A stretch of 64,000 bases of DNA, from positions 38,267,660 through 38,331,659 of the forward strand of contig NC_067206.1 in NCBI RefSeq assembly GCF_026262505.1. The letters run 5' to 3'. This document shows positions 1 through 64,000 of this stretch, piece after piece. The notes under the pieces are model-generated. The model made no database searches. It was not told the origin of the DNA and worked only from the letters and a program-made list of their open reading frames with translations. The translations under genes were made by a program, and so were the position numbers. Position 1 is the first letter of the stretch; each line of letters starts with the position of its first letter. Source of the stretch: Trichomonas vaginalis G3. Taxonomy: Eukaryota > Parabasalia > Trichomonadida > Trichomonadidae.

Positions 1-909
1 AGGATACTATTACGATGGAAACAGAGATATTAGAATAAGAGATGAAGTAAAGAAGTTGTTTGAGTTAAGGTTAAAGTATAAGAAAGAAGGAAATCCTTTG
101 CAAGAAAATATAAAGCTCATTCTGAACAGTATTTATGGCAAAACTATTCTATCTCCTATTGAGTCAAAAATAACCATAGTAATGACAAAGATGCTATAAG
201 ATATGCCATCAGAAACTACAACCATATAGTGAAGTTCGAAGGTTTGGATGGTTCAGATAAAACTATTTTCAAGCTAACGAAAAGCATTTGCAGACACTTT
301 AACTTCTGTCCACTTGGTGTTAACATTCTATCTATGTCGAAGAGAATAATGTGTGAAGTATTCTGTACTGCTGAGGACTTAGGAATGGACATCTTTTATA
401 GCGATACGGACAGTATGCATCTCTACAATGAAGATATCCCTCGTTTAGCTGAAGAGTTTGAGAAACGTTATGGAAGAGTTCTCATTGGTAAAAACCTTGG
501 TCAATTTCATAGTGACTTCGCAGAAATAACACCTGGAAAACAAAGTTTAGCATACAAGTCAATATTTTGTGGAAAGAAGACTTACATAGACTTACTCACG
601 AATGATTTAAATGAAGTTGCATTTCACTGCAGAATGAAAGGCGTGAAGCAAGATGTTATTGCTTTAACTGCTAATGAAATGTTTCCTGAAGCTATACAAT
701 GCTATTACAATGAAGATAAAGGTTTAATGGTTCCGCAAGGAAAATTTGACAAAGACTCTGAGTTCAGTGTTATGCAGTTATATAAAGCACTTTATGACGG
801 TCAAGAGATTGCATTCGACTTATGTAAGTCATGTCAACCTTGCTTTGAAGAGAAGTTTAACTTCTCAATAACGACTAAAACAAGCTTTATTCGTAAGTTG
901 AAGTTCTGA
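1..909 (+). pseudogene. Protein-primed type DNA polymerase B, C-terminal part, frameshifted
   Basis: The gene enters from outside the window. In the frame starting at base 2 the palm motif B is visible (LILNSIYGKT, about bases 116-145). That frame stops near 199, and the homologous reading continues in another frame from about 181 to the stop at 907-909. The second frame carries motif C (FYSDTDSMH, about bases 391-420), a KTY motif (GKKTYIDLL) and a conserved RMKGVKQD stretch typical of the thumb region of Polinton polymerases. The copy therefore has at least one single-base shift between motifs B and C and is probably inactive. There is no in-frame ATG in the visible part. It would replicate the Polinton genome from a protein primer. 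Confidence 0.85.
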
Positions 910-992
910 GGTCATGAATGAGGTCAGCAATGAGGTCATGAATGAGGTCATGAATGAGGTCATTTATTTTTGTCAGCAATGAGGTCATTCGT
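907..992. repeat. 12-bp minisatellite TGAGGTCATGAA at the polymerase stop codon
   Basis: About six copies of the 12-base unit TGAGGTCA(TG/GC)AA, one interrupted by an AT-rich insert. The first copy begins with the TGA stop codon of the polymerase. The array fills the gap between two convergent genes. Confidence 0.85.
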
Positions 993-1017
993 GATAAAAA
1001 TAAAGCTAGCGTAGATT

Positions 1018-1875
1018 TTACAATACTGCGATGGTAGAGTTTAAGAGTTGTGCTTCAATGTAGAGACAGTCCTTATGGTCTGGAGGTAAGAACACTGGGC
1101 AGTTATGGTCATGAGTGGAGAACATGTCTATCCAAAACTCACGATTGAAGCCAGTTAATTTATAGTATTTAGGGTTAGGAAGTGGTGAAGTTCTTGTATG
1201 ACCAATGAACTCATTTTCAACGCCTTTGGCTATATTAGAGAAAAGAATAGCTTGCTTTCTATCCCAAATGCCAGGTGTTACAATCTTTGAAAATTCATTT
1301 TTCCTCGGAAGCATTGCATCATAATTGAAAACATTCTTGAAATCATCACTTGGTTCAGAGATTTGAAATCTTATACGTAATGGATTTTCTTTCTCTTTAG
1401 CGACTTCATTGAATGGTGAGAATACAATGAATTGACAGTCATGAGTTCCATCTTCATTTTCATTAAATTCATAATGAAAGTCTATAAGTTGTGGCTGACT
1501 ACCTTCTTCCTTCAGTTGTGCAAGAAACTCACGTAAAGGCTGTAAAGTTTGTACTTCAATGTTGAACTTTTTCTCGAACATCTCATTAAATGAAATCATA
1601 CATTGCAACAATGTTGTATCGTCTTTAAAGTATTTGTATATGTGAATGTTTTGGGCGCTTAAAGACTGTTCGTCATTTTCTATCTCGACTTGAAGTATAA
1701 AGTCAACCTTTCTGAAAGCATGTGTTATATACATAGATGTTATGCCAATGTACTTCTCTTCATCTATGTTCACAATCCAGTCTGTTGGAAACTTAAACGT
1801 TACTCTGTTGCCTTTTATTTTGACGTCAGGGTTTTCACTACTGAACGCAACAGATAAAGGTATTTGTCTATACAT
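1018..1875 (-). CDS. Polinton-encoded 285-residue protein, possible minor capsid protein
   Basis: Intact ATG-initiated frame of 285 residues, convergent with the polymerase. I see no catalytic motif, signal peptide or membrane segment. Alternating hydrophobic and polar residues in the first 130 positions (for example VTFKFPTDWIVNI and YIGITSMYITHAF) suggest a beta-rich fold. In Polintons a single jelly-roll penton-like minor capsid gene usually lies close to the major capsid gene, which here starts 0.8 kb away, so a minor capsid role is the best guess from context. The upstream block (TTTATTTTTATCCG before the ATG) resembles those of the neighbouring genes. The function is inferred from position only. 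Confidence 0.55.
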   Translation of the reverse strand: MYRQIPLSVAFSSENPDVKIKGNRVTFKFPTDWIVNIDEEKYIGITSMYITHAFRKVDFILQVEIENDEQSLSAQNIHIYKYFKDDTTLLQCMISFNEMFEKKFNIEVQTLQPLREFLAQLKEEGSQPQLIDFHYEFNENEDGTHDCQFIVFSPFNEVAKEKENPLRIRFQISEPSDDFKNVFNYDAMLPRKNEFSKIVTPGIWDRKQAILFSNIAKGVENEFIGHTRTSPLPNPKYYKLTGFNREFWIDMFSTHDHNCPVFLPPDHKDCLYIEAQLLNSTIAVL

Positions 1876-1899
1876 TTAATTCGGATAAAAATAAACCAT

Positions 1900-2172
1900 T
1901 TACTCTTTCTTTGCTTCAGCTTCTTTAGCTTTTTGTTCTTCCTTTGCTTTTGCTTCTTCTCTAGCTTTCTTCGCCAGCAAACGTGGGTTCTTTTGTCTTC
2001 CAGCAGCTAATGCAGCAAGTTGTTTTTCACTAAGTTTTCTCTTTGGTCTCTCTGGCTTTTGTTCTTGTTTTTGTTCCTTCAGTTCGGATAAAATTTGCTC
2101 ACGAATTTCTTTCTTCAATGCTTCAACATCTATGACCCCTTGGGTCTTGTCCGTAGGGCTTGTCTGAGTCAT
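1900..2172 (-). CDS. Small Lys/Glu/Ala-rich basic protein, possible virion core protein
   Basis: A 90-residue ATG-initiated frame. The middle (about residues 44-70) is very basic and contains KRKLSEKQLAALAAGRQK, followed by a highly charged K/E/A-rich helix to the end. Short proteins with a 'basic patch plus LSEKQLAAL-like helix' are common in double jelly-roll viruses and Polintons as putative DNA-binding core components, but composition alone cannot prove this. It lies 24 bp upstream of the 285-residue gene in the same orientation, with an AT-rich block (ATTTTTTATCTGCAG) before its ATG. No membrane segment is visible. Confidence 0.55.
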   Translation of the reverse strand: MTQTSPTDKTQGVIDVEALKKEIREQILSELKEQKQEQKPERPKRKLSEKQLAALAAGRQKNPRLLAKKAREEAKAKEEQKAKEAEAKKE

Positions 2173-2217
2173 TTGACTGCAGATAAAAAATAAAATTAAA
2201 ACTTTAACCGATGTAAA

Positions 2218-2652
2218 ATGAGCTTGTCAAAATCAGAGCGAGAGTCTATTATATTAAATGACGCCAGAGGAATACAACATCCTTTCTATTATGTAAGTCA
2301 GAGTAAAGATGGTAAAATATACGTAAGAAAAAGAAAGGTTCCATTAGCGAATGCAGAAAGCGACAACATTAAGGTGCATGGCAAGGGTGAAGTCCACGAA
2401 GCCCATATAAAACCTTCTGTTCAAACTGAGCCACCAAAAGAACAAGAAGAAAAGAAGCCAGATGTACTTTCAATAACGAACCAAGAGCTTATTGCAAAGT
2501 TCGTGAATTTCATTGAAAAACAAACCGAGTCAAAGAATCCTGACCCGCCAGTGAAAGAAGTTGAGACAAAAGAGAATGTACAGTTCATTGAAAATGTCAA
2601 GAAACAACTTCCACCACGAATGTCAAGAAGAAGAGTGAGAATAATGAAGTAA
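2218..2652 (+). CDS. Polinton small protein with a PFYYV-KDG-RKRKVPL module
   Basis: A 144-residue ATG-initiated protein, divergent from the 90-residue gene with only 45 bp between them. Residues about 21-41 read PFYYVSQSKDGKIYVRKRKV, which matches in spacing a segment of the small protein at 4774-5010 (FYIHTMKDGRVQFRKIKQPL), so the two share a mini-domain. The rest is a Pro/Glu/Lys-rich linker and a C-terminal helix ending in a basic tail (MSRRRVRIMK). I do not recognise the family. Position directly before the capsid gene, 27 bp away, suggests a virion or assembly role. Confidence 0.55.
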   Translation: MSLSKSERESIILNDARGIQHPFYYVSQSKDGKIYVRKRKVPLANAESDNIKVHGKGEVHEAHIKPSVQTEPPKEQEEKKPDVLSITNQELIAKFVNFIEKQTESKNPDPPVKEVETKENVQFIENVKKQLPPRMSRRRVRIMK

Positions 2653-2679
2653 ATAGATATTTTTATCTGAAGTAAATAC

Positions 2680-4254
2680 ATGCAGAACGAACAGCTAAAC
2701 GAATTTACTCCAGCAGAGCATATTCATCAGATTCGCTCATATTTCGATATCATTGATAATGCAGTTCAAATTGGTGACACTAATAGAAAATATTCTGACG
2801 CAAAGATTCCATCACAACCTGGAACTGCTAAAGATAACACATGGGTAACATTCAATCTCTCACCTCCTGGTGAAAATATGTTGGACCTTTACAATACATT
2901 CATTACGTATAAAATGGAAGGTCAATTTATTGTAGATAAAGAAATTGGTTCAGGTTCCAATAAAACAAACCCACCAGGATTTTGGATTGGTTTCGATGAC
3001 GCTTTCTATGCAGTTGCTGGATATCAAATCCTTGCAAATGGTCGTATCGTATATTCTCAAGACAACGCAAGAGAAGAAGCATATATAACTTCAAACTCAC
3101 AAACTACCGAACAAATAAAGAAAGTAGATGTTTTCTCAAAGACTCGACATGAAGATGTATGGAGTCATTCGGGAACATGCAGAACAGGACAAATTGTTAG
3201 TGGTCCAATTACAGCAGGAAAATCATTTGATTTTAAGCTTCGTTTAAGAATTCCTGTTAGAAGATTCCTTCCATTAGAAGCTATAAGATTTATTCCAGCT
3301 TTTGTTGGTAACATTCAGCTTAAAGTAAAGTTCAGTAGCGACGCATTACAATGCACATCTATATCTGTAAATGATATCATTGCTTTCAATCCAACTCTTA
3401 AAGTTGCATTTGCTTCAGATTCAAATCCACCGACAAATAAATTTGTTCCATGGAATGAACCATTCACTATGATAACGAAGGCAGTAGAAGCTAGTGGAAC
3501 AGTTACTATTACAACTGTAACCCAGCAACTATTTCGAACAAAGATGGATTTTAATGAATGTTTCATTCATCCAAAGTCATTCTCTTTAGACCCTAACATT
3601 TATACAGAACTTGTAGAACATTATACAAACGAGGCTTTATGTTTTCCTGTTAAAGTTATGGATTGGATTCCTATGGACGGTTCATTCTCAAAGAATACAG
3701 ATAGTTCAAGTGCAACATTTACAGCAGCTTATACGCCTATTAATGTTAAAAGTATTTGGGCACTATTTAGAAAGAAAGACAACTATTATGTTAATTTTGA
3801 GAACCCTAAGTTTAAATATCTTCAGCTTTCCATGGGAGCTTATGGAAATATGCCTGCAGAACCTGAAAAATCATATGGACCTGTATTTTATGAAATGGTT
3901 GCGAACGCTTGCAATACAAACAATGATATGATTGGATTTAATGAAGATGTTATGAGGTCATTGGTGGATGATGGTAGTGTGGAACATAAATGGGATAGCT
4001 ATGACAACACACATTTCTTATGTGGTTTTCCAACTGAAGTGGACTTTTGCTTCCAGCAAGGTCAAACATCTACTGCTCCAATAACATACAAATTGTCTGT
4101 TAAAGGACCTATTGAACTAGCAACTGAAAACGTACCAAAGCCACTTATTGGATTTATGAGGGATTGTTGCTTTGCAATACAAGTAAGACAGTCAGGCATA
4201 CCAATAATAAGACTTGACGACTATAACTTAGCAACTGACGACAGTGAGGAATAA
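2680..4254 (+). CDS. Major capsid protein candidate (double jelly-roll type)
   Basis: Intact 524-residue frame from an ATG. Length, beta-rich sequence and position fit the double jelly-roll major capsid proteins of Polintons. Two similar-sized beta-rich halves are visible, with a joint near residues 190-230 (RIPVRRFLPLEAIRF followed by GNIQLKVKF). The broken gene at 27408-29029 has the same order of features (VNDLLAFQ then GEIILKYYV), which supports homology between the two elements' capsid genes. It would form the capsomers of a virus-like particle around the element's DNA. No signal or membrane segment is seen. A minor capsid role is less likely because of its size. Confidence 0.65.
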   Translation: MQNEQLNEFTPAEHIHQIRSYFDIIDNAVQIGDTNRKYSDAKIPSQPGTAKDNTWVTFNLSPPGENMLDLYNTFITYKMEGQFIVDKEIGSGSNKTNPPGFWIGFDDAFYAVAGYQILANGRIVYSQDNAREEAYITSNSQTTEQIKKVDVFSKTRHEDVWSHSGTCRTGQIVSGPITAGKSFDFKLRLRIPVRRFLPLEAIRFIPAFVGNIQLKVKFSSDALQCTSISVNDIIAFNPTLKVAFASDSNPPTNKFVPWNEPFTMITKAVEASGTVTITTVTQQLFRTKMDFNECFIHPKSFSLDPNIYTELVEHYTNEALCFPVKVMDWIPMDGSFSKNTDSSSATFTAAYTPINVKSIWALFRKKDNYYVNFENPKFKYLQLSMGAYGNMPAEPEKSYGPVFYEMVANACNTNNDMIGFNEDVMRSLVDDGSVEHKWDSYDNTHFLCGFPTEVDFCFQQGQTSTAPITYKLSVKGPIELATENVPKPLIGFMRDCCFAIQVRQSGIPIIRLDDYNLATDDSEE

Positions 4255-4284
4255 AGGATGAACGTTTATTTTTAAAGCTTATAA

Positions 4285-4725
4285 ATGAGTTCTTCATCAA
4301 GCTCTCGTGAACCTTCACCATCTATGAAACAAACTTTACCAAACGATTATGGAGCACCTATTGAATATTTCTTACGAGCTGCACAATGGCAAAGAGCAGT
4401 CTCACCAAGGTTAGGTGTTCCACCAGCTCCTGTCAAAAATAGCATTTGGTCAAGTCCTTATATAAAATATGGTCTCCCACTAGGTTTGCTAGCTACAGCA
4501 GGAGCAGTAATGATGTTGAAAGGAAATAAAGCAAATGTTGTAAATAATACTGAAGTAGCTGAAGTTAAACAAACTCCAACACCTTCACAAACAACACCTT
4601 CAATGACTCCTGAACCTATGGAATTACAAAATCCTGTTCAAAAGTCAACTCCAAAACCGACTCGAACATTTAAACCAGAACCTACTCCTCAAATAAATCG
4701 TAAAACTCCTGCGTTTCCTTACTGA
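4285..4725 (+). CDS. Small membrane-anchored Pro/Thr-rich protein
   Basis: A 146-residue ATG-initiated frame, 30 bp after the capsid candidate on the same strand. The N-terminus is Ser-rich, one hydrophobic span lies at about residues 57-77 (YGLPLGLLATAGAVMML), and the C-terminal half is Pro/Thr/Gln-rich and probably disordered. One membrane span in a virion module suggests a minor virion membrane protein or a capsid-associated peptide, but no family motif is recognised. The gene starts right after TTTATTTTTAAAGCTTATAA, the usual AT-rich start region of this element. Confidence 0.5.
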   Translation: MSSSSSSREPSPSMKQTLPNDYGAPIEYFLRAAQWQRAVSPRLGVPPAPVKNSIWSSPYIKYGLPLGLLATAGAVMMLKGNKANVVNNTEVAEVKQTPTPSQTTPSMTPEPMELQNPVQKSTPKPTRTFKPEPTPQINRKTPAFPY

Positions 4726-4773
4726 AAAAATAACGTTATTTTTATTTAATATTAAAATTTTTATTTGATTGAA

Positions 4774-5010
4774 ATGACAAATAAAGTCACTGAAGCAATG
4801 AAACAAAAGTTTTTGGTAGAATACATTAAATCAGGAACTATTCCAGAAGGTTTTTACATTCATACTATGAAGGATGGTAGAGTTCAGTTTAGAAAGATAA
4901 AGCAACCATTAGATAAAGAAGGAATTTTGAGAAAGATTAAACTTCATGAGGACAACATTGCTGAACTTAAGAAGAAGTTAGAAGAGTTGGAGAAAGGAAG
5001 AGAGTTATAA
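4774..5010 (+). CDS. Small coiled-coil protein sharing the KDG-RK module
   Basis: A 78-residue protein. I start it at the ATG at 4774 because upstream in-frame codons are only TTG-type. Residues about 23-46 carry FYIHTMKDGRVQFRKIKQPL, paralogous to the segment in the protein at 2218-2652, followed by a short C-terminal coiled coil (IAELKKKLEELEKG). No enzymatic motif. Probably a structural or regulatory protein of the element; the function is unknown. Confidence 0.5.
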   Translation: MTNKVTEAMKQKFLVEYIKSGTIPEGFYIHTMKDGRVQFRKIKQPLDKEGILRKIKLHEDNIAELKKKLEELEKGREL

Positions 5011-5051
5011 AGCAATGAGTTCAACAGGGTGAAAAAAGAGGTGAAAAAAGA

Positions 5052-5065
5052 GGTGAGATCTCACC
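5052..5065. other. Perfect 14-bp palindrome GGTGAGATCTCACC
   Basis: Perfect dyad at the end of a short purine-rich direct repeat (GGTGAAAAAAGA twice), downstream of the 78-residue gene. It could form a transcript-end hairpin or a protein-binding site. Confidence 0.5.
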
Positions 5066-5162
5066 ACTTCACCTAAATCTATTTTTGTGCTATGTTTTCA
5101 TACGTGTGAGGGTGGTGATATCATTAATTTTTAAGTTTATTTTTTATTTTATTTTTATATAA

Positions 5163-5488
5163 ATGACGAAACTATTGAGATAACAAACTACAACGGTCAT
5201 GAGTTCAAGAATTTGTTCTTCGTTCCTCGTGAAAATACATTCTATCAGATACGAGGGAGAAAGGGTAAAGTTAGTTTGAGCGTTTATGAAGGAATGAAGA
5301 ATGGAAAGTTTATACAAGCATACGATACAAACGGTAAGCGTGTTTCATTAGCTTTGTCAAAACTTACTAACATTTATTTTGACAGTGACTTTGACTCTGA
5401 CGATTGGAGCGACAGCAGCGATACTGAAGAATATGAACTATTGTGTGAAGCACAGCAATGGGAAGAGTTGCAATACTTTTGTAAGTGA
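5163..5488 (+). pseudogene. Small acidic-tailed Polinton gene, start codon out of frame
   Basis: A frame covering 5162-5488 encodes about 108 residues ending in a Ser/Asp-rich acidic segment (SDFDSDDWSDSSDTEE). It starts without an in-frame ATG. The only ATG preceded by the typical AT-rich block (TTTTTATATAA) is at 5163, one base out of register, and meets a stop after six codons. The simplest reading is a one-base indel just after the start codon. No family is recognised. It is the last gene before the element's right end. Confidence 0.45.
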
Positions 5489-5508
5489 GAACGTTTATTT
5501 TTTACAGT

Positions 5509-5584
5509 AGTGAAGTCGTTAGTGAAAACATTAGTGAATTCGTTAGTGAAAACATTAGTGAATTCGTTAGTGAAGTCGTTAGTG
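5509..5584. repeat. 12-bp minisatellite AGTGAANTCGTT / AGTGAAAACATT
   Basis: Six consecutive 12-base units alternating between AGTGAAGTCGTT, AGTGAAAACATT and AGTGAATTCGTT, located between the last gene and the proposed right terminus. Unit length equals that of the array at 907-992 but the sequence is unrelated. Confidence 0.9.
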
Positions 5585-5640
5585 GCTTTATAAATATTTA
5601 AGGTTAAGTTGGTGTTGTCGTTTGTGTTGTAAAATATACG

Positions 5641-5725
5641 TTAACGGTTTTGTAAGGTGTCAAATTCACAAGTATTGCGTACGGAGGAACGCAGTGCCTC
5701 AGTACACAACTTAGGTATACTAACT
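5641..5725. repeat. Putative right terminal repeat of Polinton 1
   Basis: Gene-free sequence with a GC-richer patch (GCGTACGGAGGAACGCAG) ending in GGTATACTAACT. Read from 5725 inward it begins with AG and shares the spacing AGT-AGTATA-GTTGTGT with the proven terminus at 9804. The partner copy lies outside the window. Confidence 0.4.
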
Positions 5726-5821
5726 ACAATTAAAAAACATTAATTAAAAATAGAAGGTGAAAGTGTTTATTCAAAGAAGGTGCAAGATTATGATGTTTTG
5801 AGGGTGAAATAAATTTAATAA

Positions 5822-7096
5822 TTATTTATGTGATTTAAGAGTAATACGATCATCGGTAGCTTGAAGACCTCTCTTTATAGCTCTTAATGCCGCAAACTTT
5901 TTTTGAACTTGCTTTGAATTTTTGAATGCTTTGATTAAATCTTTTGTTGTATCATACATTCTGAAATATCTGTTCATCATTTCTGGCATTGTTGGTAAAT
6001 TTAACCTGTATCTTATTGCTACAATCGTTTCAAACATACTTTCATTGAAATGCAATATTGTGACTGCCATCCTAATTGGCCAAGAAGCATGCCAATTAAT
6101 ATTTTTATTAGCAAGCATTGCTTTGATATGGTTTATCGATTCAACTACTTGAGTTGAATGAATCTTTTTTACCATATCAAAGATTTTTACGGTATCTTCG
6201 AGGAATTTTTTAAGTGTTTTTATAGCAGTTTTATTTTTTGCATATTTCCATGGTTTAATCATCTTGCATTTTTCAGGATCTGGACAAAATTTATGATTTT
6301 CGGCATAATGTTTAGCGGAATTCAACCATAAAAACTTCTTTGTTTTAATTGACATATGTGTGTCATTGAGAAGTTGCCTAAGCCAACGCAATAAATTCTT
6401 TGAAATGCTAGATAAGATTCTGAATTCTGGCAGTTTGAGCTTTTTCTGTATATTGTTAAGAAAATGTCCAGGATCTCTGTATTCTCTGATACCTTTGAAC
6501 GTATTTTTGATTGTAGAAACAATTTTGAAATCGCCATCATGCACAAAAAAATTTACACGTTTTTCATTATTCCAACGCTTCAGCATTCTTTTTAAGCCTT
6601 CAAATTCCATTTCATTTGATTTTCCGTTGAAATTACCTTTGAAATTTTTAAAAGATTTAGATATCACTTCCCAATCTACAATTTTTTTGAGTTTCTCTTC
6701 TACAAATTGTACATAGCAAAACATTGCATTTCTTCTCTGACTCCAAGAACCGTCAAACAAAAGTCCCGAACATTTTCTCATTCGAGATTTCCAATAATTA
6801 ACAGATTCTCTGGCAACTTCTATGATAACACGACCAACCTTTTCTTGGACTCGATGAAATGTAGCTTCTGACGGAACTTTGATGTTATTCAGCATGAATT
6901 GAAATTCTGATTGGCAAAATGTAGCGCCGCTCAATAATACAGATAGCACAAATTCAACAGTGTTGACGACATATGGCTCTACCCTATTTTTCGCGCTTTG
7001 AACTAAGTTCTTTATACGCTTTGCAACTGCTTTTGTTCGCCGCGGCATGAAAAATGAAGAATAACTTGACGGTTTCTTGAACAAATGGTCGCACAT
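5822..7096 (-). CDS. Transposase-like protein (RNase H-fold, Mutator/Kolobok-like), intact
   Basis: Intact ATG-initiated frame of 424 residues. The N-terminus is basic (RRTKAVAKRIKNL). Key segments in order are LLFDGSWSQRRNA (about residue 112), FFVHDGDFKIV (about 190), RDPGHFLNNIQKKL (about 215) and STQVVESINHIKAML with WPIRMAVTILHFNES (about 325-360). These correspond one for one to segments in the broken gene at 7791-9675. The DGSW-x-x-RRNA and DGD motifs resemble the first two catalytic Asp of Mutator/Kolobok-like DDE transposases. A third acidic residue may be the E in VVES. No flanking inverted repeats were found. It sits about 100 bp from the end of Polinton 1, so it is probably host-flank or a relict transposon gene. 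Confidence 0.55.
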   Translation of the reverse strand: MCDHLFKKPSSYSSFFMPRRTKAVAKRIKNLVQSAKNRVEPYVVNTVEFVLSVLLSGATFCQSEFQFMLNNIKVPSEATFHRVQEKVGRVIIEVARESVNYWKSRMRKCSGLLFDGSWSQRRNAMFCYVQFVEEKLKKIVDWEVISKSFKNFKGNFNGKSNEMEFEGLKRMLKRWNNEKRVNFFVHDGDFKIVSTIKNTFKGIREYRDPGHFLNNIQKKLKLPEFRILSSISKNLLRWLRQLLNDTHMSIKTKKFLWLNSAKHYAENHKFCPDPEKCKMIKPWKYAKNKTAIKTLKKFLEDTVKIFDMVKKIHSTQVVESINHIKAMLANKNINWHASWPIRMAVTILHFNESMFETIVAIRYRLNLPTMPEMMNRYFRMYDTTKDLIKAFKNSKQVQKKFAALRAIKRGLQATDDRITLKSHK

Positions 7097-7790
7097 TCAA
7101 ATATTGTGATGTACGATCAGGATAAAAGAATGTTGTTGCCGTGAATTTAGAAAATAGCAAAATTTCAATTTACGCAATCGAGATATAACTTGATCGTTTG
7201 AGCGATAACCATGGCACCCATAGTATTAATGAAAGTACTCATACTTACAATTATTTTCTCCCATAGGAATATTGTTCAATATACTTCACCTATAGAGGAA
7301 ATCTCGAAATAAAATCGAATTTTTTCAAAAATTACAAAAATCAATTTTTTACAAAGATGTTCGAAAAATAACATTATATACGCATCAAATCAAAGCATTA
7401 TATGGAGCATTATAATTCTATATATGATTGTCCATCTTGCTGTTGTGCTATTTTTTTTAAACAATAATTTCATTGTTGAAATTAAATTTGCAATTTCAGT
7501 AAAAATTGCGACCCATCATTTTGAATATAATTGAATTAATACATTTATTGTAAGAATATTATATACCAAATATTAGACTTCCACATGAATCCTGGTATGA
7601 TATTATAAGTATTGCAAAATTAGAAAAAAATATGCTCATGATATACTAAAATTCATGTTTCAAGGTTAACTTATAAATAAAATAAGTTCGAGAAATGCAT
7701 CACTAAATATTTGAGCTTGTGCACTATAATGCTATATAATAGTCTTCACTGTTTTTAATATATTGACTTTGCTAGACTTGATTTTTTTCA
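7097..7790. other. Intergenic AT-rich region, no gene seen
   Basis: About 690 bases between the two transposase-like genes. No coding frame, clear repeat or inverted terminus was recognised on either strand. Short low-quality inverted similarity exists between about 7400 and 7730. Confidence 0.5.
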
Positions 7791-9675
7791 TCACCCTAAT
7801 GAGTGCCCATCCTTAAAAGTTGGGGATTTTGATACAACAAATTTGTTTGTTGGGAAAACAACCAGACCTGAATCAACTGGACAATTTTCAATAACTTTCT
7901 GGGCAACTTCGTCATCAAGAGGTTCGCGCTGCAAACCCATTGACAAGTAGATTGAAGAATCAATAATCATGCTTGCATTATAATCTTTGATCAAAATTAC
8001 TGCGTATTTATAATCTTTTGAAAAACGTACGTACAAATATGGAATGGATAAAACAGCACTTTGGAAATCAACATTATCTAATGCGACATTAGTAATAAAA
8101 AAGAACTTTCTTTTCCAATCTTTAATTGGAATATTTCCAATTAAATCCTTTTTCTTATGTGCAATTTTAATTGTATTTGTTTCTTTTTTAGGAGATTTAT
8201 AAGCTTCTGCCTCAGGTTCAACGTTTGCTTTATGCTTTCTTGCCCACCTAACTGCAATTGCTCGTTTTTTGGTTTCTTTTTGTGCACGATGATTCCGAAC
8301 ATGTTCTGAGCGGCTCTCAATTTTTTTGATACGGTTCTGAATTTGTTCGTCATACATTGAAATATCAAATTTGAAAAATTCTGTTCTAAGCAATTCTTTC
8401 CACCTTGGTTCGTTATAAGCAATGACAACGACAAACATTCTAATGACAAAACCGATTGACCACGATGAAAATTTTGGAATTAATTGGGCCTTGAGTGCAT
8501 TAATGCTCTCATTAAAGTTTGTATGAAGACCTTTCCTAATACATCTAAATAAGAAAGCTGTAGCATCAATTGTTTCGCAAATTTCGGAATAATTTTGACG
8601 ATTTAGATACTTTTTCTTTGTGTCAAGCCATTTTTGTACCTTCTGTTCAATTGTAAGTGTATTGTCTGCAAATATGATTCTAAATTGAGATTCCAAAAAA
8701 TGCAATTGATCTTTAAATTTATTAAAAGCATGTTTGATTAAATGATTAGAATCCTTTGTAATTTGAATTGAGGTTTTTGAATGATTTAATGCTGTATTGG
8801 TTTTTACATCACCATCTGATACAAAAGTATGAATTTTTGGAAAAATGTCAGAATTGATAATAGAATTAAGAGCAGTGATTTCCATCATATTGGCTTGTAT
8901 ATCAGGATCACTAATTACAGTTTTATATCCATCAATTTTATATTTTGTTACAATTCGAAAACCACAAATTTTATTAAGTACAATATTTGCCAAACTTGAA
9001 AAAGATGAAAAAGCATTTCTTCTTCCAGTCCAAGCACAGTCATAAGCTGCTTTCATATCATCAGTTATGTATTTTTGTATGCGATTTAAACAAAATTCTT
9101 CAAGTGAAGGACCGAGAGCAGCTTGTCTCTTATTCAATGTATCAACAGATGGTACTTTCACTCCTGCATATGTTAATATGTCGAAATATTTTTGGATTCC
9201 TATTCCGTGAATGTAGCAATTGAACAAATGCTTGTCTAATTCTTGATCTGTATACTTTTCATGGAATGTTTTTGACTTTTCTTTCTCTTTCTCGCCTTCA
9301 AAGATCTTCTTCTTCAAAAATCTCTTCTTCCTCTAATTCTTCGCCGGTTTCATAATCATCTTGTATCGGTTCGCACGTTTGTTGCCATATCATTTCGTCA
9401 TTTTGCATTTTTGTGCATTCTTTACTAGAATTGAAAGTGCATTGACACATTTGCAGAGAAGAAGTACTCTCATTGTTATTAAAATTATATAATCTACTAT
9501 AAATGAATTCTTCTGGAATCGCGCCATCTGGAACTGAGATTTCAGCTCTAGAAATCTCCGCAAAAGTACTTATATTTAGTGGTGATTTGAAAATACTAGA
9601 TGGTCTGATAATAGTAATCATTGTTCCATCTTTACAACCAAGCTTTTCACTGTGAATAGTGTTACCATCATTCAA
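7791..9675 (-). pseudogene. Transposase-like gene, paralogue of the 5822-7096 gene, frameshifted
   Basis: Two frames join at about 9298-9317. The upstream 125-residue piece has no ATG and ends in an acidic run; the downstream piece is about 508 residues. The downstream piece carries YDCAWTGRRNAFSS, FVSDGDVKTNTAL, KDSNHLIKHAFNK and NFNESINALKAQLIPKFSSW, matching in order the segments of the neighbouring intact protein, with clear divergence (CAW instead of GSW). A C-terminal extension of about 170 residues is absent from the paralogue. The missing start and the frame change indicate a decayed copy or a gene misread by one base in the GA-rich run. Its promoter side is 130 bp from the left end of Polinton 2. 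Confidence 0.5.
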
Positions 9676-9797
9676 AGAAAAATGTTTTTGTTCTTTTTCA
9701 ATATTTGAAAAGGGCTTAGAAAAAAAAGTAACTAAATATGTTTTAAATACTCCAAATATTTATATATGTATAAAAAAATATAAGATATTCAATAAAA

Positions 9798-9803
9798 ACG
9801 TGA
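9798..9803. other. Target-site duplication ACGTGA, left copy
   Basis: The six bases before the left terminus of Polinton 2 are ACGTGA, identical to 31162-31167 directly after the right terminus. Six-base duplications are the hallmark of Polinton integration. Confidence 0.93.
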
Positions 9804-9965
9804 AGTAGTATATGTTGAAGGGTTGTGTGACTTTTTTTGTAAACGTAAGAATTCATACAATATTGAACGATTTTGTATCATTTTTTTTAACATATGAAGT
9901 AAAAAATGTATGATTCTTACGGTTTTTATTCTTACGTTTTTGAATAAATCAAGATTTAAAAAATT
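9804..9965 (+). repeat. Polinton 2 left terminal inverted repeat (162 bp)
   Basis: I find no difference from the reverse complement of 31000-31161, including all homopolymer lengths. It contains three TTCTTACG/CGTAAGAA motifs (9844-9851, 9914-9921, 9929-9936), and a fourth lies just inside at 9969-9976. Confidence 0.95.
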
Positions 9966-10030
9966 GACTTCTTACGTAAAATTAAAACTAAGTTAAATTT
10001 ATTTTTTTTTTATTTTTTATTTTATAATAA

Positions 10031-11165
10031 ATGAGTATAACAACTAATTCATTGAAATCTTTAAAGTTCACTAATTCAGAATTAGAAAATATTTTAGAAA
10101 ATTTTGGAGACGGTTCTTATCCAACATATATGCAGAATGTGAAAGAGTTTTCCAGATTGTTGAATGAATTTAAATATAACGGACCAATTACTAAAAAGGC
10201 TATAATGAGATATTTATATCCCAAAAAAGTTGAAAAACAGGAGAATATTCCTCTTTATGGTCCAGAGGACCTGGGCTCAGAGAGCCTTGAAACACCTCCT
10301 GAATATTTTGAAGAAAAAATTAAACAAGATGAATATTATAACGATGAGATTGAGAAATTGGAACAATTAAGAAATGAAATAGATGAAAAATTAAGGAATT
10401 GAGAAATGCTGAGAATGAAGTAGAGGGTTTAATGAATATCCCAGCTTCAGAATCAGAAGTTCAAAAATCACATGAGGAAAGATATAAAAATTACTTTTTG
10501 GAATCTACTAAAAATTTATTAGATGGTGATATTGACGAAACACTTTCAGAAGAAGGCACAAAATTTATTCATAAACATAAGTTCAATTTATTGACAATGG
10601 AGATTATCCATGTATATTACTTTCACCTCCTCTTGATTCTGAAAAATTCAAAAAAGCACTGAAAAATGTAACATATGCAACTAATACGATTAAGAAAGAA
10701 GATCATGATATTTACACAAATTATTATTTAAATAAATGTACAGGTGTTGATAAAGTTTTTGATTTGTTAGATAAAATATCAAAAGAAACAATTGGTACAT
10801 ATAAAATTTTATGCGATTGTGGTTTCATTATTGAAGATACCAATAATGTTTCATATGAAAGAACAGCACCGAAGGAAGACGAAGTGGAAAGGTCTATACC
10901 ATTCGTTATTAAGAATATAAAAGATATGAAAACTTATAAACATTATATTTATTCATTTATTTCAGAAAAAATGGAAGCAACCCATAAAACATCATCTCAT
11001 CATTTTATAGCTATTCATACATTCCTTTTCAAAGTTGTGAAATTAAATAAGACAGGAATTAGATTTAATGTATCAGGGTACGCATTCTTGAGTAAATTAA
11101 AATGTATTCGTCACGTCGCAGATGATAAAAATTTATGTGTTCTTAATTCATTTTATGGGCTTTAA
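10031..11165 (+). pseudogene. Polinton 2 unknown protein (~375 residues), two frameshifts
   Basis: Begins at an ATG after a T-rich promoter block. The first frame (10031-10402, 123 residues) has Pro-rich and helical parts. Homogeneous-looking coding sequence continues in the next frame to about 10600 and in a third frame from about 10590 to 11165. Each shift needs only one base. The last part contains KLKCIRHVADDKN and CVLNSF, a cysteine-containing segment that I cannot assign. It is the first gene inside the left end, directly before PolB. It could be a polymerase accessory protein or a terminal-protein candidate, but no motif proves this. Confidence 0.45.
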
Positions 11166-11216
11166 AAAATAAACTTTATTTTTATTTATTTTTTTTTAAT
11201 TTTTATTCTTACATAA

Positions 11217-14200
11217 ATGAATAAAAATGGAACAGCTAAAATGAATGATAATCAAATAAGAGCCGAAGGTAGAAGGTTATTTAAACGCTTCTATAACATT
11301 CCTGATGGTGTTAATCCTAAAACTCGTAGAAGTTATTTAAATGAAGCCATAGATGCATATGAAGGATTTGACATTTCATCAGAAAGTGAGAGGTTAGCAA
11401 GAATGTTAAACGTTAATATTGATTTTTATTATTGTGACCCTCAACCAGAAGACGTAGACATTAACAAGGTAGACTTTCCATTAGTGGAATCAATAATGAT
11501 AGATCCAGAATTTGAAACAGTAAATATTTTATTAACACAGAGTCCATGTGGAAAACTTCACGCTGACAGAATTACAGACGTTGAAGCACTCACAGGATAT
11601 AAAGTTTCCCTTTTGCAAAGAAGAAGTATATTCTATCCGTGATGATCCAGAAAGGAAAAACCAAAGAAGATTTTTAAAACATTATGAGAAATGTAAAGAA
11701 AATAATGGAAGATTAATTCAAGACGTTCAATTGCAAAACACACAACAACCATATGCACCACATATCACGAAACAGAAGATATATCAATGGCTATTAGCAC
11801 ATAATTTGCAGGAATATTATAAACCAACAAGATATTATATTACTTTTGACTTCGAAACATTAGAGACTAAAGAAGAACTTCAACTTTCTGAATGTGCAAC
11901 TTTGAACGCTTACTTAAAACCATTTATGGTATCATCAACTGTCAAAATAAAGCCGCAAAGCGGTGAGGTCGTAGACCGTGATAAAACATTTACGAGGAAT
12001 TTTTGCTTAACATCAAGTGATTCGTTCATCTCTGATTGGATTGAATTTTTATTTTCAACCTGTTCATTAGTTGCTAAATCAAATATTGAACAATATGAAG
12101 AATTAATGAATACATTAAATGAGAAACAAAAGGAAGCAATGAAAGAGCTTTTAGATGAAGAATTTAATAAAGTGAATATCATTGGTTTTAATTCGGGAAA
12201 GTTTGATTTAAATTTAATTCTTCGTGATTTAAATACTGCAAAATGGAAGATAAAATCACTGCTGGGTTCATCTTCACAATTTAAGCAAATCATTGTAAAG
12301 AAAACAAACTGTCCATATGAATTAAGATTTATTGACATCAGAAATTATATAGCGGGTGGAACATTAGACCAATTCACTCAAGATTTCGGAAACAATAAAT
12401 CACGTGTTAAATCCTTTTTCCCTTATCAATTCATCACATGGGAAAATTACAAAGAAGAATTATATAAAGAGGAACCATTCACGAAAGATTCATTTTATTC
12501 AGCATTAACCCAAGAAACTATATCAGATAGTGATTATCAAATATATCTCAATGATGCTAAAAATTTTAAGAATAGATTAGAATATTTTATTCATTATTGC
12601 AATAAAGACGTTGAAATTATGATTGACCCAATTGATAAAATTATCGAAGAAACATTTGTTTATAAAATTGACATGCTTCATAATCTTTCTTTATCATCGA
12701 ATGCTTCAATGATTCGTTACGCGTTAGCATATAAGAACTTCAATCCTAACGAAACATATCCAGAAGAAGAAAATGTGGAATCAAGTTTTGAATTAACAAA
12801 AAAGTATTGGAAATATAAAATTGGATCATATAAGAAACAAGATGAAAAAGCAGAAAGGGATACTAAAAACAATGTTTCAATGGATGACTATCAATACTAT
12901 CACGATTTAATCCTTTCATCTAAATGCAAAATGTGTGGTAAAGCGTTTACATATGCTAATAAACCAACATTGGATAGAATCGATAATGAAAAACCACATA
13001 CCAAAGAAAATTGTCAGTTAATGTGTTGTTATTGCAATGTCGTAAAATCAAATAAAGATGAAGATGTTCAACGTTTAAGAATCAATTTAAGAAATTATGC
13101 ATTAAAAAATAATTTACCAATGACTTTAGATTCAGTTGAAGCTTATCACATTCTCCGTAATGGAATTACTGGTGGTCTATCAAATGTTCAACATCGTGTT
13201 AATCTTAAAGGAATCACGCACATTAATAAACTTTCATATAATCCAGAAACTAAAACTGTATCAAATGAGGACACCACCTACATTATGACTCATTTCGTTG
13301 GAGTCGACTTTAATTCATTATATCCTTCATCATTTTCATCTAATCCTCATGATTTCATTCAATATACTGACCATAAAATGTATATGCCGGGAAGATTGAA
13401 TGGTGTTATCATTTGTGATACAGCAACAAAGAAAGCAAAAGCACTGGGAATTATTAAGAAGAAAAATACTTTATTCGTGGCTGAAGTAAAGGGTCACATT
13501 GATGAAAAATACATTAATGATTACATAAACTTTTTACCGATAATAAGAAACTTAGATATTATCACAGATGAAAAAACAATTGGCAGTTTTATGTATAATT
13601 ACATGAAATCAAACAATCTACCAGTTGACCAGAAACAGAGAAAATTAACTCAGTTAGCATCAACACACAACCAATATCAACCATTTTCTTCTTATTATCT
13701 ATGGTATCTAATAGACAGATTTCATTTTATCATTGATGACATTCAATCAATTTTAACATTTACTAAAAACACTTGTTTTAATGAATTTGCGAATGAATTT
13801 ATGAACGAAAGACAAAAGGCTGAATTAGAAGGAAATAAAGGAAAAAGTTTATTTTGCAAGATTTCACTTAATGGATCATATGGTTACGATGCAATGAATA
13901 CACAAAATTACGCAAAGACTAAAATAATGAATGCACAGAAGGCACGCGTTGCATGTATGTCAAATAAGTTTAAAAACATAAGAGAAATAGGTGAAGATAC
14001 ATATCAAGTGATGCTTAAAGATAGATTTTATAGATGTGAAACATGTTTACAAGAGGCATTCTTCACTTTAGATAATAACGCAAATACTGGTATTTGGTTT
14101 TCATTTATGATTTTATGTATAAATGCTTGAATGTTAATCGTTTTCATTTCATTGAAGGTGATACTGATTCATCTTATTGGGCAATCGCTGGCGACCCAAA

Positions 14201-14687
14201 TCTTCCTAACACTCAAGCATTTCAAGCAATTGTTACTGATATAACATTTTTATGATAAAAACATTTTAAATTCGCACCATTTGATTTCTTCTGTTTTGAT
14301 GAGAAATTTAAACCTAAATTAAAGAATAAAGCTGAAGAAAAAGCACATGAGAAGAAGTTATTGGGTTTAGCAATTGAGAAACAAGGTGATAACATGGTTG
14401 CTTTATGTCCTAAGTGTTATACATCATTCAATGGTTCAATTGATGGAAGTGATTTTAAAAAGATTGCGCAAAAAATGAAAGGAGTTAGTTTACGACAAAA
14501 TAAACAATTAACACCTAAAAATTATTTGGATATAATAAATGATAAAGTGATATTTGATGGTCAGAATATTAATTTACAACTTAAAAACGGGGTAATGACT
14601 CGCTTAACAATTGGTAAGACTGCGTTAACAGGAGCACACACTAAGGCTGTATGTTGTGAAAATGGATGTTGTATGCCATTTATTTAA
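11217..14687 (+). pseudogene. Protein-primed type DNA polymerase B with HNH-like insert, frameshifted
   Basis: The start is the ATG at 11217; later apparent starts are internal. Order of features: an N-terminal domain with FKRFYNIPDGVN, a split Cys/His finger near 11610-11700 (PFCKEEV then HYEKC), exonuclease motif I FDFETLE (11848), HYCNKDVEI (about 12594), an HNH-like zinc insert (CKMC at 12925, LDRIDN, PHTKENC, CCYCN at about 13035), motif A VDFNSLYPS (13303), motif B CKISLNGSYG (13855), and motif C GDTDSS (about 14158). Frame changes occur near 11610, 14095-14110 and 14230-14270. The last piece, to 14687, contains a cysteine-rich end. It would replicate the element; this copy is broken before the catalytic motif C. 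Confidence 0.85.
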
Positions 14688-15670
14688 TGAAATGCCACAG
14701 AAGAGACAAAAGGAACCGTTAATGATGGCTTTGATTCTTGATCAAAGAGGCGGGCACCCTTAAAACATTGATTTTATTTTTATATAAATGAATAACGTAC
14801 ATTTAAAAAATTTAATTGATGATTTAATATTTAATCAAAATTTTCTTGATTATTATGATTTAAAAGCATATCTCCAAAAATATGATAACAATATAACGGG
14901 TGATGATATGGAATATTATTATCCATATTATAAAAATGAAATTTTGAAATATCATAATAAAATAATTTCTGAATTAAAGACAAAATTAAAAATAATGAAT
15001 ATTCAAAGGGAAAAATAAATCACAGCTTAAACAGTTGAAAGATTTCAAAAATAAAGTATTAACAGAAGAAGATATTGATGAATTATATAAATTATATAAT
15101 CCTGAGCCACAAAAACCAAAGGAACAAAAACAAATGGTACAAAACGCCCAGGTCCTTCAGACCATAAATGAAGCACAAGCTTTAATTTATGATTCATTAG
15201 TTAAACCATATTCAGCCCGACTTTTAAATGAAGATCAACTTTTGGAATTCATCCTTCAACATAAACTCGAAGCAGGAAAGTATATCAAACCTTTATATAC
15301 AGCATATTTAAAACAAATGAATAGAATACATCCAGAATTAATGAAGGAAGGAAATGAAATCCAAAATCAAAGCAGATAAAATTAAACCACTTGCAACACC
15401 AAAACCTCCAACGACAGTACCTCCTCCTCCTTCAGTTAATCCTTCATCATTCACTTTATTATATCCATTTCAAACATTAAAGAAGCAAAAAGATTTTAAA
15501 AAGGATTTCAAGATATTAAATAAACCAATTGACCCAAAAATTCAACCGTTAAAGGAAAAATTTAGTCGCCCTTCATTTGCATCATATCCATATTCATACG
15601 AAATCGATCATCTGGAATATTCAAAAGGAAAAGTTACTTATTTATTTGCCATTAACATTAACACTAGATA

Positions 15671-15698
15671 TAGGGTGTCCAAAGGTGCGTTTAGCACA
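15671..15698 (+). repeat. Mariner left terminal inverted repeat (28 bp)
   Basis: Pairs with the reverse complement of 16947-16974; the only difference is C versus T at position 18 of the repeat. Confidence 0.9.
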
Positions 15699-15812
15699 GC
15701 GCTCTATATGAGACTATTAAAGGAGATATATGCTGATTATAATATATAATAAAAAATATGAATATATGTATATGATGAGTATGTTGTATTTTGGCGCCAT
15801 GCCGGGATATAA

Positions 15813-16894
15813 ATGAATTTTGAGACAAGAGGCGGTTTCGCGGGAAATTTTGGCGGGATTTTTTTCATTTTTTTAATGAATCATAAAGAAAACATCCTCG
15901 CTCTTGCAAAAAAATGCAAAGACTGTAAAAAAATCTACGAGACATTGGTAAAATGCTTCGGTATGGATGCTCCTAGCTATTCCACTGTAACGTATCATGT
16001 TAGGATGTATCACTTCATGAACAAAAAAGGCGCCCATCATAAAAATTGACAAAAAATCGCCGGATCAAAGAAAAATCAAAGCAATTCTTCAAGCGCTAGA
16101 TGAAGACCCAAGAGCATCACTCAGAAGGATAGAGGAGATGACAAAGATACCACGTACAACAGTCAGTTATTATCTGCACAATTATTTGAACTACAAACTA
16201 GCGTATACACGTTGGGTTCCGCACAACCTTAATTCAGTTCAAAAAAAATCTAGAGTCCAATCTTCGAAAGAGCTCCTCTCTATATTGGGTGCGTATCAAT
16301 CCAAGAAGTTTCGCTTTTTAGTAACAGGGGACGAGTCTTGGTTTCAATATGCAACAGAAGCCAAAATCATGTGGATCCCGAAGGATGAAAATCCGCAAAC
16401 ATTCCCGAAGAAAAAAATTGACACACCAATGATGATGTTGTCGGTTTTTTGGGGGCGTGAATGGCATCATCGCAATTGATATTCTTCAAAAAACTAATAC
16501 GATGAATACTCAGTATCTAATTGACAATGTTCTTACTCAAATTATCAATTCTGATGAGTTTGAGAAATCCAAACAACAAAAACAAAAGTTTGCAATTCAT
16601 TTTGATAATTCAAGAGTTCACAAAAGTCATAAGGTAATGAATTACTTGGTGGAAAACAATGTCAAAGTTGTTCCAAACCCAATTTATTCACCTGATATTG
16701 CACCCTCTGACTTTTATTTATTCGGCACGCTAAAAAAGAGAGCTGAAGGACGCGAATTCGCGAGTCCAGATGATCTTGAAAATTTTGTAAGAGAGCAATT
16801 TGAGCAATTTTCTCATGATGATTTAAAGCGTGTCTTTCAAGCCTGGATCGATCGCTGCGAACGCGTGATTGAATCCAATGGTGATTATATTTAA
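15813..16894 (+). pseudogene. Mariner transposase with two +1 homopolymer shifts
   Basis: Three consecutive frames make one transposase. Frame 1 (15813-16049) is the start of the DNA-binding region and ends at a stop after HHKN. Frame 2 (about 16035-16479) contains a helix-turn-helix-like segment (RASLRRIEEMTKIPRTTVS) and the first catalytic Asp (VTGDESWFQY). Frame 3 (16457-16894) holds the second Asp (IHFDNSRVHKS) and the third (YSPDIAPSDFYLFG), with mariner-like spacing. Each shift corresponds to one extra base in a homopolymer: an A run near 16040 and the G run near 16451-16455. It would excise and insert the element by cut-and-paste at TA. As written it cannot make a full protein. Confidence 0.88.
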
Positions 16895-16946
16895 ATAAAC
16901 TTTATATATATGTAACTTGTTTATTTCTATTCGCAGTATTCAGGTT

Positions 16947-16974
16947 TGTGCTAAACACACCTTTGGACACCCTA
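16947..16974 (-). repeat. Mariner right terminal inverted repeat (28 bp)
   Basis: Reverse complement of the left repeat with one mismatch; followed by the TA duplication at 16975-16976. Confidence 0.9.
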
Positions 16975-17625
16975 TATTTATATTGCATTCCAGTGAAAGG
17001 GAAAACAGAACAGGAAACAAGAAGAGCTATTCAATACTTACTAGATCATGAAAGAGTAGATAATATCAGGGGTGATGGTGATAAAGGATTTCAGGCAATT
17101 ATGATTCATTATTTCCCACAAATTAATTTTTACTTCTCATCTTCTCCATATACGTTTCATAATAAAATAGTTGATGCGGTAATGAGAACTCCTAGAGATG
17201 CGTTAGGGGTTAACGGTCAGATATACTGGGATGGAAATCATGACTCCATCATACAACAGTTAGTATATTATTACAATAATACATGGCATAGAACTATAAA
17301 CATGAAACCAGTGGAAATGAAAAATGATATTTCAAAAGAATGGGAATATATTAGAAAACAAATGGAAAGGTTAAATGATGTTAAACGTGAACAAATTAAT
17401 TCGGGGCTCATGAATTTTAAACAAGGGGATAAAGTTTTGATTCATCTCGATTATGGAAAAACTGATAAATCAATGACAAAAAGAAGACGAAGATTTGACA
17501 CAATAGCTGAATTTGTTAGATATATTAACGGCAATGCATTAGTTGAAGTTGACAATAAATTAATAGAAATTCCGATTTATTTTATTACTCTATTATATTT
17601 AAATAATATTTAATTTTTTTTATTT

Positions 17626-17633
17626 CGTAAGAA
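17626..17633 (+). promoter_or_regulatory. CGTAAGAA start-site motif, also present in the terminal repeats
   Basis: CGTAAGAA abuts the ATG at 17634. The same octamer occurs three times in each terminal repeat and, with one spacer base, before the ATG of the gene starting at 30496. It may be an initiator-like element used by the Polinton. Confidence 0.4.
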
Positions 17634-17897
17634 ATGAGTGACAACAAAGCAGTCAAGAGTCCAGACGATGAATATAAAAAGAAACTAAATAGAATTAAAT
17701 CAAAAATATGCTATTACAAAAAGAAGCCGCAATGTGGTGGGGTTGAAAACGATAAAGAAATAATCGAAAAATTAGAAACTTACCGTTCAATCCTTAAACT
17801 GAGTGAAGCAAAAATAAAAGAATTTAATAGAATAAATAAATTGATTGGAAGAGATGAATTTAATAAAGATGAATTTTTAAACTCAATCCAAATTTAA
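17634..17897 (+). CDS. Small charged helical protein of Polinton 2
   Basis: An 87-residue ATG-initiated frame. It is rich in Lys, Glu and Ile with helical periodicity (IIEKLETYRSILKLSEAKIKEF), has one Cys near CYYKKKPQCGG, and shows no membrane span or known motif. It lies just after the integrase on the same strand, with the octamer CGTAAGAA touching its ATG. Its stop codon overlaps the stop codon of the convergent gene at 17894-18058 within a TTAA. Its function is unknown; it could be a DNA-binding or accessory protein. Confidence 0.5.
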   Translation: MSDNKAVKSPDDEYKKKLNRIKSKICYYKKKPQCGGVENDKEIIEKLETYRSILKLSEAKIKEFNRINKLIGRDEFNKDEFLNSIQI

Positions 17898-18058
17898 TTT
17901 TTATTCCTCTTTGACAACATCTCTCTTTCCATCATTACTGCATAACCGCATTTTCTCAGTTTTAGTGGTTTGTTATTTTTAGCAAGTTCTCGCATCATTT
18001 TTATCGTTTCCTCCCTTGTTATGATTCGTGGTAAATTTTGAGCTTGTGGGGTATCCAT
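17894..18058 (-). CDS. 54-residue basic protein, convergent with its neighbour
   Basis: Short ATG-initiated frame: MDTPQAQNLPRIITREE at the start, then a basic helix with KLRKCGYAVMMEREML. Support comes from the element's typical AT-rich start block (TTTTTATCATAA before ATG) and from the clean stop-to-stop contact with the gene at 17634-17897, a pattern repeated at two other places in this element. Too short for family assignment. A role is not known. Confidence 0.4.
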   Translation of the reverse strand: MDTPQAQNLPRIITREETIKMMRELAKNNKPLKLRKCGYAVMMEREMLSKRNKN

Positions 18059-18100
18059 TTATGATAAAAATAAAAATTTAAATTATGCCGTTCTAAAGTT

Positions 18101-18600
18101 TGAGACAACATGACATTTAGACAACAGTCCCGGAAATGATTTGTCATGACTTCATCGTAATGAGTGTAAATGACCCAAAAATAATGTTTTCATTAATGGA
18201 TTCAGGTTATTCAATAATGAATTATTTTTGAAGAACTGAAGGTGTCACTACGTCACCATGTGTCACTCGGTTATTTAACTTCTCTGAAAAAATGAGACAA
18301 CATGACATTTAGACAACACAGGAGGATTAATGAGGAAGGCACTTATGAATTATTTTTGAAGAACTGAAGGTGTCACTACGTCACCATGTGTCACTCGGTT
18401 ATTTAACTTCTCTGAAAAAATGAGACAACATGACATTTAGACAACACAGGAGGATTAATGAGGAAGGCACTTATGAATTATTTTTGAAGAACTGAAGGTG
18501 TCACTACGTCACCATGTGTCACTCGGTTATTTAACTTCTCTGAAAAATGAGACAACATGACATTTTGACAACACAGGAGGATTAATGAGGAAGGCAAAAA
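18101..18600. repeat. Left repeat array of the PrimPol cassette (128-bp units)
   Basis: Three tandem copies with a 128-bp period (unit starts at 18219, 18347 and 18475), preceded by a partial unit at 18101-18126. Each unit contains GTCAC iterons (TGTCACTACGTCACCATG, then TGTCAC). The units recur in opposite orientation at 20975-21720, on the other side of the PrimPol-helicase gene. Confidence 0.9.
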
Positions 18601-18617
18601 TAAATTCCAATCATACT

Positions 18618-20918
18618 TTATAAAGCTTCATTTACAGGTATTTCATCGTCAGTAAATGAATCCTCATTATCGTTTGGTTCAACCTGTTTATATAATCCTT
18701 TCATTTCTTCTTTCAAAACATAACACCATGTTTGTTTACCATCTATTCTTACCTGTTTCTTATCACATTTATCCCTAATGCTCATTTGGAAATTCTTGTC
18801 TTTCATGTCTGATGGTTTGCAGAATAGAGCTTTTTTACATGTCATACCTGCACTCAATTCATCATAATGTGTATTTATCCATACATCTAAAGGATTTGTT
18901 GATAACTCGATTAAATCTTGTTTGGCTTCAGTCATCGGAATGATTCGTACATTAAACGATGAAAGGTCATATTGCATAAAATATGTTAAAAGGTTATCAT
19001 AAAATTCCTTTGCATGAATCCATTAAATTCTTGAAGTAATCAAATTGACCCTTGAATTTACCATTAACCCTTAAAACTACGTATCTTCTGTCTCCAACTT
19101 CAATTTTGACAGGGTAGACGTTGTTAGTTACGAAAATGAAGTTTGCAACGTTCTGAGCAGTTCTTCTGGGTTGATTCTTTTCATTAATTCTAATCTCATT
19201 ATCCGTTATAATTGATTTCAAAGCGTTGAAGTTTGCAAGTCTGTCTTCACCTACATTCTTGAGTTCATTAAGTACAAGAAACATTTTATTTTCAACTACT
19301 GAGTTGAAATTATCCGTTAGCTCACTTATTTCAGTAATGTTTTTACATGAATAACCAGGGAGAAGTTCAGAAATAATATCTGTAAATCTGTTTTTACCTG
19401 TTCCCTGAAGTTCTTTCAAAATAATTGCTGTTTCATTCTTGATTCCAGGATGTTGAATCATTGATGCAATCCAGCCCAGAAGGTATTTATACACTTCATC
19501 GTTATTATCACAAATGGCTTCTTTAATGAAATCCATAAACATCTCAATTTTTGAGTAATCAGGCTTTTCGAGAATGTTGTATTTATAACCCTGAAACGTT
19601 GAGAAAACATCTGGAGAATCAGATTTAAAGCAAACACCCTTAACGGTTAATGAGGATAATTGATTTAGTAGTACATCCCATGCTGTTATTGTTTTACCTT
19701 CTTCTTTAAATAATTTAATCATTTTGAGTGACTCTTTCATGTTTGATTGAAGAACGAATGATATTTGATTCATTTTGTCGTGTATGTTGTAATCTTTCTG
19801 AATGAAATATTTGTTTCCACAATCTACAAAACGGATTACACGTGATAAATCCTCATTACTTCAGAACTGTTTTTATACTGATGATTTTCAGCCTTGCGTC
19901 TAATATCTGTTATCAAAAACGAGTCATCAAGTTTGATATCAAATGTTATTTTTGGCTTACGTAATAAAGGTAAAACATATTCATCATAATATTCCTTTTG
20001 ATAAAGTTTTAGAATCTTCACCAAAACAAATGGAGAAGTCATTAAATGTGCATATCTACTACGTGCTTTTTCAAAATTACTTTTTGCATTTTCTGTTAAA
20101 TTGCAGAAGTTATAAACGTTATCGTATGCTTCATTAATTAAATGATCCGGTAACGAATTAATAGCTTGAAACAGTGTGAATAATGTTATTTCTTTTTCTA
20201 AATTCATGTTTCCACCGTCATTATGTACTTCAAAATCACAGATGCCATCAACTATGCTCTGGGCAAGTTTATCGTCAATGTTTACATCTTTGTTTTCATT
20301 CATTATACTCTTTATTTCTTCATTCTTCTGTTCAACTCTTACCTTAATATTCAAATCATTTAATATATCGTTTACTGTTCTGTTAATGTTGAATCATAAC
20401 TTCCACGAATGAATGAGTATGTATTGATTGGTTCTGTTGCATTCTTGCGAACTCTTGAATTCAGCCATAACCACTAATGAACGCTTTGAATCATCATAGA
20501 AGTCATTATGTCAATATCATAATCATTGCAGAATAACATTTAATCATTCTGTTCGAGTGAATAGAAGAAATTAGTGTTGCAATAAATGTGAAGACCTCCT
20601 GATGCGGTTTTAACGATAACATCTTTATCCGAAAGTTTTGATAAAATTCTTTTCTAACTGTTTCTTTAAGTTCATCATTGTATGATTTATTGATATCAAC
20701 ATCTATAATCGTTAAATTTGAATTTTATTTACTAATAAAGCCATACCAGTTTTCCTTCCTCTTCCTCCATCGTGTTTGAGGTAGTTATGTAAATCAATCT
20801 TGTTTTCACCAATTCTTTCGTTGAGGGTTTTAGTTTCTGCCACAACTAATTCCTCAGCTAATGAATCAATAACTTTTTCATCAGAAACGATATAGTTGCT
20901 GTTGTTTGTTGCTGTCAT
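18618..20918 (-). pseudogene. PrimPol (AEP primase) - D5-like SF3 helicase, several frameshifts
   Basis: One gene read in pieces from the ATG at 20918. Residues near 20711-20686 give TIIDVDINK (AEP hDhD motif) and near 20609-20590 TASGGLHIYC (the SGGLH motif), typical of archaeo-eukaryotic primases of PrimPol type. After the linker piece 20354-19836 comes the SF3 ATPase (about 19850-18997): Walker A ELQGTGKNRF, Walker B-like MFLVLNELKN, and the sensor motif FIFVTNN. The C-terminal piece 18977-18618 has FNVRIIPMTEAKQDLIE, characteristic of D5/DUF5906 proteins. Shifts occur near 20712, between 20700 and 20360 (several), near 19850 and near 18985. The intact form would be about 760 residues and would prime and unwind DNA. 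It is flanked by inverted repeat arrays. Confidence 0.85.
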
Positions 20919-20974
20919 TTATATAGGAATAAAAAAATAAAAATAATTTTAAAACTAACTTTATTTTTGGGCTG

Positions 20975-21720
20975 ATCAAATTTTCGTAAATGTTGTCAAA
21001 ATGTCATGTTGTCTCATTTTTTCAGAGAAGTTAAATAACCGAGTGACACATGGTGACGTAGTGACACCTTCAGTTCTTCAAAAATAAGTCATAACTACCT
21101 TCCTCCTGTGTTGTCAAAATATCATGAGTTAAATTACCTGGTGACATGGTGACACCTTCAGTTCTTCAAAAATAAGTCATAACTACATTCCTCCTGTGAT
21201 GTTGTCAAAATGTCATGTTGTCTCATTTTTTCAGAGAAGTTAAATAACCGAGTGACACATGGTGACGTAGTGACACCTTCAGTTCTTCAAAAATAAGTCA
21301 TAACTACCTTCCTCCTGTGTTGTCAAAATATCATGAGTTAAATTACCTGGTGACATGGTGACACCTTCAGTTCTTCAAAATAAGTCATAACTACATTCCT
21401 CCTGTGATGTTGTCAAAATGTCATGTTGTCTCATTTTTTCAGAGAAGTTAAATAACCGAGTGACACATGGTGACGTAGTGACACCTTCAGTTCTTCAAAA
21501 ATAAGTCATAACTACCTTCCTCCTGTGTTGTCAAAATATCATGAGTTAAATTACCTGGTGACATGGTGACACCTTCAGTTCTTCAAAAATAAGTCATAAC
21601 TACATTCCTCCTGTGATGTTGTCAAAATGTCATGTTGTCTCATTTTTTCAGAGAAGTTAAATGACCTGGTGACACATGGTGACATAGTGACACCTTTAGT
21701 TCTTCAAAAATAATTAATTA
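20975..21720. repeat. Right repeat array of the PrimPol cassette (208/209-bp higher-order units)
   Basis: Four copies of a unit related to the left array but inverted, at 21008, 21217, 21425 and 21634 (spacing 209, 208, 209). Each holds a full subunit with GTGAC iterons and a shorter subunit (CCTGGTGACATGGTGACACC). The outermost part, to about 21765, also matches the outer edge of the left array (about 18190-18240) in inverted orientation. Confidence 0.9.
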
Positions 21721-21832
21721 TTGAATGACCTAAAAACCATTAACGTAAACATTCATGAAAACATATATTTCTGCAGTTCATCCATTACTTCATTACCTAA
21801 TTAATTACAGACATAAAATATATTTAGTTCAT

Positions 21833-23587
21833 TCAATGAACGCGGTACCATGCGAATACAGTCATAAATGGTGGCATGTATTCTTTACCCAAGCCTGTTG
21901 GATTTGTTGTGAAAGTGTGTGAATGATTTCCTCCTGGTTCAGTTGGTCGAAAAGTCTTTTTTGCCGAATGGTTATAATCTGGAGATAAAACGTCATTGCC
22001 AGCATAATATTCTGAGTTGTATAATGGGTGGTCTCTTAATGAGTGACTATGGTCGCCAGAAAAGTTTGTAGTTCCTGTATGAGTGTGCGGTGGAAGGTTT
22101 TCAATATTTATTTTCTTTGAACCTCCTGTTTCCTTTGAACTGTTAGCACAATACAAAAACCTGTCAACTATTTGTTCCCATGCACCAACACCAAACATTA
22201 CTTGAGGACCTCTTGCATCCATAGATGTATAAATAGAACCTACTGGGTTCATTAAATCAAACATATGAGATATTATAGGATTGTCTCTTTTGAACTTAAA
22301 ATATAGTGCAGCTATTTCAGGTTTCTTCTGGTTTGTGTCAGAATATTTTTTATAATATAATCTTATGTTTTCAGGGTAGGTAAAATCTTGACTATAATAT
22401 TTATTTCTGTCATCTGTATAATAATATACTATTCTCGTTTTTTCTATTGCATTATATCTTTTATATCTATAATATTCTAAATATAATGTTTGCTTTTTTG
22501 GGTCTACATGTGGTGTTCTGTCGTCATCTCCATAGTCATAATAATATGGTGCTGGAGCTGGGTCAGGCAATGTCATATCTGCCATTTCATAAACTCTTAA
22601 ATATTTCTTTTGTTCGTCTCCATATAAGTTTAAGTAGCAGTTGTTGTCTAATGGAACTTTAACTTGTGTACCATTATTCTTTATATAGCCTACATACATT
22701 TCATTGTTATTTTTCGGAATGAGTTTATACCGTATACCATTTTTTAAGGAGTGTACAAACTCCCATCTAAAATATTTGTTTTCTTCATTGACAGAAAAGT
22801 CACCAACAATAGTTTCAATATTTTTTGTTCCTATCAAACTTTGGTATATTTCGTTAACATATGTTTTATCTGCCTTCTTCATTAACTCATCGTTAACATA
22901 TGTTTTATCCGCTTTAAGGTCTAAACATCCTGAAACCCATCCTGTATCAGCTTTAGTTTTTAAAATCTTTGATGTCCATTCATGATACCATTCAACCATT
23001 TCTTTAATTTCATTATCTTTTTCATTATCTTTTTCATCCACATATTCCTTATCTGCCTTCTTATTTAACTCACTATCCACATATTCCTTATCCGCCTTCT
23101 TATTTAACTCACTATCCACATATTCCTTATCTGCCTTCTTATTTAACTCACTATCCACATATTCCTTATCTGCCTTCTTATTTAACTCACTATCCACATA
23201 TTCCTTATCCGCCTTCTTCATTATGTCATTTAGGAAACCTTTTATGAATTCCTCATTTAAATTAAATCTTCCAATCTTCAAAACTTTAGGAAATGCATTT
23301 AATGCGTAATATCTCTGTTCTTCTGGTGGAATTGATGTTATATCATCCGTTATACCTTTAATTTTTGAATTCATAAATAAAATTTCTTTTATATTTGATA
23401 TCACTGCACCACCTTTGCAAACGAATTCGAAATGGTCATTTTTCAATACTATCTCCAAATCTCCATATTTCAACCTTTGCGTTTGTTCTGCCGTCTTTGA
23501 ATTATATGCATATATGGCGTATGTAATGGTTTGAGGGACCTGGGTGTTTTGTGCCTTAAGTTGCTGTGGTTGCTGTTGTTTAATCAT
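21833..23587 (-). CDS. Phage tail-fibre-like adhesin with tandem coiled repeats
   Basis: Intact 584-residue frame from an ATG. Residues about 120-190 are near-identical 13-residue repeats (KADKEYVDSELNK, about five), with more diverged copies to about 255 (KADKTYVNDELMK). Repeats of this kind form trimeric fibres in bacteriophage tails. The C-terminus is a collar/receptor-binding type domain: NPVGSIYTSMD, GVGAWEQIVDRFLYC, LPPHTHTG, SGDHSHS, NHSHTFTTN, ending MPPFMTVFAWYRV, as in phage short tail fibres with His-box metal sites. It has no signal peptide. It likely forms fibres or vertex spikes on a Polinton virion. The start codon overlaps the stop of the upstream gene (ATGA). Confidence 0.8.
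   Translation of the reverse strand: MIKQQQPQQLKAQNTQVPQTITYAIYAYNSKTAEQTQRLKYGDLEIVLKNDHFEFVCKGGAVISNIKEILFMNSKIKGITDDITSIPPEEQRYYALNAFPKVLKIGRFNLNEEFIKGFLNDIMKKADKEYVDSELNKKADKEYVDSELNKKADKEYVDSELNKKADKEYVDSELNKKADKEYVDEKDNEKDNEIKEMVEWYHEWTSKILKTKADTGWVSGCLDLKADKTYVNDELMKKADKTYVNEIYQSLIGTKNIETIVGDFSVNEENKYFRWEFVHSLKNGIRYKLIPKNNNEMYVGYIKNNGTQVKVPLDNNCYLNLYGDEQKKYLRVYEMADMTLPDPAPAPYYYDYGDDDRTPHVDPKKQTLYLEYYRYKRYNAIEKTRIVYYYTDDRNKYYSQDFTYPENIRLYYKKYSDTNQKKPEIAALYFKFKRDNPIISHMFDLMNPVGSIYTSMDARGPQVMFGVGAWEQIVDRFLYCANSSKETGGSKKINIENLPPHTHTGTTNFSGDHSHSLRDHPLYNSEYYAGNDVLSPDYNHSAKKTFRPTEPGGNHSHTFTTNPTGLGKEYMPPFMTVFAWYRVH
23036..23216. repeat. 39-bp tandem repeat inside the fibre gene
   Basis: Four full copies plus a partial one, almost identical at base level (TCCACATATTCCTTATCTGC begins each on the plus strand). 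They encode the 13-residue fibre repeat. High identity suggests recent expansion. Confidence 0.92.
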
Positions 23588-24321
23588 TTATTATGATTTA
23601 AAAATAAATATTTAATCGTTATCTCATCAGCTATTTTTTCTATTTGAAATTGCCATAATATTTCATTCATGAATTCTAAATCACAATCAAATAGGTCAGT
23701 TATTCTAAATTTAATATTTGATAAATCTTTTGAATGAAGAATAAATGAATTCCCGGATAATTGAAACGGATATGATAAAGAAAATGTGTTTAAGTTGATG
23801 GATAAAATGTTTTGTATTGATGGGTAAGAGTTAGGGTCTAATGTTTGATGTGAAAATCTCATTGGGGTATTAACTTTATCACATTTGATTAAAATGAAAT
23901 TGGAACCAGTGTCAGAATACAAAACATCCCCAACATCTTTTTCAAAATTTAATATCCCCAACAATGAACGAAGATGAGGAGTACAAAATTTAATTTTCAG
24001 CGGAAATTTAATAAGGTTATTTATTTCATCAAGTTCAAAAAGTTTATCGGGTTTTGATTTAAAATTTTCTTCATACCATACGATAAATGATTCATTTAAA
24101 TAACTTAAAATCATGTTAATATCCCATTTCGCTATCACATTATTTATATACATATCATACGTTTTTTCAAGGTCATCTTTAATAAATGATATATAATCTG
24201 AAGGGTCTAAAAGAATGGGATTAAATTTACCACTCACAGAAACGAGAGTAACATTATAAATTCCGCTAACTGTTAAATTTAATTCACAGCTATTATTCGA
24301 AATAATATTGATAATTGACAT
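23584..24321 (-). CDS. Polinton 2 structural-type protein, 245 residues, unknown
   Basis: Intact ATG-initiated frame. Mixed hydrophobic/polar sequence with beta-strand-like character (SCELNLTVSGIYNVTLVSVSGKFNPILLD at the start, split by charged loops). No catalytic motif or membrane span. The gene is divergent from the plus-strand gene at 24341 with only 19 bp between start codons, and its TGA stop overlaps the ATG of the fibre gene. Size and position next to the fibre suggest a virion protein such as a penton or fibre-attachment protein; this is an inference. Confidence 0.5.
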   Translation of the reverse strand: MSIINIISNNSCELNLTVSGIYNVTLVSVSGKFNPILLDPSDYISFIKDDLEKTYDMYINNVIAKWDINMILSYLNESFIVWYEENFKSKPDKLFELDEINNLIKFPLKIKFCTPHLRSLLGILNFEKDVGDVLYSDTGSNFILIKCDKVNTPMRFSHQTLDPNSYPSIQNILSINLNTFSLSYPFQLSGNSFILHSKDLSNIKFRITDLFDCDLEFMNEILWQFQIEKIADEITIKYLFLNHNK

Positions 24322-24340
24322 TTTTATTACGATTAAAAAT
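24322..24340. promoter_or_regulatory. 19-bp divergent start region
   Basis: Only 19 bases (TTTTATTACGATTAAAAAT) separate two opposite start codons at 24321 and 24341, so the promoter elements of both genes must be tiny or lie within coding sequence. Confidence 0.35.
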
Positions 24341-24819
24341 ATGGTAAAGCGTTATTTTCCAGTGATAAATAAAACTAGAATAAGATTACCTCAAGAATTC
24401 ATAAATTCAACGAATAAGAAATTCATTCATGTTATAAATTTTAGTGTTTTCAGAAAATATGAGTCAATGTCATATTCATCAACGGTTATATTTCACTTCA
24501 TTCAAATTTAGTTCAATCAAACCCATATAATGACCATTTCATAAGATTTTCAGATGGTATTAAAAATGTAATTGATAGATTAAAATATGAACAGATTGAC
24601 AATATCGAATTTTTGGAATTTTGGTTTAAATATCCTGATGGAAAAAAGATTGAAGTTAAAGATAAAGCTGATACTATAACAAAAACAATTACAATGACCG
24701 ATCCAGATAGTGGGGAACAAAAAGAAATAAAACAAACGATAGAAACTGGTGAAAGGTCAATTATTATTGATTATGATTCAAAGGATTATTATTCGATAAT
24801 GTTAATGCTTGAATATTAA
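24341..24819 (+). pseudogene. Polinton 2 unknown gene, one frameshift
   Basis: Starts at the ATG at 24341 (MVKRYFPVINKTRIRLPQE). The frame stops at 24511, while coding-like sequence continues one base out of register through FSDGIKNVIDRL to the stop at 24819. The protein would be about 158 residues, acidic and Thr-rich near the end (DKADTITKTITMTDPDSG), with no known motif. Its stop overlaps the convergent gene's stop inside TTAA (24816-24819). The function is unknown. Confidence 0.45.
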
Positions 24820-25515
24820 ATAGCCTTAACAAAGAATTTTTCAAGTGATATTTTATATTCATCAACTATTTTATTATAAATATCATTATATGTTAAATGA
24901 AGTTCAGTTGTTGTTCCGTTCTTTGATATCTTAATTGTGCTAATATCCTTTATAGGATTTATTTTTGCAACTGTTCCGCAGCATGAAACCTCATCATCTA
25001 TGAAAAATTGAATCTTAACGTCTGAATCTTGAACATCACAAAGAATGGCGATAATGTGAATTAATGATTCATAAGGTAAAATAATTAAACCAGATTGGTC
25101 AATTAAATTTATTATTGAATCATAATTATTAATTATTATATCACGGTAAATTTTCATTAATTCAGAATTAATGTCTATTTTATATGGCGCATTGCGACTG
25201 GAATCGTAGATTCCTGGGTTCTCGATGTTTGATGAAAGAGGTGGGGGGTATGTTGGATAAGTGGGAATTTCAACAGGTTCTTTACCGGGTTCAGATAAAA
25301 TGATTGGGTCTCCATCTTCTTTATTTTGCTCCTCCTCTTTTCTTGGTAAGTCACGAGTTAATAAATTTGGACTGTGTTGCTGACCTTGTTAATTCAGGGC
25401 TAACATTAACTTTAACATTTTGAATAATTCGTGATTTATCATCATTTACGTTATAACCAACCGTAATCTCTGCTTTTGCGTTTGTGTTCTTTTGACTTGT
25501 GAAACGTCTTCTCAT
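24816..25515 (-). pseudogene. Polinton 2 unknown gene (~230 residues), one frameshift
   Basis: Starts at the ATG at 25515 (MRRRFTSQKNTNAKAEIT), runs to a stop near 25350, and continues one base out of register through a Pro-rich linker (PTYPTYPPPLSSN) into the 113-residue frame at 25157-24816, which includes a Cys pair (DDEVSCCGTV). The basic N-terminus suggests a nucleic-acid-contacting arm. No family is recognised. It lies within the structural-gene arm. Confidence 0.45.
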
Positions 25516-25599
25516 TTATAATTGAATAAAAAAAAGAAAAATATATTTAAAGTTTTATTTAGTTGTTACGGTAATATCCCAAGGTTCATCCTTGTTTGC

Positions 25600-26499
25600 T
25601 TATACTTTCTTTGTAACTGCACCAATTATGTTATTGATATTGCTTTGAGTTTCTTCCAGTCTTATTTTATCATTTACAATATCTTTAATCATTTCATTAC
25701 ATGCATTCTTAAAACCATCTGATTTTTCTAATTTACGTCTATCACTTTCTTTAATTAAATCAAAGTTATAACCTTGTTGAGAATAAAGTGGTTTCTTTAT
25801 CAATTCCTTGAACGCTTCTGAAAGTGAAGATGAAGAAATTCTTGCCACTTGAATTGGTTTAAATTCTGCTTTCATTGCTTCTTTCTGTTCATTGAACACT
25901 GGATCGAATAAAGCAACTTTAAAGAATTTCTTAGCTGGAATTTCAGGTCTAATATTTGCATATTGACCATCAAACTGATTAACATATCGTGGTAATCCAT
26001 CCGGTCCCTCTTCAACAGCATTTAATTCTTCATTGAAATAAGAATATGGATTATAACGGTATGAATTAATTGGACCATTTTCACTTTCTCCAATGTATTG
26101 TTTAACAGCTTTTCCATTTTCATCAAATTTCATAGGATAACGTTCATTATATGCTTTACGTTTAGGATAATCCGTCATTGTTAATTTATAACCATTTATG
26201 ACTTTAATATTACCTTGACCATCAGTAACGAAAACTTCATTTATACCATCAGGTTTTCCATTTGGACCCGTAATGTCTGCTTCATGTGCTTCCCAATTTG
26301 GTCCATGACGTTTGGCATATGCTTGAGCTTCTGGTAATGTTAAAACGTTTCTCATTTGTTTAACATCCTTTTGACGACCGGCAACAATGTGGACTAATTC
26401 TTTCATTCCGTCTGGAACTTTCATAGTTCTATTATATGCACCCTTTTTGTTTGTCCCTTGTTTTAATGGAACCTGTAGAAGATTTGCTATTTCTGTCAT
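25600..26499 (-). CDS. Polinton 2 conserved-looking protein, 299 residues, unknown
   Basis: Intact ATG-initiated frame with a basic N-terminus ([16 protein letters not shown]). A distinctive central segment reads [20 protein letters not shown] then [20 protein letters not shown], a repeated-Gly/Asp beta-turn pattern like calcium-binding or beta-propeller loops. Aromatic-rich loops follow ([12 protein letters not shown]), and the C-terminus is helical. No membrane span. It lies just downstream of the packaging ATPase on the same strand and 40 bp away, in the position where virion proteins are found. A minor capsid or core role is plausible but unproven. Confidence 0.55.
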
Positions 26500-26539
26500 G
26501 TTTAATTATAAATAAAAAATAAAAATTAATTATAAAAAG

Positions 26540-27367
26540 TTAATCAAATTTAACACCTCCTTTATTTAAATCAACTATTATTTTTCCATGTTCTCCTAAT
26601 TGTTGATATTCTGTGTAAAGTTCATTAATGCTCATTGGTAAATTCACTTGATAAAGCATAACGTTCAACTGTTGACGACTAAAACCACTGAAAATGAAAA
26701 GTGTTGATAGATTTGATTTAATGTTTGTGCTTAATGCTTTGAAATATTGAACAGCCATAAAGAATGAACACTGAATGTGTCGACATTGAGTTAATAATTG
26801 ATTAAAATATGATTTCTCATTAGTTATTAGTTTTGATTTCACTGCATCATCTAGAAAAATGAGTGAATGCAAAAATTCTTTATCAAAATTTGAAATGGAA
26901 AGTGTTTCAAATAATTCATCCCGTTGTTTATCAATAATTTTATCCTCTAATCCTTGCTTCTTGATTGTATTATATAATTCTTTATACATTAAAAAGTTTT
27001 TTAAATAATCTTCTGCTTCTTCTTGTGATAAATAAATAATTGGAATTTTGATTAAATGCTTTAAAGATTCAAATGTATCATCTGAAGGTGAACCTGAACG
27101 GTTGATATAAATTAACACATGTGAATGGGGTGAAGTGTTAGCAATAATGATAATTTGTTTTAATATCGTTAATGTTTTACCTTTATTCTGTTTACCAATT
27201 GCTGCAGTGATTGAATTTAAGTAACATTCAGAATATGGAATTTTCATTAATTTTTCCTTAGATAGAGCATTTCTATTATCACTCAATGCTTCATTAATCA
27301 TATCATCTACGTATGTATTATATACTCCCGCTAATTCTTCATAAGGGGTGGATGAATTTAAATCCAT
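26540..27367 (-). CDS. A32/FtsK-type genome-packaging ATPase
   Basis: Intact 275-residue frame from an ATG. Walker A is at about residue 56 (AAIGKQNKGKTLTI), preceded by a conserved hydrophobic strand. Walker B is FLHSLIFLDDAVK at about residue 170. A further conserved stretch (LLTQCRHIQCSFFMAVQYF) fits the arginine/sensor region of A32-like ATPases. Length is typical for Polinton packaging ATPases. It would pump the element's DNA into a preformed capsid. It sits between the capsid gene upstream and the 299-residue gene downstream, all on the minus strand, forming the morphogenesis cluster. Confidence 0.85.
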   Translation of the reverse strand: MDLNSSTPYEELAGVYNTYVDDMINEALSDNRNALSKEKLMKIPYSECYLNSITAAIGKQNKGKTLTILKQIIIIANTSPHSHVLIYINRSGSPSDDTFESLKHLIKIPIIYLSQEEAEDYLKNFLMYKELYNTIKKQGLEDKIIDKQRDELFETLSISNFDKEFLHSLIFLDDAVKSKLITNEKSYFNQLLTQCRHIQCSFFMAVQYFKALSTNIKSNLSTLFIFSGFSRQQLNVMLYQVNLPMSINELYTEYQQLGEHGKIIVDLNKGGVKFD

Positions 27368-27407
27368 TTAATCAAAAATAATTTATAATTTTAAACATTT
27401 CTATTCA

Positions 27408-29029
27408 TCAAATTTCATCATATGAACTTCTATACTGTGGTGGTGTACCTGTTGGATGATATTTCAAACCTTCATCCGGTGTCCATGTCCAATACGTAGT
27501 CCTAGTAAACCAAACCTGAGGAGGATTTGTCACCTTTGAACAGTAAGTGTCATTTACACCCTGAATGATTGGATAAGCTTTCACTTGTACTGTAACTTGT
27601 GAGTTGAAAGTTTCTAATCCATCAAAGAATATACCCGCTCCATCACGTTGAACTGGAATAGTGCATAAGAATGAAGTTTGGTCTTTCCATGTTCTAGCTA
27701 ATGGCGTGCCATTATCATCATTCAGTGTCTAGTTAATGAGTCCTCGTATTCTTCCGTGCATTCATTCACTCCATCTAAATCAGAAGCTTGAAGCATACGT
27801 GTAAAGAATATGTCACCCACTGTGGTCATCGCTTGATCGGGGAAGTTTCTGGAATCTATAGTGACCTGAAGACCTCGAAGCATTGGATTTTCTAAAACTG
27901 TTCTTTGCATTGCATTCTTTGGAAATGTTAACACAACATCTGTAACATTATGAAGAGCGTATGAGAAATCTGAGCTAATACCTTCAGGAGTGATGCATCC
28001 TCCATTTAGTGAACGAACGTCAATATGTTGAGCTGGAATCATGAATGGATCTTCCTTACTAAATAAACGTGGTATTGCTTTAACTGATTCTTCAATTAAA
28101 CCATATCCTGGTGTAATGCATTTATCCTCTAAAACTTCCATCTTTGTGCATGAAATAATAACGTCATCAACTGTTGCGTCAGCAGATGTAGCGGCTAAGC
28201 TTGTAATTAATTTGGCAGGAAGTCCGATTTGTTGGAATTTGCGATCATATTTTAAACATGATTCATAATCTTTTCATATATTTTCATCAGTTATCTTTTC
28301 ATAAACGTAATTTTGTAAATCAGCAACTCTTAACGGGTCAATCTGACAAAATACTAAAGTATCCCTGAAAACATAATATTTAAGAATGATTTCACCAAAT
28401 GATTTAGGATAATCATCGAACGCCTGAAATGCTAACAAATCATTTACCGGAATAATCATATCAAAAGTGACATCAACTTCTTCATTTGCTTTCTTGAAAA
28501 CTTCTGAAGGGTCAATATATTTACCACATACTGAGTTATCATATTTTTGAACATTATTATATAACGAATGAACAAACTTTTTAACTTTCCTTTCTGATTT
28601 CGGTTTATATGTTGCAAATGCAAAAGATTCACGGGCGCAATCCATCTGAAGATAACCGGCATCACCTCTTTCAGTTTCTACTTCTAATTGTTTAAAGTTT
28701 TGATTTGATGATTTGTAACCAACGAATAAACGCATGCATTTAAAAGCGGCATCACATGTGAAAGCTTTATTTGAAACTAGAGTTGCTTTAACTTTGCGTT
28801 TAATATATGTGTCACCTAATTGGTTCACATCATGAGCCGGATTTGTAATTCTTAAATGAGTTTGTTTATCATCAAAATATGGAGCATCAGAGTCATAGCA
28901 TGAACTTTCAAGTTCTCTATAATATCTTCTACCGTCATTCTTTGCGAATATTTCATTTATCTTTTCGAATGAATGAAACACATTTCCATTAATCGGTTTA
29001 GTGTTTGGCACCAAATAGTTAGTCGTCAT
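27408..29029 (-). pseudogene. Major capsid protein, broken by an in-frame TGA and a frameshift
   Basis: Starts at the ATG at 29029. The first 251 residues end at an in-frame TGA (28274-28276), after which the same frame continues with capsid-like sequence to 27722. A one-base shift near 27730 leads to a last segment ending at the stop 27408-27410. The total is about 540 residues, close to the 524-residue candidate of Polinton 1. Shared order of features with that protein (a VNDLLAF/GEIILKYYV joint near the middle) supports the double jelly-roll capsid call. Directly upstream of the packaging ATPase. This copy cannot make a full capsid protein. Confidence 0.65.
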
Positions 29030-29098
29030 TTATTAATAAATAAAAAATCAAAATTAAAAGATGAAAATGAATTTTTAATTTTAATGAAATAATCAACT

Positions 29099-29314
29099 AT
29101 GGCTGCAGGTATATTTAAGAAACTGTGGGATAAAGTAAAAAGAGGAGCGCATAAAGTTTGGGAAACAATGAAGAAAGGAGCAAATTGGATATTTAAGAAT
29201 AAAGAAGCAATTAGTGACATTGCTGAATCAATAACACCAAAAGCTGCCCCAATAAGAGAAATATTAAATAAAGGAGAAAAAGTTTATCAAAGACTTCAAC
29301 CGATACTAAGATAA
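29099..29314 (+). CDS. Small basic amphipathic protein, MAAGIFKKLW type
   Basis: A 71-residue ATG-initiated frame. The N-terminus MAAGIFKKLWDKVKRGAHKV is a cationic amphipathic helix, followed by a second helix (NWIFKNKEAISDIAESI). It shares its opening with the oppositely oriented gene at 29373-29573 (MAAGFFKKLW), so the two are paralogues. Short cationic amphipathic helices encoded next to a capsid gene recall membrane-active or DNA-condensing minor proteins of double jelly-roll viruses, but no homology was tested. It is divergent from the capsid gene, 69 bp away. Confidence 0.55.
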   Translation: MAAGIFKKLWDKVKRGAHKVWETMKKGANWIFKNKEAISDIAESITPKAAPIREILNKGEKVYQRLQPILR

Positions 29315-29372
29315 AAATAATATTTATTTATTTTTCCACTATCTACCCCTATTTTATTAAGTATTCCTTCAG

Positions 29373-29573
29373 CTATTCCACCAATTGCGTTACTGCTTGT
29401 GCTCCCATCGCCGGATTACCTGCTTTAGTACCTAATACCCCACCTATGATAGTTCCTGCCGTTTTCGCTACTGGTGCCAAAAAGTTTGCAATGGGTTTAA
29501 TAATCTTTTGATGAACCCAACCCGCAGCTTTCTTAATTCCTTCCCATAATTTTTTAAAGAATCCTGCCGCCAT
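29373..29573 (-). CDS. Small basic amphipathic protein, MAAGFFKKLW type (paralogue)
   Basis: A 66-residue ATG-initiated frame. MAAGFFKKLWEGIKKAAGW forms a cationic amphipathic helix. It continues through a second segment (KPIANFLAPVAK) into a Gly/Ala-rich hydrophobic stretch (TAGTIIGGVLGTKAG) that could insert in a membrane. Paralogue of the gene at 29099-29314, from which it is convergent with a 58-bp gap. A membrane-disrupting or capsid-internal role is suggested by composition only. Confidence 0.55.
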   Translation of the reverse strand: MAAGFFKKLWEGIKKAAGWVHQKIIKPIANFLAPVAKTAGTIIGGVLGTKAGNPAMGAQAVTQLVE

Positions 29574-29639
29574 TTCTGATTTAATATTAATTAAAAAATA
29601 TATTTCATCACTTATATTCTAATTTTTATTTAATGATAA

Positions 29640-30020
29640 ATGAAACCGATTTTAAAAATAAATGAAACAGAGGAGGAAGAAATAAATGAAAGTGAAAATG
29701 TTCAACAAAAAATAAACGTTGTTAAACCAATTACTGAAATAAAAATTTTTTCATCTGTTGAAGAATTTAATGACTATTATGCTAACAATAAAAAATTATT
29801 TGAAGAATTGACAACGTGTAAATTGAATAAAATGTTTAAAGTTGATGGATTCAAAATTTCAAAAATAAAAGGAGTGGTTAGTTTGAAATCTATTCCTCAA
29901 TCAAGAATCACCTCATTAATGAAAATAGATGATTTAACAAAAAGAATAGAAATTATTGAAGAGCGAATGAATCAGATAATTGATATCATAAATCATGACT
30001 CGTTGAGCCCGGGTCCTTAA
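29640..30020 (+). CDS. Polinton 2 unknown protein with C-terminal coiled coil
   Basis: A 126-residue ATG-initiated frame. Acidic N-terminus (NETEEEEINESENVQ), a middle with KMFKVDGFKISKIKGVVSLK, and a C-terminal heptad segment (LTKRIEIIEERMNQIIDII) suited to trimerisation. No family recognised. Its stop overlaps the convergent gene's stop inside TTAA (30017-30020). It could be a fibre or scaffold protein. Confidence 0.5.
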   Translation: MKPILKINETEEEEINESENVQQKINVVKPITEIKIFSSVEEFNDYYANNKKLFEELTTCKLNKMFKVDGFKISKIKGVVSLKSIPQSRITSLMKIDDLTKRIEIIEERMNQIIDIINHDSLSPGP

Positions 30021-30496
30021 AGCCCATCACTGAGTTCAAGGTTATATTCATCAAATATTTCATTATTAAATGCAACTTCTGCTAGTTTATTTATTTTTTC
30101 AATACGATCATTTGAAAGTCTATCGTTTAATTTTTTCTGAAGTTTTTCATTTTCTAGTTCTGAAACTTTATTTGGATGATATGTAAATTCATGAAATTCT
30201 TTGGCCTCGGTTTTGATCATTAATTTACAAAGAACTTTTGTGGTTGGAATTCGTTTGAACCATTTATTAGTTATATTCGTTATATATTCAATATCTGGAA
30301 TTAATTCCCAAATTTTTGCATTTTCAATTAATTTATTATCAAATGCAAAAGCAATGGGTTTAATATTATGTTTACCTTTATAATATAAACTTTCTACATA
30401 ATCATCGAAATAAACATCTACTTGTTTAACATTTTCAAGAATTGGTGAAAGAGCATCCATTAATTGATTGACGGTTACGAATCTTGATCCACTCAT
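30017..30496 (-). CDS. Polinton 2 unknown protein, 159 residues
   Basis: Intact ATG-initiated frame, last gene before the right terminal repeat. Features are a hydrophobic/acidic first half (LMDALSPILENVKQVDVYFDD) and a lysine-rich helical second half (ENEKLQKKLNDRLSNDRIEK). No known motif, signal or membrane span. It is preceded by CGTAAGAA one base before the ATG, an octamer also found in the terminal repeats. Confidence 0.5.
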   Translation of the reverse strand: MSGSRFVTVNQLMDALSPILENVKQVDVYFDDYVESLYYKGKHNIKPIAFAFDNKLIENAKIWELIPDIEYITNITNKWFKRIPTTKVLCKLMIKTEAKEFHEFTYHPNKVSELENEKLQKKLNDRLSNDRIEKINKLAEVAFNNEIFDEYNLELSDGL

Positions 30497-30497
30497 T

Positions 30498-30505
30498 TTC
30501 TTACG
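30498..30505 (-). promoter_or_regulatory. CGTAAGAA start-site motif (minus strand)
   Basis: The octamer lies one base upstream of the ATG at 30496, the same arrangement as at 17626-17633 and the same sequence as in the terminal repeats. Confidence 0.4.
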
Positions 30506-30999
30506 AATTAAAAAAATAAATTATTCAAAAATGTCAGAAGAAAATATTTAAATAAATTATTTAAATTTTTTTACTCTATTCAAGAATTTTATTTTTGATA
30601 TAACTCATTGAATTCAAAATTTTTTAAAAAATTGACACCATATATAACCAGTATAAACTCTACCAGTAGAAGTTCTGCTAAAGTATTCATAAACACCTTT
30701 TTATATCTTTATTAATACTAAATTTTATTTCATACAAAAAGTAAAAATTCATAAGTTATATATTAATTTAATAAATTATATTATCATTTATAATAAAATT
30801 TTTCGAAATGCAGATAAATTTTAACATGTTCGAAATGAAACTATTATAAAATATATTCTTTTTATTAATGGTAATATAGGAATTGTAGGAATAAAAACTT
30901 TTTATAAATTATTCATAAATTTTTAAAATCGGTTTCATACAAAATAAAAATAAATTTTCATTATGTATGGGCTGAGTGTAAATGTCTTACAATTTTGAA
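30506..30999. other. AT-rich subterminal region of Polinton 2, no gene seen
   Basis: About 490 bases of very AT-rich sequence with no coding frame that I can support. It joins the last gene to the right terminal repeat. Confidence 0.5.
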
Positions 31000-31161
31000 A
31001 ATTTTTTAAATCTTGATTTATTCAAAAACGTAAGAATAAAAACCGTAAGAATCATACATTTTTTACTTCATATGTTAAAAAAAATGATACAAAATCGTTC
31101 AATATTGTATGAATTCTTACGTTTACAAAAAAAGTCACACAACCCTTCAACATATACTACT
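31000..31161 (-). repeat. Polinton 2 right terminal inverted repeat (162 bp)
   Basis: Reverse complement of 9804-9965 with no difference found. Ends in CATATACTACT and carries CGTAAGAA at 31029-31036 and 31044-31051 and TTCTTACG at 31114-31121. Confidence 0.95.
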
Positions 31162-31167
31162 ACGTGA
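31162..31167. other. Target-site duplication ACGTGA, right copy
   Basis: Identical to 9798-9803, directly abutting the right terminus. Confidence 0.93.
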
Positions 31168-32224
31168 CTACAAAAAACGATGAATCTAAAACCAAGTTTT
31201 TTAATATCTATACATAGTGATGAATCTATTTTTCTTATTAAAATTCAAAAAAGAGGCAGTTCGGAATCGTCCACAAATTGCCGAAGCCCTTTTTGCCAGT
31301 TTTGAATCCGCTTATTTTTATCGACCAAAATTATAATAAATATAATTTTGGAATAGTATTCTACCTATATCATTCATCAAAAAAATAATTTTTCGATATA
31401 ACGGCCTAAAAAAACTTCTAAGAAAAAGCTTAGAAAATTTCGATTTTTTTCGAAAAAAATCATTTCCGAATTCATAGCAAGCTTTTTCAAAAATAATCAT
31501 ATCGATAGATAGGGGATAATATAGAGGTGCTTTATGAATAACTTAAAATTCGGAAAACTCAATATTCAACGAGAAAAACGCTTAACGAATCTCACTTTTT
31601 TGTAAACATCACAAAAAATTGAAAGCGTTATCTGGTCGGAAGCCTCCCTTAAAATTTTTCTTTCTTGATTTTTTACAAAATCTACTTAGAATTATGCAAA
31701 ATATGACTAAATAATTATAAATTTCAAGTTAAATTTTAATTTTGATAAATAATTTAAATTTCAAAATATCAAGTTCAGTTCGACTATGTATGTAGTAATT
31801 CCTCAATAAAGTGCCAAAACCCTATTAAAATATATGAACATTTTCAACATTTTAATGTTTTTATTTAAAAATTTGTTGGAATATGAGCTTCAAACAATTA
31901 TTATGTAAATAAAAATAATTAAATATATGTATTTATTCGTATTACAACCGTAGTAAGTCGATTCTTCCTTTCTTCTACTGAGTTTTGAATTTGATTTCGA
32001 ATTGTAAAGAGATTCAAAGGGAAAATACTAGCGGATAAAAACTACCTCCATGAAAGGGTCATAATGGAGTCAAGTTGTATTTTTTGATATTTTTTGCTTT
32101 TCGAGCCTAAATAGGTAGCCAAGATAATGCCTAAAAATAAGGTTCTAAATTCTGAAGTTTACATGATCCTCTCGTGTGCACCCTTAAAGATAAAAGTTTT
32201 GTCAACTATAATATAATATAATAT
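31168..32224. other. Host flank, no gene seen
   Basis: About 1 kb of AT-rich sequence without a supported gene. It contains a perfect AT-rich hairpin at 31325-31351 (CCAAAATTATA, 5-base loop, TATAATTTTGG). Confidence 0.5.
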
Positions 32225-32443
32225 TTATTCTAATAGACCTACAACTATATTTTGGTTTGTATTGACTGTCTTCTTTGGACATAGGAAACTAATTATGAAG
32301 AATACAATGATAGTAATCATAATTATGAAGGAAACAACAATTAATCCGATCCATCCGCCTTTTATAACTGGACCGCGAACCGTATTAAGTTTAGGTTTTG
32401 GTTCATAAGGGATAATTCTTCTTTGTTTAATAATTTTTTTTGT
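32225..32443 (-). pseudogene. C-terminal membrane anchor remnant of a surface protein
   Basis: An open frame of 73 codons with no Met, bounded upstream by a TAG. It reads a basic juxtamembrane part (KQRRIIPYEPKPKLN), a single strong membrane span (WIGLIVVSFIIMITIIVFF) and a short tail (CPKKTVNTNQN). The shape matches the end of trichomonad type I surface proteins such as BspA-like or Pmp-like proteins. The extracellular part is absent, so it appears to be a truncated relic, possibly from a rearrangement. Confidence 0.45.
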
Positions 32444-32909
32444 CTATATTTGTTTCTTCATAAAAATAACGACTGAGTATAGATATACATATGACATGTA
32501 AGGGGTTTTTCATAGTTTCGCCTTATTCCAAAAAAGTGCCGATAATGTTGTGAAAAACGCTAAAGTGTAATTCATTTTATAAGGCAACAAAGCAAAGCTT
32601 GAGTACTTAGCTGCCATATGCATATCGCTTTAATATGTTATAACATTCCATAATTCAAGTAAAAATATTTGTTTTTTTCAAGTAAGCAACTTTGAGCTAT
32701 TAGTAAATACTTACAATCTTTCAAGCATGGAAGTAAGCTGTGAATGTGATTACCTTTCCAAACAATGGCATGATTCATTAAAATTCTAATAGTTTTTGAT
32801 GCAGAAATGCACCTCTGATTGTCGATTATGACTTTTCTTTGATATGTCACATCTAATTTTATTGTGTGAAGAAAAAAAGTTGAATTTCAAACAAAAAAAT
32901 AACAAAATT

Positions 32910-33746
32910 CTATTTATTCTGATCTTCTTCTTCCTCTTCATAATAATAGTCTGAGTCATCATTTTTGATTGGTTTTGAGTTAGCAGATGGATCTGGAATT
33001 GGTTCAGTGCTTGGTTCAATGATAAATCTCATCAAATCAGCTGGAATTCGTGAAGAATACATGTCGAAGTTCTTTCCAAGGATTTCTGGTTTAACGGACT
33101 TCAATACAATCTCAGATTTACTTGCAATTCCGACATTCAGCCTTCTATCAATTGTATTCTTTAATTTACAAATAGTCTCCAATCTTTTTATGAGATTTAA
33201 GCAATTAAACAATGTTAAGTGGTCATAGAACTGTACAGGAGTCATCTTCTTTATCTCTTTCTTCGTTCCTGAGTTAGCAATTTTCAAAGCTCTGAATTCT
33301 TTCTTCAAACCGTTAATTTGACTCAAAACTTTGAATATGTCTGTTTGGTATTTTTTAGCTCCCCATGGACATCTTTTTCCTTCTTTCAAGGCAACTTTTA
33401 TCTGTTGAAGAACGTAACGAGATGTATCCTTTGAAGCTTCTAATTTGTCTTCTTCTGGTACATAATATGACCATTCGTTCCTTGCTATTTCGCTCTTTTT
33501 CAGGCAGTTTTTGAGGGCCAAATTCGCTCCATTTTCTTTTGCACAATTCAATGTGTAAATTAAAAGTGAAGCATCACCTGAATCAGCGGCTGCTGAAATA
33601 GCTTCGTCCCACATCTTCTTATCTATCAATAAAGGAACTCCGCGAGCTTTGGATGGGCTCCTGGAAAGCAATTGATAGGCCAAAGATTCTCTTCCTTTTT
33701 CAAATGCGGCTGTTGCAAGCTCAATTGCGTCAACAGTCTTCGTCAT
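32910..33746 (-). CDS. VPS16: VPS16-like protein, C-terminal part after an in-frame stop
   Basis: A 278-residue frame starting at an ATG located four codons after the TAG that ends the 504-residue frame, in the same register. The sequence fits the alpha-solenoid Vps16 C-terminal domain: ATAAFEKGRESLAYQLLSRS, VPLLIDKKMWDEAISAAADSGDASLLIYTL, as in the helical repeats that bind the SM protein Vps33. The tail is acidic (DDSDYYYEEEEEDQ). In HOPS and CORVET complexes VPS16 is a core subunit for endosome-lysosome fusion. Either it is translated separately, or the two parts form one protein by readthrough, or the gene is dead. Confidence 0.75.
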   Translation of the reverse strand: MTKTVDAIELATAAFEKGRESLAYQLLSRSPSKARGVPLLIDKKMWDEAISAAADSGDASLLIYTLNCAKENGANLALKNCLKKSEIARNEWSYYVPEEDKLEASKDTSRYVLQQIKVALKEGKRCPWGAKKYQTDIFKVLSQINGLKKEFRALKIANSGTKKEIKKMTPVQFYDHLTLFNCLNLIKRLETICKLKNTIDRRLNVGIASKSEIVLKSVKPEILGKNFDMYSSRIPADLMRFIIEPSTEPIPDPSANSKPIKNDDSDYYYEEEEEDQNK

Positions 33747-33758
33747 CTTCTCATATCT

Positions 33759-35273
33759 CTATATAACAACATTGTCGTCGGGTTGGGAATCGATTAATTG
33801 AACTCCCCAGTTCGAAACAATAAAATCTGTTTCTACATTAATGTATTTTGCAATTCTAAATGCGCGGAAATGCATCTTCCTGTTGCATAAACGCTTAATA
33901 AGACGTTCCGCTGAGATATTTTGGAACTCATCGTATGTAATCGGAATATTATAAGGATTTCGACCGACTTGTTCGCAGATTCTGAGCGCGGCCATTCGGT
34001 TTTCGATTATTGAGAAGTCCTTCGCTTGAATGAGAAGCTCATCATCTGATGAATAGTCGAATTTCGGAGCTGGCAATTCGATAATTGTCCGAATTAAAGC
34101 GATTAATAGGGCTTTCTTCAGCTCAAACTTTCTAAAGAAGATTGATGCTGCAGACATACCTTGTATAGCGTCTAAAACCTGTTGCATTGTGTAATCTGGC
34201 AAAGGATCTTTCAATGCGAGGCCATCTTTATCAAGCATCTTCGTAAAAAGCTGAACAGCAACGTTACTCTTATCCCAAATGGCAAAAGGAAGAGCCAAAT
34301 CCGTAATTGCCCTTATTAATAGGACTTCATCGCTCATAAAGATTCTGATTCCATCGGATTCCTGCGAGAAACCAATCATGTAATCGAATTCCCACTTGAT
34401 ACAGTCTGTTGTGGCTCCAATAAAAACAACCGTGTTGTAATGAAACAGTGCTATGGCATCGGACCCACACCATGCTATATCGGTTGGTATAAAGTCATCA
34501 AATACGGATGCATAGATAACTTCTTCCAATTTGTCATCGAAAATATAATAATATTCTTCGCATTGAACAAGGCAAAACTGGTAGTCTGGTGAAAATTTAA
34601 GACATGTAATTGGTTTCGGAAACTCTTGTAATTGCATTAAGTCCTTTTGTATTAAAACTAAGTTATCATTATCATCTCCTGCCCAAAGCTGAGGTCCTAT
34701 CCTTGTATCGTTATTTGTTGGTACTGCTGCAAAACAGGAGAATACTAATTTGTGTTGACAAAACTCTTCTACGTTTAATGTAACTAAATCTCTTACAATG
34801 AATATCATATTGCTAGTTTTAATAAAGAAACCTGTGCGCCAAAACTCAACAGCACCTATCATTCCCCACTGTGTGTCAGGAAGATGATTCTCTGTAAGTA
34901 AATTTCCGCCTAAATTAAATGAAGCCAAAGTTCCGTCCGAAAAGACAACGATAGTAACTTCCTCTTGTGTAATAAATAGCGCAGTAATCTTTTTTTGGAA
35001 TTTTTCAAGTGATATTTCGCAGATTAAATTTGCATAACTATCATAGACGTTTAATTGTTTATAATAGCCATCATCATTTAACATAGTTTCATGAGCCATT
35101 ACTATTGCTCCTCCATTTTTAGCAACGGCGTATTTATCTGTTTTGAAATTTACATTCTGATGATAAACTGTTTCTCCTTCTTCTAATACATAGATTCTCT
35201 CTGATACAAAGCTTGTTGGGCCCATTCGTTTCACATTATTTAATGATGATGTGAATTCCTGAGCAAACTCCAT
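33759..35273 (-). CDS. VPS16: VPS16-like protein, N-terminal beta-propeller part, ends at in-frame TAG
   Basis: A 504-residue ATG-initiated frame. The first 370 residues are a WD-like beta-propeller typical of the Vps16 N-terminal region (ERIYVLEEGETVYHQNV; FSDGTLASFNLGG; FIPTDIAWCGSDAIALF), followed by the start of the helical domain (LPDYTMQQVLDAIQGMSAASIFFRKFELKKALLIALIRTI region). It ends in DNVVI then TAG (33759-33761); after four more in-frame codons the next frame starts. Total length with the C-terminal part is about 787 residues, close to VPS16 elsewhere, so this looks like a single gene with one nonsense codon. It acts at endosome and lysosome membranes. Confidence 0.8.
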   Translation of the reverse strand: MEFAQEFTSSLNNVKRMGPTSFVSERIYVLEEGETVYHQNVNFKTDKYAVAKNGGAIVMAHETMLNDDGYYKQLNVYDSYANLICEISLEKFQKKITALFITQEEVTIVVFSDGTLASFNLGGNLLTENHLPDTQWGMIGAVEFWRTGFFIKTSNMIFIVRDLVTLNVEEFCQHKLVFSCFAAVPTNNDTRIGPQLWAGDDNDNLVLIQKDLMQLQEFPKPITCLKFSPDYQFCLVQCEEYYYIFDDKLEEVIYASVFDDFIPTDIAWCGSDAIALFHYNTVVFIGATTDCIKWEFDYMIGFSQESDGIRIFMSDEVLLIRAITDLALPFAIWDKSNVAVQLFTKMLDKDGLALKDPLPDYTMQQVLDAIQGMSAASIFFRKFELKKALLIALIRTIIELPAPKFDYSSDDELLIQAKDFSIIENRMAALRICEQVGRNPYNIPITYDEFQNISAERLIKRLCNRKMHFRAFRIAKYINVETDFIVSNWGVQLIDSQPDDNVVI

Positions 35274-35528
35274 AAAATCGAAATCAGAGAAAATGAATTA
35301 AATCAGAATTGAGTAACTTAAATCAGGTGTCTAGAATTAGATCTTTGTGAAATTGCTTAATAATGATTAAACTTCCAAATCATTTTTAATATTTTTGATT
35401 TTTTTCTCAATAAGCACAAATAATCTTTGAAAGAAACAGAAATAGATATAAAATGAAAAATACAATTTACAAAGAAAATAAAATAAACCTAATATTTCAA
35501 AAATATATCATAAAAATTCAAAGCAGAA

Positions 35529-37775
35529 TTACTTCTTAGGTACCTTTCCGAGCTTTTCAACAAGCGAAATAAACAAGTTTGTCAATGATTCGACGTTATT
35601 CAAGAACTCCGCTTCAGCACCAAATGCAGTACTTTGTTTTGTTCCTGTAAGTACTTCCAAGACGTACGACAAAGCAGCATAAGCACATTCTTCCCATCCA
35701 GGTGTCATATTTTGGCATCTTCTTGGAATTACATTTTGAATCAAATCTTGTTTGTTTTGTTCGAAATCATTAGATAATAACAACAATGTTTGTAGTGTTG
35801 TTATACCTGCTTCTAATCTTCCATCCAATTTCTCAAGTTCGGCTTGATTTTCTTCAATCATTTTTGTCAAATTTTTCAGATCACTTGTCACATTTGACAA
35901 CAAAGAATTCAAATCATCTAAAGGTTCAGGAGTTGCCGCTTCGTATCTAGAAATCAAAGCCTTTTGTACATGCTCGAGTTCGTTCACTGATTCATGTAAC
36001 TTCTTCTTCAAGTCACGTTCCTTTACTCTTAGTTTATGATGCTCAATCACGATGTCATTAAACAAATTAATTTGAATGGCATCTTTGTATTTGAGAGTCG
36101 TTTTTGTGGACGATAACGATTTTTGTAAAGCTATCAAAGGAAAAGCCAATTTATCAAATGTTTCTGCTTCAATTCTGTATCTTTTGTTCTTTGAATCTTC
36201 ACTTAGAGACACGACATCTCCGTTTGCCAAAACAAAGCTAAACGAGTGTTTTTCAGGTAACACAAAATTAGAGAAAGCTTGAACTAATGTAATGAATTCT
36301 CCATTGGCATAAACAATTGCAGAAACAGGCATTTTAACTCTCGGCTCGCATCTCTTTACGTACAACTCGAATGGGATATCGAATTTTACTGATTTGGACA
36401 GATTGCGACCTTCCTTAGTTTCAAACAATGCATTTAATGTAACAGAAAGATAACTGGCCGGACAAAGTGAAGTGACAAAATTCATGCGAAAAGTTTGTTC
36501 TTCTTGGGACATGTTTCCGACCAATATTGGCTCAACTCTATTGATTGAGAGTGGTACATCTGCGTAGCACCTTACGTTCTTCAGTTCTGGTTGGTTTGAC
36601 TGGAAAACGAGTTCAATAATTGATGGAGAAGCCCTTGAAACATTTACAAAAAGTTGTAAGTGGTCGGCTGTCGGAATTTCGCTAATTCTCTGGTTAACTT
36701 TGTTCATGTGGTCTTTAAGTTGTTCCTTAGTGATACGTGGTAATGCAGGAAGTCCGAGATCTCCGGATTCGTGAGTTCCAAGATATCCAACAGATAATGT
36801 TCCTTCGAAGTCCATAAATGAGATCAAACCATTGTTTGGAGGTATATTAACGACATTTAATGATATAGGAACAACATTTAATGAAAGCTGCCAAACTTTT
36901 TTGAAATTTATATAAATACTTAATGTTTTGTCTTCGCAGCCGATAATTAGGTTGTTACAGACTTTGTTTTGTTCTGGAGATGCTTGATATGCGTAAGAAC
37001 AAATCGTATTGCCGTTGTGTTTCATTAATGTCTTTAATCTGCCATTATCTGTTAAGACGGCAAGAGTTCGCTCGCCAACAATACCTATATCGAAGCTTGA
37101 TGCTCCTGCATGTTTGACAACTCGTTTCCATGCATGAATTGAGACGACTTGTTCGCCAATCACGTAACTCCACTCTTCGTTGGCTTCTGCGGCTTGTTTT
37201 GCGAAAATAACGTTCTTTCTGTAACAAATAACCTTGTAATCTGCAGCAGCAAATATAAAGGACTCAAGTAACGGAATATAAGTGAAAGGACCAGGTAAAA
37301 AGAAATGAGGAATAGGATATGTATCGGCAGCATTGGCTGTTATAATGGTAAGGAATCCATCAAGTGATTGAACAATAATCGAAGGTGGAGATGTTAATCC
37401 ATCAATTTGAGTTGCAATGAAGTTAAATGCTGAATGAGAGAGAATGGATGATTGTATTTCTGTCGTGACCATTGTTTTATCTGTGATTTGTAAGCTATAC
37501 AACGTTATTAAATTTGGTTGAAGAACAGCAAGGGCGTATTGCTCTGGTTTTAAGAAAATACCATATCGGAGTTGTAATATAGGGTTTTTGATTTTTATTT
37601 CTGTAAATGGAATACCGTTATCTGCTTTTGATGGATAATAAAATCTTAATGTACCCGAAAAGCTGCCTGTTGCAATGAATGGTGTGTTTCCCAACTCAAA
37701 AGAAACGCATGCATCGGGACTGAACTCCTCGTTTGGAGGGATTTTTGATTGCCAGAGTTCCCTCAAACGAAACAT
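35529..37775 (-). CDS. BBS9: BBS9 / PTHB1, BBSome subunit
   Basis: A 748-residue intact frame from an ATG. The N-terminal beta-propeller has diagnostic BBS9 segments in order: FRLRELWQSKIP, IATGSFSGTLRFYYPS, VQSLDGFLTI, HFFLPGPFTYIPLLESF, VGERTLAVLTDNGRLK, SFMDFEGTLSVGYLGT. The middle is the GAE/platform-like part, and the C-terminal 200 residues contain a coiled coil (KERDLKKKLHESVNELEHVQ). Human BBS9 is somewhat longer. The BBSome moves membrane cargo in cilia and flagella, fitting a flagellated trichomonad. The upstream bases TCATTATTTAGCTG before the ATG resemble an initiator element. Confidence 0.88.
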   Translation of the reverse strand: MFRLRELWQSKIPPNEEFSPDACVSFELGNTPFIATGSFSGTLRFYYPSKADNGIPFTEIKIKNPILQLRYGIFLKPEQYALAVLQPNLITLYSLQITDKTMVTTEIQSSILSHSAFNFIATQIDGLTSPPSIIVQSLDGFLTIITANAADTYPIPHFFLPGPFTYIPLLESFIFAAADYKVICYRKNVIFAKQAAEANEEWSYVIGEQVVSIHAWKRVVKHAGASSFDIGIVGERTLAVLTDNGRLKTLMKHNGNTICSYAYQASPEQNKVCNNLIIGCEDKTLSIYINFKKVWQLSLNVVPISLNVVNIPPNNGLISFMDFEGTLSVGYLGTHESGDLGLPALPRITKEQLKDHMNKVNQRISEIPTADHLQLFVNVSRASPSIIELVFQSNQPELKNVRCYADVPLSINRVEPILVGNMSQEEQTFRMNFVTSLCPASYLSVTLNALFETKEGRNLSKSVKFDIPFELYVKRCEPRVKMPVSAIVYANGEFITLVQAFSNFVLPEKHSFSFVLANGDVVSLSEDSKNKRYRIEAETFDKLAFPLIALQKSLSSTKTTLKYKDAIQINLFNDIVIEHHKLRVKERDLKKKLHESVNELEHVQKALISRYEAATPEPLDDLNSLLSNVTSDLKNLTKMIEENQAELEKLDGRLEAGITTLQTLLLLSNDFEQNKQDLIQNVIPRRCQNMTPGWEECAYAALSYVLEVLTGTKQSTAFGAEAEFLNNVESLTNLFISLVEKLGKVPKK

Positions 37776-38124
37776 CAGCTAAATAATGAAGATTTTAGAT
37801 AAATATATACATACTATTGAGCGCTGATAAATAGTAATCAATTAATTATCGAATATTTCTTTGAATTAGAGGAAATCCAAAAATTTATAATGTTTTTTAT
37901 TAACAATATTGTTGCAAATATATTATTATTTACAAACTACCCTAAATTTCATACTTTCAGCTTTAGGGAGAAATATTTTATGAAAATTCAATTAAATTAT
38001 ATCATTTCTGCTGAATTGGCTGTAAAATTCCTACATAAAACTGTAATATTTATTTTTGCCGATTAATTTGCATAGTTTTATTATTGCATCGGGGAAAAAG
38101 CAAAACTTGACATTTTTGTTCACA
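37776..38124. promoter_or_regulatory. Divergent intergenic region BBS9 / ankyrin gene
   Basis: About 350 AT-rich bases between two divergent start codons. TCATTATT lies 7-14 bases before the BBS9 ATG and TTCACA directly before the ankyrin ATG, both compatible with an initiator (TCA-pyrimidine) core. No other feature is seen. Confidence 0.35.
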
Positions 38125-39993
38125 ATGAATAATGACTACTTGAAGGAATATGATGACTTCATTACAGTATATGAAAAAGTTTTTCACATAGAGTCGGTAG
38201 AGTCAGTTGATGAGACTTTTGATATGATCTCAAATATTTTAATCACAAAGTATAAAATGTCATCAGGCGATGTTTTATCCAGTATTTTTCCTTCATTTGT
38301 ATATAATTATAGATCTGCCTTAATATACATTCAATTATTTAATGAATTCTTAGCCAAATTTCCTGAATCTAACTCGTCTTTCGAATATTGCTATAAACTT
38401 TATGATTTAAATGCTAGATTAATATCTTATGGTATATATAAAATTGAATCAATACAAAATTCTACATTTCCTAAAGAAAATGAAATTCAATTTATAATTA
38501 TGCACGATCAAATTGATAAATTTAAAGATTATATAATTCAAAATTCCTTAGAAAACATTGAAGTAGACATTATTCAATTTGAAAATCTTTCTGCAATTGA
38601 AGCCAGTGCGTATTTTGGATCAATCAATATTTTTAATTTTCTCTATTCAAGTTTGGGACAAATTATCACTGTTACTTGTTTTCATTACTCGTTTATTGGA
38701 GGAAATACTGATATTATCAATGAATGTTTAAAGTTTCATCCTATTGACAAATTATGCATGTTTTATATCATTTCATCACATAACAATAAATTTCTTGAGT
38801 ATGTGTTCAAAATGAATTTATATGATATGAATTTAATTGAAGATAATACAATAATAAGTTCCAAAAACATGAAGGCCATGATCCTTATGTTGGAAAAAGA
38901 TAAAAACTCAATTGTTCCATGGTTTGTTGCTTTTCCAAGAAGCACAGAAATTTTAATGAATGAAAAGCTCGATGTTTCGAAATTTTCAACAGACTTTTCT
39001 TCGATTTTGCATTATTCAACGAAATATGCAAATGAAGATGTCTGTAAGCTATTATTAAGTTCGTCAGGTCCTTATAAATTAGATCCAAATTTGAGAAATG
39101 AAAAAGGCCAAACCCCTCTCCATTATGCAATTCAATTCGATCATTTTGAAATTGCATATTTACTTATATTACACGGGGCAAATGTTAATTCAGAAGATAT
39201 TTGTGGAGATACTCCTCTTCATTTAGCCGCAAATCTGAGTCTTCAAATGATGGCAGGACTTCTTATTTCACATGGTGCAAATCTTAACGCAAAAAATAAA
39301 AAAGGTAAGACTCCACTTCATTATTGTGCCAGAGTAGGTAATATAAATACTGCCGAGCTTTTAATTTCTCATGGAGTGGATATAAATGTAAAATATTACA
39401 AAAATAAAACTGCTCTTCATACTTCCTCAAAACATGATCAATTCAAAATTGCACAACTTCTCGTTGAGCATGGTATTGAACTGAATGCATTGGATATTCA
39501 TAAAGAAAATGCCCTTCATTATGCAATATATAGTGGTACATCAATTGACGAACTCCTTATTACATCTGGGATAAATATTATGGCAGCAAATGAAGAAGGA
39601 CAAACTCCACTTCATTTTGAGTTAATTTTCGATGGTGGTTCATTAGAACTCATTCTTGATCGGCTAAAAAGTGAAGATATCAATGTCAAAGATAAGATTG
39701 GTAAAACATCACTTCATTATTCAATAGATAATGGCAATAAGTTGTATACAAGTTTACTTATTTCAAAAGGAGCCGATGTCAATGCACAAGATAATAAAGG
39801 ATTAACATGTCTGCATAATGCAGCACAAGGAAATCAAATTGACGACATTGAAATGCTTCTTTCAGTAGGTGCAGATATCAATGCAAAAGCTATATATGGC
39901 GAAACTTGTCTTGATATAGCAATGAAACAAAATTTCAATGAATTAGCGGAACTTCTTATTTCAAGAGGAGTTAATTCCTCCACATATGAATAA
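38125..39993 (+). CDS. Ankyrin-repeat protein (DUF3447-type N-terminus)
   Basis: I place the start at the ATG at 38125 (MNNDYLKEYDDFITVYEKV), since the upstream in-frame codon is only a TTG; the protein has 622 residues. The first 290 residues match the trichomonad family with a DUF3447-like region (IEASAYFGSINIFNFLYSSL, FIGGNTDIINECLKFHP). From about residue 335 there are at least eight ankyrin repeats (GQTPLHYAIQFDHFEIAYLL, GDTPLHLAANLSLQMMAGLL, GKTPLHYCARVGNINTAELL and so on) ending in a short cap. A cytosolic interaction protein. These families are hugely expanded in trichomonads; the partner cannot be told. Confidence 0.9.
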   Translation: MNNDYLKEYDDFITVYEKVFHIESVESVDETFDMISNILITKYKMSSGDVLSSIFPSFVYNYRSALIYIQLFNEFLAKFPESNSSFEYCYKLYDLNARLISYGIYKIESIQNSTFPKENEIQFIIMHDQIDKFKDYIIQNSLENIEVDIIQFENLSAIEASAYFGSINIFNFLYSSLGQIITVTCFHYSFIGGNTDIINECLKFHPIDKLCMFYIISSHNNKFLEYVFKMNLYDMNLIEDNTIISSKNMKAMILMLEKDKNSIVPWFVAFPRSTEILMNEKLDVSKFSTDFSSILHYSTKYANEDVCKLLLSSSGPYKLDPNLRNEKGQTPLHYAIQFDHFEIAYLLILHGANVNSEDICGDTPLHLAANLSLQMMAGLLISHGANLNAKNKKGKTPLHYCARVGNINTAELLISHGVDINVKYYKNKTALHTSSKHDQFKIAQLLVEHGIELNALDIHKENALHYAIYSGTSIDELLITSGINIMAANEEGQTPLHFELIFDGGSLELILDRLKSEDINVKDKIGKTSLHYSIDNGNKLYTSLLISKGADVNAQDNKGLTCLHNAAQGNQIDDIEMLLSVGADINAKAIYGETCLDIAMKQNFNELAELLISRGVNSSTYE

Positions 39994-40070
39994 ATTGTAT
40001 TATTTTAGTTATCTTTACATTAATTTAAGTAAAAATTATTTGATTATTTTTAAAATATGAAACAGTATAT

Positions 40071-42233
40071 TTACAATATATAACGGTTATCTTTTGATCC
40101 AAAATTATTAATAAAAACAAATATATTTCTATATCCAACCCTCTTAATAATAATAAAGATAAGAAATAGTAAAATAATAGGAATAATAAGAAATACAACC
40201 ATAGATGTATTTTTATCACCCTTAATATTAATTTCTTCTTCTTCATTCTCTTGATCAATTTTGATTTCTTCATCATCTTTTCCTTCTTCGGCCTTTGCGT
40301 TATTTGTTGCTTCAGGAACCTTTTCTTCATCTCGTTTTAGAAGCTTTTTGACATCTTCTAGCTTCGGTTCGAGACATCTAACTTTACAATTAAATTTTGC
40401 TCGACTTAAATCATATTCTTTAGTGATAAACATAGCTTCTGATAAACTATCATCTATTTCTGTATCAGCTATCCATATAACTTCTGAATTTTCGTCATGA
40501 ATAAAAGTTCCATGTTCTGCAGAGTTTTTCTTAACAACAGAATTCGTTATCGTTATGTTCGTACAGTTCTTTGATGAAATTACTCCACCGTCTGTTGCTT
40601 GGTTGCCTACAAAATTGCAATTTGAAAAGGAAACAGATCCATTCATGAAAGAAGCGACTCCTCCTTCATTGTAACCGGTGTTTCTGACGAAATCCGAATT
40701 TTCTACAGTGATATTCATAAGATTTCCTACAAGACTTCCGCCTTGAACTGCCTGATTTTTGTAAAATTTGTTATTTACAACTTTTCCTGAGACATTTGCA
40801 AAGAAAACTGCACCTGTTAATGCTGTATTGTCCTTAAATGTGTTGTTTTCGATGTAAACGTTCGGAGTTGCGCTGGTCGTCAAAATTGCCAAAGGAATAG
40901 AGTTTCCTCGAGGAAGACATTCATTTGTAACGAATGAAGAGTTCTTGACTGTTATAGTTCCATTCTCAAAAAGTGCGCCACAAATCGAATTTGAATGGAA
41001 ATCGAAATTTGTAAGCGAAATATTAGTTATATTTACTGAAGCCAAGGCTGTTGATATCACAATTGTGGATGATATCAATTGCAGTGTTAAATGATCCATT
41101 GTTGTCTCAATTCCGTTCTGATGAGAAATTATTACGATATCTGCATCGGAAGAGAGCTTAGTTACGTTCAGATTATTGGCAATTATCCTTCCGCCTGTCT
41201 GGGAAAAGATAGAATTGACAGAAGTGGAGTCAAAAATGCCAACATTTTCTAATTTCAAAGTATAATCTGGAAATTCTTGGGTTATACATGTAGCAAGTTG
41301 TGTTATTTGGATGTTATTGAAATTAGTGGATAAAATAGATAAGTTTGAATCAGTAAAACCATATAAACAAGTTGGAGTGTAATGTTCTGTTACTTCTACA
41401 TTTTTAACGATAGAAATTCCACCTCTGACAGCAGAAATTATTGGATTCTTGTTTAATTTCAGTTTTGTATCCGAAATTGTGCAATTTGAGTAAGATTCAA
41501 CGGCAATTAAGGTCAAAGGAGCATTTTTGTAGAAATTAGACTGACTAATATCTATAGATGAGTTAGATGCACCGGCTATTAATGGCAATTCTATGATATT
41601 TCCTTCAAAATATGAATCTGTAAACGAAACTTTTGAAGTCATGAAGTGTAATGCCGCTCTTATGTCTTTAGACTCTATGAAATTGCTTGTGATGTTAGAT
41701 TTTTCAAACGAAATCGTTGAATTTATGGCAAGAAAAATTGATTGCGTGTTTGCATTAAGATTAGTGAGTTTTACGTTGCGAATTGTCATATTACATGCGA
41801 TAAATGCTAGTATTGCGCTGAGAGAAGCGTCTGTATTCTCAAAAATACAGTCTGAAATGTTGAAAACAGATCTTTGGGCATTTAAAATGGGGATTCTGAA
41901 ATCAGTGAATCGAAATCCAGAAATATGGATCTGAGTATCTTCTGCATATATTGCTGCTGACTCTATAAATGGATAATTTGGCGAAACTATAGTGGTATCG
42001 TGGCCATTTATCGAAATAACTTTGTTTGTTGTTTGATTTAATATCTCTAGAAGTTCTTGTGAATTTTCTTTATCAATAAATTTATCTAATATAAAGATAT
42101 TATCTCCTCTTTTAATTGTAGTGCGCAATGCTTCAAGATCACAGCCTTCTTTCTCGAAACAATTCTTACTTTTCGACTCTTTTATGTTAACATATAAGTT
42201 TCGTGCCGAAATAAAGTTAAAAAACAAAAACAT
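40071..42233 (-). CDS. Pmp-like surface protein (beta-helix, one membrane span)
   Basis: A 720-residue frame from an ATG. The N-terminal hydrophobic stretch MFLFFNFISARN is a signal peptide. The ectodomain is a right-handed parallel beta-helix: many repeats of the type N-x-S-x-F-x-x-N (VKNSSFVTN, IENNTFKDNTALTGAVFFAN, NKFYKNQAVQGGSLVGN), rich in Asn and Ser, as in chlamydial Pmp-like proteins of trichomonads. An acidic linker (EEGKDDEEIKIDQENEEE) precedes one membrane span (about 675-697, VVFLIIPIILLFLIFIII) and a short basic tail. It would be exposed at the cell surface, perhaps in adhesion. Convergent with the ankyrin gene. Confidence 0.85.
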   Translation of the reverse strand: MFLFFNFISARNLYVNIKESKSKNCFEKEGCDLEALRTTIKRGDNIFILDKFIDKENSQELLEILNQTTNKVISINGHDTTIVSPNYPFIESAAIYAEDTQIHISGFRFTDFRIPILNAQRSVFNISDCIFENTDASLSAILAFIACNMTIRNVKLTNLNANTQSIFLAINSTISFEKSNITSNFIESKDIRAALHFMTSKVSFTDSYFEGNIIELPLIAGASNSSIDISQSNFYKNAPLTLIAVESYSNCTISDTKLKLNKNPIISAVRGGISIVKNVEVTEHYTPTCLYGFTDSNLSILSTNFNNIQITQLATCITQEFPDYTLKLENVGIFDSTSVNSIFSQTGGRIIANNLNVTKLSSDADIVIISHQNGIETTMDHLTLQLISSTIVISTALASVNITNISLTNFDFHSNSICGALFENGTITVKNSSFVTNECLPRGNSIPLAILTTSATPNVYIENNTFKDNTALTGAVFFANVSGKVVNNKFYKNQAVQGGSLVGNLMNITVENSDFVRNTGYNEGGVASFMNGSVSFSNCNFVGNQATDGGVISSKNCTNITITNSVVKKNSAEHGTFIHDENSEVIWIADTEIDDSLSEAMFITKEYDLSRAKFNCKVRCLEPKLEDVKKLLKRDEEKVPEATNNAKAEEGKDDEEIKIDQENEEEEINIKGDKNTSMVVFLIIPIILLFLIFIIIKRVGYRNIFVFINNFGSKDNRYIL

Positions 42234-42591
42234 TACTTTAAAACGATTATTATCAATTCAAAATTTGAATTACGACCGTTTATTTATACACAAAGAACAA
42301 TTATTAGGCTCATCTTACATCAATATGATGGAAATCAAGTATGCACAAGGAGGAGATTATGAATGCATGAAGTAAAATGAATTAGATATCTATTTGATGA
42401 TTGAATAAACTTTAGATAAACATTTAACCAAATTCTAGTTTGTCATTTATATCATTTAGTAGTCATGAAGTCTCTCTTTGAGCGATCTGAGAATAATATG
42501 GCTTATTAACACACTATTAGCATGGATTTTTCAGATTCTTTATATTGTAAGATTATTGTCACTTTTCAAAATTTCAATGGATTGATTTGAT
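42234..42591. other. Intergenic region, nothing recognised
   Basis: About 360 AT-rich bases between divergent genes. No element or RNA was seen. Confidence 0.45.
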
Positions 42592-43296
42592 ATGCCAGAA
42601 CTCACTCTATATTGCCCCGATGAACTATTGCGTTGGCAAGAAAATGTCACTAATGATACAACTTCAATTATCGTGCATGAATCATGCAAAATCCTTGGAA
42701 GCAATTCATTAAATTATCCAAATTTAGAATCTGTAACACTTCCTGATACACTCGAAAGGATTGAAGATGATCCATTCACAAATGTGCCGCTGAAAAGTCT
42801 TTTCATCCCTAGAGATGTTAACTACATGAATGAAGCAAATCCATTTAATCTTCTCCCTTTCTTAGAAAGAATTGACGTAGATGAAAATAATCAATACTTC
42901 GCCTCCATTGATGGAGTATTGTATGACAAAGGCATCACGAAATTGATTGAATATCCTTCAAATAATCATCAAAAAACCTTTATCGTTCCAAAAAGTGTCA
43001 AATCCTTTGGAATTTACTCATTCTCAAGACATAAAACAATTGAAACAGTTGTATTGCAAGCATCACTTTCGTTGATTGATAAGCGCAGTTTCGGTTATGT
43101 TGAGAATGTAACAATAATGCTCCCACATCGAACAAAAATAAATAAAATATACAACACCACAACTTATCCTTGCAACTTATATGACTCTTCTTTCATCTAT
43201 TACTACTATAAAATGGAGTCAAAAGAAGTATGTCTCTTCTCTTTTGGCTTGAAATCTTTTTTGATGTCATATATTTATGTTTTTATATTGCAATAA
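42592..43296 (+). CDS. BspA-like leucine-rich repeat protein, short
   Basis: A 234-residue frame from an ATG. It holds TpLRR/LRR_5 repeats: LESVTLPDTLERIEDDPFTN, LKSLFIPRDVNYMNE, an inserted loop with ENNQYFASIDGVLYDKGIT (typical of BspA proteins), FIVPKSVKSFGIYSFS and TVVLQASLSLIDKRSFGYVE. The end is hydrophobic (SFLMSYIYVFILQ). BspA-like genes are the largest surface gene family in T. vaginalis. This copy is much shorter than most (usually over 400 residues) and lacks a clear membrane anchor with a cytosolic tail, so it may be a truncated member. It starts with no signal peptide, common in the family. Confidence 0.8.
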   Translation: MPELTLYCPDELLRWQENVTNDTTSIIVHESCKILGSNSLNYPNLESVTLPDTLERIEDDPFTNVPLKSLFIPRDVNYMNEANPFNLLPFLERIDVDENNQYFASIDGVLYDKGITKLIEYPSNNHQKTFIVPKSVKSFGIYSFSRHKTIETVVLQASLSLIDKRSFGYVENVTIMLPHRTKINKIYNTTTYPCNLYDSSFIYYYYKMESKEVCLFSFGLKSFLMSYIYVFILQ

Positions 43297-43360
43297 AAAT
43301 TACAAATATATCAGGATTTTTTTTTAACTTTTCTTGATTTTGCATTTAGATTTCAAAAGA

Positions 43361-43507
43361 GTTGATGTCTATTCAAGAAATAGATTTAGTAACACATCAC
43401 TTCATTATGCAGCAATATATGATACAGTAAAATCAGTTGTATTTCTTATTTCTCATGGAGAGGAAATTAATAATGATATAATTATGGAAGAAATACAGAA
43501 CAATTAA
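43361..43507 (+). pseudogene. Ankyrin-repeat gene remnant (one repeat)
   Basis: A short open frame without Met contains NTSLHYAAIYDTVKSVVFLI followed by SHGEEIN and a TAA. This is one ankyrin repeat with the ISHG-type ending seen in the gene at 38125-39993. Nothing precedes it in frame, so it is the 3' scrap of a deleted family member. Confidence 0.65.
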
Positions 43508-43612
43508 TACTTGGAGGTACAAATACATATCGAGTTAGATGGATATGATATTTGTAGTTGTTTCCTCATATAAATTCATTTGAAACAAGCTAATTTATAC
43601 AAATAATTATCT

Positions 43613-45640
43613 TTATTTACAAACATTAAACATACTTAGAATACTATCAAATAATGAGTTCTTTTGCTTAGCTAAGATTTGAATGATTTCATGTGTGTCC
43701 TTGCCTTCTTTAAGAGATTTCGAAATAATTTTTGAGTACTTAGATGATTGTGCATATCCTGATTTAATTAAGTAAACAACTGTTACCCAATTTCCTTTTC
43801 TGGCAGCAATTTCGAGTGAATTTCCTACATCTCCACCTTTATAAAGTATAGAAGCCAACAAAAACAATCCATTCTCATTCTCACTGCATATTTCACTTGG
43901 AAGTTCTCCAATTTTTCCTTTAATATTTGGATCACTTCCTTTTTCTAATAAAATGTATCCTATATTAAACAATTTCGCATAACATGCGGCAAGTAAAGGT
44001 GATGTACCAGCAGTAGACAACAAATTAACATCGCAACCTAAAGAGATAAGCTCTTTAAATGTTTCTAAATTGCAATTTTTAGAAATTGCGAAATGCAAAA
44101 TCGAAATTCCATCATCATTTAATTCATTAATATCCATCAAATTCTTTGAGAAGTATTCAAGTAATTTCAAAGGTTTTCCTTTTTCAGCATTCAACAGTTT
44201 CTCCCAAGTACCATTTCTATTCAAACGAATGAGTTTTTGGATGTCAAATTCCTTTCGATTTTTCACAAACAAATCAAATAATTCTGGGCTGTCGATTTCG
44301 AGCAATCTGAAGTACATTTCTGTCTTAGCCATTCCGCAGTAAACATTCACATCCTCATGAACAAGAAGTTGCTCACTGATTGATATCATTTCTTTTGTAG
44401 CACCTTTTTGCATCAATTTTGACAAAACAAATCTAAAAAGTCCTTTTTGTTTCAAAGGTTCTATTCCTATCATAGCTAATGTTGATGGACTCTCATTCTC
44501 TATGCACTTCTCTGCAAGATTAAAGAATATTGAGTCTTGGTCTGTGATTTCAAGTCCTTTTTCGATAAGAAACTGCAAAATTTCGAAATTTCCTGTGTTT
44601 AAAACAGAAATTAACAATTTTTTGGAGTGTAACTCAGGACAATCTTCGCCAACAAGACTCACAACACGCTGAAGAAGGTTTAAATCACCTGTTTCTGCTG
44701 TGAGAGTTAATATATTCTCGATTTGAGAAATATCTGAATTATTATCAAGTAATTTGTTGGCAATTCCGACATTTCGCATTGAAAGCGCTGCGAACAAAGG
44801 TGTTGCACCATGCGTGTTGTGTGAATTTACATCAGCACCCTTTTTCAAAAGAAAATTCAAAATAATTTCTGAATTACAAGCAGCAGCTTCGATTATTGGG
44901 ACAAATGGTCGATTATCTGATAATATGTCAACTCCTTTCTCTTCTAGTTTCATCAGTACTTTGACATCGTCATGAATTATCGCGTCAACAAAAGGAGGAA
45001 TTCCTTTTTCGTCGTTTTCATCAAATGGAATTCCAGAAGCGTTCAAGAGGTCCATGATTTCGGTATTTCCACTGGCACAGGCTGCATTCATGATGCCGGG
45101 GATATCTGTAGGAATATGTAATTCTTTGATCAAAAATTCGACAATTTCTAAATTTCCAAATTTGACAGCGGTATAAAGGGCTTGTTTGTTGTTTTCTTGA
45201 TCTGTAAACTGCATAATGTACTTAAGAGCTTCTAATCTGTTGAACATTGCTGCGTAAGAAAGAGAATGAAAACCATGGTTGTCAAATTTGGAATAATGCT
45301 CTGGCTTCGGTGCAACTAGTTTAATTAAGTCGATATTTCCGCCTGCTGCGGCAAAGTGTAGTGCTGATCGTCCGTATTTATCTTGTTTGTCAAATTTTGG
45401 TTTCATTTCTGCAATTGCATACGAGCATTTCACTGCTGAGAAGAATGTTGTTAAGGACACAATTGTTGGGAAGCCTGAAATGATTTTTGGAAGATTATAT
45501 TTATTTGTATTGAAATAAATATCAGGAGAAACTGCATGACTCATAATAATTTTGAAACGGTCGACATCGTCTGCTATAATGGAATCAAGTAGACCAACAA
45601 AATCTATTTCTTCATCCTTGCGAGAAGATTTCGGCGCCAT
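43613..45640 (-). CDS. Ankyrin-repeat protein, 675 residues
   Basis: Intact frame from an ATG. After a short N-terminus there are many ankyrin repeats: GRSALHFAAAGGNIDLIKL, GFHSLSYAAMFNRLEALKYI, QALYTAVKFGNLEIVEFLI, GATPLFAALSMRNVGIANKL in the first half; diverged repeats in the middle; and GISILHFAISKNCNLETFKEL, GTSPLLAACYAKLFNIGYIL and GNSLEIAARKGNWVTVVYLI near the end. No signal peptide or membrane span. It acts as a protein-interaction scaffold; the partner is unknown. Diverged repeats in the middle suggest this is an older, distinct member rather than a recent duplicate of the gene at 38125. Confidence 0.9.
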   Translation of the reverse strand: MAPKSSRKDEEIDFVGLLDSIIADDVDRFKIIMSHAVSPDIYFNTNKYNLPKIISGFPTIVSLTTFFSAVKCSYAIAEMKPKFDKQDKYGRSALHFAAAGGNIDLIKLVAPKPEHYSKFDNHGFHSLSYAAMFNRLEALKYIMQFTDQENNKQALYTAVKFGNLEIVEFLIKELHIPTDIPGIMNAACASGNTEIMDLLNASGIPFDENDEKGIPPFVDAIIHDDVKVLMKLEEKGVDILSDNRPFVPIIEAAACNSEIILNFLLKKGADVNSHNTHGATPLFAALSMRNVGIANKLLDNNSDISQIENILTLTAETGDLNLLQRVVSLVGEDCPELHSKKLLISVLNTGNFEILQFLIEKGLEITDQDSIFFNLAEKCIENESPSTLAMIGIEPLKQKGLFRFVLSKLMQKGATKEMISISEQLLVHEDVNVYCGMAKTEMYFRLLEIDSPELFDLFVKNRKEFDIQKLIRLNRNGTWEKLLNAEKGKPLKLLEYFSKNLMDINELNDDGISILHFAISKNCNLETFKELISLGCDVNLLSTAGTSPLLAACYAKLFNIGYILLEKGSDPNIKGKIGELPSEICSENENGLFLLASILYKGGDVGNSLEIAARKGNWVTVVYLIKSGYAQSSKYSKIISKSLKEGKDTHEIIQILAKQKNSLFDSILSMFNVCK

Positions 45641-45778
45641 TTTATTCTGAAATTCAAGACAAATTCAAAATTTAGGATTTATAACATATATCTATAATAT
45701 TTTCATGCAATTTTTTAACAATGTTTTTGTATGACCAAATAAATGTCTATCGTTCTTGTTTGATATGAGATCAAAACA

Positions 45779-46564
45779 TTAAGGGTGCCGGAAAGTGAAG
45801 TGAAAGCTATTATAAAAACAACACTTTTCAAACACATAAAATCATTTTTATTTTGTTTTGTTTATATGAGTATAAACCTTAAGTGATGATGTATCATAGT
45901 ATCATATTCAAACTAAGTGAAAACGATGTTTATGATTATAAGGTTATCGAAAACATAAAAAAATCATACAAAATTTTTAAAATCTGGAAGGGAAAAAGTG
46001 CATTTATCTCAACATATGAGAATTGAAAATAAACTTTGTTCTGTAAAACTTTTAGTATAACTATTGAAATTTTGTGTTTAATGTATCTCACTGGCTTAAA
46101 CGCAATATTGGAGGACTAGATACAAATCTAATTAAACTTTGAATGAGACCATTTCGACTGGAAACCACTACCATTGGGTTTGTTCCCTAATGGTAATTAG
46201 CAGAATCCAGTGAGATTGTAGTGCAATCGGTCTTAGTTTTGAAGTTACCCACTAATTGCATCTCGACGCTTTTTAACAAGTGCCAAATGTTTTCTATAAA
46301 ATATCTAGTATCTTGTACCTAGATATCATTCCTACAGTATCAGCCCCTGCCATGGAATAACCAGGGACTAGATAGGCCCGCAAGTTCGAAAATTGCGAAA
46401 CAATTTTCTTCATATTGGAAGTATCCAAGACCTCAATATCATAGAAATAAAAACCTTAGTATATACACTACTAATATATGTTTCAATATCATTAATATCT
46501 TTACTACAAATGAAGTTATGAGAAATACTCGAAATTGCGTCACCTCACTTTCCGGCACCCTTAA
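45779..46564. mobile_element. Small non-autonomous DNA transposon with 21-bp TIRs and TTAA ends
   Basis: GGGTGCCGGAAAGTGAAGTGA at 45783 pairs with the reverse complement of the sequence ending at 46560 (one mismatch in 21). TTAA flanks both sides (45779-45782 and 46561-46564). The TTAA duplication would suit piggyBac; TA within it would suit a Tc1/mariner element, and the GGGTGCC start recalls the mariner at 15671. No transposase is encoded; only a 47-codon frame (45886-46026) is present. The interior includes a GC-richer structured block. Confidence 0.75.
46085..46216. other. Structured block inside the small transposon (possible RNA)
   Basis: ATCTCACTGG (46085-46094) pairs perfectly with CCAGTGAGAT (46207-46216). 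A hairpin lies between them (TACCATTGGG at 46169, 6-base loop, CCCTAATGGTA ending 46195). The block is GC-richer than its surroundings. It could fold as a nested stem in RNA or simply be palindromic DNA. No known RNA family was recognised. Confidence 0.4.
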
Positions 46565-46842
46565 ATCAAATAAATTTAGTGAACTTGAGAAGTATCTACA
46601 CATACTATATTGATACATGTACTGCATTATATCAGTTAAAAACTGGAAACGAAGAAGAATTATGATCAATTGATTGATTCAAAGAAATATCTCTCCAAAC
46701 ATATTATTTGTAAGAACAAGAGTTATAGACTTTAACATATTCTTATATAATGTCTTATCAAAAAAAATCATTAGTTAATTTAAATAAAATCTTAAAAAAT
46801 CCATTTTTAATCCTAAAAATTGCTAAAAATGTCTTTTTTTGC

Positions 46843-49800
46843 TTATGCACCAAGCTTAGATTGTGAGAGTGAAGAAGTGATGTGCATCATTCCAGAGAGT
46901 GGTGTAACTAAGTAAGTCATCTGCTTACCCTTACCCTTAAGGAAGACTTCACCTCTTTCTTCGATGTTAAAGTTACTATTTTCGATGTATTCCTTCGTAG
47001 CCTTAGAAATCTGGATACGTCCAGCGATATCAGTACTCTGAAGACGAGCAGCGATGTTAATTGGGTCACCAATGATATCGAAGACAGGCTTATCAGTACC
47101 AAGAACACCAGCGAGAAGAGGACCACCTGTGTTAATACCAATTCTAACTTCTAATGATGCATTGAGTTTAACGTTGACTTCGTCTAATTCACCTAAGCAG
47201 TCGAGACCGAAGTTGACCATATCTTTAGCGTGTGAAGCAGGATCATCTTGTTCATCGAAAAGACCAGCAGCAGCCATGTAGACATCACCGATCAGTTTGA
47301 TCTTTGTGATCTTAGGATACTTCTTAACCATTTCATCGAATGCAGCGAATACAGTTGACAAGTTACCCATGATTTCCTGTGGTGTCAAAGAAGCAGCGTA
47401 TTCAGAGAACTTGACAATATCGATGAAGATGATAGAAGCTGAAGGAACTGTGAATGAAATATCTTTTTCGCCACGGCCAAGTCTGACAACGATGTCCTTT
47501 GGAAGGATCTGGAACAACAATGTTTCTGACTTCTGCTTGGCATCTTCTGCTTCCTTCATCTGCTTGAGAAGCTTTGTGATATCGGACATGATGAAGACGA
47601 ATGAGGAAATATCATCGGATCCTTCGTTCTTCATACCGATTAATCTGATCTGGAAGGAAACTTCGCGAGCAGAGTCTGAGATGCATGTGAACTTGTCTTC
47701 GTATGTTGAACCAGACTGCTTGTTCTTCATCAATTCCATCTGCTTCTCGAGCTTCTCGGAATCATCGGATCTGAAGAATCTGCCAATTGGCTGACCAAGT
47801 AACTGATCTGGTGTGTAACCAAGAATTGTTGAAACAGCTGGGTTTGTCATTTCAATCATTCCACCAACACCTGTGTAGATGATGCAGTCTGCGCAGTTTC
47901 TGACAACAGACTGTGAGATGGACATTGACTTGTCGTCTTCTCTTGACTTTCTGTTGAGTAAGAAGTCCATGAGTGGCTTGGAAGCGACAATGTTTGCTGG
48001 CTGGAGACGCTTGATGAGAGCGATGAGGATGACGTATGTGCCATCAGCTCTTGAGACAAGGTAAAGTGTCATGCCGACGTTAGCGAGAGCGATGACAACA
48101 CCGATGACTGTGCATGTGATGTTTGTCCGCTTCATCTTTGAAGAGCGCTGCTCGACGAGATCGACCATCTTTGAGTTGATCTTGAAGAGTGTGTACCAAA
48201 GATGTCCTGTGACAATGTGCATCAAGTTGAGGGATGATGTGATGTTGACACGGCCGCCGAAGTATTCTGGTCTGGCCTGGACTTCGTTTGCGAGATCCTT
48301 GAAGACAGCTAACTGGTGTGTTGCTGAAGCGCATCTGTAGAGATCGTGCATATCAGTAGCCTTTGTGTTTGCTGTGCAAAGTTCTGCGTAGTGGAGCTTA
48401 TCAATCTCTGTATCGTAACCAGAGAAAGCTGGGGAATCATCTGTACCACGGAGAAGGTATTCGTTGTTGTTAAGGATTGACTCTAAGTCTGTTGTGAATC
48501 TATCTTTGTTAGATGAGATGTTCATGAATGAGACATTTGGTGGATCTGGGCCGGACAAAACAATGACGTTCATGATTTCGACAATTGTTTCACCAGTTGT
48601 AGCTGATCTAGAAGCAGCGTAGTAGAACCACTGTGAGATCTTTGAGATTGTATCATTGGATGATCCCATTTCTTTTGCGAAGAGGAATGCTGTGACAGTG
48701 ATAGCAACAGCGAAAACGAAGTAGATGATGATGGAAAGTAATGTGAATGAGTAAGCCTTGATGTTTTCAGATGATGCGTTCTGTGTAACTTCGATATCCT
48801 TTCTGATTGGTAATTTAGCGCCTTCCTTAGCTTCATCATCCATAGAGCTCAAGATCTTGAGTGTCTTGTTGACGGAGTGAACGAAAGCGATAACAGTGAC
48901 GCAGATTGGAACGAATGAGATGATGAGAGCGATGATTGGAGCGGCGATCTGGAGATAAGAAAGGATCTGTCTGAGATCTTCACCATCCTTCTGTGCGGAG
49001 TTAAGGAATGATGTGAACATTGTTGAGACATCAATTGGGAATGTGTCTGAGTTCCTCATCAACTCACAGAAATCGTTTGCTGTGAAGATTCCATTGACAT
49101 CTGTTGTACCAGCGATCATCTTGTTCAAGTGCAACATGTAGATATACTTATCCTTGAAAGTTGACTTGACATCACCCTTATCAGATGAGTTGTAGCAGAA
49201 TCTGAAATCGCATGTTTCAGAAACTAATGTTGAAGCCATTGTGTAGACATTGATACCTTCTGCAGCAAGGTTAGCGAGGTTGCCGAGAATTACATCGAAC
49301 TCTGATGCAGCATCCTTAACAGTTGATGTGATCTGTGTTGGAAGTTCTTCATCGAGTTTGACGTACTCTGTGAATGTTGATTTATCAGCTGCCCAATATG
49401 CCTTGAATGAATCTTCCCAGTTAGAAATGCGGCCAACATTCTTTGCCCAGTGTGCCCAGACTTGGAAGATGGCGACGTTTTCAAGGAATCTCATTCTTGT
49501 AGCAGAGTTTATGTAGACAACGGACTCCTTACGGATCTTGAACTTTTCTGTCTGGAATACGTTAAAGAACACAAAGATTGCAATTGTAGCAATGAGAGTG
49601 ATGAATGAGAAGATGATGAAGTATTTCCTGATGGAGGATTTACGTGTTTCTAAAGCGTGGTGTAAAGCTAATCTCATTCTTGAGTGATTGAAAATCTTCT
49701 TACCAATGGATTCTTCCATTTCGGCATCGATTGTGATATCATTTGAAGAAGAGTTCAATGATCTCTGTGATGAGTTTGATCCGGATGTCTGCATTGACTG

Positions 49801-51582
49801 TGAACCCTTTCCGTTGTTTACCTGCTTCTTCATGATTCTCTTGCCCTTCTCATCCAAAACGTTGTTTAAGATGTATGATGGGAACATTCTGATGAATGAT
49901 CTGAAGGAAGCATCGACAGCGAAGTTACGGCCAACTTCAATCTGGTCACCTCTCTCCTGTTGGTAAATGGCGCCTTCTAAATCAGCCATTGTCTCTGATC
50001 TGAATCTGGAGTATTCGTATGAAATCTTTGCGTTGTTTGGATAGTGGTTGATGGCTTCGTTCCAAAGAAGCAAAGCATTGGATGTTGTGGAGGAAACTTT
50101 CTCGCAGAAGGAGATCTTTGGATTAGGAAGGTTCCAGAAGTGTCTCATCATGGCTTCACACTCGTTGTTGAGGTTTCTGAGAACTAAAATCTTCTCGTTT
50201 GCATCAATGGAAACAGAGGAAGCACGGAGAGCACGAATACGGCCAATCTGGAAGACAACGAAGCGGTCACCGAATGTGAGATTTCTCTGTGAAATGATCA
50301 TCTTGAAAATGTTGTTGAGTTTACGCATTTCGGATGGGAAGAATGCGACAACTTGTGCAAGGCAGCAGAGAACTCTGTTGGAGTCGTAATGGTTTGTAAG
50401 ATAGGCAACGTATGACATATCAACGAACATCTTGCCCATTTGAACAAAAGATACATAAAGGTATTTCATGGCTTTGTTCTCTGATTGGTCGAGCTTGAGT
50501 TCGTCGAACACTGCGTACTTCTCTTCTTCTGTCATTTCGTTGGATGTGTACTTGAATTGCTTCTTGATCTTTTTCGCCATGAAGAAGAACATGTAGTAGA
50601 AAGCAACGGTCAAGACAACAAGAAGGGCGCAACCGACAATAAATGGAATCCACTTTCTAAGGTACTCCTTACCTGCCTTCATGAAGTTGTTACCAATGAA
50701 CAAAAGATCCATGATAATCGTGGAAACTGTGATAGAGCAGTAAATCGCATTATCAAGAATCTTGTAGAATGGGAAGTTGGTGACAATTGTAAGAATGTAG
50801 ACATTAGCTAAGATATGGCAGATGTAAACGATAACCATGTAGTAGTTAGGGAAGATACTGAGTATGAATGAAACGACAATCATCAAGGAGTTGATCATTG
50901 TGTGGTTGATGAATAATCTGTGATCAACTAATGGGAATGGAGTATTTGTTAAGATAACGGTACGGCTACTTAATGTCATAGCAATGGATGTGATAGCAAA
51001 GAGGACGACATAGCAAACAGCACCGAGAACAAGATGTACCCAATACTTGTTGTTGCCTGTATCATGTAATGTCTTGAAAGCAAATGAGACTAAAGAAGCG
51101 CATGGATAGAGGCAAATTGGTGTGATGATATCGAAAATGACCTTTTGTACCCATAATGACCATGTGATGAAAGATTTCTTAACCTTATAATAGAACAATT
51201 CAAAACCAAGCCAGCCAACGGATAAAATAGCTGCGACAATGGCAATGATAAGCTGGTATTGGAGTGAAGAGTCTATGTCGTTAATGTTTGTAAACCAAAA
51301 GATTTGAAGTGCCCAATGAAGAACTGGATAATGTGTTGGGTCTGATAAATCAAATGCATTTGAAATAGGCCACATGGAAACTAAGAAGGCCTGTAAATCG
51401 AAGAAAAGCGAAACGATAAACATAACCATTTTAGGGACCTTTGCAATTGTATTCATTTGATCAAAAAGCGGGAATACGATATCAATGGGCTTTTGAAGAC
51501 CACTGATAAGGATATTCTTTTTTCCGCTAACTGACTCGACGGACTTGGACATCGAGGAAACAACGGACGATTCCAAGTTCAT
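46843..51582 (-). CDS. Multi-pass receptor-type adenylyl cyclase with PAS domain
   Basis: A 1579-residue intact frame from an ATG. About ten membrane spans lie in the first 350 residues. A cytosolic helical region (350-640) follows, then a span near 650-675, an ectodomain (about 675-900), spans near 905-935 and 980-1005, a second ectodomain and a span near 1185. A PAS domain (about 1235-1345: GGMIEMTNPAVSTILGYTP) leads by a helix into a class III cyclase (about 1375-1555). Catalytic residues are present: metal Asp in FIDIVKF and in KIKLIGDVYMAA, the Lys of KIKL and the Asp of FDIIGDPINIAAR (adenine specificity), and the Asn and Arg of NIAAR. It would make cAMP at the plasma membrane. Codons look more GC-ended than in neighbouring genes. 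Confidence 0.92.
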   Translation of the reverse strand: MNLESSVVSSMSKSVESVSGKKNILISGLQKPIDIVFPLFDQMNTIAKVPKMVMFIVSLFFDLQAFLVSMWPISNAFDLSDPTHYPVLHWALQIFWFTNINDIDSSLQYQLIIAIVAAILSVGWLGFELFYYKVKKSFITWSLWVQKVIFDIITPICLYPCASLVSFAFKTLHDTGNNKYWVHLVLGAVCYVVLFAITSIAMTLSSRTVILTNTPFPLVDHRLFINHTMINSLMIVVSFILSIFPNYYMVIVYICHILANVYILTIVTNFPFYKILDNAIYCSITVSTIIMDLLFIGNNFMKAGKEYLRKWIPFIVGCALLVVLTVAFYYMFFFMAKKIKKQFKYTSNEMTEEEKYAVFDELKLDQSENKAMKYLYVSFVQMGKMFVDMSYVAYLTNHYDSNRVLCCLAQVVAFFPSEMRKLNNIFKMIISQRNLTFGDRFVVFQIGRIRALRASSVSIDANEKILVLRNLNNECEAMMRHFWNLPNPKISFCEKVSSTTSNALLLWNEAINHYPNNAKISYEYSRFRSETMADLEGAIYQQERGDQIEVGRNFAVDASFRSFIRMFPSYILNNVLDEKGKRIMKKQVNNGKGSQSMQTSGSNSSQRSLNSSSNDITIDAEMEESIGKKIFNHSRMRLALHHALETRKSSIRKYFIIFSFITLIATIAIFVFFNVFQTEKFKIRKESVVYINSATRMRFLENVAIFQVWAHWAKNVGRISNWEDSFKAYWAADKSTFTEYVKLDEELPTQITSTVKDAASEFDVILGNLANLAAEGINVYTMASTLVSETCDFRFCYNSSDKGDVKSTFKDKYIYMLHLNKMIAGTTDVNGIFTANDFCELMRNSDTFPIDVSTMFTSFLNSAQKDGEDLRQILSYLQIAAPIIALIISFVPICVTVIAFVHSVNKTLKILSSMDDEAKEGAKLPIRKDIEVTQNASSENIKAYSFTLLSIIIYFVFAVAITVTAFLFAKEMGSSNDTISKISQWFYYAASRSATTGETIVEIMNVIVLSGPDPPNVSFMNISSNKDRFTTDLESILNNNEYLLRGTDDSPAFSGYDTEIDKLHYAELCTANTKATDMHDLYRCASATHQLAVFKDLANEVQARPEYFGGRVNITSSLNLMHIVTGHLWYTLFKINSKMVDLVEQRSSKMKRTNITCTVIGVVIALANVGMTLYLVSRADGTYVILIALIKRLQPANIVASKPLMDFLLNRKSREDDKSMSISQSVVRNCADCIIYTGVGGMIEMTNPAVSTILGYTPDQLLGQPIGRFFRSDDSEKLEKQMELMKNKQSGSTYEDKFTCISDSAREVSFQIRLIGMKNEGSDDISSFVFIMSDITKLLKQMKEAEDAKQKSETLLFQILPKDIVVRLGRGEKDISFTVPSASIIFIDIVKFSEYAASLTPQEIMGNLSTVFAAFDEMVKKYPKITKIKLIGDVYMAAAGLFDEQDDPASHAKDMVNFGLDCLGELDEVNVKLNASLEVRIGINTGGPLLAGVLGTDKPVFDIIGDPINIAARLQSTDIAGRIQISKATKEYIENSNFNIEERGEVFLKGKGKQMTYLVTPLSGMMHITSSLSQSKLGA

Positions 51583-52560
51583 CTTTAAAAATTATCTTCA
51601 TACTCATTCAAATTTGAATTGAATACACATGAGCATTAATAAAAAAATATGGAAGTATTATATATATACTGCATATTATTTTCACAAGATACGTTTTGTT
51701 AAGAGAATTCAAAAATTGAAAATATACATGAATGAATATTATCTTAGTTATTAAAGCTGGAATAAATTTAAATGGGAGTTTTGAATAGGATTTTTGTTCA
51801 ATTGAATATATATTGGAATTCAGCTGCTTTGTTTGTTATTTCAAACAATATTACGATGAAAGAATTGTAAATATATATATATTCCCTCAAAATTGAATGA
51901 ATAACAATTTGAAAATATTGAACATTTCTGTTTTAAAAATGATATTTATAATACTTTTAAAGTTAGCTCGAACGGTTAAGAATTTGTGACAAAAAACTGT
52001 TCATTTTGAACATTAATACATAGAGCAATTTCATAAATCAAAAGTAAAATCTCAGATGAATTCAATTCTTATCAAAATATGTTTTACAAAATATTTTGGA
52101 TGTTTAATGCAATTTAAAGCATTTGATAAACATATTTGATCATATTTCTTTTGACATCTCAAAACTTGATTATTCAAAAAATTGTGAGAGATTCAATATT
52201 GTGTGACCAACAATAAGAGGGAGTGTAAGGAATATTAAGATTCAATAATTTTCACGCTTGTATCGTAATTGTTTTAAATTAAATATCAAAACTCTAATAT
52301 TGCTTAATGAATTACATCTCAATAAAAAATTAAAACATGTCTGTGATGAAAGTAGTAAAATAAATATATTTATAGCTTTATAAATTCTATTCATAACTTG
52401 AATGTTTCAAAATCACGACAAAAATTAGAATGAAAAATTGATTGTACGGAATAAAAAAATATTATTCTGTTAAAATTAATATTTGTAATCATGTGATACC
52501 GAATACAATTGCCAAAATAGCTTGTCAGTTAGTTTCTCCAGAAAATATGAAATGCAAATT
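51583..52560. other. Intergenic region, no gene seen
   Basis: About 980 AT-rich bases without a supported gene or repeat; it includes the cyclase promoter side. Confidence 0.5.
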
Positions 52561-53475
52561 TCATTGAAGATTCCTCATAAGGCTAACCCTATTATTTTTA
52601 TTATTTTTCATGAGTTCCCTATTGGACACAACGCCCAAAAATGCATCAGAAAGTGCGACAACGAATTTTGCAACATCTTCATCAATTTGTGAAGCTCTGT
52701 TAAACTCAAACTCGAATCTGGCTCCTGTTGTTCCTGTTTCGACAAGATCACCTTGATACATGTCGCTAATTTCGATTAATTTAACTGTATCTTTGTGCTT
52801 TTGTAAATAAGATTGTACTAGCTCAATAAAAGGTGCTGTGCTGTCCTCTAAGTCTGAATAACAATGAATTCCTGCATTTTCAAATTCTTTGATTCCTATG
52901 GAATAATTGCTATGAGAGGGTTGGCTACTAAATCTGATAAAGCCATGTAAGTTCTCTGGCGGTGCATAAACTAAATCAATATTTAAATTGTTTTTCTTTC
53001 TCAAAATTGTATCAATTAACCATCCAATTGGATCACAACGCTTAGAGAATGCTATAGATACGATGCCACCAATATATCCAGATCTTCCTGTAATGTAAAA
53101 TTCGTAATGATGATTGGATCGTTTCATAAACTTACTCTGAATGAAAGCAAAATCATAGGATAATTGTAGTCTGAATAAGTTTCTAATAATTTTCTGTTGG
53201 TATTCGATTGAAACTTTGCCAAATATGTAAAACAAAAGATAAATTAGCGCAATTCCAGCAAAGATATACTCTCTAACTCCTATCAATTGAGAAAGAGGAA
53301 GTCTTTGACGTTTAACTTTATTTGTTGCATTTGAATCAGTTTCATTCTCCTGTGGCTGAATATATTTCCTAGTTTGTCTCTTATTTGGGCCATTTTGTTC
53401 ATCTAGATTATCATCATCGAATGGAAGATCATCGTTGATTGATAATGCGGAAGATAATAGTACAAACAAAAACAT
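52561..53475 (-). CDS. CCDC47-like ER membrane protein (DUF1682)
   Basis: A 304-residue frame from an ATG. Signal peptide MFLFVLLSSALS, an acidic luminal segment (DDLPFDDDNLDEQ), a membrane span (about 71-88, IFAGIALIYLLFYIFG), then the cytosolic domain: IIRNLFRLQLSYDFAFIQSKF, HHYEFYITGRSGYIGGIVSIAFSKRCDPI, ending FEFEFNRASQIDEDVAKFV. The order signal, acidic lumen, span and 'YxxYxTGR' domain matches CCDC47, a subunit of the PAT/multipass translocon chaperone at the ER. The C-terminal coiled coil of the human protein is shortened here to a basic tail. It is a neighbour of a calnexin-like gene. The call rests on pattern reading and should be confirmed by profile search. Confidence 0.6.
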   Translation of the reverse strand: MFLFVLLSSALSINDDLPFDDDNLDEQNGPNKRQTRKYIQPQENETDSNATNKVKRQRLPLSQLIGVREYIFAGIALIYLLFYIFGKVSIEYQQKIIRNLFRLQLSYDFAFIQSKFMKRSNHHYEFYITGRSGYIGGIVSIAFSKRCDPIGWLIDTILRKKNNLNIDLVYAPPENLHGFIRFSSQPSHSNYSIGIKEFENAGIHCYSDLEDSTAPFIELVQSYLQKHKDTVKLIEISDMYQGDLVETGTTGARFEFEFNRASQIDEDVAKFVVALSDAFLGVVSNRELMKNNKNNRVSLMRNLQ

Positions 53476-54017
53476 TTTTTTGCACTTTTACGATCATGCA
53501 CTCTAACATTGAAAAGGATCGTCTAAGGATGAAGATTTCTGGTCATATCAAAGTACACCCAAATATCAGAACTCTGACCTTGGTGAATTTATGATCAGTT
53601 TGGAAAAGCATCAATAATTATGCAATTCAGAATATATTATTATCGATTTGGATAAGATTCATGCTGGAAATCTTCATTTTAACCAACAGCTTACCCTGAT
53701 TTAAGTATTAACATCTGCTAACATCCATACTCACGCCAGTCATTTTAATTTTTCAACATATTCATGCTGGAATTTACCATTTTCTTATTAGGTTTTCTGC
53801 TAACTTATGCTAAATAACTATATCAACTGTTTTAATGATGTTATTAGCGATTATATTATTAATTTTATTCTTTAAACCTACGGTCTGCTATATATTCAGT
53901 ACATATTGAACTTAATAATATAGAAAACTTACATGTTTTGAAATTATTGAGGTATTACCATGCCATCCTTGTCGCCAATTTAAAGTTTATGTTCCCAGTT
54001 TTTGAACTTATAGTATG

Positions 54018-54299
54018 GAATTGTTAGCTATTAAGTGATGAATCTAGTTTAGAACTTCAAAACTAACAATTCATTCCAGAAACTCACAGAACTTTGAGTT
54101 AATCTCATATGATTAACTCAAAGTTCTGTGATTTTTTGTATAGAATGGGAGGCTTTGAGGTACTGATTCATACTTTGTACCTCAAAGCCTTCCATTCTTG
54201 TTTAAAATAGAAGAAACTTCGTCCGATATGTTAGTGGGATGCATAGGAATTGCTGTCCATGAGGCACTAGATCTAGTTAAGTGTCCCTCAGACAGCAAT
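54018..54299. ncRNA. Cluster of four hairpins (candidate structured or small RNA locus)
   Basis: Four successive inverted repeats in a gene-free region: 54018-54027 with 54063-54072 (10 bp); 54084-54104 with 54111-54131 (21 bp, perfect, 6-base loop); 54142-54163 with 54177-54198 (22 bp, one mismatch, 13-base loop); 54249-54257 with 54291-54299 (9 bp, plus GAGG/CCTC and CACT/AGTG inside). The orientation of a transcript is unknown. Could be small-RNA precursors, or palindromic DNA of a fold-back element. Confidence 0.5.
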
Positions 54300-54824
54300 C
54301 TCTGCGCGAAGCCAACGCATTTTCCTGCTCTGTTTATTGAATTTGGATTAAAATAAGTTCGACAATCGGTATAACGTGGGAAATCGAATTATCTCTATGC
54401 CATTGATCTGAGCAACCTGTCTACTAGAAATATAAATTTCAAATTTTTTTCAAAAATGGAAAAACAAGATGCATTCTAACATTTTCGATTCCCATATTTT
54501 TTTTTATTGATTTTTCATTTTAATTTTGTTTTTTTCTCAAAATATTAAATGATATTGAATAAATTAAATCATACACTTATTGTAAAAAATTATGTGATTC
54601 ACAAATATGCCTACAAATTTAGTTTTAAATTGAATCACTATATCACAACTATCAAATTTGAGTGTGCTAATATGGCATATTGAAAGATTGTTCTCGAGAA
54701 GACATTATTATGAATATTATCTGTTTACTATATAACAAATAAAATATTACTGTTAATAATTCTAGCGAGGTTTATGGCAAGACATTACTACTGTAAAAAT
54801 GCAGTTTATAAATACTTATCATTA

Positions 54825-55808
54825 TCAATCAGCCTTTTTCTTTAAGCCCTTTTGTTTCTTATTCTTTCTATCGATGAAAAATCCAATAATATTGATGACA
54901 ATTGGAATAGTAATAACAAGAATCATAAATAGATTCTCGAACAATGAGAGAGAGTTAACGAAATCTAATACTTCAGAATATAAAACTTCTATATAAGATT
55001 TCTGTGGGAGATCGTATGAAAGAGCATCAAGTAGTTCTTTCTTTTGATATCTCTGTCTATAAGCAAAGTTTTCATTGTTCCATTCTATCACAGATTTCTC
55101 ATCATTTGCAATAAGAATGTTATTAAAGGAAATATCACGATTTACATGCCATATTTCGAAACCAAGTCCATAACTCAAAGGAACCCGAAGTTTATGATCA
55201 AATGCTCCGTTTTTGGCAGGAACATTATCAATTAGTATTGAATAAGTTCCATTTTTGCGTATGATTAGAGTATATAAGTGCGTCATTGTATCATCAAATG
55301 GAATTGGTGGGTCTTGCATGACTAATTGCTTGAATTTGTATGGCGATCTGTTAAATTCGTTTAAAATGAAGTGAACTTTCTTAGAAGAGCTACATCTATC
55401 AGGTCCAAACATCAAAGCGTAGTTTGTTTCATTGGTTAATTTGGTCGGATCGAAATCACCAGCAAAAAGCTTAATATAAGCGCCACTGCATGTAAAAGCA
55501 AATTCTGCACGCATTTCATACTGTAAAACAAAATCTTTTTCGGTGATATTTATTGGATGTTTGAATTTCGTAGAAACTGCTGAATAAACTTTTCCTCTTC
55601 TTGCATATAGAGCATTTTCTCCAGGGATAGTTTGAGGGATCTGTGTTTCAACTATTTGCCAATCATTTGTATAATTTAGAGCTTCTGTAGGGATCCAGCG
55701 ACGAGGAGACCAGATAGGATCGAAGCTCTCATAAAGTAAAACATCACACTTAGGTTTTGCAGGTAACTTTTTTGATAATGTATATGGAAATAGATAAAAA
55801 CAAATCAT
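54825..55808 (-). CDS. Calnexin-like ER lectin lacking the P-domain arm
   Basis: A 327-residue frame from an ATG. Signal peptide (MICFYLFPYTLS), then the calreticulin/calnexin globular domain: LYESFDPIWSPRRWIP, DFVLQYEMRAEFAFTCSGAY, YALMFGPDRCSSSKKVHFI, THLYTLIIRKNGTYSILID. The Cys pair (FTCSG and PDRCS) and the glucose-contact residues Tyr/Lys (GAYIKLF), Tyr/Met (YALMF) and Glu (GFEIWHV) are present. Between SILIDN and YGLGFEIWHVN the usual proline-rich P-domain repeats are missing: only about 22 residues join the two. A membrane span (about 287-309) and the tail GLKKKAD follow, giving a KKxx ER retrieval signal. It would bind N-glycoproteins in the ER, but without the arm it may not recruit a thiol-oxidoreductase. 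Confidence 0.85.
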   Translation of the reverse strand: MICFYLFPYTLSKKLPAKPKCDVLLYESFDPIWSPRRWIPTEALNYTNDWQIVETQIPQTIPGENALYARRGKVYSAVSTKFKHPINITEKDFVLQYEMRAEFAFTCSGAYIKLFAGDFDPTKLTNETNYALMFGPDRCSSSKKVHFILNEFNRSPYKFKQLVMQDPPIPFDDTMTHLYTLIIRKNGTYSILIDNVPAKNGAFDHKLRVPLSYGLGFEIWHVNRDISFNNILIANDEKSVIEWNNENFAYRQRYQKKELLDALSYDLPQKSYIEVLYSEVLDFVNSLSLFENLFMILVITIPIVINIIGFFIDRKNKKQKGLKKKAD

Positions 55809-55894
55809 TATAATATTATAAAAAGGGGGAGAAAACTTTTATTTTTTGTAAAATTGAGCCAAATTGACGTTTATAAATTCCACTTTCATTTAAA

Positions 55895-57055
55895 ATGACA
55901 TCTTCGAAAATTAAAGGATTTCAACTAGTAAAGAAACTCCGCCTACTCGAAGATGATGTCCAAGCTGCGAAAAACATGAGGGAGAATTTGATGAACGAAA
56001 ATGACAATCTCCAAGATCAAATCGACCAAATTATTTTCCAAATAGAAGAAATTCGCGCAAATGATATTAAACTGTATGATGAGAATCAAGAAACTAATGA
56101 TAACGTTGATGAAACTGCTCAAGCTACATTTTTCGGAAATTTAAACGAATTAGAAAGACAAGAAAATGAGATTAATGGCCAAACTGAACAATTTAAGAAG
56201 CAATTATCAGACTTTACTCATGAGTTTGCCACAGAAAAACAAAAACAAAAGTCTCTTAGAGAAAAATTACAAAATGTACAAACAAATTATGAAATTCAAT
56301 ATGAAATTACGACGAAAGCACAATCAGATTTAGATGTTGCCAAGGAAGAATCACATAAACTCTACGAACAAATCAATGAATTATCTGATTCTCATTCTGA
56401 AGTTAAAGCTGAGCTTGAAAAGAAGGAAAACATGTACAAATACAGCGATGATGCAATAAATAACAATCTTAAGAAAGAAAAACAAAGACTTTTAGAAGAG
56501 AAAAGAGCATTATATGATAAACTCGATAAAATGGATGCAAATCTCAAGAAAACACAAGATTTACATGATAAAAACGTAATTAATACAGGGAATTCGATCA
56601 AACAGAAGACTTCCGTTGGATCTTGGCTTGCAGATCGAAAAATACTTCTTGATAAGATCAAAAAGAAGAAGACTGTTTTGGCTACTGAGAAAAGTTCCCT
56701 TCAGAGAGAGAAAACAATGACTCAAAATCTCCAATCTCAATTTAAATCTTTGTTCGGCCAAACAGACCCGGGTGATGGATCCAGTCGTTTAGCAAAGCTT
56801 GTTGTACAAGCTGAAATCGATTCGATTGTGTCAGAAGATCCTTCAATTGAAGAAGATATCAACTCCGAAAAGGATTATAATGCTACATTAACAGAAGAGT
56901 ATAACAGAATAATGAACACTCTTAAAGAGCTCGAAAGACACCGTAATTATATTATCAATGACCTAAATGAAGAAAGAATTGAATGTGAGAGGAAAGGATA
57001 CTTAAATATGCTGCAAGAAGAACTCAATGTTCTCATATCTTCAGCATCCCACTAA
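55895..57055 (+). CDS. Coiled-coil protein, 386 residues
   Basis: Intact frame from an ATG, preceded by TTTCATTTAAA. Almost the whole protein is predicted coiled coil from heptad patterns (DNLQDQIDQIIFQIEEI; NLKKEKQRLLEEKRALYDKL; ERHRNYIINDLNEERIECE), broken by GQTDPGDGSSRLAKLVVQ at about residue 287. No head domain, signal or membrane span. Such proteins in trichomonads are often cytoskeletal or flagellar, and the BBS9-like gene in the window fits a flagellated cell, but no family can be named. Divergent from the calnexin-like gene, 86 bp apart. Confidence 0.75.
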   Translation: MTSSKIKGFQLVKKLRLLEDDVQAAKNMRENLMNENDNLQDQIDQIIFQIEEIRANDIKLYDENQETNDNVDETAQATFFGNLNELERQENEINGQTEQFKKQLSDFTHEFATEKQKQKSLREKLQNVQTNYEIQYEITTKAQSDLDVAKEESHKLYEQINELSDSHSEVKAELEKKENMYKYSDDAINNNLKKEKQRLLEEKRALYDKLDKMDANLKKTQDLHDKNVINTGNSIKQKTSVGSWLADRKILLDKIKKKKTVLATEKSSLQREKTMTQNLQSQFKSLFGQTDPGDGSSRLAKLVVQAEIDSIVSEDPSIEEDINSEKDYNATLTEEYNRIMNTLKELERHRNYIINDLNEERIECERKGYLNMLQEELNVLISSASH

Positions 57056-57289
57056 CCATTTATTATATATTTTGTATTGTATGAATTAAAAAATTAATTG
57101 TTATTATTTTAAAAATATTAAACTTATTAACCATCAATACTCCCTCAAAAATATCATTGAGTTTAATAATTCATTATTTTTAATACAAAAATAATATTCT
57201 TTTGAAACTTAATATAAGATATCCATTTCTATATGAGAAAACCTCACATTGTCTAGTTGAGCCCCGCAACCGCCAAAAACGTGCTATCG

Positions 57290-57849
57290 ATGCTCTTTAC
57301 GGATATAGAAATGCACAAGAAGTCGGCCATTTTCAGATTTGAGCAAGCCAAAGCACACCGTGATCAAGCCGAAACAAATTCAGCGAATGATACAGAATAA
57401 AAGGATGCTATTGCAGCCAAATAAGTAGAAGCAGTTAGTACAATACGCTAAATGAAGATTCCTACCCAAGAAGAGGTCGAAACCGCGAAATTCCTAACCC
57501 AAAACAAAACTATGAAATTTAAGCAACTTCCGATCTCTCCAGACCCTGTAGACTTTGTTATCAAGCAGTACGAGAACGTCTTCAACGTCTGTGAGCACGA
57601 ATCAATCAGTTCGAAACAGTCAAACTAACTTCGCGGTTATTCAAATTTGAAGAGTGCGAAAAGTGGAACAAACACTGGAAAAACGAGAACAAATACACGA
57701 ACGAGAAGATGAAAGAGTTCGAGAACCTCCCGAAGAAGGAAACTCTTCAAAGAAGGCTTGATGATTAGAAGAAATCAATCGATGAAACGAAAATCAACGT
57801 TGAAAGCTTTGAAAAACCTGATGAAATTTATTATGTCTTTAAAAATTAA
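57290..57849 (+). pseudogene. Degenerate charged/coiled protein gene with in-frame TAA and TAG codons
   Basis: A GC-richer block reads as coding sequence with coiled-coil-like composition. The first frame (DIEMHKKSAIFRFEQAKAHR onward) carries four in-frame TAA codons. From about 57600 the reading continues one base out of register (FETVKLTSRLFKFEECEKW) with one in-frame TAG before ending at a TAA (57847-57849). No in-frame TGA was found. Composition differs from the very AT-rich neighbours. I see no recognisable family. It is most easily read as an old, decayed gene. Confidence 0.5.
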
Positions 57850-57909
57850 TGTATTTTCAAAAAGTAAAATTCTATTTTTAATCTCTAAAATATAAATAAA
57901 TAATATAAA

Positions 57910-60900
57910 TTATTTCTTTGATTGAAATTCAGGTGGAAGAGGAATTGATTCGACTCTCTTTCCATCTGGTCCAAATGGATGCAATGTTCCATCGAACATA
58001 TCGCTTTCCAAATACTTCTTCTTTCTTTCCTCGATCTTCTTCAACTGTTTTGCCTCTTTTCTTCTCTTCTTTAATCCTTCTGGATCCAACAACTTATCAG
58101 CTGCTGATTGTTCAATTCTTTCCTTCTTGAGTTTGTCTTCTTCTTCGACAATTGCAGCCCATTCCTGTGCGAATACTTCTGACTGAATCTTTCCTCTCAA
58201 GAAAGAAAGAGCTCCAGTTGCAGCTTGTTTGATATCTTTGTTCTTTGAAACTTTCATTTTTCCAATGAATTTCAAAGCGAAATTAAGATATTGTTTCGGT
58301 GTCTTCTTTTCATCTTCTGAAGACTCCATTTGGTCAACACTTGCTGCTATTGCTCTCATCATTAATATAACAGCTCCTTGGCTTGGATCATTTTCATTTG
58401 TGTACTTTTCCATGTCAGGAATGAATTGGACCAAATTATTTTCATCAACTCTTGAAATGATTGATGATAATGCTAAACCAGATTCTTGGATAACACCTGA
58501 CCAATCGAAAGTAATTCTTAAGAGTTCACGAGCTAATTTGATCAAATCTTCATCGGAAGGACTGAAAATATGTTGGTAATCAGAAAGATACCAATGACAT
58601 AATTTGCATCCAATTCTTGTTGTTTCTCTTATTGACAACAAATTCAACAATTGCGAGATATTGAACAATTTAACTGATACTTCTTCATTATCAGCAAATG
58701 TTGAAACAATTGCTTTGTGAAGTTGAACTGCGGCGAGTTTAATTTTGATGTTTTCAGCATTAACTCGTGCATCAACTAATTGTTGTAAATCATCCAAAGC
58801 TGATTCAACATTTGTCAAAGGAACAGCAACAGCTAACAACAACAAACCTGTTCTTGTCTGCTTTCCATCTGATGATGCCCATTTTGTCATCAGTTCGAAA
58901 TCAGTCTGTAATTTGTTTGAGTTGTTAGATTGCAATAAATCACTTATTGCTTCACCAATTTCCTTTGCAATTCCATCATCTGTTTCATTGGCAATTGTAA
59001 CACCTAAATAAAGGAAGATTAATTCATGGTATTTCTCGAGTTGCTCTTCTTTTGCAATCTCTATAAACTTGCGGATGAAGTAGATCAATGATCTTCTGGC
59101 TGCGGATTTATTCGATTGCAAATTTGACAAAACAAATTTGATGTGATTTTCAAAGGAAATTTGTTTCATCTTGTATGTTGTCAAATAGATCGAACAGAAA
59201 TCAGCAGAAAGTCTTCTGACATCTTGTGATATTGCTCTAACAATTAACTCAAACGCTCTGTCAGCAACATCATAAATTTCAGGAATATCATTTCTTCTTT
59301 TGACAACTAAAATCAAGACGCCAAATATCTGTTCACAACTGTCGTGGTCATCAAGTTTATCTGATGAGAATTGTACTAATGCACGTGTGAACTTCGTTGG
59401 TAACTCGATATTCGGGAAATTGACCAAAATTGTTGTCAAAAGTGCGAAAATCTTCTTTCCGAAATCATCAGTTGCAGTATGCATTTGTTGCAATTGATCT
59501 GCAATGAAATCGAAGATATCTGGGAGTTTCTTGTTGAATGTTGGGAAGATATCATGATGTGCATAATGTTCTAAGATTGTCATTGATACAATCATTGAAT
59601 CATTATCATTTGTTGATGTTGTAAAATGCCAAATATCATTTAACAAATCATCCAACATCTTAATTTGTGCATCACTTGATTCTTTGTTTTCTTTCATGTC
59701 TTCTTGATCAGGAATGAACAAATTGTTGTCGAAGAAAACAACTAACATCTTCATCGCGAAATAAGAGATCAAGAAATTGCTTCCGAATGAATAAGTATTC
59801 GGATTTTGTGCTTCAAATGAAGATCTCACTGGTTTTTCTAATAACAAATCTTGTTCAAACATATGACCATAAGAAATCTTCTTCTCTTCTTTCTTCGATG
59901 ATTTCTGGGGCTTCTGGATTTGTGATTTAGTCAACATTTCTTTTGCAACTAAAACAATGTGATCAGCACAAATTGTTTCGTTTTCTAAAAGACCAGTGCA
60001 AAAAGAGTTGATTAATCTCTTTGCGCCTCTTTCTTGTTCTCTTGATTGTAATGATTCGAAACGTTCCTTCAAACAATCAATGATATCTCTTATTGTTTCA
60101 TTGAAAACAATTTTACTGGCGAGTTTTTCGAAGCTGTTAAAGGAATGACACTTTTTAGCTTCAGGAACTCTATCAGCCATTTGTACACGGAGTTGTGCGT
60201 TGTTTCCGAAGATATCTTCTAATAAACAACCAACTAAAACCTTGACAAATGGATCGAAGCATCCAACAATCTTAGAATGCTCGATAACATTGGAAAGAGA
60301 TACATAAAGTAAAGGAATTCCGTAACCTTGAGACATTTGATTTCTCAATGATTGGAAGAAATCGAAAAACATCTCTTTAGGAACAGCACCTGTTAATGCC
60401 GTAATTGCGTCTTGTCCGATCTGTCTGATCTCTTGTTTCTTGTTAAGTGCTTTGTTTGTGACATAATTTATCAATCTGTGGATAATAAATGGCTTTGTAT
60501 TGATTGATAAAAGCGCTGTCATTAATTGCAATTGTGCCTTATTTGGTGTCTTTTTATCTTCTATTAACTTCAATAATGTGTTTGTTACTTGATCAGCTGT
60601 GAAAGCCTTTCGTTTGCAGAGATCAACTAACAATTGTATTGAAGCATTTCTCTCGACTTTTGATGTCAATCTTTGCAATAATTTGTCAATTGCAAATTGG
60701 GAACTTAATCTACAAACAGGACTCAAAGCATTTGCCAATCCTGTGGCTCCTGTCATTTGACTTAACAATGGTAATATATAAATAGAAAGTTCTTCTTTGT
60801 TTAGGGTGTCTTTCAATGATTCAATGTCATCTCCAAATTTAAGAAATCCGTCAAATCTGACACCTTCATCGACAGAACCAATGGATTTGAATGAGTCTAG

Positions 60901-63900
60901 CTGGCAAAGTTTTGTAATTGTTGGGAGAATGTCAGGTTTTTGTGTCGTAATGGAATTGAACAAAATAATGACTTCTGAAACAGGAATTCTCGCGTTTCTC
61001 TTATTGACATGGAATCTGATTGAAGGCAAGATGAATTCTTCAATCAAATCCGGACACTCATTGATAACTCTGCAGAGAAATCCTGATGCTGCATTCTGCA
61101 AAGCGAACTCAGAAATCTGCATGTCAGCGAACGCTTGCATTGCAAAAACATAGTTGAATTCGCCAACACTTTGGAGATCACGATACGCGATTGTTTTGAC
61201 AGCGATGTCTTCGTTGTTAATGTTCATGAATGAATCTTTGTATTTGCCAAGAGATTCTGCAATTAAAGGTACAAATTCTTGTCTGAAATCTTGTTCCAAT
61301 GGTCGACCAATTAAGACACAAAGTTTCTTGAATTCTTCTTGTGACCATTTGATTCCTGACAAGATTTGTATTGATTGTGGTTCTCTTGTTGTTATAATGA
61401 ACTTGATTAACAACTCATGGAGATTGTTATAGTCTGGTTCAGTCTCTCTTAACTGTGACAATAAATCAAGCATCGCTAAAATAAATGTTGGTCTGTTAAG
61501 AAGTTTTTCTTCATCAATTGATTTATCAGCGGATTCAATCAATAAAACTCTTAACTCATGAGAAATATAAGGAGTAATCTCAGCTAGTATTGAGCCAACT
61601 TCTGCATTCGATTGCGATTTATTGTCAGGGAGTTTGGAAATGATGATTTTGACGAGTTCTGGGAATTCAGCAAAATTCTTTGCGAATCTTGATTTTGCAG
61701 CTGTCATTGCTCTGACTAATGGTTCGAAATTGTGGACAGCGGCAACTTCAAATGATTTAAGGATGTTCTGGACAAAGTCATTTTGTACTTGGGATAATTC
61801 ATCGTTGGCGGTTTGCCACTCAAATTCTGAATTGAAGTATTGTTGTTTAACTTCAGTTTCTATGAACAAAGTTACTGCTTTGACACATGATTTGATGATA
61901 TTTGTTGATGCCTTGGAACATGCGTTCATGCAGTCCTTTAATGTGTTCGCAATCCTCTTAGCAAATGGATAAATTTGATTTGGCAAACGTGACAAAACCG
62001 GCGAAATGTAAACTGGTGCTTTTCTTAATGTTGCCTGAGATTTTTCTTGAGGAAATGTTGCTTCTATCAAAGGTTTTGTGTAAATTGGAGAAAGAAAAGA
62101 CAATGATTGTAACATAGATGCAGCAAGTTGATGATATTTGTGTTTTTGTCTCACTTTTTCTGTCAAATATTCGAAATAACAACCGATTGTCAAATTTACA
62201 GCTGCTGTAATAACGAATTCTTTTTCGAATTCGAGTGTTTCAACGAAACCTTGTAATCTCATCAATGTATCAACTTTGTTCTTTGGATCTGCATAGCTCT
62301 CGAGGATCTCCTGGATTGTCTTTCCGATCTGGTCATTGATGGATTTGTTGTTTGTAACGTGGTAAGCGTATTGGACGCCTAAAGCTGCCTTTCTAACTTC
62401 AAGTTTTGTTGATCTGAGAAGTTTAAATGTTGCTGTATCAACTTTTTCTGCAAATTTATCGGAGAACTTTACAGAAGAAAGTGAAGAAATCAATTGAGAA
62501 ATGATTTTTGCACCAACATCTTCTCTCTTCTTTTCAGCTTCTTCTTCTTCATTCTCGTTTTGGTCTTCTTCTTCATTTGTATCATCCATTCTCACTTCTG
62601 AATATTTGATTAACAAATTAACCATTGTTTCATCAATGTATTCAGCTGAAATCAAACCTTGTATCAAAGCTTGAGTGAATGAAGGAGAGTCAGCAAGGGA
62701 AAACTGCTTTTCTATCTCATTAGAAATCATTGTTCCATAAACAGTTGGTTTCAATTTAATTATAGCGCCAATTAAAGTTGAAGCATGAGTTTTGAAATTC
62801 ACGTAATTTTGTCTTGCGAATCCCAATGCGTAATTCATCAACAAATTTGTGTTTCTTATTTTAACAATATCTGTTGTTAATCTAGCAATTGCTGCTTCAC
62901 CAACTCTATAACTTGTTAAATCATGTTTTGCGTTGAAAACTAAATCACCGCATCTTACAAGTAAAAACTCATCTTCTAATAATTCAAGAGGTTCTTCTTG
63001 TCCAACGAAATCAACTAAAATAGTTGATGCCATTCTAATTATTTCATTATTAGGAGTATTGAAGTCAATTTCCTTCAAGAACTGCTTGAAAACAGGTGAA
63101 TCTCTTGTGAACCATGATGCATTGACTTCTTTAGAAACAGTTATTAGTTTGGAGAAAATGGAAATTGCTTTTTCTTCCATGATTCTTCCTTGTAATTCTT
63201 TGAGAAGTTTTGGTGGTTCTTCGGCCAATTTTTCTGAATCAAAATGACCCATTAAAGTATATAAAACTTCTTTTTCTTCCAAAGATTTATTAGGTAAATT
63301 CAAGAGATCATTATAAATATCTCTGTTGTAGATATACTCCAAAACAGGGATAAATATGTTTCTGTTTTCTTTTATTTGTTCTCTTATCATTTCATACAAT
63401 TCTTTAGGAACATCAGTTTGAGAAGGACACAACCATTGTATGTAATGTAAAATAGATAACAAATATTCAGGAGTTTTCGCGTAAAATTCTAAAACACTTT
63501 GTCTTGCTGCATATGATATTTTAACACATCCATCGAGTTGATCAATTTGATGGTTGTTAATTATGAGTTTGATAATTGCTCTTCCTATTAATGAATGTTT
63601 TTCTTCAGGAATAGGAATGAATTCTAATGATTTCAAGTAGTCAACAATGGAATCATTCGATGCAACTTCAAGACATGTATTTAATACATCAATTGCTTTG
63701 TTTTTGTCTTCGATTAATGTACCTTCTTTCTCCATAGTCCATATGGAAAGTGTCTCTAATGCAAGTGTAGGGTTAATTAGGGGGAGTTTCTCAGTTAAAA
63801 TGGGGATAATATCGTTACCTTTTGTAAAATGTTTTGCAAGTTTTTTGTTGGCAAGAAGGAAAGCATCGTTGACGATTTCATGCTGCTCGGCAAAACACCA

Positions 63901-63990
63901 ATCAACTATTTGGACAGCATATGACCTCAATGTACCGCCTTTGTTCTTGGCAGAATGAGAAATCGTAATTGCGATTGATTCAACTAACAT
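57910..63990 (-). CDS. UTP20: UTP20-like HEAT-repeat protein, N-terminus probably outside window
   Basis: A frame of at least 2026 residues. The ATG at 63990 may be internal, since the codons before it (to the window edge) are open and not AT-rich like other start regions. The whole length is alpha-solenoid (HEAT repeats, e.g. NAASGFLCRVINECPDLIEEFILP), with a long acidic/basic insert near residue 475 (DTNEEEDQNENEEEEAEKKRE). The C-terminal 500 residues follow the order of UTP20/DRIM (ISQDVRRLSADFCSIYLTTY; SVFAQEW-like helix; basic tail KKRRKEAKQLKKIEERKKK). UTP20 is a scaffold of the small-subunit processome in the nucleolus. GCN1 and other giant HEAT proteins are alternatives. Confidence 0.65.
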   Translation of the reverse strand: MLVESIAITISHSAKNKGGTLRSYAVQIVDWCFAEQHEIVNDAFLLANKKLAKHFTKGNDIIPILTEKLPLINPTLALETLSIWTMEKEGTLIEDKNKAIDVLNTCLEVASNDSIVDYLKSLEFIPIPEEKHSLIGRAIIKLIINNHQIDQLDGCVKISYAARQSVLEFYAKTPEYLLSILHYIQWLCPSQTDVPKELYEMIREQIKENRNIFIPVLEYIYNRDIYNDLLNLPNKSLEEKEVLYTLMGHFDSEKLAEEPPKLLKELQGRIMEEKAISIFSKLITVSKEVNASWFTRDSPVFKQFLKEIDFNTPNNEIIRMASTILVDFVGQEEPLELLEDEFLLVRCGDLVFNAKHDLTSYRVGEAAIARLTTDIVKIRNTNLLMNYALGFARQNYVNFKTHASTLIGAIIKLKPTVYGTMISNEIEKQFSLADSPSFTQALIQGLISAEYIDETMVNLLIKYSEVRMDDTNEEEDQNENEEEEAEKKREDVGAKIISQLISSLSSVKFSDKFAEKVDTATFKLLRSTKLEVRKAALGVQYAYHVTNNKSINDQIGKTIQEILESYADPKNKVDTLMRLQGFVETLEFEKEFVITAAVNLTIGCYFEYLTEKVRQKHKYHQLAASMLQSLSFLSPIYTKPLIEATFPQEKSQATLRKAPVYISPVLSRLPNQIYPFAKRIANTLKDCMNACSKASTNIIKSCVKAVTLFIETEVKQQYFNSEFEWQTANDELSQVQNDFVQNILKSFEVAAVHNFEPLVRAMTAAKSRFAKNFAEFPELVKIIISKLPDNKSQSNAEVGSILAEITPYISHELRVLLIESADKSIDEEKLLNRPTFILAMLDLLSQLRETEPDYNNLHELLIKFIITTREPQSIQILSGIKWSQEEFKKLCVLIGRPLEQDFRQEFVPLIAESLGKYKDSFMNINNEDIAVKTIAYRDLQSVGEFNYVFAMQAFADMQISEFALQNAASGFLCRVINECPDLIEEFILPSIRFHVNKRNARIPVSEVIILFNSITTQKPDILPTITKLCQLDSFKSIGSVDEGVRFDGFLKFGDDIESLKDTLNKEELSIYILPLLSQMTGATGLANALSPVCRLSSQFAIDKLLQRLTSKVERNASIQLLVDLCKRKAFTADQVTNTLLKLIEDKKTPNKAQLQLMTALLSINTKPFIIHRLINYVTNKALNKKQEIRQIGQDAITALTGAVPKEMFFDFFQSLRNQMSQGYGIPLLYVSLSNVIEHSKIVGCFDPFVKVLVGCLLEDIFGNNAQLRVQMADRVPEAKKCHSFNSFEKLASKIVFNETIRDIIDCLKERFESLQSREQERGAKRLINSFCTGLLENETICADHIVLVAKEMLTKSQIQKPQKSSKKEEKKISYGHMFEQDLLLEKPVRSSFEAQNPNTYSFGSNFLISYFAMKMLVVFFDNNLFIPDQEDMKENKESSDAQIKMLDDLLNDIWHFTTSTNDNDSMIVSMTILEHYAHHDIFPTFNKKLPDIFDFIADQLQQMHTATDDFGKKIFALLTTILVNFPNIELPTKFTRALVQFSSDKLDDHDSCEQIFGVLILVVKRRNDIPEIYDVADRAFELIVRAISQDVRRLSADFCSIYLTTYKMKQISFENHIKFVLSNLQSNKSAARRSLIYFIRKFIEIAKEEQLEKYHELIFLYLGVTIANETDDGIAKEIGEAISDLLQSNNSNKLQTDFELMTKWASSDGKQTRTGLLLLAVAVPLTNVESALDDLQQLVDARVNAENIKIKLAAVQLHKAIVSTFADNEEVSVKLFNISQLLNLLSIRETTRIGCKLCHWYLSDYQHIFSPSDEDLIKLARELLRITFDWSGVIQESGLALSSIISRVDENNLVQFIPDMEKYTNENDPSQGAVILMMRAIAASVDQMESSEDEKKTPKQYLNFALKFIGKMKVSKNKDIKQAATGALSFLRGKIQSEVFAQEWAAIVEEEDKLKKERIEQSAADKLLDPEGLKKRRKEAKQLKKIEERKKKYLESDMFDGTLHPFGPDGKRVESIPLPPEFQSKK

Positions 63991-64000
63991 TTCACGAGTT

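What the first reader, a model, noticed from the sequence alone, without database searches (positions are those of the whole stretch)
18101..21720. PrimPol-D5 helicase gene enclosed by oppositely oriented repeat arrays: a possible nested replicon in a Polinton
Polintons normally rely on protein-primed PolB, which this element also has. Here a PrimPol-SF3 helicase gene (AEP motifs IIDVDI and SGGLH; Walker A QGTGKN; D5-type C-terminus) sits precisely between two arrays of the same repeat family in inverted orientation, whose outer edges also match as inverted repeats. The gene and arrays behave as one module of about 3.6 kb. This could be a mobile replication cassette captured by the Polinton or a second origin-plus-helicase system.
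Basis: partly seen in the sequence, partly recalled or inferred. Interest (0 to 1): 0.85.

Follow-up and report, generated by a model that had tools for sequence, protein, structure and literature searches.

The report
Invertible origin-helicase module in a Polinton
A virus-like mobile element in the parasite Trichomonas vaginalis carries a DNA-replication gene between two mirror-image repeat arrays; the segment lies in either direction in different copies, and the repeats look like docking sites of the gene's own protein, which suggests a start-of-replication system with a readable protein-DNA code.

Summary
In detail: in a 21.4-kb Polinton (9804-31161; 162-nt TIRs, 6-bp target duplication) a PrimPol-D5 (AEP + SF3 helicase) gene lies between two inverted arrays of one repeat family. 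The window's gene copy is frame-broken; open copies of about 770 aa exist in the same genome.

The module is not an occasional insert: all 20 related left flanks examined lead into it (4 with a partial gene). It is an invertible segment: of 53 PrimPol genes that could be oriented, 33 lie as in the window and 20 are flipped, gene-array junctions mostly unchanged. A KilA-N gene forms a second cassette among the arrays and follows, with one exception, the strand rule expected from array recombination. Three mirror-image elements (two left-left, one right-right) have exact 6-bp target duplications, so they integrated in that form.

The arrays look like origins. Their short motif, mostly tripled, has several alleles that track three residues in the wing of PrimPol's predicted C-terminal winged helix: a rule written down beforehand was right in 19 of 19 scorable new copies, although its second clause (residue 702) failed in 4 of 19. 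Best reading: a SaPI/pRN1-like initiator with iteron origins, doubled in inverted orientation, whose arrays recombine. Binding and replication are inferred.

The parts
9804..31161 (.). Polinton/Maverick element that holds the module
   Evidence: 162-nt terminal inverted repeats, 100%; 6-bp target duplication ACGTGA on both sides
9804..9965 (+). left terminal inverted repeat
31000..31161 (-). right terminal inverted repeat
18101..18126 (+). outermost block-2 motif, left edge of the module
18217..18596 (+). array A, 3 units of 128 nt (proposed origin, iteron-like)
18241..18266 (+). block-1 triple motif (proposed PrimPol-binding iterons), T type; also 18369-18394 and 18497-18522
18618..20918 (-). 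PrimPol-D5 (AEP + SF3 helicase) gene, frame-broken in this copy
   Evidence: open copies of about 770 aa elsewhere
18747..18755 (-). codons of the tripeptide Q-V-R in the predicted winged-helix wing (proposed specificity residues)
20919..20989 (-). about 70-nt leader between array B and the PrimPol start; three KilA-N cassettes compared share most of it
20990..21713 (-). array B, inverted relative to array A, 3.5 x 209 nt
21043..21068 (-). block-1 triple motif in array B; also 21252-21277, 21460-21485, 21669-21694
16948..17613 (+). left flank: 3' part of a gene I take for the integrase (identity recalled, no Pfam hit)
   Evidence: relatives in open frames up to 545 aa
11548..14130 (+). family-B DNA polymerase (DNA_pol_B_2)
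   Evidence: E 3e-8, partial match
26540..27367 (-). A32-type packaging ATPase
   Evidence: E 4.4e-5
21833..23587 (-). right flank: gene with Gp10_C-like C-terminus, hypervariable half next to array B

Best explanation
The module is the element's own initiator-plus-origin unit. PrimPol-D5 binds the repeated motif (block 1) of the array units through its C-terminal winged helix, and three wing residues choose which motif allele is bound. Arrays stand on both sides of the gene in opposite orientation, so each is a potential origin at which PrimPol loads, primes and unwinds. Because the two arrays are near-identical inverted repeats that would be busy during replication, homologous recombination between them flips the gene, deletes or adds cassettes that lie between directly repeated arrays (KilA-N), homogenises left and right arrays, and between two molecules makes left-left and right-right mirror-image elements that still have terminal repeats and can integrate. 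Shown: the anatomy, both orientations, the strand rule, palindromes with target duplications, the tripeptide-array association with a prospective check. Inferred: binding, origin activity, and that recombination is homologous and coupled to replication.
Against: No binding or replication data. The residue-702 part of my written prediction failed in 4 of 19 (L049, L050, L054, L057). Three exploratory loci break the tripeptide rule (L006, L039, L010), and the far array breaks it in 4 of 25 (L007, L010, L039, L041). A silent CAG/CAA difference also separates two classes, so the code segment travels as a haplotype and linkage to the nearby 3' array contributes. The independent-pairs test has one pair on supported branches and cannot reach significance. 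Repeated inversion rests partly on weakly supported trees. In 12 of 29 loci the best match of the left array is another locus's right array. PolB in the same element could do all replication. Samples favour copies most like the window, and some new copies are related (L051 and L055 share an insert).
Confidence: 0.75

Rival explanations
1. The arrays are ordinary tandem repeats without a replication role. Host homologous recombination flips whatever lies between them, and the tripeptide-array link is hitch-hiking, since the gene's 3' end lies 7-11 nt from an array.
For: Short distance between tail and 3' array; a silent site shares the association; arrays of one element are homogenised.
Against: Association is 0.06-0.25 at sites between table codon 765 and the array and 0.86 at the wing codon about 135 nt before the stop; the far 5' array also fits in 21 of 25; the unit keeps a mostly tripled short motif whose sequence changes, and iterons directly downstream of the gene are read by a C-terminal domain in SaPI Rep (passages of PMC7581432).
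Confidence: 0.15
2. A dedicated invertase acts on sites in the arrays and the inversion is a regulated switch of PrimPol expression.
For: Two clean orientations; crossovers confined to arrays.
Against: Pfam scans of 14 ORFs other than PrimPol (13 of the window's element and the KilA-N of L002) and of PrimPol itself list no site-specific recombinase; not every ORF was scanned. The gene carries its own 70-nt leader with it, so promoter context changes little; palindromes and cassette gain or loss are also expected from plain homologous recombination.
Confidence: 0.06
3. One reading: the module is a separate mobile cassette that inserted into a Polinton.
For: Gene and arrays form a compact 3.6-kb unit with matching inverted edges.
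Against: Present at the same place in 20 of 20 left-flank loci; found flipped in place; array copy number and internal cassettes vary, unlike fixed transposon ends. No module outside Polinton sequence among the 30 of 33 loci with a readable flank.
Confidence: 0.03
4. Assembly error: the flips and palindromes are mis-joined copies.
For: No reads were available; the family has at least 147 near-identical matches.
Against: 20 of 53 flipped is very common for an error; 3 of 3 palindromes have exact target duplications at both ends, which a mis-join would not make; six contigs are of chromosome size (20-40 Mb).
Confidence: 0.03

Closest known systems
SaPI Rep / SaPI5 primase-helicase and SCCmec Cch2 with their iteron origins
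   Different: Bacterial islands, origin downstream of the gene; here a eukaryotic Polinton with two inverted arrays, an invertible gene, and a second (PolB) replication enzyme.
pRN1 ORF904 replicon
   Same: PrimPol-helicase with a C-terminal winged helix and an origin just downstream of the gene (passages of PMC4234260); weak AEP-region match (E 0.17).
   Different: pRN1's origin is a stem-loop without iterons (same passages).
NrS-1 phage PrimPol; ASFV PrimPol and poxvirus D5/E5
   Different: No such arrays or inversion known to me for them (recalled).
HSV-1, chloroplast and 2-micron isomers
   Same: A segment between inverted repeats exists in both orientations, with inversion tied to replication mode (passages of PMC3147054).
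   Different: Here the repeats are short tandem arrays that also look like initiator sites, and mirror-image halves integrate as separate elements.
Geminivirus Rep-iteron pairs
   Same: Iteron sequence differs between close relatives and pairs with its Rep (abstract of PMC12548392).
   Different: Unrelated protein, circular ssDNA genome; the same abstract reports that iteron identity is not essential for replication in its virus, a caution for this reading too.
Trichomonas Polintons/Mavericks as published
   Same: High-copy Polintons filling about a third of the genome; capsid gene known as DUF4106 (passages of PMC10120064). Some Polintons elsewhere have an SF3 helicase gene (PMC3671162 passages). 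PolB, integrase, TIRs and 6-bp duplications recalled as family features.
   Different: In the passages I read no inversion, array, KilA-N cassette or mirror-image element is described.

Membership tests
Polinton/Maverick | TIRs with 6-bp target duplication, about 15-30 kb | tested here: met
   162-nt TIRs, ACGTGA duplication, 21.4 kb
Polinton/Maverick | family-B DNA polymerase of the protein-primed type | tested here: inconclusive
   PF03175 E 3e-8, partial match only; priming not testable
Polinton/Maverick | retroviral-type integrase | tested here: inconclusive
   C-terminal piece only in the window, no Pfam hit; gene split by a mariner-like insert; relatives have frames up to 545 aa
Polinton/Maverick | packaging ATPase | tested here: met
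   Pox_A32 E 4.4e-5, just above the curated cut-off
Polinton/Maverick | capsid genes | tested here: inconclusive
   none of the scanned ORFs gave a capsid family
PrimPol-SF3 (D5-like) primase-helicase | AEP catalytic motifs, Walker A, SF3 motifs (recalled as definition) | tested here: met
   D77, D79, G112, G113, H115, D142, G512, G514, K515, E558, N605, R617, R618 invariant and N557 nearly so (P0002 numbering); Pfam and PDB matches of the helicase part
SaPI-type initiator with iteron origin | iterons directly beside the gene's 3' end | tested here: met
   array 7-11 nt away in 24 of 27 oriented loci
SaPI-type initiator with iteron origin | C-terminal domain reads the iterons | tested here: inconclusive
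   predicted winged helix and allele association; no binding assay
SaPI-type initiator with iteron origin | replication in vivo depends on Rep and iterons | not testable with these tools
   -
Invertible replication isomers (HSV / 2-micron type) | both orientations present with crossovers in inverted repeats | tested here: met
   33 W: 20 F, binomial p 0.098 against 1:1; junctions
Invertible replication isomers (HSV / 2-micron type) | inversion happens during replication | not testable with these tools
   only indirect: palindromes integrated as such

The most novel reading that the evidence does not exclude
These Polintons are a population of eukaryotic DNA viruses with a switchable initiator-origin code. 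A three-residue wing and its iteron allele move between genome backbones by recombination at the arrays, so co-resident elements fall into replication-compatibility groups. The same arrays let left and right genome halves reassort and give replicating, integrating left-left and right-right genomes (a defective or split-genome life style). PrimPol would drive an internal-origin mode alongside PolB's terminal mode.
Probability: 0.3. Interest if true: 0.92.

Novelty: new variant of a known kind. Interest (0 to 1): 0.82.

Why it matters
[quoted passage not shown] Here one genome offers at least 147 matches to such a primase-helicase, with origin-like arrays whose alleles go with it in most of the 52 copies typed. 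That makes the role of PrimPol, and the rules by which an SF3 initiator would recognise its origin, directly testable. It also shows a route (array recombination) by which one viral element gives flipped, mirror-image and cassette-exchanged genomes that integrate, bearing on how Polintons came to fill about a third of this genome (share as stated in PMC10120064).

Tried and rejected
Mantel comparison of L, P and R distances to show decoupling at the arrays: uninformative (halves of the left flank do not correlate, -0.11, halves of R 0.80; different segments 0.36-0.39). Viral-contig scan with PrimPol: 4 pattern matches, none confirmed, so no test in other trichomonads; relatives down to about 32-37% identity over most of the length exist in metagenomes, and one is named from Histomonas, but their DNA context was not fetched. 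E702 as the specificity residue: looked perfect in the first analysis (7 of 7 vs 0 of 20, with L010 and L017 set aside), failed 4 of 19 in the new set. KilA-N exception C6:12437915: the fetched locus has a PrimPol remnant and obeys the rule (L035). KilA-N exception C4:30418604: two PrimPols face each other there (L036); left unexplained. The Q/H codon is listed as codon 730's table because that script's counter is one off; it is residue 729 in P0002 and 726 in P0003. The print labels L035 and L006 as 'A' by oversight in my list; their arrays are GCTACC type; L006 also stood among the 'A' loci in the scan. Arrays without PrimPol were not surveyed (one search scored 40 of 2138 candidates). A left-flank tree gave 7 orientation changes but has one starred branch. 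Literature: searches list nothing I could recognise by title or abstract on inversion, KilA-N cassettes, iterons or mirror-image elements in Trichomonas Polintons; this covers only the open-licence PMC library, and one search listed 15 of 2,832 papers.

Full report
WHAT IS IN THE WINDOW. The window lies in a 180.85-Mb genome (G000, contig C4). A PrimPol protein whose longest contig has exactly C4's length is named as T. vaginalis G3. The element is a Polinton at 9804-31161: TIRs of 162 nt, identical, with ACGTGA on both sides. It is a worn copy: the PrimPol gene is split over frames, and an insert I call mariner-like from its ends (about 15672-16973, AGGGTGTCC...GGACACCCT at TA; name recalled) interrupts the gene left of the module. 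Pfam finds DNA_pol_B_2, a Pox_A32 ATPase, a DUF4108 protein and a Gp10_C-like C-terminus.

THE MODULE. Array A (18217-18596) and array B (20990-21713) are inverted copies of one repeat. A unit has an AT-rich part, a motif block that is usually a triple of an 8-10-nt word (block 1), and a second block TGACAACATGACATTTWGACAACA (block 2). In the window block 2 occurs 8 times and block 1 7 times, only in or at the edge of the arrays, against 0 in shuffles.

IT IS A FIXED PART OF THE FAMILY, BUT INVERTIBLE. A left-flank probe gave 40 places including the window (40 of 927 candidates scored). All 20 lead into arrays and PrimPol sequence, in L001, L004, L009 and L015 only part of the gene. In 7 of the 20 the gene lies in the opposite direction (L004, L005, L007, L010, L013, L019, L020). 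33:20 does not differ clearly from 1:1 (p 0.098). Genes open over at least 769 codons exist in both orientations (e.g. L007, L013, L019, L020 F; L003, L008, L014, L016, L017 W).

CROSSOVERS LIE IN THE ARRAYS. The gene keeps its 3' distance (7-11 nt) and its 5' distance (64-88 nt) to the nearest array in both orientations, with 2 of 18 W and 1 of 9 F exceptions on the 3' side and 0 of 14 and 2 of 9 on the 5' side. Left of PrimPol the arrays are + (41 of 41), right of it - (36 of 37; the exception is L036). 27 of 29 genes longer than 1.9 kb have arrays on both sides; L006 and L015 lack the one at the gene's 5' side.

CASSETTES. Many copies hold a KilA-N gene (PF04383, 8.1e-23) between arrays; in three looked at (L002, L005, L008) its leader shares a run of about 45 nt or more with PrimPol's. 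It lies between arrays of the same sign, so recombination there would excise or add it. It points toward PrimPol in 17 of 18 listed pairs and follows the sign rule in 12 of 13 matches over 300 nt in fetched loci (the exception is L036; shorter pieces and L002, whose KilA-N was merged into another feature by the script, are not counted). Of the four states that three arrays allow, W with K right is common, F with K right and F with K left are seen, W with K left only in L006, a copy cut off after the gene. L016 has a third cassette (312 codons). Repeated inversion is also suggested by trees: 4 changes on a quick PrimPol tree, 5 among 23 labelled rows, 7 of them F, on a tree without the gene's tail, but few branches are well supported (5 and 3 of 26 starred).

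MIRROR-IMAGE ELEMENTS. L018 has the left flank on both sides of the module; one search listed one more left-left and one right-right facing pair. C3:16040062-16058247 (left-left): TSD GCAAAC, arms 99.4-99.7%. C3:23502282-23520423 (left-left): TSD TTCACT, arms 98.8-99.4%. C6:761964-784089 (right-right): TSD TAGGTC, arms 99.6-100% where compared. Only ends and middles were read. The first has TIRs for which the window's TIR gave no BLAST match in the pieces searched; its ends were found by their AGTAGTA/TACTACT tips and mutual symmetry. Exact TSDs at both ends of 3 of 3 mean that these forms were integrated as such, so the recombination preceded integration.

ARRAYS OF ONE ELEMENT EVOLVE TOGETHER. 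Shared 13-mers between left and right arrays of a locus: 0.74, between loci 0.34; own partner best in 17 of 29; 0 of 10,000 permutations. Block 1 comes in alleles: T (TGTCAC words), G (GGTCACC words), B (GCTACC words), and single cases GGTCCCTC (L010) and TGTGCC (L004). Some units have a double rather than a triple word, and L017 mixes B and T units.

A PROTEIN-DNA CODE. Scanning the gene for sites that track B arrays gave residue 702 and codons near 720-733. In the 33 loci then held, the tripeptide after K-C-x-x-K reads HRR with B (8 of 8), QVR with T (5 of 5), QRR with T (5 of 6), QRK with G (11 of 13), RRR with TGTGCC (1). I wrote this down with the E702 rule and then drew 20 random unseen copies (seeded shuffle of 127; five short extensions). 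One (L052) held no tail. In the other 19 the tripeptide rule was right 19 times (10 HRR-B, 4 QRR-T, 2 QVR-T, 3 QRK-G); permutation mean 7.6, maximum 17 of 100,000. The E702 rule was wrong in 4 of 19. Association along the tail (50 loci) is 0.86 at the Q/H codon, 0.49 at the K/R codon, otherwise 0.40 or less, and 0.25 or less from table codon 765 to the array. The far array fits in 21 of 25 classifiable of 29. Array type changes at least 12 times and tripeptide 14 times on a tree of the rest of the gene, but that tree has three starred branches, so independence of the cases is not proved.

MECHANISM. SaPI Rep reads iterons directly downstream of its gene with its C-terminal domain (PMC7581432, passages) and pRN1's PrimPol has a C-terminal winged helix and a downstream origin (PMC4234260, passages). 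By analogy I read the arrays as origins loaded by PrimPol. Sequences between inverted repeats flip freely in HSV-1, chloroplast and 2-micron replication (PMC3147054, passages). Here origin and recombination substrate would be the same repeats. Not shown: binding, origin firing, the recombination enzyme, and whether PolB or PrimPol leads replication.

LIMITS. Loci favour copies most like the window; lists are capped; no reads, no other trichomonad genome, no experiment. Papers were seen as passages, abstracts or listings only. Changes made on re-checking did not call for new odds.

Noticed in passing
21800-22800 (gene 21833-23587, minus): The half of the Gp10_C-like (fibre-like) gene next to array B is hypervariable: 200-nt bins align in 6-7 of 14 loci there, 14 of 14 just outside on both sides. 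Looks like exchange of receptor-binding tips.
   Followed up: partly
about 15672-16973: Mariner-like insertion with terminal inverted repeats at TA in the gene left of the module; absent from the left arm of L018.
   Followed up: partly
L036 (G000:C4:30413140-30420600): Two PrimPol genes facing each other with a KilA-N gene between them; the one locus that breaks the array sign rule.
   Followed up: no
L002 and L014 KilA-N genes: KilA-N comes in at least two alleles that differ sharply just after a shared N-terminus; could be another specificity system.
   Followed up: no
L016 oriented 4535-5470: A third cassette, a 312-codon frame without a name, sits among the arrays.
   Followed up: no
block 2 of each unit, e.g. 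18550-18573: TGACAACATGACATTTWGACAACA hardly changes among array alleles while block 1 does; its binder is unknown.
   Followed up: no
L010 and L004 arrays: Two further block-1 alleles (GGTCCCTC and TGTGCC words); L004 has its own tripeptide RRR, L010 has QRK followed by T instead of I.
   Followed up: partly
57910-63990: A 2026-codon open frame outside the element.
   Followed up: no
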